The translations under genes and the position numbers were made by a program. From positions 1,013,501-1,077,500 of the forward strand of contig NW_002476413.1 in assembly GCF_000189635.1 (NCBI RefSeq): a DNA stretch of 64,000 bases. The letters are read 5' to 3'. Positions 1 to 64,000 of this stretch are shown here, one piece after another. Each line of letters begins with the position of its first letter. The first letter of the stretch is position 1. This stretch comes from Tetrahymena thermophila SB210. Lineage: Eukaryota > Ciliophora > Oligohymenophorea > Hymenostomatida > Tetrahymenidae. The notes beneath the pieces were generated by a model, which had not been told where the DNA came from, ran no database searches, and worked only from the letters and a program-made list of their open reading frames with translations.

Positions 1-1135
1 TCATTCTATATTTTTAAAAGAAAATACTGAATATTAGTCGTAAATAGAGTGTCTTTTGCGAAGATGTTACTCCTTCAAATAAGTCTACTCTTGAAATAAA
101 ACTTTAGCCTAACTGAAGATGAACTAAATCTAAAATATAATGTTTTAAAATAACAACCTGCTTGATATAAAATCTTATTAAATGTTTATTAGCTTCAAAA
201 AATTTATTTATTTTTAGCTAACTATATATACAAGGTGGATTATCAAAGTTTGTTTACCTGTTTAAGATTTGAAATCTTATTTACTATAACTGAAAGTTAT
301 ATTTTTAAAATGCTCTCATCATAAGTACTTCAAAACTATATATATACATAATAAATTAAATGAATGAATGAATCAATGAATAACTTACTAACTAATTGAG
401 ACTTTATAACTTCTTGTAAATTTACTATTAATTTTAGCAGATATTTATTTTTCATATTTATAGTATGATTAATAATCTTTATTATATTTACTTTAATTAA
501 TACAATCATGCATATATAAATTACTATTTTTCTATATTATCTATCTTAATTCTGCAAAAAATAATAATTCATTTATTTATTAGCTAGATTTAATAAATGT
601 GAATAGCTTTTTTAATTCAAATATGTCTGAAAATGTATCAAACGAAATTAATTAAAATTAAAAGTTAATTTAAAATATAATTTAGAGTTAAAATACTCTT
701 GTTTTTAAAATTCTTAGTGATATTATTAAAATTTTTATATTTAATTAATTAAAATAAATAAGAAATATTGAGCATACTTAATTTGTAATTTCTTTTTTTA
801 CATTTCAACAAAAAATAACTTAGTAAAAGGATCATTCATAATTCTCCTTTAATACAAATAAAATTTTATAAAAATTGATACTTTTTAGATAGATTTTATA
901 TTTATAATTTTTATTTGTTGTCATTAATTCATCATTTATTTATTCACTGTTTCTAGCTCAAGTATTTAGCTAATAAGATCTAATTGTTTATTATTATCTT
1001 CATATGACTAAATAAATTGTTCATTTTTTTATTAAAACTTTAATCTTGGTTAGAAAAAGTAGGAATTTAACACTGTGTTGATATAAAAAATTTCTTTGAA
1101 AGCATTTTTTCTCTTCAACACCTCTTTAAGTAGAT
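1..1135. other. AT-rich spacer, left edge
   Basis: No supported gene. The stretch lies 3' of the minus-strand gene that stops at 1136 and holds short simple repeats (TGAATGAATGAATCAATGAA around 360) and A/T runs. A gene fragment entering from the left edge cannot be excluded. Confidence 0.5.
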
Positions 1136-2755
1136 TCAAATATATAAATCTAATTTTTAGCTGCTTTATTTTATTATTCTTAATGGCCATGCAAGCTTGT
1201 CTGATACCAATATAACCTTATGTTTTTTATTAATCATCACTTTGATTATTACTTACAACGCACATACCTTAGATTATTAATCCATCTATAAACTATTTTT
1301 ATTTAAAATGATTTAATAGAATTTATTTTTAATAAAATTTACTTATTCTGATTATTATCCAAAGTGTTTCTCTACGTTACTTAGATATTATTCACATAAT
1401 TACGTTGCTTTTTATAAATTAGTTAACGCAAATTGCAATACAATAATATGGACTTGGGTCTCATAATAGAGACGTGTTTTTATTTTGTTCTTCTTTTCCA
1501 TTTCTTATTAGTTTGTATTTAAAATTTTCAAAGCACTCTTGAAATCATTTTCTTCTATTAATTATATTGCTTTTAAGTTTAATGCCTTCCATACCAACTC
1601 ATTTTCTTCGTCTACGGATTTAGATAAAATCTTTTAATCATTTAAAAATAAATTTAATTTCAAAATAACATATTTATTCTAATTTACTTCAAAACAAGAA
1701 TTCAGACTCTGGATAGAATCAAAATGCTTTCCTATTTGGTTCTATATTAAACTGTCATAATAATATAGCAAACACTAATAAACAGGATTTTTATTTTCAG
1801 AATTTTCGAGAATCTATTGCATTTATAAAACTCTAGTTTAGGCTAAGTCTAAATCAGCTGTATACTAGCAAATATCGATAGATGCTTAATAAAATAAGAA
1901 GCAGAGCTAAGGATGAGTGTCAGCTAAGCCTTTTTCATCAATTAATTTTTCACATTTTTGTATATTCTCTTAAGCAAGAGCTATCTGCTAAAGTTCTACT
2001 TATAATTTTATCTTCAATACATAAATTTCTACTAACAAAGAAATGAAATCAAAATTTGTTTCATCTTGACTAATAATTTATTCAATTACTGCATCAGCTT
2101 ATAAAATTGTATTTAAGCTCTCTTATAATTCATAGGTCTAAAAATAGAGCTTACTCTCAAGTAAAATATGTTTTAATACTTACAATTAGCTCATTTTTCC
2201 CTATTCTTTATATTCTTTAAGCTCCTCTATAATTTCGAAAGCTTCATCCCCATTTTTATTAGGACTTATCAATTATACGCTCGCGAGGTCAAGTTTAAAA
2301 GAAATTAATTCACTTTATAAAAAATTAACATCTAACTGTTCAATTTCATCATTTTTAAAATGATCTTATTTCTATTTAGAAAGTTAATCTGTTAGGTAAG
2401 CTATGCAATCTTCATACAAAGTTACTGCTTCTTCATAATCTCTTTTCAATATCAAATACTAGCATAATTTTCTATAGTCTACTTAAAAATCTTTATAAAA
2501 TTCTAATTTCTCATATTTTTCTTTAGTTTTGATAATTTTAATTTATGTTAAAACCATTTGATTATAATTGCATTTTCTGATATATCCGTTTAACTATTTC
2601 TAAAAGTCTTACAATTTCTTCTCTGGGCTGCCAAATCTACTAAACTAAAACTATGGTACTAACTATAATTAGAATCTTTTACATAACTACTATTAATTTC
2701 TTTAATTATGCTAAAGAAGCTAGAAAAAGCTAAAATTTTTAAATAGATTTTTCAT
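1136..2755 (-). CDS. TPR-like helical protein, possibly mitochondrial
   Basis: This is one uninterrupted frame of 540 codons read with TAA/TAG as Gln, ending at TGA (complement of 1136-1138). The product is 539 residues. The start at 2755 is preceded by AAA and is the first ATG of the frame. The N-terminus (MKNLFKNFSFFQLLQHNQRN) is rich in Lys/Arg, Phe and Gln without early acidic residues, which resembles a mitochondrial presequence. From about residue 100 on, the protein is a series of amphipathic helices with TPR-type pairs, for example YLILKRDYEEAVTLYEDCI and later ALNLKAIQLIEENDFKSAL. The family match is by pattern only, and function is unknown. Such proteins normally act as scaffolds. 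It is divergent from the next gene, so 2756-4251 probably holds both promoters. I am sure of the coding frame and unsure of the TPR label. Confidence 0.8.
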
Positions 2756-4251
2756 TTTATAGCTAAATTTGTTACTTATTAATTAAAATTGAAAACTAAG
2801 TTAAGATCTGATTAATTTCAATAATTTTAATAAAGAGATATTAACTTAATTTTAAATACTTTTGAAGTTGATTAAAAATAATTATTTAAGAAAGGCTTCC
2901 TCTGAAGCATCTCAATTTATTTTTGTATTTAAGAGTTTTAAACTAGATTTAATCAAAAATTAATTAAATGAAAGATCAATTATTTTTATTTATTCTAATT
3001 CATAAGTATAAATTTAATTAAATTTCAAATGATTAATATCTAAAGCAAATTTAAAATTATCATTCAAATTATTTTTTTATAATTAAGTTAAGTTAATAAT
3101 AGCAATCACATTAAATAAATTGTTTAATTTTAAATTTTAGATCTAAATTAAGATAATATTACCAAAGATATAATATAAAAACATTCATTAAATCATATAT
3201 TTATTTCACAAAATTTTCAAGAGGCTAATATCTTTTTTAAATGTAAAGGATAGTATTATTTGTTTAGATGAAAATTTTTAAGGATTTTGGCTTTATTGGC
3301 TAGTATTTTTTCACAAACAATTTAGATCTAAATGAAAAGTGATTCAATAGCTAATAATTAACTTCAAAAAAAGTGAAAATAAATATTTTTGTAAACATAA
3401 TTCAGAAAGAAAAATCATTTTCAATAAATTTTATTTTATTTCTCATCTAAATTTTTACAAATATGTTTAAGCATTTAATTTTTATATTTTAAGAGATAAT
3501 CTTTTTGACAAATTATTTCAAAAATAATTTTTAAGAATGCTAAAGTACAAAGCCGCTATTATATTTACAATTTATTTTATCTGAAAATTCTAAAATTGAA
3601 AATTAGATTTTTCAAGAAGAAAAATATCTTTTAATGTTTAGAAGTTTCATTTATTTATTTGTAATAAAACAATTGAATTATCTTGAGAAAGATTATTATT
3701 AAAGAAATATTATTTATAGGTGATAATTATTATTCTTTAGAAATATTAAATTAAAGAAATTTGAGGACAAAATAGAGTTGTTTGCTTTGAAAGAGGATTA
3801 TTTTTATCATGGTTGGCTATAAATGAATTTTATTAATATTTATTATTAATTAAAATCATCATAAATTTTATTTGGTAAGGTATTGCGCAAATTAATAATT
3901 AGGATTTTGATTGGTTGAAAACTCAGAAAATTATAAATCTATCAAAATGTTTTGAAAAAAGATAATTTATCAATAATAAATAAAGGAAAGATCCAATAAC
4001 ATACGATTATATTTCAAAGATATTCAATATTTTTTGAGTTATTCAATTTATCGTCTGAATGCATTTATTTATTTATTTATTTGTATGAATCAAATTTTAT
4101 CTTATAAACAACTAATTGCTTATCAAGCAGCGTTAGTTAGTAAGTATTCTTTAGAAAATAATTAAAAATCTTCAAAATAATTAATTTAATAAGTTTTTCA
4201 AGACAATTAAAAATCTAAAAAATCAACTAAATATTAGATAGATAAAGCAAA
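2756..4251. other. Divergent intergenic region
   Basis: No gene seen on either strand. It separates two divergent genes and should contain both promoters. It is dominated by A/T runs, with an ATTTATTTATTTATTTATTT tract near 4065. Confidence 0.5.
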
Positions 4252-5553
4252 ATGATATACGATTATAACTCAACTGAAGAGGTTTAGGTTTTAGAAGAAA
4301 AGTTAAAGTCTTATCAATTCCCTTATTGCTCCAAAGGTGGTGATCACACAGCACATTAACTTAATAAAGTATTATTTAGGATTTATTTCAATGAAACTGC
4401 AGTTTCAACAAATTGTCATTTGCAAATAGAACTGCTATAATAAATGGTTTGAAATTTATTATTTACTTCTATTAAAAATAGTTCTGTATTGATACTAAGT
4501 GCAGAAAAGATCAAATTCTTGAACCTCATTGCATTATTTGTGAAGAATACAGAACTCACAACACCCCAACCCACGTTACTAAGCCTTTAAAGTTGGCCAT
4601 CAGAGATTTGATTACTTAAGTATGTGAAACAGAAGAAGACAAAAAAGTGGAAGATGAAATCGAAATTAACCTATTGAAAATTGCTTAAGATTACAAGGTA
4701 ATATAAAAATACAATAGAAATTGTTAAATATTGTTATTGTTTTATTTAGCTTTAAATAAATAAATATTTCTTATTTTTTGAGATTTGATATTCATTGTAT
4801 TTTAGATCAAAATGAATGTAAATGATAATCAGATTCATTAATTTTATGTAAAAAAAGGCTTTAGCAGATAAACTTTATAAGCTTTCAGATGATGCCTATG
4901 CAAGTTTAGACATTTATCGTTTAACTATGAGCAAAGAAAGCCCTAAGAAGAGAGAAGTCAGATAGATTCTTTATGAGCTACTTTCAAATGAATAGGAAAC
5001 CAATTTAAGAACATGCTTGAAAAAGCTTGTTCCTTTGACTATGATAGACAGAGGAACATTGATAGTTACAGATGAAGTAAATATGTCAATAAAAAGAGCT
5101 GTTGAATCTAATAGCGATAAGTATATTTAAATTATGCGTGACTCACTTCGTAGACTTTCTTAGTTAACTGAGAGTCTCTTAGAAATCAGCATCCTTGAAG
5201 GTTATGAAGAAATGAATGGCAATCTCAAAGCAGAAGATATGGACGGTTATGAAACATTCAATAGTACCACATAGAATGGTAATGGTGCTTAATAACAATC
5301 AAACGGAGCTTCTTCTCCTGATAAAAATCAGACTTAAAAGAGAGAAAGAAGAAAAAAAAATCTAGAAGAAAAAAGAGTATTCTTAGAAAAGGAAATAGAA
5401 TAGCATATAGTCAAATGCAATAATAAAAATTGCGAAGAAGTAAAGCCGAACAAAGGAATAGGTTCGTGGAGAATTACAGATTGCTATTATGGTAGAAAAC
5501 TTAATGAGGAATGGTTAAAAGTGTTAAATCATCTTCAATATGAAGCACATTGA
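4252..5553 (+). CDS. Cys/His-rich (zinc-binding-like) unknown protein
   Basis: The start ATG at 4252 follows AAAGCAAA. The best model is exon 4252-4446, a 35-nt intron 4447-4481, exon 4482-4697, a longer intron, and a last exon 4858-5553 ending in TGA. The last acceptor is uncertain: either a single intron to 4857, or a 12-nt micro-exon (4805-4816) followed by a 40-nt intron. The N-terminal half carries spaced Cys/His (YCSKGGDHTAH, then FCIDTKCRKD and PHCIICEEYRTH), suggestive of a zinc finger. The middle is helical (LSQLTESLLEISILEGYEEM). Then follow a basic stretch (KRERRKKNLEEKR) and a second Cys pair, HIVKCNNKNCEEVKPNKG. I do not recognise the family. Coding is well supported by the long TGA-free frame and by the clean phases of the first intron. 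Confidence 0.7.
4447..4481 (+). other. 35-nt intron
   Basis: GT..AG interval that removes an in-frame TGA and joins two coding frames in phase 0. It is very short for this type of genome; an intron of identical length is inferred at 54737-54771. Confidence 0.55.
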
Positions 5554-6590
5554 ATATTTTGTCTTTGTTCTAAATATATATTAATATTTTTAATTAAATC
5601 AATATAAATTAATAAATTTTTAATTACTTCTTCGTTCTTTTTAGTTAAATTTTAATTTTATTAATAATTAATTGCTAAAATTCCATAAAATTTCCACTAA
5701 AATTTCTTATTTAAATTTATTTTCTGTTAAAAATAATAAAATATTTGTTTTAAATTTAGAATAACCAATAATCACGAAAACTAGTTCATTATTAATAAAA
5801 AAGTTTATTGTCAAGCAATATTAAAAATTATTTAAATTATTGTTGATTGCAGATATTTTAAATTACTGAGTTTATCAACCTTAAATTTGATAAATATTAG
5901 AATTGCTATAATAAAAGACATAAATTTGATAAAAAAACAGGGTATTTAATTTAGCTTATTTGAGAAATACTTAAAATCTTAAAGTTTCTGATTTAAAAAA
6001 TATATTTTTGCATTCAATTTATTCCTTAAAAATACCCACCCAAAATTTACTTTGTTTATTTGTTAAAACTTTGATGGATTAAAGTTATTTTACAGAAAAC
6101 GTTTATTTATCAAATATAAATTATTCTATTAATAAAGACTATTTATTACCTTACATTAAAATTGCTATTTTATATTTTTTTATTGAGTGAAATTGATAAA
6201 AAAACAATATTTAGATTATTATTAACAATTATATAGCAATAATTACAGGTCATAAATAACTTCATTTTAATTGTAAGATGTCTATAGCATCACATTTTAT
6301 GTTAACTAAAAAATTAGAAGTACTATACTTAGTCTGTCATTTTTAATCATTAATTAGCTTTGAGTGACAGCATTAAAGAAGATTTAATATTTAAAGTATC
6401 CTACTTAAAATTATTATAGAAATTAAACTAGTAGAAAAGTTAAATAGTAATTACCCATTAATTATCTAAATTGTCTATCCTAAAAATTAAGCCAAAGAGG
6501 ATTGTATTGTTCTAATCTCACTGATTATCTACATAATAAAAAACTTATAAATTAAATTTTATAGTAAGTAGAAAGCATAATTTAGCAAAA
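5554..6590. other. AT-rich spacer
   Basis: Nothing coding is supported. It contains the 5' flank of the TMEM43-like gene and a weak inverted pair CTGTCA/TGACAG around 6330-6370. A 29-codon ATG frame near 6280 is too short to call. Confidence 0.45.
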
Positions 6591-8570
6591 ATGAAAGCTA
6601 TTATTTTTATTTTTTTACTTTTCGTCATAGGAAAATGTCAAGAAAACTCTAAGCCATCTTTAACGCAACAGTAACAACTCTAATAAGAAAATTAGTATGC
6701 TTAAACCAAGCAGAAGTTTTTAAGCATTGAAAAATAAAAGATTTCAGATGAAAATAGTCAAAATAATTTGCAATAATTTAAAAATAATGAATAGCAAATA
6801 ATTAAAACTACAAAGTTAGTTGAAGAGTCAAGCTCAGATAAAGAAAAAGAATAAAGCACAAGTTAAAAAATAGAAAAGGAAATAGAATTTTCATTACTTT
6901 TTATTGCTGGATTGCTTTCAGCAGCATTAGGCATTAGCTTTGAGTGGAAGAATGAAGTATATTACACTAGGTATTTAAAACTCTTAGATATGATTAAAAA
7001 CAGATGCAAAACTTAAGATTTTGCAGAGGGAGATTTAATCTTCCTGAGTGGAAAGATAAATTATAACTATAATCTATCTGATCCATTATTTAATTTGAAT
7101 ATAGAAAAAGCTGTTAAAATAAAACGAAGCATATATATGGTTCAATATGATGAAAAAAATAAGACAGAAGATGAATACGATGAAAATGGCAACTTAAAAA
7201 TAAGAACTATAGCTAAATCCCCTCGAGCTAATAAAAATAATTATGTTAAGAAGTGGATAAGCTACAGAGTTCCAATTCTAAACTTTAAAGATTAAGACAA
7301 GATTTAAAAATCTCAAAAATACTGTAAATTTATTGCTGAGAGTGATACATTCTTAATAAATAAAATTTCCCTCTCTTTGCCTAACAATTCACCAAATTTA
7401 GCTCCTATAAACTAACCAGGAACTCCAAAAGTTGGCAGTTCCATCCTTAATTTTAGCAACGCTACCAATAATTAGAATGAAGGCATGAATAAATCTTAAA
7501 AATTTCGCTCAAGCTTGAAAAGTCTACTTCCAAACTCAAATACTGGTGTTTAGTAAGGTAGTATGACTGCTCCTAATGCAACATCTCAGTAAAAACTATT
7601 TCGCCAAAACTCAAACTAAAGCAATTCACATAATACTGGTAAAATCATGATAACAGATCTTTCTTGCTTTGATGACTTTGCAGTATAACCTTTCAACTAT
7701 AATCTACTAACAAATAATGAAAAGGAGTTAATAACTAACAAAATTGAAGACTTACATCGCTTAAAAGCAGCTTTTGAAGATCAAATATTTGACACCTATG
7801 TGATGTTCAAGGATGACGAAGTAATAATTAGCAGAAAATAAGATTTCAAAATGCATTTAGGTGATAATAAAATGCAGCATGATTTTGTTTATGCAGACGA
7901 AATCAGTATCATAGGTAAGCTAGGAAGCAATAACACACTTATTCCCTATTATACTATAGAAGAAAACAATGAAGATATAGAATTAGATGATATGGATGAT
8001 GAAAATAACTCTCCATTACTCAGAAAAAGACATAAAAAAATACCTTTATTAGACCTAAAATCAAATCTTCTTTCTACGAACAACCATCAAAGTTAAGAGA
8101 GTGGTTTTATGTAAAGCAGCAATGAAAGAATAAGGTATAACAATAATGAATCTACATGCACATACTACTTTTGTTATATTCCACGCTTAATGAAAACAAT
8201 ATTTGCATTTGATGACAAAGTTTACTGGGCAGTTGATCGAGTAGTAAAATTAGATTAATTTTTGCAAATCAAAAAGGAGCAGTTTTCCAAATTAGTCAAA
8301 ATTTGCAGGTATATCTCTTTACTATTTATGTTCTTAGGAGTCTATCTTAGTATTCTACCAATTTTAAATGCATTTGGAATTATAAATGCTGAGAATCTAG
8401 AAAAGAAATCCTCATTTATTACTTAAATTCTTGTTGTTTTAATGTTAACTATTTCAGTCTTTCTATCAACAGCTTTTCCTATATATGCTGCTTATAGGAT
8501 ACATTAAGGTATAATTCTTTTAGTTCTTTCTCTCGGACTACTTTACTTATCTCGTGTAATTTCCAACTGA
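6591..8570 (+). CDS. TMEM43/LUMA-family-like membrane protein
   Basis: Intronless frame of 660 codons (659 residues), ATG at 6591 after GCAAAA, TGA at 8568. Residues 1-19 are a hydrophobic signal peptide ending near GKCQENSK. A Gln-rich linker follows, then a membrane segment at about 100-118 (SLLFIAGLLSAALGISFEW). The C-terminus has three further membrane segments (about 574-595, 610-635, 641-658). Between lie features of TMEM43: an early DFAEGDLIFLSGKI strand, the R-x(3)-M-x-Q-Y block (IKRSIYMVQYDEKN) followed by YVKKWISYRVP, a late KLGSNNTLIPYYT strand, and a basic-residue run into the first C-terminal helix (LVKICRYISLLFMFLGVY). In animals TMEM43 sits in the ER and inner nuclear membrane, with its central region in the lumen. 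The copy here is longer than the ~400-residue animal protein because of a poorly conserved Ser/Asn/Gln-rich insert (about residues 275-350). Assignment is by order of motifs, not by search. Confidence 0.72.
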
Positions 8571-9105
8571 TAAACTATCAAAATTCATAATACAAAATTA
8601 TTTATATGTAAATTATATATAACCTTTAATCAAGCATGTTTTACTTCTACTAAATACTAAATATAACTCTAAACTGTTTTCTAAATCGCACAGGCATACA
8701 ATTTCAATTTAAAATCTATATAAAAAAATCAAAAATTTAAATTTTTTATATAATTATGAACTAATTAATTTTATTTTTACTATTGAATATTAATTATTTA
8801 TTTTAAAATATTATGAAACAATTGCTTAATTTTGCTTTGAGCAAACAAAAATTTTAAAGCGAATAAAATTAATTAAAAATAAAAAGTTAAAATTAATTAA
8901 AAACTCAACTAAATAAAAATAAAATATTTTTTAAGAACAAATAAATAATCATAAAAGAATATTTTTTAATTTTCAATTGTAAAAATAAAAATTAAAAGAA
9001 TATTTAAAAAGTAAGGAATCATAAATTAGTCACAATCAATCAAGATAATAAAAAATAAAATTTAAAAAAAACAAATTTAGTTTGTTAGTTAACTTGTTAT
9101 ATAAT
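8571..9105. other. Convergent 3' spacer
   Basis: Shared 3' flank of the TMEM43-like gene (+) and paralog 1 (-). Almost pure A/T, no gene. Its paralog-proximal part resembles the 3' flanks of paralogs 2 and 3, so the duplications extended past the stop codons. Confidence 0.5.
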
Positions 9106-12100
9106 TCAATAAGTAAAATTTTATAAAACGACTAATCTGTTTAGCTTAATAAATTTAATGTTATTAGAAATTTAAGGCTAAATCTAAATGGTATTAATGT
9201 TATTTTTATTTTATTTTAATTGAATGTAAATTTGTTATATATATTCTTCACACATGTTATGAACTCTAATAAAAAACAGACTATTTTTTTCTTTTAAGTT
9301 AAAATAATCTTCTTAGGATATAAGTTCATTTAAAGTGCTTTCACATTAAACAAATTGAATTCCTAAGTAATTCAGATTTTTAAATCTTCTGATTAGTTAA
9401 TAGTAAGCTTTGTTAGAAAATGTACTTAAACATCTAGAATCATCAATAAAGTTTAGTTCTTTTTAGATGGTGTATTTATAGTACTATATATATGTAAACT
9501 AAAATAAAGCAGCTTAATCTAAGTTACAATTAAAATTGTAATTATCACATTTTTAGCAATAAATATTTTATTTCATATTCAAGGTATCCATGGTATACAC
9601 TTTTTATATCTCAGTGAATATTTCATCTAATAAAATTTAATCAATTTAGGCTTGGTTATTAATACAATTCAAATATTAGCCAATTTATTTTTTAATTATT
9701 TTTTTTAATATTTATATTTCTTGCTCATTTAAAATATAAGAAAATAAATTTCTACCATCTGAATTTAGATTAATAGACTTTGCTAAATTGTCTTAATTCT
9801 AGTTTTAAAATAATGAAATTTGCAAAATTGATTGCGTGCTAAATATAGCCTAATTATTTTACTGACACTTATTATTAGTTTAATTTTAAATATTTAACCC
9901 ATTAAAATAGCTTTCCTAATTTTATGTATCATTTTGATTGGTTGTTGTGCTTAACAATTGCTAAGAAGGATTATTAAACAAGGATTAATTTTATTAACTA
10001 CTAAAAATTCCATCAGTTAATGACTTGATAGAGCCTTGATTATCACTATTTGGATTACTTTGATTATTGAATATATTTTCATTGTTAACAGAAATACTAA
10101 AAGTTTCTTTATTTAAAGTCTGGATAGAAATTTTATTATCATCGTTTTAATTGCTAAAAACACTACTAGTATTTTAATTGGCTATAGAGCTAAACAGTGA
10201 CTAAGGAGGATTATTAAATAAAGATTAATTTTATTAACCAATAAAAATTCCATCATTTAATGGAGTGATAGAACTTTATTTATCTCCATTTTAATTGCTA
10301 AAAACACTTTAAGTATTTTAATTTGTCATCGAGCTAAATAGTGACTAAGAAGGATTATTAAATGAGGATAAATTTTATTAGCTACTAAAAATTTCATCAT
10401 TTAATAGCTTGATAGAATTTTGGTTTTCTCCATTTTAATTACTGAATATGATTTTATTTTAATTAGTAATAAAGTTAGATAATAGTTAAGAAGGTTTTTT
10501 TTCATTCTATGTTTTGAAAAGTTAAATGTAGTTAATAGGATAATTTGGAAATTTTTTTAAAATAGAATCATCAACAAACTTATCCTCTATATATATTTCT
10601 CTCTTTTAATCATATGACTTTTAATTTCTAAATATGATGCTTTCTTTTAGTCTACATCCAGATTTTAAGTCTAAAAATTTGATATCAAGTGAAGATTTTT
10701 TTAAAATATCGATGAGCTTAAGAAACTATTCTATTTTAATTTCATCAATTTATAGAGCTTAGCAACTCTATAAAAACATTGGTTTAAAACTAAACCCAAT
10801 TTCTTTTTCAAATTGGCTATTGAGATTTTTCAGTTGGTCAAAGAATAAATTGAATTTATTGATTTTTTATTCACTAATAAGCCAATCACCTTTTTCTAAT
10901 GAAAAGAAGTAGTCTAAAACATTTTTTGATATATAATCCTAATTTTTTTAATCAAAATTTAGAGAGCTTTTTCTTATAAACTCAATAGCTTGATGAATAA
11001 AATAATCATATTATGTAGTAAAATTATTTTTCTCATTTTTTATACTACTTCTGTTGCTGCTTGGAAATTCCCTAAAATAGTAGCAGCTATCAATTTTGAG
11101 TTTTTTTTATTAAGAATCATACTTGTAATTACAATTTATTTTAAGCTTAGCTAAAATAATAAAATTATTTATCATATCTTAAATTTCATCTACTTAAGTG
11201 AATTCGCATTAATTTAGCTCACCACAGAGATTTGAATTATTTACCTTTGATAAAATGTAAATACCTTGACTATTTGAAATAATTTCACTATTAATAATTG
11301 GATTAATAATTATCTTTGATTCATTACAAATTGAAATAGCTTCTTATATTTATTCATATATTTATCTTGCTTCTTCTTCCTCATCAAACTTATGACATAC
11401 AAAATTAAAACTATATTTTTTAAGTTTATTTTACTAGCAATAAGCAAAGAAATTATCCTCAAAATATAACTCAAAATAATCTTCAACTGCATTTAATTTA
11501 TCCAATATATGAGATTTTATTATTTCGAAATTAGACATAACTGCTTTCTATTTACTTTTTTCAATAAAATTCATCATTAAATTTGAATCTTAATTGAACT
11601 GTTATTTAGCATTTGAATATTTTTTGTTTGTGGGATTTATATTTATTTTTTATTTATTATTTCTACGCATGGACATATTACTGAATAAAATAGGATTTAC
11701 TGCATTTAATTTGACTTAAAATTATGAGTTTTCTTATTGTATAAATGCAAATTGTATTTGAAACTAGATTTTAGCTAATTAAAAATTATAATCTTCATCT
11801 TCATTTTCACATTAATAATATGACATAAATTATCTGATTAAGTTAACTGAATCAAATACAATTTATTAGTTAGTTTAGGAACTAGAATTTTAAAGATAGA
11901 AGTCTTCGTATTCTATGACATAAAATATCTTGTCTTCATCTAAGTAATAAGAATCAAAAACTTTCAGAATAAATGCTGGCCTGAATAAGCGTGAGCAAAT
12001 ATCAGCATATTTTTTTAAATGACCAACGAGCTCTTCAACATAGTCAGTTAAAAAAATTTCTAAGCATTTTTTTATGTTTTGTTTTTTGTCATAAACTTTA

Positions 12101-12291
12101 ATTTAGAGAAGTTCAACTTTTTCATCAGGCAGTTCACTGTTAATTTAGAGTTATCGAATTGAAAACACTTATTCCGTTTAGATTTTAAGATGACCTTTTT
12201 TCTCTTATAAATAATCTAATAATAATTTGATATCAGATTTGTGAAAATCTATAGATGTATCTCTAATTTTTTATTCAAATTGTTGTCTCAT
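9106..12291 (-). CDS. Asn/Gln-repeat protein, tandem paralog 1 (1061 aa)
   Basis: Single frame of 1062 codons, TGA at the complement of 9106-9108, start MRQQFEQKIRDTSIDFHKSD. The three neighbours at 9106, 13081 and 17514 share three regions. First is a ~600-residue N-terminal part with alternating helices and strands, including FILKVFDSYYLDEDKIFYVI, which faintly recalls a kinase N-lobe but shows no catalytic motifs. Second is a low-complexity repeat region starting near residue 597. Third is a ~300-residue C-terminal part with a conserved YCxKC pair followed by LDQAALFQFTYI. Here the repeat region has about four ~47-residue units of the type SLFNNPSQ / VFSNQNGDN / SSI..LNDGIFSSQQNQ. No signal peptide or membrane segment is seen. 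The family is not recognised. The intact frames of all three copies argue that they are functional. Confidence 0.85.
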
Positions 12292-12412
12292 TTGTGTTTT
12301 TTTATGCTTACTTTCTTTCCCTTATTTAATCTTTATTAATTTTTTGATTATTTAATGTTAATTTATAGAGACAGCTAATATCTTTTTTTATATAAGATTT
12401 ATCAGCATTACG

Positions 12413-12420
12413 GCGGGAAA
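12413..12420 (-). promoter_or_regulatory. E2F-like site upstream of paralog 1
   Basis: GCGGGAAA (TTTCCCGC on the other strand) fits the E2F consensus TTTSSCGC. It lies 122 nt upstream of the ATG. TATCAATATT begins exactly 36 nt further upstream of the GGG, a spacing repeated at paralogs 2 and 3. The functional role is inferred. Confidence 0.35.
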
Positions 12421-12597
12421 TTATCTTTTAAATTAATTTGCCAATATAAATATCAATATTACGATTGAAAATAATTTTAGACAACAAATAAAAATATGAT
12501 AAATTTAATAATCAAGATTAGTGGGAAATTAGTTTATCGGTTAATCTACCCAAATAAAAATCAGATTGAAAATAGTTTGATTCAACTAATAAATAAA

Positions 12598-12675
12598 AAT
12601 GTTTAGCACTTCCAGGTATTAAATTCATATGGATGTGGAAAAGTAAGAATTTAAATCCTGGATTTGCTAAACATT
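12598..12675. repeat. 78-nt near-perfect inverted repeat (hairpin)
   Basis: The two 29-nt arms match at 25 positions and enclose a 20-nt loop. The outer 11 bp are perfect (AATGTTTAGCA paired with TGCTAAACATT), then CCAGG/CCTGG and TTAAATTC/GAATTTAA. It is more GC-containing than its surroundings. It lacks tRNA arms and box A/B motifs. It could be a structured ncRNA, a small palindromic element or a 5' UTR structure of paralog 1, about 310 nt upstream of that start codon. Confidence 0.7.
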
Positions 12676-13080
12676 AGATTAATTAATTAAATAATTTTAT
12701 TTTACATTTAATTAAATAATATTTATTTTATGATATTATAAATATGTAATTTCAGACAAAAATTTTTTAATTTTAATTATTTTAAGAAAATATTATTATT
12801 TTTTTATAAATTTCTTTTTTTTATTATTTGCAAAAAATAATTTTTTATTGTTATTTTCTGTATTATCTATAACAAAAGCATACTAATTTAATTAAATTTA
12901 TTGTAATATATATTTTTTTTTGCCCTCTTTCCTAACATAATAAAAGAATAAAAAAATTAAAAGGTTTGATAACAGTATGCATGTGTTACTTAACAATTAA
13001 TAGTTACGATCAAATTAATAAAAATTAAAAAAAAAAAAAATTTAGTTTATTAGTTAGTTAACTATTTATATAATTATGAA

Positions 13081-16000
13081 TCAATAAGTAAAATTTTATA
13101 AAACTACTAATCTTTTTAGCTTTAAAAATTTAATGCGGTTAATAACTTTAGGTTAAATCTAAATAGTATTAATGTTATTTTTATTTTATTTTAATTGAAT
13201 GTAAATTTATTTTATATATTCTTCACACATGTTATGAACTTTAATAAACCATAGACTCTTTTTCTCTTCTAAGTTAAAATAATCTTTTTATTATTTAATT
13301 TCATTTAAAGTGTTTTCACATTAAATAAATTGAATTCCTAAATAATTCAGATTTTTAAATCTTCTCATTAGTTAATAGTAAGCTTTGTTAGAAAAGGTAC
13401 TTAAACATTTAGAGTCATCAGTAAAATTTAATTCTTTTTAGATGATGTGTTTATAGTACTATATATATGTAAACTAAAATAAAGCTGCTTAATCTAGTTC
13501 ATGATGAAACTAGTAATTTTCACATTTTTAGCAATAAATAGTATTAAAAAATTTCAAATTCAAAGTATCCATATTATACACTTTTTATATCTCAGTGAAT
13601 ATTTCATTGACTAAAATTTAGTCAATTTGGGTTTGGTTATTAATAAAATTTAAATATTATCCAATTTATTCTTTCATTATTTATTCTAATTCGTATATTT
13701 CTTAGTCATTTAGAATATTAGTAAAATTTAAATTTTGAACATGTGAGTTTAGAGTAAACTTTGCTGAATTGTCTTAATTCTAGTTTTAAAATAATGAAAT
13801 TGGCTAGATTGGTTACTTGCTAAATATAACCTAATTCATTTACTGTGACTAATTAGTAGTTTAATTTTAAGTATTTAATCCATTAAAAAGGCTTACCTAA
13901 TTTTATTTATTAAATAACATATCATTTTGATTGGTTTTGGGGCAAAACAATCTCTAAGAAGGATTATTAAACAAGGATTCATTTTGTTAACAATTAAAAA
14001 CTTCATCATTTAATGGCTTGATGGAATTTTGGTTATTACCATTTTGATTACTGAATATACTGCTATTTTGATTGGTAACAGAGCTAAATAAAGGTTAATC
14101 AGGATTTTTGTTATTAAAAGATGATAAATTTTTTTAGTCACTAAAAACTCCTTGATTTGAAGGCTGGATGGTACTTTTATTATCCCCATTTTAATTGCTA
14201 AAGACGCTATTAGTATTTTAATTTGTAACAGAGCTAAATAGTGACTTAGAAGGATTACTAAATAAAGATTAATTCTATTAACCACTAAAAATTCCATCAT
14301 TTGATTACTTGATGAAACTCTGGTTATTTCCATTTTGATTACTGAATATACTGCTATTTTGGTTGGTAACAGAGCTAAATAAAGGTTAATCAGAATTTTT
14401 GTTATTGATAAACAATGGTACATTTTTTTAATCACTAAAAATGTTTTGATTAAAAGGCTTGATGGAGCTTTTATTATCTTCATTTTAATTGTTAAAAACA
14501 CTTTTCGTATTTTAATTAATCATGGAGCTAAACATTGGCTAAGAAGGATTATTAAATAAAGATTAATTTTATTAACCACTAAAAATTCCTTGATTTAAAG
14601 GTTTTATCAAACTTTGATTATCTCCACTTTGATTACTAAACTTTCTATTATTTTAAATAGTTATGGAGTTAGATAATTGTTAAGGAGATTTTTTTTCATT
14701 CTATGTTTTGATTAGTTAAATGTAGTTAATAGGATAATTTGGAAAATTATTTAAAATAGAATCATCAACAAACTTATCCTCTACAAGTATCTTTGTTGGT
14801 TTTTTCCCAGGCTTTTGATTTCTAAATATAACGCTTTCTTTTAGTCTACAACCAGATTTTAAGTCGAATAATTTGAGATCAAATGAAGATTATTTTAAAA
14901 TATCAATGAGCTTCATAAACTATTCTATTTTAATTTCATCTATTTATAGAGCTTATCCACCCTATAAAAACATTGGCTTAAAACTAATGCCATTTTCTTT
15001 TTCAAATTAGCTATTGAGGCTTTTTAGTTGGTCAAAGAATAAATTAATTTTATTAATTTTTTATTCACTAGCGAGCTAATCACCTTTTTCTAATGAATAG
15101 AAGTAGTCTAGAAGCTTTTTGTAAATAGAATCCTAAATTTTTATATCAAAAGTTACAGAGTTCTGTCTTATAACCACAGCAGCTTGATTAATAAAATTGT
15201 CAAATTGTGTCATAAAATTATTATTATCATTTTTTATACTACTTCTGTTGATTGGAAATTCCCTAAAATAGAAGCAGCTATCAATTATGAGTTTTTTTTA
15301 TTAAAAATCATATTAGATTTAACAGTTTATTTTAAGCTTAGCTAAAAGAATAAAATTATTTAATATATCTTAAATTTCATTTATTTAAGCAAATTTGTAT
15401 TAATTTAGTTCTATATACTGGTTCAAACTGTCTAATTTTGATAAAATGTAAATACCTTGACTATTTGAAATAATTTAGCTATAAATAACTGGAGTAATTA
15501 TGGCCTTTGATTCGTTACACATTGAAATAGCTTCTTATATTTTTTGGTATATTTGTCTTGCTTCATCTTCCTTATCAAACCTATGGCATACAATATTAAA
15601 ACCACATTTTTTAAGTTAATTTTATTAGTAATAAGCAAAGAAGTTTTCCTCAAAATAAAATTCAAAATAATCCTCAACTACGTTTAAATTATCCAATACA
15701 TGAGATTTGATTATTTCTAAATTAGACATAACTGCTTTCTATTAACTTTTTTCTATAAAACTCATCATTAGATTTTAATCTTAATTGAAGAGTTAAATTT
15801 ATTATAAAAAACTAAAATCTATTTTATATTAAGAATTTATATTTATTTTTTATTTATCAATTCTACGCAGGCACATTTTACTGAGTAAAATAGGATTTAC
15901 TGCATTTAATTTGATTTAAAATTTTTAGTTTTCTTACTTTTGATATGCAAATTATATTTCAAACTAGATTTTAGCTAGTTAAAAATTATAATCTTCAACT

Positions 16001-16491
16001 TAAGAAGTACATTAATTATATGAGATAAATTATCTGATTAATTTAACTGCAGCACATACAATTTATTAGCTATTGTAACAAATAGTACTTTGAAAATCGA
16101 AGTCTTCGTATTCTATGATATAAAAAATTTTGTCTTCATCTAAGTAATAAGAATCAAAAACTTTCAGAATAAATGCAGGTCTAAATAAGCGAGAGCATAT
16201 ATCAGCATATTTTTTTAAGTGGCAAACGAGCTCTTCAACTTAATCAGTTAAAAAAATTTCTAAGCACTTTTTTATATTTTGAATTTTATCATAAACTTTA
16301 ATTTAGAGAAGTTCAACTTTTTCATCAAGTAGTTTATTGTTGATTTAGAGTTATCTAATTGAAAACTCTTATTCAGTTTAGATTTCAAGATGAGCTTTTT
16401 TCTATTACAAGCAATCTAACAATAATTTTATATCAGACTTGTGAAAATCTATAGATGTATCTCTAATTTTTTTTTCAAATTGTTATCTCAT
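13081..16491 (-). CDS. Asn/Gln-repeat protein, tandem paralog 2 (1136 aa)
   Basis: Single frame of 1137 codons. I checked every codon of the frame and found no internal TGA; the stop is the complement of 13081-13083. The N-terminus (MRQQFEKKIRDTSIDFHKSD) is nearly identical to paralog 1, and homology is continuous through the C-terminal YCQKCENY / LDQAALFQ block. The repeat region (about residues 597-835) has about five ~48-residue units, alternating two subtypes: one ending at a position corresponding to GIFSG, the other at QGIFS. The encoded repeats are rich in Asn, Gln, Ser and Phe (SLFNN, SVFSNQN). Some codon-level divergence from paralog 1 is at third positions, consistent with purifying selection on the N-terminal region, but this was not quantified. 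The function is unknown. Confidence 0.85.
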
Positions 16492-16619
16492 TTTATTATT
16501 CATTCTTTTATTTACTTAACTTTTATTAATTTTTTGATTATTTAATATTAACATTTAAAATAATCTTTTGTCCGTGTGAGAACAAATAAAAATCATATCA
16601 ATCTGATAAGTCTGTTTGA

Positions 16620-16627
16620 GAGGGAAA
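16620..16627 (-). promoter_or_regulatory. Diverged E2F-like site upstream of paralog 2
   Basis: GAGGGAAA occupies the position of the GCGGGAAA seen at paralogs 1 and 3, about 129 nt upstream of the ATG. TATCAATATT again begins 36 nt from the GGG. One base departs from the E2F consensus. Confidence 0.25.
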
Positions 16628-16950
16628 TTATTATTTTTATTAATTTATGTAAATAAATATCAATATTATCATTAAAAATAGTGTGTAAAAATTATATAAA
16701 TCTGATTTGTCAATATTATGGAGTAATAAAAATAAATAATGTATTTTCCTTTAATTTTTCTATTAATAAAAAAATAAAAAGGAAGTATGGCTTTGTTTTT
16801 GATAAAAATTATAAAATAATTTTAGATGAGTGAGTGAAATATTATTTTCAAATATATCAATGATATGGAAATTTGATATATAATAAACAGATAATAATTT
16901 TAATTATTTTAGATTCAAATTTTATTTTATTTTTGGTATTATATAGTTAA

Positions 16951-17243
16951 TTTTATAAAATTAATTTATGATTAGTTAAATATGCTCTTGAATGGTATCA
17001 ATGATATCGATATTTGATTTTTATAGAGATCGATTTTATAAAATTAATTTATGATGAGTTAAATATGCTATTGAATGATATCAATGGTATGGATATTAGA
17101 GAAAAAAAGAGATAAATTTTATAAAACTAATTTAATGTTAAATATTCTATTGAATGATACCAATGATATAAATATTTGATGTATATAAAGATCAACTTTA
17201 TAAAATACCTATGAAAAGGTCAAATATCTTATTTAATGAATGG
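16951..17243. repeat. ~83-bp tandem repeat, about 3.5 copies
   Basis: Units start at 16951, 17034, 17117 and about 17196. Each begins TTTTATAAAA and contains a TTGAATGATATCAATGATAT core. A weaker related copy of the core precedes them near 16850. Non-coding, unique to the paralog 2/3 spacer. Confidence 0.65.
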
Positions 17244-17513
17244 ATGTGCTAGTTTACACTTTCCTTTATTCAGTAAATAAATTTTAAAGAGAAGAAAATT
17301 AATTAAAAGTTAAAATTAATAAAAATAAAATCTTTTAAAAAATAAATAAAAATATTATATAAAGTTTTTTTGTAAATTTTCAACTATAAAAATAAAATTA
17401 AAAGAATATTTAAAAAGTAAGGAGTCATAAATTAGTTATAATCAAGCTAATACGAAAAATAAAATTAAAAAAAATAAATTTAATTTATAAATTTAGTTTT
17501 ATATAATTAAAAA

Positions 17514-20500
17514 TCAATAAGTAAAATTTTATTAAACAACTAATCTTTTTAGCTTTAAAAATTGATTACGATTAAAAATTTATGGGGTAATCTAAATCGT
17601 ATTAATACTATTTTTATTTTTTTATAGTTAAATGTAAATAAGATTTAGATATTCTGGAGGCATGTTATGAACTCTAATAAAAAATAGACTCTTTTTCTCT
17701 TTTAAGTTAAAATAATCTTCTTACGATTTAAGTTCTTTTAAAGTGCTTTCACATTAAATAAATTGAATTCCTAAATAATTCAGATTTTTAAATCTTCTGA
17801 TTAGTTAATTGTAAGCTTTATTAGTAAATATATCTAAACATCTAGAGTCATCAGTAAAATTCAACTCTTTTTAGATGACATGTTTATAGTACTATATATG
17901 TGTAAACTAAAATAAAGCTGCTTAATCTAGTTCAAAATTAAACTTGTAACATTTTGAGCAATAAATAGTGTTAAATAATTTCAAATTCAAAGATTCCATG
18001 GAAAACACTTTTTATATCTCAGTGAATATTTCATTTACTAAATTTTAGTCAATTTGGGTTTAGTTATTATTAATAAAATTCAAATATTAACCAATTTATT
18101 CTTTGATTGTTTAGTTTAATAATTATATTTCTTGGTCATTTAGAATATTAGTAAAATTTATATTTTTATCATGTAAGTTTAGATTAACAGAATTTACTGA
18201 GTTGCCTTAGCTCTAGTTTTGTTAAACACTAAAAATTCCATCATTTAAAGGTTTGATAGAACTTTAGTTAATTCCATTTTGATTACTTAATATACTACTA
18301 TTTTTATTGGTAAAAGAGTTAAATAAAGGTAAATCTTGATTTATGTTATTCAACAATGGTAATTTTTTTAAATCACTAAAAATTCCTTGATTTAAAGGCT
18401 GGATTGAACTTTTATTATCCAAATTTTAATTGCTAAAAACGCTATTAGTATTTTAATTAGCTATGAAGCTAAATATTGGCTAAGAAGGATAATTAAATAA
18501 TGACTAATTTTTTTAACCACTAAAAATTCCATCATTTAATTACTTGATTGTACTTTTGTTTTCTCCATTTTGATTACTGAATATACTGCTATTTTGATTG
18601 GAAACAGAGCTAAATAAAGATTAATCAGGATTTTTGTTATTGATAAACAATGGTAAATTTTTTTAATCACTAAAAATTCCTTGATTTACAGGCAGGATGG
18701 AACTTTTATTATCCCTATTTTAATTGCTAAAAACGTTATTAGTATTTTAATTTGTAACGGAGCTAAATAGTGACTGAAACGGATTATTAAATAAGGATTA
18801 ATTTTATTAACCACTAAAAATGCCATTATTTAATTACTTGATTGTACTTTTGTTTTCTCCATTTTGATTACTGAATATACTGCTATTTTGACTGGTAACA
18901 GAACTAAATAAAGATTAATCAGGATTTTTGTTATTGAACAATGGTAAATTTTTTTAATCACTAAAAATTCCTTGATTTAAAGTCTGGATAGAACTTTTAT
19001 TATCTCCATTTTAATTGCTAAAAGCACTTTTAGTATTTTAATTATTCATGATAAAAAGTGTCTAAGATGGATTATTAAATAAGGATTCATTTTATTTACC
19101 ACTAAATATTCCATCATTTGATTACTTGATTGTACTTTTGTTTTCTCCATTTTAATTACTGAATATACTGCTATTTTGATTGGTAACAGAGCTTAATAAA
19201 GATTAATCAGGATTTTTGTTATTGAACAATGGTAAATCTTTTAAATTACTAAAGATTCCTTGATTTAAAGGCCGGATAGAACTTTTATTATCTCCATTTT
19301 AATTGCTAAAAACACTTTTAGTATTTTAATTAGTCATGGAGCTAAATAGTGGCTAAGAAGGATTATTAAATAAAGATTAATTTTATTAACCACTAAACAT
19401 TCCTTGATTTAAAGGCTTGATGAAGCTTTGATTATCTCCATTTTCATTACTAAATGTGCTATTATTTTAAATATTTATGGAGTTAGATAATAGTTAGCAA
19501 TACTTATTTTCATTCTATGTTTTGATTAGTTAAATGTAGTTAATAGGATAATTTGGAAAATTCTTTAAAATAGAATCATCAACAAACATATCCTCTATAA
19601 GTATCTTTGTTGGTTTTTTCAGAGGCTTTTAATTTCTAAATATAAAGCTTTCCATTAGTCTACAGCAAGATTTTAAGTCAAATAATTTGATATCAAATGA
19701 AGATTATTTTAAAACATCAATGAGCTTCATAAACTATTCTATTTTAATTTCATCTATTTATAGAGCTTATCCACTCTATAAAAACATTGGCTTAAAACTA
19801 ATTCCATTTTCTTTTTTAAATTAGCAATTAAGGCTTTTTAATTGGTCAAAGAATAAATTAATTTTATTAATTTTTTATTCACTAGCAAGCCAATCACCTT
19901 TTTCTAATGAATAGAAGTAGTCTAGAAGCTTTTTTTAAATAGAATCCTAAATTTTTATATCAAAAGTAACAACGTTTTGCCGAATAACATCAGCAGCTTG
20001 ATTAATTAAATTTCCATATTGTGAAGTAAAATTATTTTTATCCTTTTTTATACTACTTCTGTTGATTGGAAATTCCCTAAAATAGAAACAGCTATCGATT
20101 GTTAATTTTTTTTATTAAAAATCATAGTAGATTTAACAGTTTATTTTAAGCTTAGCTAAAAGAATAAAATTATTTAATATATCTTAAATTTCATCTATTT
20201 AAGCAAAGTTGCAATTATTTAGCTTTCTGTACTGGTTCAAATTGTTTAATTTTGATAAAATGTAAAAACCTTGACTATTTGAAATAATTTAGCTATTTAT
20301 AACTGGAGTAATTAATGTCTTTGATTAGTTACATATTGAAATAGCTTCTTATACTTTTTGGTATATTTGTCTTGCTTCATCTTCCTTATCAAACTTATGG
20401 CATACAATATTAAAACCACATTTTTTAAGTTTATTTTATTAGAAATAAGCAAAAAAATTATCCTCAAAATAAAATTCAAAATAATCCTCAACTACGTTTA

Positions 20501-21290
20501 AATTATCGAAAACATGAGATTTAATTATTTCTAAATTAGACATAACTGCTTTCTATTAACTTTTTTCTATTAAACTCATCATTAAATTTTAATCTTAATT
20601 GAAGAGTTAAATTTATTATTTTAAACTATATTCTAATTTATATTAAGGATTTTTATTTATTTTTTATTTATCATTTCTACGCATGCTCACTTTATTGAAT
20701 AAAATAGGATTTACTACATTTAATTTGGTTTAAAATTACTAGTTTTCTTACTTTTAATATACAATTTAGATTTAAGCTAATTAAAAATTATAATCTCCAA
20801 CTTAAGAAATACATTAATTATATGAGATAAATTATTTGATGAATTTAACTGCATCACATAATATTGATAAGTTAGACCAGCAAAAATCGCTAAAATCGAA
20901 GTCTTCATATTCTATGACATAAAATATTTTGTCTTCATCTAAGTAATAAGAATCAAACACTTTAAGAATAAAATTCGGACTAAATAAGCGTGAGAATATA
21001 TCAGCATATTTTTTTAATTGGTCAACAAGCTCTTCAACATAATCAGTTAAAAAAATTTCTAAGCATTTTTTTATGTTTTGTATTTTGTCATAAACTTTAA
21101 TTTATAGAAGTTCTACTATTTCATTAGGCAGCTCATTGTTAATTTAGAGTTATCTAATTGAAAACTCTTTTTCAGTTTAGATTTCAAGATGAGCTTTTTT
21201 CTATTACAAAAAATCTAACAATAATTTTATATCAGACTTGCGAAAATCTATTGATGTTTCTCTAATCTTTTTTTCTAATTGTTATCTCAT
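17514..21290 (-). CDS. Asn/Gln-repeat protein, tandem paralog 3 (1258 aa)
   Basis: Single frame of 1259 codons, each checked, TGA at the complement of 17514-17516. It begins MRQQLEKKIRDTSIDF and carries the same N- and C-terminal regions as paralogs 1 and 2, with YCSKCYKF and LDQAALFQ near the C-terminus. The repeat region (about residues 597-1022) is the longest, with about nine ~49-residue units in strict alternation of two subtypes, giving a super-period near 293 bp. It lacks part of the Asn-rich linker that paralogs 1 and 2 have between the repeats and the C-terminal domain. The repeats start at nearly the same residue (597) in all three proteins, so only array length has changed. The function is unknown. 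No membrane segment or signal peptide. Confidence 0.85.
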
Positions 21291-23966
21291 TATGTTATTC
21301 TTTCTTTTATTTACTTAATTTTTATTAACTTTTTGATTATTTAATTCTAATTTTTAAAATAATATTTTGTCTGTGAGAACAAATAAAAATCATATCAATC
21401 TGATAAGTTTGTTAGAGCGGGAAATTATTTTGTCTTTTTATTTTTATAAATAAATATCAATATTACCATTAAAAATAGTGCGAGAGAACAAATAAAAATT
21501 ATATAAATCTGGTTAGTAAATTTTTTTTTGGGGAATATTAGTTTATAAAGATATTAATTTACCTAAATAAAAATTCTGCTTATTGTAAAATCATCTTCTT
21601 AACTTTATTTATTTATTTCTGAATTTTATATTCATTTATATAAACTTTTATTAGCTTGTTGATAGCTTAATTCAAATTTATTCTTAAATCCCTCACATTT
21701 TTTACAATCCCAGTAATTTTATGTATAATGAATAATAAATTAATAAATAAATAATGTGTTAAAAATACTCAGGGATTTTTCTTTTAATAAAAAAATAAAA
21801 GGGAGCTTGACTTTTTTTTTGATTGATCAAAATGAAAAATTAAGAGGTATAATAATTAATAGAATTTACAAAGAATAAATAATTTTATCATTCCTCCCCT
21901 TTACTTACATAGTTAAGGTATCATCATAATATTCAAGTAAATTACACTCTAAATACATTAAAATTATTTTAATTTAAAATAAATACTTTATAAAATACAA
22001 AAAAACCTTCATTCATTATATAATACTCTTATCTTAAATTAAATTTATATAAAAATAATTTTAAGTATATTACTTGTTATGTCTAAGTGTATAAATATAA
22101 ATAATTTATTAAATTTTTCTGATATCATATTTGAAACCAGCAATTAAACTTATTGAAAAAAATGCTTCTCAATTATAAAAAAACTATTTTTTAATCATTA
22201 CTTTCGCCATTTATTTTCTTAGATAAAAGCAATAAATAAATTTTTAACAATAATTAAATAAATAAATAAATATTTTTATTAATTTAACTTGAAAGTTAAT
22301 ACAAAAGTGAATTTTATTAATTTTGTTAATTAACTTTAAATACTATTTTTTGTACTCATTTAATCATATAAAATTAATAATTTAAAATTTAAGAAGAAAA
22401 TATTTATGGGATTTATTAGCATTTATTTTCAATTAAAATATTTATGTTAGTTCTTAGCTTTTGTTTTATATAAATTTTAACTCTTTTATTTATTAATTGT
22501 TTCTAAAAAAAGTATCAACTTTGATTTTCAAATAGAATAGAAATTTAAAAAAATAATTGATTATCAAACACTAAAAAATATAGCCAAAAATAATATCTAC
22601 TTATTTTGAATATTTATTAAGCTTATTTATATTTTCATGCTTTTATATTCCTTTTATTTCTCACAAAAAAGTATAGTTTAAAAGCATTTTTTTACTTTTC
22701 TTCAGTCTGTTTATTTTGAAAATAAAAATACAAAATTAAATAAAAAAACTAATTATAAAAATTTTATTAAGAAAAAAATTCCTTATTGTTAATTAAAATT
22801 TGAATTAAGTGTAAATTAATCAATAAAAATGAAAAATATCAAGTTATCAATAACTTTTACATTTCAAATAAATATTCTTTTATATTATTTTTTAAATTTG
22901 TAATATAAATCCATATAATTATATTGATTCTAAAAATTATATTTAAAATTATAGTTAACCTCGAGAATTGCGAACAAAACAAAATTTTTGCTTTGAAAAA
23001 AACAATTTTCAGTAAATTGTGAAAAACAAATAATAGATAGCACGTAGATTATCGCAGTTTAAAATGTTCGCAGACTATAAAATAAATCCACAATTACATA
23101 TTAAATTGGAATAATATGTCAATTAATCATAAAAATCTTAATTGTAAATATTATTTGAGTAGATTTATTCAAATTTTATATGAACTATTACTAAATAGTA
23201 ATAATTTATTTAGTTAAATCTAAAAATATTAAAATTTATTGATAAATAAATATGAGTAAGCTGTAAATAAGAATAAGATAGAATTTTAAATGATCTTTCT
23301 TTAATCAATAAATAATTAAATTTACTTTACAAAACACATTGATTGTATTTATTTTTCAATTATTTTCAAAAGTAAGTAATATTTAGTATTCATTTTATAG
23401 AAATTTACAACTCTCTTAATTACCAGATTTAGTAAATAAATTTAATAGAACATTCTTTTTCTAAATAGAAAGTTTAATATCTAATAGCTTATCTTCCCTA
23501 TTATTCACTCATAATTGATCATTTTATTTTACATTAAGTAAATATCTCATTCAATATATATTTTTTTTAATTTGTAAAAATCTAATATTTCTTTGAATTT
23601 TACCATAGTTTATTAGTATTAAACAGTTTAAGTCATGAGCCTTCTTACAATTAGATCTTATTTTTACAACAAATAAAGAATGCTCAAGAGTTTTCTGATG
23701 AAACTTAATATTTTACAAAATTAGTGAAAGATTTTTCACAATACCTCTCTCATAATTCTATTAAATAATGTTAGATAAATTAAATTTGTATATCCACAAT
23801 GTTTGTATGAAAAAGTGTTGGAGGTAATTAATTAATCAATTTAATTATTAATATTAGTAAACAAATAAATATTACTAAAAACTCTTTAAAAAGTTTTTCA
23901 AATCTAGCTCTCTCAAGTTAAGCTCTATTTTAATAAATCAAGACATAAAAGTTAAGTAAATTTAAA
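21291..23966. other. Long divergent intergenic region
   Basis: 2.7 kb between paralog 3 (-) and the copper transporter (+). It includes the paralog 3 upstream element near 21417 and, at 21482-21515, a second copy of the GAGAACAAATAAAAATNATAT block. The rest is A/T-rich with no supported frame. A short patch at 22965-23075 has higher GC (GAATTGCGAACAAAAC and later GTTCGCAGACTATAA) but forms no recognised RNA gene. Confidence 0.5.
21417..21424 (-). promoter_or_regulatory. E2F-like site upstream of paralog 3
   Basis: GCGGGAAA, about 127 nt upstream of the ATG, with TATCAATATT starting 36 nt from the GGG, as at paralogs 1 and 2. Conservation could reflect recent duplication rather than function. 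Confidence 0.35.
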
Positions 23967-24609
23967 ATGGCTATGGGTCCTATGCACATGTATGTCTACT
24001 TTGATGAGACTTGTGCTTTCGTATTTAAACAGTAAATTAATAACTTGATTGATTTGTTCTTTAAGTCAATCATTGAATTTTTCAATGTATCTTACGTTTA
24101 TATTTACAAAAAAATATAAAGATTTAAGACTGTTGTTGGTGATTATGGATATTTTGTTTTAGGATGTTTCTGCTGCTTACTCTACGGTATTTTCCATATG
24201 CTAATTCCATTCTTGAAGGATCTCTACTTAAAGAAAAAACTTAAAAAGTAATATACAATTCCATTATTTTTTAGATCTTTATCAAAACCTTTTACAATCG
24301 AAATCTCTACTAACAAGAAGAATACTCTTTATAACTAAATATAAATATAAATCTTTAAATTGTTTTTTATTAATTATTAATAGCTCAAACCAAAAGTACT
24401 CTCGTTGTCCCATCGATGTTAAGATTATTCTTACTATTTATTATTTTGCATACACTTTATCAAATTTTATGCTTATGATGATAATGATGACTATGAATGG
24501 ATGGGTTTTAATAGCTACAGCTTTAGGTTTAACCATTGGTTATTTCATATTTACTTTTGACAAAACTTTATATGAATTAAAAGGAAATCACGAACTTTGC
24601 CATTCTTGA
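23967..24609 (+). CDS. Ctr-family copper transporter
   Basis: Two exons, 23967-24247 and 24384-24609, joined across a 136-nt intron in phase 2, give 169 codons (168 residues) ending in TGA. The N-terminus is Met-rich (MAMGPMHMYVYF), as in Ctr proteins, where extracellular Met motifs collect Cu(I). A first membrane segment follows (DYGYFVLGCFCCLLYGIFH), then a basic cytosolic loop. The second segment holds the diagnostic Met pattern (NFMLMMIMMTMNGW, MxxxM). The third holds GxxxG (ALGLTIGYFIF), used for trimer packing. The C-terminus ends with a Cys/His motif (HELCHS), typical of the cytosolic Cu hand-off tail. Length is normal for the family. It should import Cu(I) as a homotrimer at the plasma membrane or release it from vacuoles; the sequence does not decide which. 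Confidence 0.88.
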
Positions 24610-26403
24610 ATCATAAAAATTAGCTAAAAGGTTTATTATTAGTTGTAATTTTATTAAAACCATTATTTTGTTTATTTATGTTATTTAGCTTATGTTAGAA
24701 ATTTAGGTATTAAAATTAATTGAAAAAGCTTTATATTTTTAATATAAATTTTTCTCTCTATTTCCAAATAAAATAATTGGAAAATAAATCTATTATGTTA
24801 ATTACTTTTTCAATTCTGGATAAAAAAGGTTGAGCAGATAAATGTATGTAAACCACATATTATGGTTTCAAATTTTTGAGATATCTAGCCTAAAATATTT
24901 ATAAACAACATCAAAAAGACTTTTAAAATAAGTATTTGCTTACTTCAAGTTAAAATTTATTAATAAAGAAGAAGTACTAAAGTAAAATAAACATCAAAGC
25001 ATTTAAATATTTAAAAAGAAGAAAAGTAATTTAGAAAAATCATCACTTTATTTTAAATTATTTTCTTTTTAATTTCTTAAAATTACATATTTGATTTGTC
25101 ATTTTAAATGATTTTCAAAGTTAATTTTATATTCAAAAAATATATATTAATTAATTTTTGAATTATGGATAAAAAAAGTTGAGCAGATAAATATATGTAT
25201 TTCAAATTTATTTTTGAGATATTTTGCTTAAAATATTTAATAAACAACTTTAAACAGACTTTTAAAATAAGTATTTGCTTACTTCATGTTAAAATTATTA
25301 ACAAAGAAGAAATACTAAAGTAAAATAAACATCAAAGCATTTAAATATTTAAAAAGAAGAAAAGTAAATTAGAAAAATCATCACTTTTTTTAAAATTATT
25401 TTCTTTTTTATGACTTAAAATTACAAATTTGATTAGTTATTTTTAATGATTTTCTAAAGTAAATTTCATTTTCAAAAAAAATATGTTAATTACTTTTTGA
25501 ATTCTGGATAAAAAAGGTTGAGCAGATAAATGCATGTAAACCATATATTATGGTTTCAAATTTTTAAGATATCTTGCTTAAAATATTTAATTAACAACTT
25601 CACAAAGACTTTTAAAATAAGTATTTGCTTACTTCAAGTTAAAAGTTATTAATAAAAAAAGAAATACTTAAATAAAATAAACATCAAAGCATTTAAATAT
25701 TAAAAGTAAATTAGAAAAATCATCAATTTATTTAAAATTATTTTCTTTTTTGTGACTTAAAATTACAAATTTGATTAGTTATTTTTAATGATTTTCTAAA
25801 GTAAATTTTATATTCCAAAAAATGTTTAAAAATAAATAGAATCCTTATATAAAAATTTTATTTTAATAAAATTATTTTATGGGGTATGGGTAAAAATTCT
25901 TTTTGCTGAGAATCCACTCATTTTATTTGTAATTAAATAGGAAAAATTTTTAAAATATAATTTTGCTAAAATAATTTTAACTAAAAGAAATCTTAAACTT
26001 TCAAAGTTATTATTTTTAATTGCTACACTTAAAATATTTAAAATGATAATTATAAATTTAAGTAAATAATATAATAGAATATGATTTTAAAATTCAGTTG
26101 AATTGAATTGAGTTAAACTGGTTGTTTTGAATAAGAAAAGTTGAAATTTATAAATGCATACATACATATGTACATATATAGTGGGATTTCAAAAAGCAAA
26201 CAACTAATATGTTTAATATATTTAAATATTTATTAAAAAATAACTTAAATTAGATATATTCCATATACCAATTATATCAATTATTACTCTAAGAGAGATA
26301 GCTCTAACTAAAGTTAATAAAAATCAAGATAGGTTTTAATAGAGTGTTAACAAGCTGAAAATCAAAAATAAAGATTAGATTAATTTAAATAAGATATTGA
26401 AAT
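24610..26403. other. Spacer with triplicated repeat
   Basis: Between the copper transporter and the IP3-receptor-like gene. The centre is three tandem ~345-bp units (separate entry). Flanks are A/T-rich, with TACATACATATGTACATATATA near 26160. No gene. Confidence 0.5.
24793..25830. repeat. Three tandem ~345-bp units
   Basis: The marker GGTTGAGCAGATAAAT recurs at about 24828, 25177 and 25516 (periods 349 and 339). Units stay alignable through GTATTTGCTTACTTCA, CATCAAAGCATTTAAATATT and GAAAAATCATCA. Units 1 and 3 hold an inverted pair AAACCA..TGGTTT about 25 nt after the marker. Unit 2 has lost it. No reading frame is conserved across units, so they are probably non-coding. Confidence 0.8.
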
Positions 26404-29400
26404 ATGAACCATTCTTCATCTGGATAAGATGCAGGGCATTAGCAGCCTGAAAGACTTGTCAGATTTGGCTCTCTCATTCATCTCAATTTAGAAGATAGTT
26501 TTTAATATTATATGTATGGGGAAGGCTTTATGAATTAAAGTGTAGAAATGAAAAAATTTGATTTACAAGGAGAAGCAAATAAGGATGATGATTTTTCATA
26601 TTGTTTATTTATGATTCTCCCTTTTTAAGACTTGAACTCATTTAAGCAATAGCAATTTTTATTAGAATTCTTTACTGAAGGGGCTAAGGAATTAAAAAGT
26701 AACTTGCATTAAAAATACTATTTTAACCAAAAATTTATCAAAAGCATATAGAAAATGGTTTTAAATTCGCGATTAGAAGAATAAAATGGGTTTTTAAATG
26801 TTAAAAGATGTTATTAAATGAATCTTATTTTAATTTTGTGCACAGCTTGCTAAATTATTAAAAAAATTGTTTTAAAGAATTAGGTCAAGAGGAAAAATTA
26901 GATGAGAGAAGGAATAGAATCAGCGATTTTAAAAATAGAATTGAAAGCGAATTTTTGTATAACATAAACACTATGGAGCGTTAATGTGGATAGAAAATTC
27001 TGCTTATTAACTCAAATTTTATGCTTTTGCATTTAAATACAATGAAATATGTCTGTTTAAACAAAGAAAACTCTGAAAACCTTTAGTAAACCCTTTATTA
27101 TATTATAAAAATTTTAGTAGCAGCTATTTATCAAAAAAAGGATAGTTGAGTTAATTATAAATATACTTAAAATATAATTAGCATGTTGCAATTTAAAAAC
27201 GTAATATAAAATAAAATAAACCTTTCAATGATTTATTTCGATCTTCAGCTTTGAAAAATGTATAATTAGCCTTAAAACCATTATTCTGTGCAATTCTACA
27301 TTTATTATTCTCCTCAAATGTAGTGAATAAAGCTAGATATTTTTAATTTTTTAATTGAATTTCAAGATAATTTTGTTGTAGCTTTGAATCACTTAAAGAA
27401 TGCAACTGTTGATAATAAATAGCTTTTAAATATTCTTGTTTTGAATTAAATAGCAAAATTATTTTGTTTTAGTTTTAAATCACTTAAAGAATGCAACTGT
27501 TGATAATAAATAGCCTTTTAAATTATTGAGAATCGAAATATTCGTTATCAATTTTCTATAAAATTACTTTTAATCTATATTCAAAGCATTATCATAAAAT
27601 AATAAAAAAATATTTACTTCATTTTAGATTAAATTGTATTCAATATTTTATTTTAAAATTTTAAAAGTGTAGAGCTAGTAGAATATCCAAACAGCTTTTG
27701 TTTCTTCAAATTTATGCCTTCTTTAAGATTATAAACTATGAGAAATGACAACTTTGTTTACGAAAATGAGCTAATGCATATTTGTTGTTCTGAAATGATA
27801 GATGGCAAAAGACCTTATTTAATTGCAGATGTAATTCATCAGTAATAAAATAATAAAAATTAAAAGTAAAATTAAGTAGCTCAAACTCATTTAGTTTATG
27901 CAAGTATTGATAGTGCTAAATCTTGGAAGTAAATTATTATTATTACTTGAAGTTATTATATTAATTGATATTATTATCAAATCTTTTAGATTAAACTTAT
28001 ACCAAGAACCTACCTCAACTTCTTAAGTGGAGTCTATTGAGGAAAAAAATTATTTAAGAGCTGGTGATATTGTTTGGATTATTCAAACAGAAAAAAAAGT
28101 AAATTTTCACTATTAAATATTTTAGAATTTAAAATTTATTTAATTTAAAGCTTTTCGTAAGTTCACAAAGATAAAGTGATCCTTTTGTAGAAATTTTAAA
28201 TAATTAAAAAAATCGTCATGGAATTGCTATGCTGGAAGAAGATCAAGTGAAACTCATCAAAAATTAGCTTTTAGAAAGTTTTAAGACAGAATTCAAAAAC
28301 ATTGAAAATATTTTTGAAGATTCTGAATAAATACAAAAACAAAACCTAAGTACAAACGGTTTGTATAGGATAGAACCAGAAAATGTTTTCGTAGGAGGAC
28401 CTTTATAATGGGGAAATAAATATAGAATTAGGCATTTAATTTCTGGAAAGTACTTAAGCTGCTACAAATAGAAAAAATCAAGTTATTCTTCAGATGTAAA
28501 AAATATTTGAAAGAATTTTTCTGTTTAGTTATTTATTTATTTATTTACCTATTTAAAAGAAAGCAAGATATTAGCTTAAGCTGACTAAGCAAAGAGATGA
28601 TTCGACTTTATTTAAATTTATACCTATTGAGAATCTCATGTTCAAGTTCTAATCAAAATAAAATATTCAAAAAGACTCTTATTTTAGAATATAGCATCTT
28701 TGTAATGATGAAATTGTGTGGCTTTCAGTAAAAGAAGAAGAATAAGACGATAACAATTAAAGTGGAGCTATTGCTGAAAAGTAATTTTTTTTCTTTAATT
28801 TACATTTTTATTTCATTCAATTATTTTAAAAATTAGTCTTGCAATATTTGAAGCGAAAATGAAAGAAGTGAACACTTTCAAATTTAGAAAATCAAACTAA
28901 CAAGATATTTGGGAAACTAATTTTCTTTAATCATCTATTCCATTGATTTTAAGCATAGCATAAAACATAGTTGATATAAGTGAGCAAGAAAATTTCAAAA
29001 ATCAAATGTTTAAATTAAGTTAATTTGACTTCTTCTACCCTAAGGTTATTGATACTATTAAAAGCATCGAGAATTTTATCACTAATAAAATTATCTCAAA
29101 TATATCAATGTAGCATGAATACAACTACCCTTCTCAAGATAGATAAAATGTATGTTTAATCATAATTAACATTTATTAAATTCATTTAATATTTGTTTAA
29201 ATATTGGTTTTTCTTATAAAACTTTTCTTAAAAAATTCATAAAAATTTTTTATTTTGCTAACAAATTTTATGAAACTAATTTCGTTTTAAAATATTTGAT
29301 AAGAAATTTTGTGAGCAAATGCTTTTGGGTTTATTCTGCTGGTTCTTGGCAAAAGTATTCCCGAAGCCTGAAGAATTTTCAGAGTTTAATGTTAAGCCAG

Positions 29401-32400
29401 GAGATGAATTTTTGAAAGATGACTCTGATCCAGTTAAAAATGGATTAGTTACTAAACAGTTTAAGGGCAGAGAAAAATTCTACAGGCAATGTGTACAACA
29501 TTTGAAGAATAAATACATTCTATCATATTAAATTTATAGCCTTATAAAGTTTGCTTGCTACAGAAACTAAAACAATTAACTCTACTTTTTTAAATTTTAA
29601 AATGATTTTGTTGAGCATATTGGATATGGAGACTTCGTTAAGGAAGCATTTGAATTTTGCTTTGAAGGAAATTTCTAAATTTTGCATTCTCTTCATTAAA
29701 TTTAATTCACAAAAAGGTCTTCTAATCAAAACTAAAACGCATTTTAAAAAGTAAATTTTAACATTTTTCATATGAAAATAATGTTTACTGTTTTTTATAG
29801 AAAAGCAAATCAAAGAACTTCTTTTAATACCTTGTCAAAAAGCTTAAAAAAATGGAACCTTATACTAAAAATGATATTTTAAGTTTGCTAGCCAGCTTTT
29901 GCATGTTTTACCACAACTCTATTTACATCAACTAAGAAAAGATATTTTCTAGTTTTATAGATAATAGATAAATTATTTTTAATACTCTCCTCAAAATTCG
30001 TGAAGAAATAGTAGATTAGCCAAAAGACATTAATCTTAGAAAGGAAGATGATAGTACAGGTGTCAAGTTTTTCCAAAAAAAGAAGAATTTCTTTATTGAA
30101 GTACAATCAATATATTTTATTCCAAAATTATGATATTTAAAGATTTTTTTTACTAGATAAAAAGAAGATAATAGAAATCACTTGAATATGATATTGTCAC
30201 TCTTAATCTCACTGACTTTGATAAAAAGTCCATTTAGAAAAATCGTCAGATTGGAAATTATTTTTTATGCTAAATTGAATTGTACTCAAACATGTGCGCT
30301 AATAGAAATTTTACCAGTGGTAAAGCATTTAGCGATATTTTTCCTTAGAATACTCTAATGGAGTTCATTTAGAATGATAATGTATGATAAATTTAATTGC
30401 TTTTTAACTTTTTGTAATTCTTTTTAATATATTAATTAATCAGCATAGTATTGAGCTAAGAGCTAGAATGTGCAAACTCTAAAGAAATTTATATATAGAT
30501 AAAGAGCCTAGGCTGATTATTCAAAAACCAAATCTTGTTCGTATTTTTATTAGCTAAGATGATAGATTAAACGATAGAGAAATTTGCCCATTTATTTTCG
30601 ATCCAGTTATCTTAAAAATGATTCGTTAACCTAAATTGAAGAAGAAGAAAGAAAATTTAGTTTATTTGTAGCACATGAAAAATAAGTTTGAAAGATATTT
30701 GAAGAAGCAAGAAGAAGCAGAAATTTACATTTAATTTATAAAAAATAATGCAAAAGAAGATATTGAATTCATTCGCAAAAATTAAATATTTATAAGAAGG
30801 GAACTCAAGAAATGCTTTCAAGCAATTATGAAATTGGAAAACATGAAAATAGATGAAAAGAACTATCCAGATTATTACAAAGATAAAGAATATACCAAAT
30901 AAAAAGAATAACCATTTACTCAAACATCTAATTAAGCTATTTATGATACTGTTTTTAATAATTTAACATATGAAGTTATTAAGAATTTTCATTTAATGTT
31001 AAAGTATGGATTTTTTACCAAGTTTGCACAATTTTCTTAAGATAAAGATGAGAATAAAGTTCCTATTAAAATTTTCAAAGATATAGTCAGTTATCTTTCC
31101 TTTATATTGGAGTTTGAAATAGATTACACTTCAGAACTCATAAAAAATGGAGCCTCTCAAGTATAAAGCGATGGCGTTGGTATTTTGAAAAGAAGTAAAT
31201 TTATTTTTCTCAAGCTCTTTTTGCCTGCTTTTTTTTTTTCATAAAATCAATCAATAATTAATTTATAAGTTTGATAATATTTAAAAGAATAAAATAAGAT
31301 AAATTTATTTAAAAAAACAAAAATATTTTAGAATATATCAGCAATATTGAAAAATAAATTGAAGAGTAAAAGGAGGGTATTTCTCTTTTATCAGTGAAAA
31401 ATATAGGAGGAGAAGGATTGAAGTTATTTACTGATCTTACCAAAGTTTTACCAATCAAAATCAATGAAGAGGAAGAGGAAGAAGAAGATGGAGGTGTCAA
31501 AGGATCTAGTTTTGAGAAAGAAAACCAAAGCTAATTAAACTTCTTAAATACTTATCAAAGCTTACAAAAGTTGCTTACAAAATTTACAGATAAGACTTAC
31601 TAAATGAAAAGTAATACAAAACTTTGCAAGAAAATAATTTAACATCTCTTTAACTAACAATTGAATTATTTAAATAGATATGGAAATTAAAATCAACAAG
31701 GATCTAGAGACTCTAATAAAAATCGAAATCTGCGAAATATTTGAGTATTTGATGGATTGGAGAGAGGACTTCTATATTCAAAATGCTATGAATTACTTCA
31801 CTGATGTCTTTTATGAGAACAACAAAGCAGATAATAACTATCAACGCAATTAAGATTTAGAAAAAGAACTATCCTAGCTATTCCCAGAGAATATGTTTGC
31901 AGTTGGTTAGCCAGTTTTAAAAAAGAAGAGGAAATTCAAAAAACTAAAACCTAAGAAGGGATAGATTTACGATCCTAACCTTTATAGTGAATAAGTGAAT
32001 TAAAATTTACATTTTTATCTTTTATATTTTTATGTTTTATGAAGATTATAAATTAAAATTTAATTATAACAGGTAGGAAATATTGATGATATAATCAGAA
32101 GACCGTTTTCTGAATCTTTAATGATTGGGTTTTACTTTTCTGAGGATCCAGACTTATAGAATAAATTTGCAAATTTAATTTACAGGTGCTTCACACAAAA
32201 GAAGAAGTTGATTGAGAATATTTTTAAAATAAATTTAGTGAATAGTGGAAGCAGTGATCGTTCTTATTAGTAAATGAGTAAGCTAATTAGTAGATTAAAA
32301 GCACTTATAAGTTATTCATAAAGTTGGCTCCAAATTATCGAACAAGATACTTACAATGAAAAGGCTGAAGAAAATTTAGAGATTACTTTAAATAAACTCA

Positions 32401-35400
32401 CAAAGCTATATGAATAATTTAATGAAGGTAAGTCAGAAGACTTAGAAATTAAATAAAAAATTTTTAAGCATTTAGAAGGCCATAAAGTTCTCCTTAAGTT
32501 TTTAGAATAAGGTACCAGTGTGCTCTAAACTAACTCTCATTACTTTACAGTTTAGAATTAAGAAATACAAAAATACTCATACAAAAAGGTGTTCATGTAC
32601 AGCGTTATTAATGGTAATTTGTTTTGATAATCTTCTTAAATCAAATAATTTTTATTAAATATAAAAAGTATTTAAAACCTGTCACAAAATTTTGTCAATA
32701 TTTTGTTTTAAAAATCAAAAAATTCAAAAAACACTGTTCAAACATTATCACAAGCTTTTATTTAATCAATCATATTTGAATATTGGTCAGATGGAGTTTA
32801 TTTGTGAAATTTTTAGAGGTAATAGAGATCTCTCTTTAGCAAATAACACCAAATATATCGATTATACTATAAATCTAATTAAAATACATGGTATGCAGCC
32901 AGAGTTTCTAGAATTATTTTGGATTCTTATGTAAAACTAAACTTCTGACAGTTATGAAATCCAAAAGAGAATAATTTAAACTTTGCTAGACTCAAAAGTT
33001 GTTAATATTGTTAATGTAAAATTCCTTTTAAAAAAAGCTATTCTAAGATTTATTTTTTCTTTAACAAGCCTTTTAAAGCAGATAATTTAATTGAACAAAA
33101 AAGAGCAACTATGCAATACTTAGAATTAATGCAATCTAAATAAAAAATTGAAGAATCTAAGCCTTAATCTATGCTTGATATGAATGAAAATATTTTAGAT
33201 ATAAGAAAGACCTAAAAGCTACTGATTGTAGGATTTGATTAAACGAAAAATATCGAATTAAAAACTTAAACAGAAGAAGCTAATGAAGCTAATGAGGAAC
33301 AACTCATATTAGAAACAGAAAACAGTGAAGTCTAATAAGATTTAAAGAATAACTTTGACATAAATTTAACAATAAAATTCTATGAGCAATGTTAAACATA
33401 AAATCCAGATGTATTAGAAAAGAGATTAAGAGAATATAAATTAAAACTTATTCAGATCATCTCAATAGGATTTACAACTTCCGAAATCGGTGTAAATTTT
33501 ATTTATAGATCTTTCTTGCATATAAGAGTTCCTAGTTTGTTCTAACTACTGCTTGAGGAAATGAAAATTAAGCAAAATAAGAACATAAATGATAAAAATG
33601 CAAATAAATAACAAGTGTATAGCAGGAAATAATACATAACTGATCTTCTTTTGACTTATTTCTATAAGCTAGATTAAAGCATTGCATAATTTTAATAGAG
33701 TTCTTAAGTAAACAAAAATTTGACACTTACATATCAATTAACTTATTTAAAAAATATAAATAGATCTTCATATAGTGTGTTGAGATCGAAATTTAAAATA
33801 TAAGGAATAAATACAATTATTCTTAAGAAGAAAAATAATTTATGATAGATAATTTTTTACCTCTAATCAATGAGTACAATGACAATTTCCTTAAAGATTC
33901 AGTGTAGCATATTTTAACTTATTTAAATTTCTATTAATTAAATTTAAATTTTATAGGCTTCTTGCTATTTAGTAAAAGGAGAATAGTATTGAGTCTCATA
34001 ACTAAAAAGTCATATATAGCTTTGCTTAAAATTTTCTTCATGAAATTTACAGATTTGTTGACTTTTCTTAGTATAAAAAATTGGATAATAGAACTACTTA
34101 AAAGCTTAAAAATATAGCTATCTTATCAAACAATTTTAGAATTAATTTCAATCCCCCAGAAATTCTACAAGTAAACTTTTATAGCTTATTAATACGAATA
34201 TAATTTTTATCAAACATTTAATTTTAGCAACTGATTAATATTATGGCTGTAGAAAATCAAGAGGTAGGAGGGTAGTACAAAGATCACACTTGCTTAAATA
34301 AATATAACTAACCAACTAGAAAGCATAATAGTATGATTTCATAATAATTTTTTGCTAGTTATTAAAACAAAATCTTATCAATAAAAAATAGGCGAACTTT
34401 TCCATAAGTTTAAAAATTGTGTGAATGCGATCATGTTCTTGAAAAAAGCAGAACATGAAGCTATTCAAAATGGCAATAAAGCTGTGCATTTTGATTAGCT
34501 TAAAAAATTAGAAAGGGAGTCAAGATATTTGAAACTTTGGAACACTTTCAAAAATCTTTTAAAAGATACAAAGTAAATGATTTATTATTTTATTTATATC
34601 CTAACTCAATTAATAAAAATTATTTACCATTAATCAAAATTAATCAACAAGATCAATAAAAGAAATGGTAAAAGAAGAGCAAAGATTATTTAAAGATTCA
34701 ATTATGAACTTTGAAAATTTCATTGACAATAAAAAAGATGCTATTGAAGATCTGCTTATTTCAAAAGAGGATATTATTAAAAAATTACTAAATTTCATTA
34801 ACTTTTGGAAAGAAATGGGTTCATCAAAAGGTAGTGTGATATTTATCATCAAGACTCTTAGGCATATTATTGAGAGAAGTGACACACCCAATTCAAAAGA
34901 ACCATAATTATAAAATATAGAAGATGATAATGCAGCTAAAGAAAAAAGATAAAATGTTATGGATGCCTTGAACACTTCTATAGTATGTTCTAGTCTCCTT
35001 ACTCGAGAGAGCTAAAAAGATAAAGTATACTTATATTATTTATTTAGACTACTAATTAGTTTATTAGACGGAGGTAAGTTATTTTTATAATTATGAAAAT
35101 TATAAATTAATTAATATTAATAACAGGAAATAAGTAGGTACAAAATACTCTCTATGAATTTTTTATTAGTAATTCTTAGAGTGAATATTTGTTCCAAAGG
35201 ATTAATAATATAATTGAAGATGAGATTAAAATCATTAAAAAGCTTGAAGGAAAAAAGACTTCATTTGGTTTAGTAAATTAATTTTTATTCTTCTAACTTT
35301 CATTTTATAAATATTTTTTAAAAAAAGGACTAAGCATCAAGCAAACATCTTATTGAAAATGTCCTTTAATTGATATAATTGCTTTGTGAAGGACATAATA

Positions 35401-38400
35401 ACAAAATGTAAAGCTATTTAAGGAATTAATTTAATTCTAAAGTAAGCTACAACTTAGTTGAAAGAATTATTGAATTGCTAATATCAATCAAAATCTCTAA
35501 TGAAACTTATGTAGCTGTTAAACAATGCTTTGATACTCTAACTGAGCTGGTACAAGGACCTTGCAAATAAAACTAAACTGAGATTATTTAATCAAAATTT
35601 TTAGAGTATGCTGTTGATATTTTAAGAGAAGAAGAATCAGTGTATGTTACTACTCAAGTATTTGAAAAAACAGAGGAATAAAATAATTAGAAAGATGCTA
35701 AAAAAGGCCCATCAAAACCGACAAAAGTTTCAACCAAAAAAATGATCGAGCAATAAGAAAGTTAATCGCTAGCTTATCTCGCTTAAGTAGTACAAAATAA
35801 ATAATAACCAACTCATATTTTGGTAAAAAAGAAGCAAGCCCATAAAGGCTATATATCAAGGATTAAACATAAATGTTTAATCACAATCTTAAGTCTTCTT
35901 GAACTTAATGAAAATGATATTTCAACTTTTAATAGAATAAGAAGAGCTATACCATTACAAGTACTTATTAATATTATAGTTGATGTTTTTACAAAATTTA
36001 AAGGAATTTATAAAGGTGAGTATTACCGCGAGTGCTTTAATTAAGTAAATATTTATTTTTATTCTAATTTTTATGAATTTTTACATTTAAATGTTTGATT
36101 AAAAATTTTTTTTTTTATTAAATTTTAATTTTGTAAGTTAAAACAAATACATTAACATGTCTTAATAATTATAAAATATTATCAAAAAATAGTAAGACTT
36201 GGATAAATTAATAAATATTAGCAAAATTGAAGATGAAAACAAGTATGAATTAGTTATTGAATTAGGATTTAATGCATTCATTTTAGTAAATATATTCCTA
36301 TCAAAAATACCAAAAAATTAAATGGATCAAGAATAACTCGATACCTATTAAATGATTTAAGAGCTTCTTACTGTTTAAGAAGATGATGAAGAAGAAAACA
36401 CTTTGTTTACTCGTTTAAAAGAATTACAAAATATAGCAACTACTATTGCAGGAGCTGGTCTTAATATTGTAAAATAAGTAGGTTAAACAGCTGTTAACCT
36501 CGGTGGAAACAATGAAAAATTTGAAGAAGAATAAGAATAACTTTAATTAGACTTTTAGTAGAAAAAAAATGAAGCTATAAAATTCTTTACAGAGAAAACA
36601 ATTACAATTGAATTATAGAGAGATAATCATTTATGTAAAATTTACTTTCCAAGAATGCCTTTCTTTTCATTGCCAAAAGAATACAAAGTAATTTTAATAA
36701 ATTTATCTAATAATAAATTATTTATTTATTTACGTATCACTTTTCATAAATCTTATAGCTTTATTTCCATGAAGATGTTGACTATAATAGCGATAAAGGT
36801 AAATTAAGGACGTTGATAGAAAGCTCTAAGGAATTGATTCATGTAATTATATTATTTGAATACAAAAACTTTATGATAAAAATATTTTTATTATTAGGTT
36901 ATGAATCACGAGGAGGACTGTAGAGAGTTCTTTAGGAGATACAGAATTATCGGATTTATAGCAGATCACAAAACGCTATGGGAAGACTTGGCATTCTGTT
37001 GTAACTGCTTGCTGAATGCAACAATTATAGCCTCATATGGTGTATATGATTATAAATAACTTCAGATATAATTTGAATGCTTAAACGGAGTTTGTGATTA
37101 CAAAAGCGAACTTTATAATGCAAGAATGCATGAACCTAGAATGTTTGGTTATGATAGTAATACTTGGACAAATACATTTTTAAAATTGCTAGGAATTATA
37201 AATCTTGTTTTTAGTTCTTTAATTTTCTTCTTTTTCTTCATTAAAAGAGCACCAATATTGCTAAAAAGCATGTGGCTGGTAACTAACTGATTATTCAAAT
37301 TAAATGAGTTGTATTTTCTTTTCTATATAATCTCTTTAAATTATTTTAGGAATGGTATGAAGAAGACACAGGAAGGACTAAAAAGATACTTAAATTACTA
37401 TGGACAATCGTGAAAACAATCTATACATGTTGTACAGATTTTGACTTTATGTATTATACTTTCTATATGGCAATTTGTATAGTTGGTCTTGTGGTTCATC
37501 CATTCTTTTTCGGGTTTTTGACTGTAGATTTTTTGCGTATAAAAATTTTATCTAATGTAGTCAAAGCTGTCTGGATTCCGAGAGTAGAAATAGCTCTTAC
37601 ATTTATGCTCTTTTTATTGGCTTAGTACTACTATTCGATTATCACATATCTATGCTTTTATGATTAATATGGAACGCCTGATTCACCAAAATGGGGTACA
37701 TGTGATGTATATTGGAGATGTATTATTACTAATATAGACTTTACTTTTAAAGCATCTGGTTCTATTGGTGGTATACTAATTGATGAGAGCTATAATAGTG
37801 ATAGCAGCGCGTTATAACCTAAAGTAGATGATGGTGAATATGAAATTATGAATACAAGATATCTTGCAAGATTCTTATTCGATAATTTTTTCATCATAAG
37901 CATTGTTATTGTTTTAATAAATATGGTTGCAGGTATTTAAAATTATTTTTTTAATTAATTATTAATGAATAATTCTATCTCATTAAATATATTTTATCTC
38001 CTTTTAAAATTATTTTGAATTATTAATTTAGGTATAATTATCGAAAACTTTTCAGCTTTCAAAGATATATAATACGAGAAAGAGGAAGCATTAGTGTCCA
38101 AATGCTTTGTGTGTGGTATAGAGAGAGATAATATAGAAAAAGCATATGATTAACTTTAATATAAGCATGGATTTAAGCATCATATAAGGGTATTCATATT
38201 TTTAACAAAATTTTTATTAATTTAAAAATATAAATTTAATAGCATCATCATTATATGTGGGATTATGTGTACTTCAGTGCATACTTACAATATAAAGACT
38301 AAAAGGAATTTACAGGAAATGAAAGTTATGTATTTGAATAACTAAAAACTTCTGATGTTTCTTGGTTCCCAGTAAAGAGGGCTATTCATGTTTAAGATGA

Positions 38401-38592
38401 AGAAACATAAATTAAATTATAAAGAAAACAAGAACTACAAAATATACAAGATTAAGTAACTTAGAATTTATTGAATCTTTTTAATTAATTCATTTTTTTT
38501 TCTTCATTTATAAACATTAGTGTGATAATCTTTAGTCTAAAATAGAATCACTTAGATTAAAGGTAAGTGTTGTAAAATCTGAGATCGTTTGA
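26404..38592 (+). CDS. IP3-receptor-type intracellular Ca2+ release channel
   Basis: Large gene with more than 20 GT..AG introns and roughly 3,200 residues. Clear exons include 26404-26789, 26846-27144, 27628-27928, 27990-28098, 28151-28495, 28575-28780, 28837-29149, 29304-29750, 29801-30100, 30157-30381, 30444-31194, 31332-31610 and 31678-31994. Domain order follows the family. First is an N-terminal trefoil/MIR region (FGSLIHLNLEDSF, DDFSYCLFMILPFQDLNS, LRAGDIVWIIQTEKK, WGNKYRIRHLISGKYLSC). RIH repeats follow (FLCQIELYSNMCANRNFTSG, ELRARMCKLQRNLYIDKEPR, NVFKTCHKILSIFCFKNQ). Then come a channel domain from about 36,880 (FFRRYRIIGFIADHKTLWED), the pore near 37,745-37,790, and the linker zinc motif CFVCGIERDN with downstream His and MWDYVYF. 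The end is ESYVFEQLKTSDVSWFPVKR plus a coiled coil, with TGA at 38590. The pore filter is unusual (see findings). It should be a tetramer in ER or alveolar stores. Confidence 0.9.
27145..27627 (+). other. Large intron with internal direct repeat
   Basis: A 483-nt intron of the IP3-receptor-like gene, far longer than its other introns (about 50-155 nt). It contains two copies of a ~53-bp block (about 27371-27423 and 27462-27514) sharing ATCACTTAAAGAATGCAACT and GTTGATAATAAATAGC. Confidence 0.6.
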
Positions 38593-39023
38593 AACCAAAT
38601 TTACTACGATGCTATTAATAATTTAATAATTTTTGTCATCTTAATTTATGTTTTTAAGTTTGTTTTTTAAGAAAAATAAATTAATAAATATATATATTAT
38701 TCAGATACTTTTTACAACATAAAATTTATATTATTTATTTTCTACAGTTTTGCTCAAATAACCTTCAGTATATAAAAAATTCTGACCTTCGGTCTATCTC
38801 TAATAAAGACATATATTTTTTTATATATGTTAGTAAATCATATACTTAATATTGATATTTGTTAATTTGTTTATAATCTATTTAAGCAGTAATATTTATT
38901 GTTGAATCTAGTATGCATTCAATTTATTTTTTGATTAAAGACTCTTTTTATGATTGATTGATTTTATTTAATTTTGAAAAATCATTTGTATTTTAATATT
39001 GATGTAAAAAGTTATTTTGTATA
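38593..39023. other. Spacer
   Basis: A/T-rich, no gene; carries the 3' flank of the calcium channel and the 5' flank of the coiled-coil gene. Confidence 0.5.
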
Positions 39024-39635
39024 ATGACAACAAATATAAAATCTGGAGTTACAAGTATGAAAAGTGAGTAAGAAGATAAATTTTAAACTTAAAACGAATA
39101 AGAATAATATACATAGGAGTAGAAAGGATAACCTTAATAATCTAGCAAAAAACTTACAAATAAAGAAAGATAAAATGCTGTTTTTAGTCAATAAAAATAA
39201 GTGGATTAACATACATCTGCTACAAAATAATATCATCAGCAAGAAGAATGCATAAAATAAGCATATAAGCTGTTTGAAGAATTAAATTTAGAGAGATAAA
39301 TTCTTTAAGAATAGGTTGAAATAGTTAAAGATGAAATTTAAAAAGAAAATATAGACATATTTAGTGATTTAAGGGAGTAAATGAAAAGAATATAAGAAAA
39401 TTTATCATTAGAAGTTAAGAATGCAAACGAAGATTAAAGTAAATTAGAATTGTAAATATAAGATTTAAGAAGGCAAAAGTAAGATTTAGGCAATTAATTT
39501 GCTCTAGTTTTAGGCAATTTTGAAAGTTTATACGATAAGATAGGCTACACAACCTAAGACATACAAAATGTTTAAAATAGCTTACTTTTGTAAGACTCTA
39601 CAACCCTTGGATACTCTAATAGGTCTATGATATGA
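39024..39635 (+). CDS. Small Gln-rich coiled-coil protein
   Basis: Intronless frame of 204 codons (203 residues), ATG at 39024, TGA at 39633. The first ~75 residues are Gln/Lys-rich and disordered. Residues about 80-165 are a continuous predicted coiled coil (AYKLFEELNLERQILQEQVE, then LELQIQDLRRQKQDLGNQFA). A short tail ends YSNRSMI. No family was recognised; proteins of this kind are usually structural or adaptor components of the cytoskeleton or basal bodies. Start and stop are clear, and coding depends on more than 30 TAA/TAG codons being read as Gln. Confidence 0.75.
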
Positions 39636-41712
39636 TTTAAAGTAATTATTGATGAAACATTTAAACAATAGCTAATTTGTTTGAAATTATTATTTTTTAT
39701 GGTCTTTTGTAAATAAATAAATTTTTTTAATGAGCAAGCAAAAAATTAATCAATCATTCAATCGCATAAATTTACAATTTTTAGTTATAAATTTATAAAG
39801 AAAATGTACTTTGTATTGTTTGTTGTATTAATATAGATATCATCCTTGAATTAAATGTAAGAAAAATATATTTTGCATATTAAATTAAATTTAATTATAT
39901 TTCATATTTAGTTTAATTTTTTTTCAGCCGCATGATTAATAACATCTATCAATAAATGTAAATACTATTTTATTGTAATTACTCGTCAATATATTCATAT
40001 TTATTTTTTACTTAACAAGAATTCAAAAAATTAAATACTTATTTATTAAATGTTTATGTAAATACAATAAAATATTTTTGAGCAAAAGTATGCTTGCTAC
40101 CTATTATCAATAAATGGCTTAAATAGCTAGGGATAATATTAAAATGGATAAAAATTTTAATTTTCAAAATTTTGTATAATTAACCTAAAATGAGATAAAA
40201 TTAAGAATAATAAAAATATTGGCACCTGGCTTTCTTTTTGATGCTTATTTTTTAATTTAAATATTGTCTTGTTTTATTTTGTAAATTAAAATAAATCAAC
40301 TAGTTTATTTTGCTTTTAAAAATGTTCCAACTAACTAATAAATTTTTTAGATTTTTAAAATAATAATTTAAGTTATGAGGATGGATATTGATATTTAAAA
40401 GGATGAATACTTTTATCATAAAATATTATTTATTTATTTGTTTAATTCTAAATTTTTGTTATATTAAATCTACCTTTAACGCAATAACATATTATGATTA
40501 AACCAATAACTTATACATTAAGCATAATTCAGTAAATTAAGTCTAATTTATTTATTATATGTGGTGATATATTAATTGCTTTAAAAAATAATAAATTTTA
40601 TATTTTCTGTGATATCTATGCTTTTTTAAGTTGTTTAAAACAATGATTAGGCAATTTAGAAAATATTAAAATAATAGCCTTAAAATCTGATAAAATATAA
40701 TTTGATCACTGTTTTTGCTTTTTCCTCTGTATCAGCTTTTATTTATTTTTGTAAGGTAAGCATTGACGGCTAGTTTTAAAATATATTATTCACTATACTC
40801 TTTATTAAAACAATTAATTGCTATGAATAGTAGTGTAAATAAATGCTTTTAAAAACTCTACTGCTTAAAAAAATCAAATGATCTTTGTAGCATCTAGTAA
40901 TTTTTCTTGATAATTTTTTCCTCTAGCTTTTTTTCTGCTATGAGATCTAATTACTTTTTTTATTAATCATCTTTGAAATAAGAGATTATTTATTTTTTCT
41001 CACAAATTATCAAAGTATTAATATTAATTGATCTATCTTTTTTACCAAATCAAAAAGATCAAATAAGAGGGGTTTATTTCCACAAAATGAAATTTTATTT
41101 TTTGTGCAAAAATATATTAATGGGGATTGACAGATAGTACTTTTGATTTTAAATTTTTCTGATAGATTATTTATAAACTTATTTTGAAGTTAATTTTAAA
41201 TTTTATATTTTTGTGAAAATACATGTATCTCTTGTTAAGAAAAATATGATTTTATTATTTAATTTTTCAGTAGAGGTAAAATAAAAGTATTTTATTATAC
41301 TACGCGCGAATAAAAGTAAACACTTGATGAGGATTATTATTAGATTTTTAGAAAAGCATTTATAACTAAATAATTAATAACAATATTTTCTGACTAATAG
41401 AAAAAAGCGATTATTTATTTGATCGTTGTATCTTAAATAATTATCAAAAAGAGAATATATAAGAATAAATAGACTTAATAAGAATAAATACTAAGAGATA
41501 AAGCATAAAGCAAAAAATAAATAAAGCATTTAACAAAACAATCTCATCATTCAAACCACCCTCAAAAAAGTAGACAATTATTATTTTTCTGCTGAATCTT
41601 TGCTTAAAAGTTAAGAAATAATTGATTAATTAATTATTTCTAAACTAAAATCTTTAATCATTACTTCCTATTTCATTCTTCTAAAAATTATTCTTATAAA
41701 TAGGCTAAATAA
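39636..41712. other. AT-rich spacer, 2.1 kb
   Basis: No supported gene on either strand. A purine-rich stretch at 41450-41530 precedes the next gene. A short CG-containing patch (TACTACGCGCGAATAAAAG, about 41300) is unusual for the background but unexplained. Confidence 0.45.
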
Positions 41713-42774
41713 ATGTCTTCTTAACAAAAAAATATGTTTACATCCTCAAATGAAAGATTGAGGAGTAATGAACATTTGTCTTAGAGCAGATCTACTACTA
41801 ATAATTAGAGATAAATGTAACTCACAACCCATTAATTGTAATCACCTTTTGAGTTACAGATTATAAATAGAGAAGAGTTTTAATGCAAATAAACTCCTGG
41901 AATCTATTTCATTAATAATGAGAGAATAAGAAACTTAGGATAAAGATATGACCCTCAAAGGAGCTTATTGAACTCTAATAGATCTAGAATATCTCAATAG
42001 AATTCTCCCTATTCTCCGTTTACCTCTCCTGAGGATGCTAAAAATAAAAAAAGAGATAGTTCCTAATATTAAGCTTATTTTGGATACGAAGAGTATGAAT
42101 ATACTAATTAGGATAAGAAAGAATACACAACTATTTATTATTTCAAATTTTTTGATAAAAAAAATCCAAATAATGATTATTTCCATGAGATCGTTACTTA
42201 GGCTTGCTTAAAAAAATTCTATTTTAGTGTGATGCTCAAAAAATTAATAGGCTTTTTGGAACAATAAAATTCGAATAGGTACTGTGATGTATTTTGTAAT
42301 TAAGTTTATTATGACCGCTTGATTTAGGTGATTGATCCAAATTATTAACCTTAAACTCCATAATAAAAAAGATCTTTTGAGAATTTAGAATAAACAAAAT
42401 AAAAGTATTTGAATAGTAAATTAAAATTCACAATAAGAAAAATAAGTTAAGATGAAATAAGTTCAACATATTTAGATTAAAAAGATTTCCCATGCCAATA
42501 ATTCTCATCAATCAGAATCCCTAATCAATATTCATGCCATGAATCAGAAGAATTTCTCAGAACAGAAGAGTTTAATCATTATCTTGACAAAGATTTAAAG
42601 GATCTATTCAATATTAAATCAAAATAAAAAATAAAAAATGAATTTATTGAATTTAATGGACCAAAATATGAGGAAGAAGAAAATGAAATACTTCCTTATT
42701 ACCATTCACCTGTCCATAGAGACAATTCTCGCTCTCGTTCACGTTCCCCTCTCAAATGCGTTAGATATGATTGA
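41713..42774 (+). CDS. Unknown protein with C-terminal SR dipeptides
   Basis: Intronless frame of 354 codons (353 residues), ATG at 41713 after AATAA, TGA at 42772. The N-terminal ~110 residues are Ser/Asn/Gln/Pro-rich, with SPYSPFTSPEDAK-like proline-directed sites. A more ordered central part (YEYTNQDKKEYTTIYYFKFF, then HEIVTQACLKKFYFSVMLKK and YCDVFCNQVYYDRL) may be one small folded domain. The C-terminal third is acidic (EEEENEILPYYHSP) and ends in DNSRSRSRSPLK. The SR tail resembles SRPK-kinase targets in splicing proteins, but no RNA-recognition motif was seen. Not recognised as any family. Confidence 0.75.
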
Positions 42775-44381
42775 AATTATATATACTCACCTTAATAATA
42801 AAAATAATAACAATAGTAATAATATTACTAATCATATCCTAATAATAATTAATAATTACTTCAAAATCAACAAACTTAGTTTATACACAAATCATTAAAT
42901 CAATCAATAAATTAAATAATTATTCTACCACCATAAAAATTACTATATTTAAAATAATTTAAATTATTACTAAAAATAATTTATAGATTATAAAAGTTAT
43001 TTTTAATTAATTACTCAATTTTTCTTTATTCTAATTTAAATCCACTATAATTCGCGCTCGTGTTAAAAAATTAAAATTCGTTTCCAGCTTATTATTTCAT
43101 TATCAAATAATTTATTTATTTATTTCTTTATTTTTGTATGTCCACTTAAATTAAAAAAATATCTCACCTTTTAAACTCCATTTACTATTTTACTTCACTT
43201 TCATATTTAATATTAATAAAAATATCTAATAGTTTCATTATTTATGTTTGAGTTTATGTTTGCTTATGCCATTATTTACCAAAAACCATTAATAATTTAT
43301 ATTTTTAAAGTAATATTTTCAATTTTAGCTCAGCCTAATTTATCGATAAGATAATTTTTGATATATTTTACTCATTTTTGATCAATTAGATATTATAAAA
43401 AAGAAAATCTATAAATTAGAATTGAAAATTAAAGCCAAATAATACTTTCTTATTCTCAACTGACTAAATAAAATATGATAGGTGATTAAAATAATAAAAC
43501 AAATTTACTTGAAAATTCTCATTTTTATTGGGAAATAATTTAATATCAATCTGTTTTCCTTTCTCTGCTATAAGAATAATTATTATTTTTACCATTAGGA
43601 AAGTATAGAAACAAACATAAAATATATCCTATATGCCTTATTAAATATGAACTAGTAAATTTATACTTTCTTAATCCTTTAATTAAATTTAATTAAGAGT
43701 TATTTTATAAAATGAAAAACAAAAACATAAATATTTAAATTTTTAAAATACTATTATGACTTAATATATTTGATTATTTTTATTATTATTTAAAATAATT
43801 TAATTATCAAAAGCTTTTACAAAGACTAAATTAATCAATATTTTAATCATCAAAAACAATTAATAAATTATCAAAAAAAAATAAATTTTAAAAAATCTAT
43901 TTCTTAAATATATTTCAAATAATTCAAAACAATTTAATAACATTTTGGATTATTTTGGTTGCTTGTTTCCTTTCCTTGCTTACATATATCTATTTTTTGT
44001 GAAATTTAAATCTAAGCTTAAAATTTATGTTAAGCTTAAAATTATAATAATTAAAAATCTATTTTTTAAGTTTAAAATAATATTTTGCTAATTTTATCTA
44101 TTTCAGTATTTTAGATTATATTTATTGGTTATATATATTCTGATTTTTAATATAATTCATAAAATTCAAAGTGTAATTATTTAAAAATTTCTTATGATTA
44201 CTTATTAAAGAGTTTATAAAAAAATTTATTGTTACAACAGAAATGCAAAACTTTATTAAAATTTCTGATTTTTTATCAAAGCTATAATCTTTTGTTTACT
44301 TTAAATCCTGGTATGTTTTAAACATATAATTACTTTTTTATAAAAATATTCAATATTAAATCTTTGATTTAAAATAATATT
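42775..44381. other. AT-rich spacer, 1.6 kb
   Basis: Nothing coding seen. It starts with an (AAT)n-rich tract after the stop (42785-42850). It contains the promoter side of acylase gene 1. Confidence 0.45.
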
Positions 44382-47300
44382 ATGAGTTTTATAAAAAAAG
44401 CTAGTTTAACCATTTTGGTTCTTTTGTCTGTTTTAGCAATTTCTATATTTGTTTTAGAATATAGAGATTATAACGGAACTGTTTATCATAATTTTGAAAA
44501 ATATGGTAAAGTTGAGATATCTAGAGACAATTAAGGAATTCCTCACATTAAGGCTAAAACGTTTTTGGGTGCTGTTTTTGGATAAGGATATGCACATGCT
44601 TAAGATAGATTATTTTAAGTGTTTATAAAGACTAAACTTGCAAGAGGAGAAATGAGTTAGTTGAAGGGAGAAGCTGGATTACCATATGATATATTTTTCA
44701 AGTATAAAAATTATCAAAAATCTGTTGGAATTTATCACTTAAAATATTTTTTTTAAATTAAATACTTATTAATAAATGCTTAATTAACTTTTTATAATAA
44801 AAGAACCCTTGGATTAAAAAGGATAGCAGAAGAAATAATAGAAAAACTACCAAAGGAAGAACTTGAAATAGTTCAAGCATATTGTGATGGATTTAACCTT
44901 TATCAAAAGGAGCTTCATGTTAGACCAATAGAATTTATTATCACTGGAGCTAGCTTATAAGAATATACTCCAGTTGATATTATGATAAATGACAGAATGA
45001 TGTATTAAAATTAACAAAAAAATTAAGGATAATGAATTTATTTTAAATTAAAAAGATTTCTCTTGCTTGGATATGAATATGTCTTTGAACCAATCAGGAC
45101 TAGTTTAGCTAACTAATTTAATGAGGAAATTGCTATTAAAATGTTTGCTGGAAATACAGATTCTTAGTTTGTAGATGTTACAATAACTAATGATGAAGAT
45201 TTGAAAAGGTAAAACCTTTATGAAAAATTTGTGAAAGGTAAATCATTTTCACACAGAGCTGAATTTACAGAAGAATAAAAGCAAGCTTTTATCACCTCTT
45301 CTCTACAAGAAGTGCTATTAGAATTATAATCAGGTACATCAGCTTTCTTACAATTTAATTTTATATTTATTATCTTTAATTTTCTTAAAATAAGTTGATT
45401 TTTTCTACAAATTATCTTTAATAAATCCGCTTTACTTAATTTAGAAAAAAATTAGAATTATACTTCTACTACTTTTTCAAAAATCTTTCTCTGAATTTTC
45501 TATAAAGTATAACAAAAAAATTATACATTTTTAATCAAACATATTTGACATTTAATAAATAAGCTTAATCAAAAATTTATGATTCAGGCATTTTCATTAT
45601 TGTTTTAGCCTTCGTCAAAAATTTAATTAGTATAAGAAAAAATCTAAAGAATATTAAAAAAATTATTATCCTTTATTGAATAGTTTTACTGCTCTTTACC
45701 ATAAATAACTCATTTAATAATACTTCCACAACTAATTACGGTAGTATTTACTCAATCAAAAAAAAAAATTTTAAATATAGATTAATAGTAACAGAAAGTC
45801 TAAAATTAATAGCTTTTATCAAATTTTTTTGCAAATATAAGATTTCTCATATTTTTTAATACTAACTTGAAATATATTTTTGCCAGCTTTATAAAAGATT
45901 AATTAGATATGTTAAAATTAAAAATTTGTTAAATTTCTTGAGAATCTTAGAAAATGTTTTAGAAGTGAAAATATTTTATGTTAGTGATTAATAAACATAA
46001 ACTCATTTAAATTTATTCTAAAAAAAGTTCCTAATGGTAGTAATGCATGGGTTGTTCATGGAAATCATACAAAATCAGGAAAACCTATCCTTGCCAGTGA
46101 CCCTCATTTAACAAATAATATCCCTTCCGCTTAATATTAAAATGAAATAATTATTGGTACATTTATTATTTGCAAATACAGTTAAATAATTTTTATATCA
46201 ATTTAGAGGATGAAGGAGTAAACGCAATAGGTGCTACATTAGCTGGTAGTCCTCTTATATTAAATGGAAGAACTGATTATTTAGCTTGGGGAAATACTGT
46301 TCTTTTTGCTGACACTTCTGATCTATACAAAGAAGAAATAAAAGATGATAAATATCTTGTTGATGGAGAATGGAGATAAATTAAAACTGTTTAAGAAAAA
46401 ATATATATTAAAGGAAAGGAAGAACCATATATTTTAGATGTAAATTATACTCATAGAGGACCTATTATTTCATATAAGTTTGATAAATTTGCTCCAAACC
46501 CTTTAATTTAATTAGGCTTTTCAGCTTCTATTTGCTGGAATGGAGAAATCAAATAAGCAACACAAATTAGAGCAACCTAAAGTAATTTAGATTAACAATA
46601 AATTTATTCATATAAAATTTAAATTCATTTTTTAAGAAATCTTAAGAGCAAAAACTCATTAATAAGTGTTAGAAGGATTTGGTGATATTGTAGGTCCAGT
46701 ACTAGCTGTTTCTTATGCTACTGCTGATGGAGATATTGGCTTTTATGGATATGGTAAGATACCTATCCATAAAAACACTATTCAATCTTAGTTTATAAAA
46801 GACGGTACAACAACAGAGTAAGACTGGGTTCGTTTTACTACCCCATCAGAATAACCATAATCTCATAATCCTACAAAGGGTAAATAAATCGTCAAATTAT
46901 TTGAATATTTCAATATTTAGATTTTATCCTAAATATTTAATTTTAAATAATAGTTTATCAATTTTTTATTCAAATTATAATAAATACCATAAATTTCCTT
47001 GAATCACCTCCCTTATTTTATAAAATATTTGAACCTTAAATGAGACATTTTGATTTTTTTCCATAATTTCTAAATTATGGATTTTGGTTTCTCAATTAAT
47101 GAGGATCTAAAGTATTCAATTAATTTTATTAAAAGGAATTTTTTATTAAAATAAGATCTTTTTACAAAGTTTTAAAACAAAAAATAATTAATTATTAAAT
47201 TTAAATGTAAATAGGATATATTGTTACTGCTAATAATAAATTTGCTACTGATAATATGAAAGGATTTTTATCTGTTAATTTGAATTCTACTCCTAGAGCA

Positions 47301-48355
47301 TACCGTATATCTTAAATGATAGAAGAGTATATTAAAAATGGAAAGAAAATAGATGTTGAGGACATGAAGAAAATGTAAGCTGACACTGTTGATTCATATG
47401 GCTGTGATATTTTGCCTCATCTTTTTAAACTATTTAAAGAAAGAGCATCTAATATTCTCAAACCAGAACAATATGAATAGGGATTAAGAATGATTAGCCA
47501 TCTTGAAGGTTGGGATTGCAGGATTGATGCAAATAGCTATTAAGCAACAATTTTTATGGGATGGGAGTACTTTTTTGCCAAAAGTTTACTCCATTAATTT
47601 TAGTCGACTGAGTATGACAGGTTAAAATTAAATATAAAATTTATAAAAAATTAAAGAAAAATTGTTAATATTAGATAATTCTTGACTATGGGACATTTAT
47701 TTGAACACTTTTATCTTAAGGAAATTTAAAAATGGAGCTTAGAAGGAAATGAAAAAGATTTTGATTAATTCTGGTGTAAAACTGAAGAAAATAAAGGCTA
47801 ATAATTTTCTTGTCTTTACAATCTGTTTATTGCCTTTTCTAAAGTAGAAAGCTATATGGAAAAGGAATTTGGAACACCTGAAGTAAATTCATTTAGTAAA
47901 ATTTATTTGCTTTAAATAATTTTAAAAAATAGGTTAAAAAGTGGGAATGGGGTATTATCCATACAAATAATTATCCTCATACAGCCTTTGCAAATATTCC
48001 TATCCTCAATAAAATATATAACAGATCTGTTTAAAGCTTTGGTAATAGAAGAACTGTAGCTGTAGCAATTTAAAATTGGCGCTTTGGTTCTTTTTCTTCA
48101 GCTTATGGAGCTAATTATAGAATGGTTGCAGATATGGATGAAAATGGAAAAGATTTTTGGATTACCGATACAGGTGTTTCTGAGAGCGTTCTTTCTCCTC
48201 ATTATGATGATTAATTTAAAATTCATAAAAATTTTGGTTACCTCAGAATGGAGAGGGGTTTGGAATCATTCAAAAAGAATCAAAAATATTTAAAAGTTTT
48301 GGAATATTATAAAGATTCTAAGAAACTAAACAAATAAAATAATACAGATATTTGA
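44382..48355 (+). CDS. Penicillin-acylase-family (S45) Ntn hydrolase 1
   Basis: Multi-exon gene of roughly 800 residues, ATG at 44382, TGA at 48353. An N-terminal hydrophobic segment (LTILVLLSVLAISIFVL) is a signal peptide or anchor, so the enzyme enters the secretory pathway. Family motifs appear in order: VEISRDNQGIPHIKAK, FGQGYAHAQDRLFQ, the nucleophile site [19 protein letters not shown] with [47 protein letters not shown] and SPHYDDQFKIH. The Ser of GSNAW would become the catalytic N-terminal residue after autocatalytic removal of the linker before it, giving alpha and beta chains. The substrate (acyl amide, e.g. acyl-homoserine lactone or N-acyl amino acid) cannot be read from sequence. 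A 694-nt intron (45334-46027) precedes the nucleophile exon. Paralog at 49599. Confidence 0.88.
45334..46027 (+). other. 694-nt intron of acylase gene 1
   Basis: The same intron position in acylase gene 2 is only 120 nt (50548-50667). The extra ~570 nt is A/T-rich with no clear gene or repeat end structure. Confidence 0.6.
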
Positions 48356-49598
48356 TTAATTTTTCTTTATAGCTTTAAATAACATTAATTTATTTGTAAA
48401 TTGTTAACTAATTCCTTAAAAAATGAATGATAAATATATTTTTATATAAAAACTGTATTTATGTTTATCTAAACTTATTGTCTCATATATCTAAACTGTA
48501 AACATTAAAGAGCATCTAATATTCTCAAACTAGAAGAATTTGAATAGGGTTAATTAATAATTAACCACATGAAAGGGTGAAACTGCAGAATTGATAGAAG
48601 CAACAATTAAATATCTATCTATGATTTAGGTTTGAAAATAAATATACATTTTTCTATTTATTAAACCAAAAAATTCATAGTCTTCATTATTTTAAAATTT
48701 TTTATTTTTATTAAAATAGAAAAATTAAAGAATATTGATTAAAGGATAATCAATCTATTAATAGAAATAATACATATAAAACAATTTATTAATGCTTTTA
48801 ATTAAAGAAAAAGATAAGTTTATGTTAATACCTTAAAATACAACTTTTTATAAGAGTTTTAAATTATTAAAATTTAAAATATTTTGAAATAAGAAATTTA
48901 GTTTGTATTATAATTTTTAAAATTTAATTTAGCTAAGTAATATTTTATTGAAGATTATTATTTATTTATCACTATTTTTTTAGTTAAAAAGCTTATTTTA
49001 CTTGCTTCTACAAGATATTTACAAATTTGTAAACTAAACAAAAAATCATAAATTTTAGATTTTTTGGTATGATAAAAAGTAAAATTTTGGAATAAAAACA
49101 AATTTCAGGCTTCTCTTATTTAGATTACTTGATTCTAATTATTTACCCAATTTTTATTAAGTTATCAATTTACAGACTTTTTGTTATTACTAGCAAATTG
49201 CATTGAAAAAAAATTTGCTTAAATTCATTTTCTTTCCAAATTACAAATAATTATTTTATCAACTTTTTACTCTTTAAATATCATTTTATTTGCATTTAAT
49301 TTCAGAAAAAATATATTTTATTTTACTTAATTTCATTACAAAAGTAGATAAAAATAGCTTACAAATTTTATTTCTAACAATAATCCTATTTGATAGTAAG
49401 AAAATGTTACTAAAACTTTACATAGGATCATTTAGTTAAGATTTGCGCATCTTATCTCTCTAATTTTTTAAAATTTATGATGATTATAAGTTTTATTTAT
49501 AAGATAAGATATTTGAATCATTTATAAAATCAGATCATCAAAAAAAGATATAATATTTATCAAATTAATTAAATTTAAACAATTTGTAAATAATACTT
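48356..49598. other. Spacer between the acylase genes
   Basis: A/T-rich. Apart from the acylase-derived fragment at about 48507-48612, nothing is recognised. Confidence 0.5.
48507..48612 (+). pseudogene. Broken fragment of an acylase gene
   Basis: About 100 bp closely match the acylase 1 exon around 47445-47545. Shared blocks include AGAGCATCTAATATTCTCAA, GAATAGGG and GCAGAATTGAT versus GCAGGATTGAT. In the exon frame a TGA replaces the conserved Trp codon (GGTTGGGAT became GGGTGAAAC), and no flanking exons follow. It is a dead remnant of a third copy or of an aborted duplication. Confidence 0.75.
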
Positions 49599-52500
49599 AT
49601 GAGATTAGTAAAAAAGCTCTGCACAAGCCTATTATTGATATTAGCTATCTTAATAGTAGGAGTTTATATTTGGGAGTGTAGAAACTACAATGGAGTAGTA
49701 TATCACTAGCATTAGAAGTATGGAAAGGTAGAAATATCTAGAGATCAATATGCTATTCCTCACATCAAAGCAAAGAATATATATGGCGCTTCTTTTGGTC
49801 AAGGATATGTCCATGCTTAAGACAGGCTGTTTTAAATTTTCTTAAAAACAAAGTTAGGGAGAGGTGAAGTTAGCTCTTTGAGAGGCGAAGCAGGCTTGCC
49901 ATATGATATTTTCTTCAAGTAAAATTCATATATAAATACTTAAAATATAAATAAGATCATCATTTCAACAATCGATGTAAACTATTTACTTAAAATAATT
50001 TTTGTAAAAAGGACACTTGGACTACAAAGAATAGCAGAGGATATTATTACAAAGTTAGAAAAAGAAGAATTAGACGTCATTCAAGCATATTGTGATGGAT
50101 TCAATTTTTACTATCACTCTCTCTCTGTTAAACCTTTAGAATTTGTTATCAGTGGTATCACATTCTAAGATTTTACACCCGCAGATGTCATAATAAATGA
50201 AAGAATAATGTAATGAAAAGCAATTGATATTATATTTTCATTAAATCTTTTAATATATAAATAATTTAGGTTCCTACTACTTGGTTATGAGTATATTTGG
50301 GAGCCAATCAGAACAAATTTAGCTAATTAATTCACTGAAGATGTAGCAATAAAAATGTTTGCAGGTAACTCTGAATCCCAATTTGTAGAAGTTACAGTTG
50401 TTGATGATGAAGATTTGAAATAAGAAAATCTTTATCAAAAATACATCAATGGAAAATCTTTTTCTAAAAGAGCTAACTTTACAGAATAGTAAAAGCAAGC
50501 TTATCTTTCAACTTCCATCTAAAACGTATTATTTGAATTATTATCAGGTAATTTCTATTAACTACTTTTGATTTCCAATTCATAAAATTTTTATAGCTTT
50601 ATAAATTTTATTTATTTTTCAATTGAATAATAAACTAACTTAATTAATTAATTTAATATTTAACTAGTCCCTAATGGAAGCAATGCATGGGTAATTCACG
50701 GAAATCATACTAAATCTGGAAAGCCTTTACTTGCAAATGATCCTCACCTTTCAAATTCAATTCCATGCACTTGGATTTAAAATGAAATGTTGATAGGTAA
50801 TTAAATAATTTATTTTTAGCTTCCAACTGTTAAAAATAAAATAAAATAAAATAAATAGAGGATGAAGGTATAGTTGCAATTGGTTCATCTATTTCAGGTA
50901 TTCCTCTCATTTAAAATGGTAGAACAGATTATGCTGCTTGGGGAACTACAGTACTATTTGCAGATACTTCAGATCTCTATAAGGAAGAAATTAAGGGTAA
51001 CACTTATCTGGTTGATGGATAATGGAAAGAGATTAAAGTTATCAAAGAAAACATCAAAATTAAAGGTAAAGACGAACCCCATGTCCTTGAAGTAAAGTAT
51101 ACTCACAGAGGTCCTATAGTTTCATACAAATTTGATAAATTTGCCACAAATCCATTAATTGATTTAGGTTTTTCGGCATCACTCTGCTGGAATGGTGAAA
51201 TTAGAAAATCTACACTAGTTAGTTCTGTTTTAAGTAATATAATAATTTATATTAAAACCTTTTTAGTCAATTTTATTATTAGAATTATATAGAGCTAAGA
51301 ATCATTAGTAAGTTTTAGATGGATTTGGACATATAGTAGGTCCAGTTCTTTCAGTTGTCTATGCAACAACTGATGGAAATATAGGTTTTTATGGATATGG
51401 TAGAATTCCTGTACATAAAAATACTATCCATTCTTAATTCATCAAGGATGGTACTACAACTGAGCAAGATTGGGTTCGTTTTACTACCCCTAAAGAATAA
51501 CCTTAAGTACATAATCCTCGCAAAGGTATTTTAAAAATTAAAAATGAGAATATGCTTGGATAAATTTAATTTATTCAATATAATAATGATCATTTAAAAA
51601 ATTACAAAGAATAAAAATTAACCAACCTTATTTTTTCTAATTATTATCAGGATTTGTAGTCACAGCTAATAACAAATTTGCTACAGACAATTTAAAGGGT
51701 TTCTTATCAGTAAACTTAATTTCTACACCAAGAGCTTATCGTATTACTTAAATGATAGAAGAAAAGATCAAAAAAGGATTAAAATTTGACATAGAAGATA
51801 TGAAAAAGATGTAAGCAGACACTGTTGATTCTTATGGATAAGATATTCTTCCTTATCTTTTTAAAATCTTTAACAGCAAAGCACAAACTATTTTAAGTTA
51901 ATAAGAATATGAAAAGGCTCTAAGAATGATTAATCACCTAAAAGATTGGGATTACAGAATAGATGCAAACAGTTACTAAGCTACTATTTTCTTAGGATGG
52001 GAATACATCTTTTCCAAAAGCTTGCTTCATTCTTTTAACACAACATCATTTGACAGGTTTCTATTTTTATAAACTTTACTTTAATTTTAAAAATTACTAA
52101 ATATTAAATAAACTAAGATACACTTTAACAATGGGTCCTCAATTTGAGCATTTTTACTTCAATTAAATCAAAAAATGGAGTAAAGAATAAAACGAAAAAG
52201 ACTTTGATCAGTTCTGGTGTAAAACTGAAGAAAATAAAAATTAAAAATACTCTTGCTTATATAACCTCTTAATTGCTTTTGCTTAAGTTGAAGATTATAT
52301 GACTAATGAGTTTGGAACATCTGAAGTAAAAAGAAATAATATTATTAATAGAGTGATAATTATATTTATTTTTTTTATAGGTAAAGGAATGGGAGTGGGG
52401 TATAATACATAAAAATAACTATCCTCATACTGCATTTGCTAAAATACCAATTTTGAGAGATATTTACAACAGATAAGTTGAAAGCTTTGGAAACAGAAGA

Positions 52501-52803
52501 ACAGTGGCCGTTTCAATCTAGAATTGGAGAGGAGGTACATTCGAGTCTGCTTATGGAGCAAATTATAGGATGGTAGTTGACATGGATAAATAAGGAAAAG
52601 ATTACTGGATTATTGATACAGGTATTTCTGAAAGCCTTTTCTCTCCTCATTATGACGACTAATTTAAAATTCATAAAGATTTTGGATATGTAAACATGGA
52701 AAGAGGTTTTGAACTTTTCAGATAAAATAAAAAATATTATTAAACTCTCGAATACCTTGCTCCAGCTTAAAATTCTAATAAATAAAACAATAGTGAATTG
52801 TGA
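49599..52803 (+). CDS. Penicillin-acylase-family (S45) Ntn hydrolase 2
   Basis: Tandem paralog of the gene at 44382, same exon plan, ATG at 49599, TGA at 52801. The N-terminal membrane/signal segment is [15 protein letters not shown]. Motifs: [30 protein letters not shown], nucleophile site [19 protein letters not shown] with [61 protein letters not shown] and SPHYDDQFKIH. The Ser of GSNAW and the surrounding residues match gene 1, so both copies look catalytically competent. Introns sit at matching places but are mostly shorter (120 nt against 694 nt before the nucleophile exon). The expected product is a secreted or vacuolar amide hydrolase; specificity is unknown. Confidence 0.88.
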
Positions 52804-53267
52804 AGCATTTAATTAATTAAATTTTAAATGACGATTTAATACAAAATTAATCTCTTGTAAATGGATATATTTTTTAAATTCATTGTATTTATTCATATTT
52901 TTTTTATCCTTAAAATTTTTTTATAATAAACATTTTTATTAAATAAAAAATTAAGAGCCTTTTGTTTTTCATAAAATTACAGGATGATCTGTCAGATAAA
53001 TTCTGATAAATATAAATAAAAAAACAAGAAGGCTACTTATCATTCAAATTTTCAATAACTAGATTAGCTATATATGATAAATCAAAATATCAATTTTTTA
53101 TTAAATTTAATATTCCAACTTCATTGTGTTCAAAATTATATAATTTTTAGATATTTATACAAAACTAAATCCAATTTCAATAATATATTATTTATTTGAT
53201 ATTTTTCAATTAAATATTGAATATTTTGATAATTTGATTTATATTAAATTACAATTCCACAAATTAT
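52804..53267. other. Spacer
   Basis: A/T-rich, no gene; 5' flank of the multi-pass membrane protein. Confidence 0.5.
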
Positions 53268-54943
53268 ATGTTTATTAATTACTCTAAAGTGATAGCTAAA
53301 GATCAACGAAACTGGATAGCTTTTTTAACTGGACTTTAATAAATATCTGAATTTATATCTTTATCAAATGCAGTGATAATGGTTAGATATGAAGGAATAC
53401 TCTTCTTGCCTATAATTTTGATCCTATCAATAATATTAAATAAGTATTTAATTTTCTTATGGCATAATCATTATAATTTATATTCTTCGGGATAAAATAT
53501 TATTCTAACATTATTAGGATTTATTCCTCAATTAATAACATAATAATACTTTTAGTATAGGATGTAAGAATGTACTATTCATCATTTTGTTACTATTATG
53601 CACGTCATCTTTATAGTGATGTATGGAAATGATGGGTTAAACTATTTGGTACCTGTTATTTTAGGGTTTATTAATTTTTTTAGTTTTTTAAACTACTCCT
53701 ATCATTTAAAATACAAAAATAATATTATTCCCCTGATCATCTAATCAGTAGAGATTTCTATTGGAGGTATTTTAAATGCTTTGTTATTATTTCTCTGCTT
53801 AAAAGATTCAATCACTGAGTATTTGTTTATAATAGTAATTCTAATTGAAAGTATATGGTTTTGTATTAAATATTCCTTTAGATTTCAAGATATTTTTGAA
53901 TCTTAACTTGCTGGATTTAATAGAGTTAAGATAAGAGATAGATATAAAAATAAAATTTACAGCGACAAGGAAATTAATTCTAAAAGAATACTGCCATTTG
54001 CATTTGTTTGTCAAAATATAATTCTAATTATAATTGACTTCTTGCTAAATGATATCTACTTTTTAAAAAAACTCAGATTCTTGATCTATGTTTGCTTCAC
54101 ACTTTACATCCCTTCTACTATATATATTTTAAAAAAATGGATTTACTTTCTAAAATATGGCACTCATATAAAAAATATAAGGTTACAATAATTAGAAATA
54201 AATGGTAATCTAATTGAATTAGATAAGAATACACAATTTTAAAAGCATGAAAACTAAATAAATTACATAATATATGAAACATAATTTGATATATTTAAGT
54301 ATATTCTTAATAAAGTCATAAAAGATTAAAGAAGATTTTTCTCATTTTAAATATATTAGCAAGATATTTTAAATTCATTTTAAATTAAATTGGTTGAATA
54401 AGATATACTTTTAGATATTGTTTTTGCTGATTTAAAGTTCTTGGAAATAATATTTAATTCCCTCATTTTCAATTAATTATATTTTCTTTAATATGAAATA
54501 AATGTAAAAAATACTGGACCCTTTTTAAAAGAATAGTTTGTTTAGTGTTTTTTCAAAACATTTTACTAACTTTCTTTATGTAAAGTGAATTATTTAAATT
54601 TAGTTAACGAATTTTCACCCTTTGAAAATAATAAAATTTGTTAATAAATTCTTGCATATGTTGTAGCATACAACAAAAATATATCTAATTTATTACTTAA
54701 TAATCCTAAACGTGTGATATATGATTTGTTTGAATTGTATTGAATTTATTATTTTAAATTGTAATAAATAGTTTGCTTGATGTTTTTAAAAATTCTTAAT
54801 TTAATTTCTTTTTATCTTTAAACGGTATTGAGTTAAATAGTAAAGAATATTATGGATCAACTTCTGAAAATTATTTTAAAATTAAAAAAGATACAATAAA
54901 TTTTTTTCATCAATATATTATAAAAGATAATTATTTCAAATGA
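53268..54943 (+). CDS. Multi-pass membrane protein of unknown function
   Basis: Frame from ATG 53268 to TGA 54741. A 35-nt GT..AG interval (54737-54771) removes that stop and extends the frame in phase to TGA 54941-54943, giving 547 codons (546 residues). About ten hydrophobic segments lie in residues 15-300 (e.g. GILFLPIILILSIILN, FVTIMHVIFIVMYG, VPVILGFINFFSFL, IGGILNALLLFLCL, YLFIIVILIESIWFCI, IILIIIDFLL). A cytosolic Gln/Lys-rich C-terminal half (about residues 305-546) follows. No signal peptide, no recognised transporter motif. Gln, Phe and Ile dominate. The extra exon after the first TGA (LSLNGIELNSKEYYGSTSEN) reads as ordinary protein, so I prefer the longer model. Confidence 0.75.
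54737..54771 (+). other. 35-nt intron
   Basis: GTATTGAATTT..AATAAATAG. It removes an in-frame TGA and restores a 59-codon open frame downstream. Same length as the intron at 4447-4481. Confidence 0.55.
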
Positions 54944-55539
54944 TAATTGAGTTTATTAATTTATTTTTTGAAATATAATCCCACCTTATTATCTTTTTAA
55001 AATAAAATTAATATCGTTGAACAATAAAAAATTGAAAGTATATAATATTAAGTAAACAAAATTATCAGTTAACTATACCTTAATAGCCAATAACTCTATT
55101 CAACATAACTAGCCAATAAATTCAAAAATTCTCATTAGCTATTTTTTTTAAACACCACCCATAATATCCAAATTACTTAAAAACTTTATTTATACATATT
55201 TATTAAATTCCATATATAGCCAAATGTAAAAGTAAATTTTTTTTAAATAATCGTTGTCCAATAAAATTGCTTTTTAGGCTAAATAAGTAAATAAATTTTA
55301 TTAGAAACTTAAATAGATAAATTAAGCAATTTTATTTAACATTTAGTAGAAAAAAAGATTTCTTATTATTTCTGAAATTGAATTCAAAATGAATCTATTT
55401 TAACTATCAAATTTAAAGATTGATAATTTATTGCTTTAATTTTTTCTTTTTTTAGATAATTAATAATATTTATTGAGAGTTAGTGATCAGATTAGGTAAT
55501 TTTTGATTAATTAATTAATTTAGATATTTTTAGTTAAAA
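54944..55539. other. Spacer
   Basis: No gene. Contains two AGCCAATAA repeats near 55085 and 55110 and the 5' flank of the ABC transporter. Confidence 0.45.
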
Positions 55540-58500
55540 ATGCTTGATTAAATAAGAGTAGTTTTTCTAAAAAACTATATTGTCTTAGTTAGATCCAAGG
55601 TTTTTATTCAAAGCATATATGTACCCATTCTTTGTACACTATTTTCATGCTTAGCTTAAAATGTAGATAGCCTTGCTGGATTAAAAACTCTTTGGCCAAT
55701 GTAAACTAAAATTTAAAAATCCTGTTTTTTTACTAAATTTGTAAATAAGGTATTAATGCATGTCTATCAATGGATATATTAGATATGCATCGATGGAAAT
55801 AGTACAAGAAAAAAAAGACTAACAGAGAGAAAATCAAAAAATTATGGGCTTGACCCACTGGAATTACATGATGGGATAACTACTCTTTAGTACTTGCATT
55901 TGCGTAATAATTGGTATCTTTTATTACACAGCATGCTCTATTGGTGGAGTTTATGAGGGTATCAATTTTATGAAAGGCATTATTTTATATATAGCTTTTG
56001 TAATTGCAATGGTTTGTAAATTATATTTTTTGACCTCCTTCTTCACTAGCCAGAAACTTGCTTCAGATATAATATCTTTAGTCAATTTATTCTTTAGCTT
56101 TGTGTATATCTTTGTCCTCTTATCTGACGTTCGTAATGATAAAATATTCATTATTTTACTTTCACTCGCTCCATAAGCAGCTTTAACTCTTGGCTTAATG
56201 GGTGATGGTTGGAGCATATTGAACAAGTAAGTTCATATTAATGATATTAAGATTGATTTATTTATTGATTAATTAATTAATTGATAGTTATTTTTTAACA
56301 TTTATAAATGTCTCAATTCATTTTAATTTTAAACAAATTTCTACTTTTTTTTTTTAAAGATTATCAATTAGTTTTGTAAACTTTTCAGTGGATGAAGCCA
56401 TTCTTGTTTTACTTTTCGATATTGCTGTTTATCTCTTACTTTATCTCTACTTAGATTAAATTTGGCCAAACGAATATGGAACTTAAAAAAGCCCACTCTT
56501 CATATTTCAATCGATTAAGAAATTATGTTGCAAATAACAAAGCTAGAGTTAACAATAGCAAAATGCAACAGTAGAATATGTTGAATTTAATGATTTAGAA
56601 TTAGCTTCTTAAAACTTTGATAGAGAGGCTCCTCTCTAATAATAAGTTGCAGGTGTTTTAAATTAAGTTGAAGATAAAAGCAGTGCTTTATATCATCAAT
56701 AAATAGATACATCTAATCTTGTAAAGAGTTTGCAAATTTCAAACCTGACAAAGCATTTCCATGGTTATTATGCTGTCAAATAATTAACACTAAGTTTATA
56801 TGAGGGTTAAATCTTTTGTCTTTTAGGACACAATGGTATGTTTTTACAATATATAATAGATAAACAATATTTATTATTTATTTAAAATTAGGTGCAGGAA
56901 AAACAACAACAATAAATCTTATTACTGGTATGATTCAAAAATCACATGGTTAAGTTACTATGAATGGATTAGATCTTGACAAGGATTTAGATGAAATTAG
57001 AAGAAGTATTGGATTATGCAGTTAAAAGAATATTCTGTATGACAATCTAACTGTGGAAGATCATTTGTGGTTTTATGCTAGAATAAAATTGATTCCAGAC
57101 TAAATTATTTAAGAAGACATTTAAAATATAATAAGCAAATGTAATCTTCATAATGAAAGATTTAAATATGCATAACACCTCTCAGGAGGTAATAAGCGTA
57201 AATTATGCTTAGCAATTGCATTAATTGGAAAGTCCAAATTTATTTTCTTGGATGAACCTACTTCTGGTAATTTTTTAAATGTATTATAATTTAATTTATG
57301 TCATAATTAATATTTAATAGGTGTAGATGTTATAACAAGAAGATAAATTTGGGATATTCTAAGAGAAGTTAAAAATGAAGGGAGAATAATTATCCTAACT
57401 ACTCATCATTTAGAAGAAGCAGAGGCTTTAGCTGATAGAATAGGAATTATGGCTTAAGGTTAGTTGCTATGCTTAGGAACAGTCGATTACATAATTCATA
57501 AATTTGGAGTAGGCTATTTCTTGAAAGTATAAAGTAAAAGTGAAAATGAAACAGAAATAAATCAATTCATCCAAAAAAAAGCTTAATTAGAGTCTATTGT
57601 TAAACATTATATTCCAAATTGCTAAAAGGATCCTTAGACATAGGAGTAAAGTTTAAAGTTTTTGCTACCATTTAGTAGCACTAGTTAATTCAGTGATTTA
57701 TTCAAATAACTTGAATCTGGTAAATTCAAATTTATACAATTTAACAGAATTATAAAAAAATGACTTTATTTATCACAATGAATTAATCAGATTTTTTATC
57801 AATATTATTCCAAAAAAATTAAGTGTTTAATGTTTTAAATATTAATTAATGATAACTTTTAAATTGAAAAATAATTTAATTAATTAATAGACAGAGATAT
57901 AATGATAAATTTGCAAATAAACTCCTTAGAAGATGTTTTCGTAAGTATTGGGACAGATGAATAAAGATATTTCAATTTGGAATAGCAGTAACAGTAATAA
58001 TAAAGATAAAACGATATTGGTTACTCTGATTTTTCTAACATTTAAATTCCTGAATTTCTTAAAGACGAACCATTTTTCTCTTTTTAAACTTAAACTTAAG
58101 TAATTGCAATTAGAAGAATCAAAATGCTATTTAAGAACCCAGTCTAAATTATTTCTTACATATTTCCTTTTACTATTATTGGAATCGGCTACTTTTTTGC
58201 TCACTAAGCCAAAGATAGTTTTGAAGTTTTCTAAATATTTGTTACTATAGGTATGAATTATTGATAAATATTGTAAACATATTAATGCATAAAAATAAAA
58301 TAAAATAAAATAGCCATTTGCTTTATCTGCAACTCAACTGGAACCACATTTATCATTGAGAGAGAAAAGAATTTGCTATACACTCTAAGAGTTATGGGAT
58401 GCAAATTAATACCTTATTGGTTTGGAACTTTTATAATTGACTTCATCTTAGCTATGTTTTACTTCTTAGTCGTAATAATAATAGCCTATTATTGCAATAT

Positions 58501-60280
58501 AAGATCAGTAGTTGGTGAAAATTTTTAACATATTTCATACAAGTCTTTTGTAACAGTTTTTACTGGTGTAGCAACTTCTTATTCTTACAGTTATATGTTT
58601 GAAAAATCTTACACTGCCTATATGGCCTTCCCTTTATTTTAGTTGTTTGTTAACTTTTACTTAGGACTAGCTTTTATTCTCCTCAGTGCAAAGTTTTCTC
58701 CGTGTTAAATTATAAGCTATGTATTTTTCCCACTTGGAGTGAACAGCTTAGGGATAGGTATGTATCTTAAATAAAATTTTTTCAAATAAATTTATTCTTA
58801 AAAAAGATAATTCAAAAGATCCTGAGAGTATGCCAGTTCTTTACTTTGGTTACAGTTCTTTGAACACTATAGCTTTAATTTCAAGTATATTACACTTGAT
58901 ATTTGCAATGTATCTAGAAAAATCTTAAATACTTTCCTATTGTAAGAGGAAAAATTAATTCACTCCAATTGTATAGATTTAAAGGGATCCAGATGTAATT
59001 TAAGAAGAATAGAGGTCCTCTTCTTAAATCGATCCAATTACAGCAAGGAATATTAGTAAGTAATACGACAATTAGTACTTAGCTATAAACGGAATTAGTT
59101 TTGGTGTTTAAAAAAAATAAATATTTGGCTTACTTGGTCCTAACGGAGCCGGTAAAACAACTACTTTTAATATACTTACTGCAAAGGATAGTTCATCTTC
59201 AGGATAGGTTTTTGTCAACTAAGAATAAGCAATTTAAACTAATGAAAATGCATGGTAAAATGTAGGAATCTGCTCTTAATTTGATAATCTTTGGGATGAT
59301 TTGACTGTTTATGATCACCTTGCCCTTTTTGCATCTCTAAAGGGGCTATAAGGAGAAAAAAGAGAAAGGGCAATAAAGTATAAAAAAAATTATTTATATT
59401 TTTTTATTATTAGCATAACAAATTAAATAAATATATAGGTACTTTACATAAACTCTCCAGTTAGAAGCTTATATTGATAGGAAATCTGAAATACTATCAG
59501 GTGGTAATAAAAGAAAATTATGTGTAGGAATGGCATTAATTGGCTCACCTAATGTTTAGTTTTTTGATGAACCATCTAGTGGATTGGATCCTATTGCAAA
59601 AAGATTCCTTTGGAATACCTTAAAATAAAATCTTTAACTTAAAGATGCATCTATCGTACTAACAACTCACTCAATGAACGAAGCAGAGTCTCTATGCTCT
59701 AAGATAGGTAAAACTTATATAGATGATGTGTGCAAATATATTTTGCTTTTTTTAACACATGATTGGAAATTAATATTTATTTTTATTTAAAAAGGTATTG
59801 TTGTTAATGGATAATTCTAATGTATGGGATCTCCTGAACATTTATCAAATAAATATGGATAAGGATATAGATTAAAGCTAATAAAGAATCCTAATTGTTT
59901 TTCTTAAGAGATCGATTCAATAATTTTAAATTCTTTTTAAAATGCAATTAAAATAATTGATTAAGAAAAAACACTTATTTACTAAATACCAACATAATAT
60001 TTTATCTTTTCAAGAGTTTTCGATCTTGTAGAAAATAATCTTAAAAATAAAATTGAATAGTATAGTATACATCACACTAATTTAGAACAAATATTCTCAT
60101 ATTTTGCAACCTTCTAACAATAATTTATTGATCCACCTATTTCTTAGTCTGAAGTTTAAGTCTGTAGTTGTGAGGTAAAAATTTTATTATAAATTATAAG
60201 TTTTACAATAAAATTAAATAAAATAGGGTATGAATGCACTACGTTGGTGTACAATGTGTTGCTGTTGCTGTGTATGGTGA
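55540..60280 (+). CDS. Full-size ABCA-subfamily ABC transporter
   Basis: About 1,340 residues in about ten exons, ATG at 55540, TGA at 60278. The first intron is 55701-55749 (49 nt). Order is TM-NBD-TM-NBD. N-terminal segment [20 protein letters not shown], then the ABCA motif [20 protein letters not shown], five or six membrane helices, and the DQIWPNEYG motif. NBD1 has Walker [11 protein letters not shown] (split by an intron at about 56836-56891), signature LSGGNKRKL, Walker [12 protein letters not shown] and H-loop [14 protein letters not shown]. It is followed by LEDVFVSIG, which marks the ABCA regulatory region. NBD2 has [40 protein letters not shown] and LEQIFSYF. Both sites keep all catalytic residues. 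The large extracellular loops of animal ABCA proteins are absent. The last exon adds a Cys cluster ([10 protein letters not shown]). Predicted role: ATP-driven lipid transport; substrate unknown. Confidence 0.9.
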
Positions 60281-62176
60281 ATAAATACTTTAAATAAATT
60301 AATGTTATTTGTTATAATTTTTATTGATAAATAAATTTTTTTCAACTTAATAAAATTAAAAAAAATATCATATGTATAATTAGTGGAATAGATCATTTAA
60401 GTAGAATTATTATAAATTTATTCAAAAGCTTGTTATTTTGTTTACTGTTTAAAATTTTACCTTAATTTCTCATTTTAGCTCTATAAGTATTTTACTAAGG
60501 AGTATTAAATTATAAATAAAATTGATAACAATTTAATCGAGTGGATTATTTCTTTACTTATAGAAATTTTTTTATGTTCAATAAATTGAAAAATTAATAT
60601 CTCAAAAAAATTTTTAATTTGATTAATTTGATGATAAATCAACAAGAGGAACCATTTTATAAGTAAATTTTTAATTTGATTAATTTGATGATAAATCAAC
60701 AAGAGGAACCATTTTATAAGTAATTAAATAAAAAAAAATTAAAGATTGAATTACTACAAAATTATTTTATGATAAAATATTACCCTCAACCCTCACCTTA
60801 CATCTATTAATATATTAATTAGAAATATATACTTAACGATAAACCTAATTTAACTTAATTAATATGATTACACTCAACAAATTAAATAGAAAAACTAAGA
60901 CTAATGTATAGTAATTGTAGCGGATTAATAATACTTAACATAACTTAATAATTATGTTAATAATAATATACAACTCGAAACACATCAGTATCGAACTTAA
61001 ATATTATTATTAGTATACAACTAGTTTACCAGTATTAAAATTAATAACAGCAATCTTAATTGATTATTATAAGACTATGTACTTAATATTAATACTAAAT
61101 AGTGTTAGATTTTGTCACTCAATAAAATATTAATCAAAAACTATAAAAATAAAATAATAACCAAATCTTAAAATTATAATATCAAAAGGAAAAGTCAGTG
61201 ATTATAAGTCTATTCTTATATAACCAATAAGAAAAGCTTGATCATTAATCAAACAAGTCTACAGTGCTTATCAACAATAATTGGCACCATTGTATTTTAA
61301 ATTCCTTATTACTCCACTTTGTTCCTATAAACAATAGTGTATATTAATTAAAATTTGTATATTTATTATAGTAATGCATTCACTTCTCATTCCCTTATAG
61401 CCATTTAAATTATTAATAATAAAAGTTGAAATTAAAAGTTAAGTTTGGAAGTAAATGTTCAAAATATGTTTGTCTTAATTAAAGAGGAATTATAGTGCAT
61501 GCAATTTTTTCAAACAAACAATTTATTTTTTATATTAAATATTAATTAACTTTAAATTTAAAACTTATTTAATAAAAATAATATTAAATTAAATGAGATT
61601 GAATACTTTTTATCATTTAGAATTAATTAAAATATCAGGAAGAGGAAGGAAGTATCCACTAATAAATTTTTATTAAAAGAAATAAATAAAAGAAAGATAA
61701 TAAAAACATATGACTACTGGTTATAATTAATTGTATATGATTTATAATTCTAATTTATTTCTAAAAAATAAAGTTATTTGCTTTAAGTATTTTAGAAATA
61801 ACAAGTTGAAATTACTAATTTGTGTTACTAATTAATTATTAATACAATTATTTGGGAATATAATTTATTTGTACTTAATCATGCTTGAAATCTAATCAGT
61901 TATTACCATCCATTAATTAAAAAGTACATTTAATAATACTTTTCTCATAATTACTTTCAATGAATGAATGAATGATGTTTGTGATATTAGAGTATTTTGT
62001 TAATTAAAAGACTTATAATATTCAAATCTTAATATATTATATCAAATTCATTATTTTTGCATTAATTATTTACAAATTATAGCAATAATTAAATAAATCC
62101 TTTTTTAAATTTTGCTTAAAGTAAAAGGATAAAACATAGTTATTTTAAGGCAATTATAAAATAATTTTTTCATAAT
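60281..62176. other. AT-rich spacer, 1.9 kb
   Basis: No gene seen. Contains a perfect 57-bp tandem duplication (60609-60722), a TAACATAACTTAATAATTAT..GTTAA palindromic patch near 60940, and ATG-poor A/T sequence. Confidence 0.5.
60609..60722. repeat. 57-bp perfect tandem duplication
   Basis: Two head-to-tail identical copies, each containing TTTGATGATAAATCAACAAG and GAGGAACCATTTTATAAGTA. Identity suggests a recent event or an assembly artefact. Non-coding, 3' of the ABC transporter. Confidence 0.85.
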
Positions 62177-64000
62177 ATGATTTCAGAAAATGCGTATGAG
62201 ATATTAAAGGAAGATTTTAAAAATTGTAATGAGTAGTTTATTTAAATAGTAAAATTGTCTCCTCGTTATGTTTCTTCCAAATCTGGAAATAGGGATAAGA
62301 ATCAACCACAAAAATAATAAACTTTTGATGGATCATAGAACTTAAAAAAGTTAAAAGATATTACTCCTTAATACGGATTGGAGCTTATCAACAGACATCT
62401 AAAATAATTTGAAAAAGTATAAGAATAGACTAAAAATGAACAACCTAATAACATTATTTTAAATAATAAATATGCAACAAATGAAAATGATAAAAAGATT
62501 AAAATAGTTAATTCTGAAAAAAGTCCATTAAATAAATAAATGCTGATCAGTAGATTTATTTAAAGAAATCAGAAGGAGCTAACTTAAAATTATGAAAATA
62601 TAGAAGAGGATCTCAAAAAACCATTTGGTTTTAGAACTTAAATAACTGAGAATCCCTTAGAATAAGAAGTAGATAAAAGAATTGATACTATATCAACTGC
62701 TAATAAAAATAAATAAGGAGTATAAAAATAGAACGAATGCTTCTAAAATACAGTTTGTAATTTTAGAAGAAATTAAAATAATAATAACCATAATAAACCT
62801 TCAACTTCTCCAAATTAGATGGAAATACAGAATGATTTCAACATTAATAATAGTAGTGGAAAAAGAACCCCAAACTTGTCAAATAACAAAAGACCTGATG
62901 AAAATGTGTAATCAAGTGGACTATTTGGATGTGTATCTAATACAATATATAGTTAAAATGTATACAATAGGATTATTTTAAAGTAAACTGAAAGGAAAAG
63001 GATGAAACTTCAAAGCATAGGATAAATAAATGATATTAATTGTGTTCCTTTATAGTCCATTTAAGGTTTGGATGAAGCACCATTAACCCAAAAGGCTTCA
63101 TAGACCAAATAAAATTTTTACATAAACACTAAGACTAAAATGTCTCATTCCTTTTATAACCCAGACAATAAAAGCAATGTAAAAAAGTAGCAGTCAGGAA
63201 ATTTAATATCTTAGCCTTCTCAAAGTTTCTATTAAGTTGATTCAGATATTTCATTTAGTCCTAATAAATAGTAAACTTAGCGAAATAGACCTTAAACCCA
63301 TTAATAATTTAGAAGAAAAATATATTCTTCACACTTAAATTAGAATAATTAGCAGTAGGACTCGTCATTTAATTTAAATTTAACAAGCAGGAATTCTAAA
63401 AACAGAATCAGGATAGCCTCTCCACATTTACAAAACAACTAAACTAGTATTAATTCAGTCTTAAATTAATAGAAAAATCCTGAATCACTCTCAAATATTC
63501 AAAAAAATTAGAATTAATAATGTGATTAAACTTTGTTTTAGATACATTCATACCACTCTTAAAACTCTTAAATAAAAAATAAACCATAAATAAATGGATT
63601 ACTAACTTAAGAAGATGAGTCAAATTAAAAATAAAATAAAAGTGATTAAATTAGTAACTCCAATTTAAATAAAAAAAAGTAGGGGATTTTAAAGTAAATG
63701 AATGATTTTAAACAAAGAGTTAACAGAGAGAAAGAAATTAAACAACAAGAAGCTAAATTAAAGAAGAATATAAGTAAAATAGATAAAGAGCTTACAATTG
63801 AAGCAGTAGGATTCACATCCATAAAACCCTTATAAAATTAATTATTGACAAATAATAATCAACTAAAATAAATGACAACTATTCATGATACATTTCCAAA
63901 TAGTTTTACCACCAATGAAGCAAACAATATGAGTATTGTCTAATTGACTGATTAAATAAATATAAGCTCTATTTAATTTGAACAAAAAAACAATAAACTC
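62177..64000 (+). CDS. Asn/Gln/Lys-rich disordered protein (5' part, runs off window)
   Basis: ATG at 62177 (after ATAAT) opens a frame of 608 codons with no TGA up to the window end, so the C-terminus is missing. Composition is dominated by Asn, Gln, Lys and Ser, with short motifs such as KLSPRYVSSKSGNRDKNQPQ and repeated SFYNPDNKSN-like polar runs. A basic-acidic helix with coiled-coil character occurs near codons 560-590 (FKQRVNREKEIKQQEAKLKK). No globular domain or membrane segment is seen in the visible part. No family was recognised. The long uninterrupted frame in A/T-rich sequence is good evidence for coding under the ciliate code. Confidence 0.75.

Follow-up and report, generated by a model that had tools for sequence, protein, structure and literature searches.

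Three tandem Tetrahymena thermophila paralogs with phenylalanine-motif repeat arrays that may act as cohesive linkers between conserved ends

Three adjacent minus-strand genes (A, B and C) of Tetrahymena thermophila encode proteins in which conserved N- and C-terminal regions enclose a linker with an Asn/Gln-rich repeat array. They lie in a 64-kb window, which is the whole stretch of DNA analysed and from whose first base positions are counted. The genome is taken as the macronuclear one of T. thermophila, given that the telomerase RNA of this species aligns to it with 100% identity across 159 of 159 bases. Judged by their sequences, the genes are a recent tandem expansion within a larger T. 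thermophila protein family. This family is apparently undescribed: no publication on it was found at the level of titles and abstract openings, which does not prove absence. The explanation that we consider best, with a probability of roughly 0.38, is that the proteins are kinase-like scaffolds with a multivalent, FG-like cohesive linker of adjustable length. The conserved N-terminal half would look like a heavily degraded protein kinase, with N-lobe, insertion and catalytic-loop region, and serve as a catalytically dead binding platform, followed by the linker and a conserved C-terminal module. In the A/B/C cluster, the linker would have been filled with units of ~144 bp, partly amplified as ~291-bp pairs by unequal recombination, which bring evenly spaced aliphatic-phenylalanine motifs in N/Q/S spacers. 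The linker, presumably disordered, would act like FG repeats as a multivalent, weakly cohesive domain and gather copies of its own protein or partners with FG-binding pockets, and the number of units (13, 22 and 35 F in A, B and C) would set the strength of cohesion.

In the ciliate code (code 6), the minus strand has open frames at 9106-12609, 13081-16596 and 17514-21290 without an internal stop, at the positions where the initial annotation had placed three adjacent TGA-free frames of more than 3 kb. Random sequence of the same base composition, with the length counted from the conserved start, would be free of TGA with a chance of 1e-8 for A, 3e-9 for B and 3e-10 for C. This start, MRQQ(F/L)E, is common to all three; A has it at 12291 and B at 16491. 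Upstream of this motif the open frames of A and B do not resemble each other by eye, and genes A and B were therefore taken to begin there. The genes and their modules are:

9106-12291, minus strand: gene A, 1061 aa in the ciliate code, stop TGA at 9106-9108, MRQQ start as in B and C
13081-16491, minus strand: gene B, 1136 aa, open frame
17514-21290, minus strand: gene C, 1258 aa, open frame
11683-12291, minus strand: N-terminal module of gene A (kinase N-lobe-like)
15883-16491, minus strand: N-terminal module of gene B (kinase N-lobe-like)
20697-21290, minus strand: N-terminal module of gene C (kinase N-lobe-like)
10618-11682, minus strand: middle module of gene A (EEA...NSQGIYILSK segment, common to the family)
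14812-15882, minus strand: middle module of gene B
19626-20696, minus strand: middle module of gene C
9109-9732, minus strand: C-terminal module of gene A (end ...KLNRLVVLQNFTY)
13084-13713, minus strand: C-terminal module of gene B (end ...KLKRLVVLQNFTY)
17517-18143, minus strand: C-terminal module of gene C (end ...KLKRLVVQQNFTY)

No membrane span is apparent in the three proteins, the highest 19-residue Kyte-Doolittle mean being 0.83-0.96. Downstream of gene A, on the opposite strand, adjoins a gene for a TMEM43 domain protein (6591-8570, plus strand).

Tandem duplication had been proposed for the cluster, together with common N- and C-terminal regions and array length as the chief difference. 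Both proposals are borne out across A, B and C, the former by the common flanks and by common DNA on the 5' and 3' sides of the genes. Outside the array, nucleotide identity among the three is 80-95% per block of 100 aligned codons, and similarity extends beyond the coding sequence:

16496-16717, minus strand: 5' flank of B, which aligns with that of C (21295-21524) over 232 bases at 84% identity
8889-9106, minus strand: 3' flank of A, which aligns with that of C (17295-17508) over 222 bases at 82% identity

The 5' flanks of A and C are 67% identical over 280 bases. Among the A/B/C pairs, the N-terminal protein flank has a dS of 0.18-0.35 and a dN/dS of 0.41-0.44, and the C-terminal flank a dS of 0.22-0.29 and a dN/dS of 0.46-0.55; the bootstrap 95% ranges of dN/dS are 0.31-0.63 and 0.26-0.99, respectively, the range for B and C in the C-flank nearly reaching 1. 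These ratios below 1 reflect purifying selection and support the coding status of the genes. Between B and C, dS is only 0.13 in the middle but 0.28 over the N-terminal 200 residues, which hints at gene conversion. The spacers between the genes contain repeats of their own, namely an 83-bp tandem repeat of 3.2 copies between B and C (16949-17206) and an imperfect inverted self-match of ~136 bp between A and B (12292-13080).

Relatives of A, B and C occur at at least 34 distinct places in the T. thermophila genome (rows merged by hand). Queries for the genome search were B, L024 and L033, at E up to 0.01, and the L032 C-terminus, at E up to 1; the more distant places are linked to the family through L033 only. 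Several places occur as pairs or triplets. Thirteen paralogs could each be read through in one open frame that has both the N- and the C-terminal module, with a masked stretch in L035; C70/L034 was dropped from the paralog set as it needs a frame change. In this copy (L034:3552-6586, plus strand), the N-terminal part lies in a different frame from the rest, pointing to an intron or a broken copy. The paralog at L029:1572-4994 (minus strand) has a different repeat insert (SDSDEEDLLQKPNF...) in its middle module.

The initial annotation recognized no family for the three genes; no named family has emerged for the flanks, but the group extends well beyond the cluster. A strong match of the flanks to a well-studied family, which would have spoken against novelty, did not appear in Pfam, NCBIfam or PDB. 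The flanks of A, B and C and the scanned paralogs gave no Pfam match over the cut-off, only scattered matches below it at E up to 10, and four proteins gave no match in NCBIfam. PDB sequences returned no match for B, and profiles of the N- and C-terminal regions matched none of the PDB chains at E up to 10. One match over the cut-off, to DUF3952 in gene C (residues 802-852, E 8e-6, 26.4 bits, cut-off 25), is situated within the array and is absent from A and B; it was therefore taken as a low-complexity match.

Profile comparison lends weak support to a kinase ancestry of the N-terminal half. An N-terminal profile of 12 members scored 30.9 in hhalign against a profile of 80 bacterial kinases, a score reached by none of 200 column shuffles (highest 19.7; reversed 12.1), with the alignment in register over VAIK, helix C and beta4-beta5 and an hhalign probability of 20%. 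The profile of the next part, built from nine paralogs, scored 26.8 against the same kinases (0/200 shuffles; highest 15.6; reversed 13.2) and aligned over helix E, the catalytic loop and DFG with a probability of 8%. In this in-register match the family resembles protein kinases and pseudokinases, including the ciliate-specific expansions described in the available part of PMC3341644. Unlike kinases, however, it does not have the full set of key residues VAIK Lys, HRD Asp and DFG Asp: Glu stands opposite the VAIK Lys (Ile or Val in the distant members L032, L033 and L035), a gap stands opposite HRD in the profile alignment, the Pfam and PDB searches returned no kinase, and a large segment separates the two kinase-like halves. 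The remainder of each half carries no kinase signal, its score being reached by 39/100 and 5/100 shuffles, and a complete kinase fold is therefore not demonstrated. For the same reason, two complete tandem kinase domains, as first read by eye, were rejected. In their place we prefer a single kinase-like region that has decayed and is interrupted by an insertion, or else only partial remnants. The middle module of A, B and C aligns with its counterpart in the paralogs at a score of 41.0 and a probability of 73% (maximum over 60 shuffles 18.4), whereas the catalytic-loop region of A, B and C was matched to the paralogs by eye only and was not aligned by the profiles. We call the N-terminal half kinase-like and probably catalytically dead. 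Structure prediction, which had been suggested as a check, could be run but gave no usable model: AlphaFold2 with three-sequence (A/B/C) alignments reached a mean pLDDT of 32 and 40 in two models.

The family could also belong to those sets of young and quickly evolving Tetrahymena genes (LRR, kinase and NTPase genes) for which a role in sensing bacteria or food has been proposed, with the array being incidental. Species-specific T. thermophila genes form tandem copies with a median Ka/Ks of 0.25-0.30, and about 0.4 for LRR genes, and young genes have low expression in axenic culture (PMC6564038, in the part available). The tandem clusters and the dN/dS near 0.4 of the present genes agree with this picture, and the A/B/C cluster may therefore be silent in rich medium. 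With the 90-bp-exon LRR genes of the same source, A, B and C share the tandem arrangement, rapid turnover of units, a dN/dS of about 0.4 and, by eye, a similar C-terminal end motif. This motif (K-aliphatic-KR-aliphatic-V) is over-represented in the genome, with 534 occurrences vs 221 for the reversed pattern, which is suggestive only, and to the eye the C-terminal module resembles LRRs. In contrast to those genes, which have phase 2 introns, A, B and C are single open frames without 90-bp exons and with ~144-bp non-LRR units, and the family is not of the 90-bp-exon LRR class. Pfam scans of 10 members yielded no LRR above the cut-off, the nearest being LRR_8 at E 0.78 in L032, and the C-terminal query from L032 returned family places only and no new place. 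A link between the C-terminal module and LRR genes was rejected on the lack of a Pfam LRR over the cut-off and on a genome search with LRR_6, which found two places, neither of them in the family. We regard membership of such a sensing gene set as unlikely.

The three linkers start at residue ~592-597, in agreement with the array start near residue 597 and the 4, 5 and 9 units reported initially, while the units proper begin at residues 615 (A), 617 (B) and 612 (C). Tandem Repeats Finder detected periods of 144 and/or 291-294 at 10123-10440/10481, 13954-14637/14640 and 18217-19016/19455, and unit boundaries were placed by hand, giving 18 units in total:

9937-10449, minus strand: array of A, 4 units, residues 615-785 (Tandem Repeats Finder and hand-placed boundaries)
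13927-14643, minus strand: array of B, 5 units, residues 617-855 (Tandem Repeats Finder and hand-placed boundaries)
18207-19457, minus strand: array of C, 9 units, residues 612-1028 (Tandem Repeats Finder and hand-placed boundaries)

In A, one of the four units is 29 aa long and another has a 3-residue insertion; the five units of B are followed by a degenerate tail, and the last of the nine units of C is 29 aa long. Beyond the initial annotation, two unit types (~48 and 49-50 aa) alternate in B and C and form a higher-order repeat of ~97 aa. DNA identity among the B and C units is mostly 81-93% within a type and mostly 63-75% between types; the units of A are nearer the first type, and the truncated A3 is nearer the second. 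B1 and C1, the opening units of their arrays, form a pair (91%), which indicates that part of the array predates the split of B and C, and the unit similarities indicate that later unit pairs were added mostly in C.

The array had been thought to undergo relaxed or diversifying change. This is not supported, as pooled dN/dS is 0.32 among the units of the first type (10 units) and 0.61 among those of the second (6 units), and 0.41-0.55 in the flanks. The F and N columns rank with the most conserved ones. Across 16 units, the two 29-aa units being omitted, the four F columns have a mean identity of 95% vs 75% for the other columns (p 0.009, 20,000 random draws of four columns), and F codons vary synonymously at two of the four. 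Nine N columns (88-100% identical) and one I column (100%) in the same 16 units are as conserved as the F columns, so that the F motif is not singled out.

The Asn/Gln richness noted earlier holds, the arrays having 32-35% N+Q vs 20-22% in the flanks, but the label prion-like is too loose; the nearer parallel is with phenylalanine motifs of the FG/FX type set in N/Q/S spacers. An amyloid-forming Q/N domain of prion-like character would be consistent with the composition (33-35% N+Q by count) and less so with the regular F motifs, the 9-12% charge and the conserved positions, none of which composition-driven prion domains need; we consider it highly improbable. The motif [ILVM]F[SNQ] holds 53/70 of the array F vs 20/205 of the flank F (10/13 in A, 16/22 in B and 27/35 in C), and the narrower [GSP][ILVM]F[SN] accounts for 47 of the 70. 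Its forms are GIFS, SLFN, PLFS and SVFS. One F occurs per 13.2 (A), 10.9 (B) and 11.9 (C) residues. The three arrays together contain no FG dipeptide and a single Tyr, and charged residues (D+E+K+R) make up 9.4, 11.3 and 11.5%, so that the charge depletion typical of FG/FX nucleoporins is not seen, whereas the repeated aliphatic-F motif at about one per 12 residues is common to both.

Repeats of the Nup98 type that carry one motif every 12 residues keep their selective phase when GLFG is changed to GLFS, their saturation concentration drops as the repeat number rises, and moderate negative charge abolishes phase separation (available part of PMC9918544). The arrays resemble such FG domains and the FX/NIFN nucleoporins of Tetrahymena in that aliphatic-F motifs recur at intervals of about 12 residues, separated by N/Q/S-rich spacers (PMC5450191 and PMC9918544, both in part), and their GIFS and SLFS are close to GLFS and SLFG, which are functional in Nup98-type repeats (PMC9918544, same part). 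They differ from Nup98-type FG domains in lacking FG, in length (171-417 vs 500-700 residues) and in being 9-12% charged. The proteins might themselves be nucleoporins of the FX type, comparable to those of the Tetrahymena micronucleus (NIFN and FN/FQ/FS repeats), with the array residing in the nuclear pore. The use of NIFN and FX repeats (X mostly N, Q or S) by Tetrahymena Nups (PMC5450191, in part) fits this, as do the array motifs, one per 11-13 residues. The flanks of A, B and C, however, contain no nucleoporin domain and match no nucleoporin family in Pfam or NCBIfam, 12 of the 16 members examined from this family of at least 34 places are without such repeats, nucleoporins are not expected in such numbers, and the available portion of PMC5450191 names no such protein. 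A place in the pore is thus quite improbable. As the arrays match Nup98-type repeats in density and motif and are shorter and more charged, a weakly cohesive, length-tuned linker is our best guess.

Close behind this cohesive-linker reading comes an ordinary low-complexity spacer that keeps two folded ends apart, its internal similarity stemming from recent amplification and weak constraint. Tetrahymena proteins are N/Q-rich, with 18-25% N+Q in whole family members regardless of an array, and slippage and unequal crossing over lengthen short repeats. Array length varies freely among A, B and C, and the array as a genome query matches this cluster only (three first-look candidates were scored). 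An N/Q-rich, F-motif-rich linker is present in four of the 16 proteins examined, namely A, B, C and L033, and its absence from the other 12 likewise suits a spacer. Such a spacer is harder to reconcile with the unit dN/dS values, with the conserved F columns and their synonymous codon variation, and with the array of the distant paralog L033. For the cohesive linker speak the probably independent L033 array and the density and enrichment of the motif; against it stand the charge, the restriction to four members and the equally conserved N columns.

L033 (C17 paralog; 3839-6838, plus strand) carries an F/Q-rich repeat array of its own, likewise in the linker, with 16 of 23 F in a motif class that also admits P before F. 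Its tandem neighbour matches both sides of the array with only 72 bp between them and is therefore without the array. In the tree, L033 and L032 are set apart from the other 13 rows on long branches (support 96/95). As L032 has no F/Q array and the tree separates L033 from A, B and C, a separate origin of the L033 array is likely. A short run of four such F motifs in L027 was seen by eye and was not flagged by the motif script. We hold it doubtful that a dead-kinase-like ciliate family acquired FG-like cohesive linkers away from the nuclear pore on two or more occasions, in A/B/C and in L033, with copy number as an evolvable condensation rheostat. If the linker works as proposed, FG-like repeats would have arisen again outside the pore, the cell could tune the strength of clumping, and the paralogs with their different F counts on a near-identical scaffold would offer a ready in vivo test of cohesion, and Tetrahymena, an easily transformed laboratory ciliate, would suit a test of repeat number. 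If the array is a spacer only, the cluster would belong to an unremarkable young family whose repeat changes quickly.

Elsewhere in the window, all on the plus strand, 35154-36098 encodes part of a ryanodine/IP3-receptor-like channel, recognized by its RIH_assoc domain (PF08454, E 4e-34), and 56816-60327 holds pieces of an ABC transporter with a weak ABCA1-like end. Four open frames at 43770-51755 match penicillin amidase (PF01804, E 3e-22 to 2e-35) and also have PDB matches; they apparently make up at least two penicillin-acylase-like genes that lie in tandem and are split by introns.
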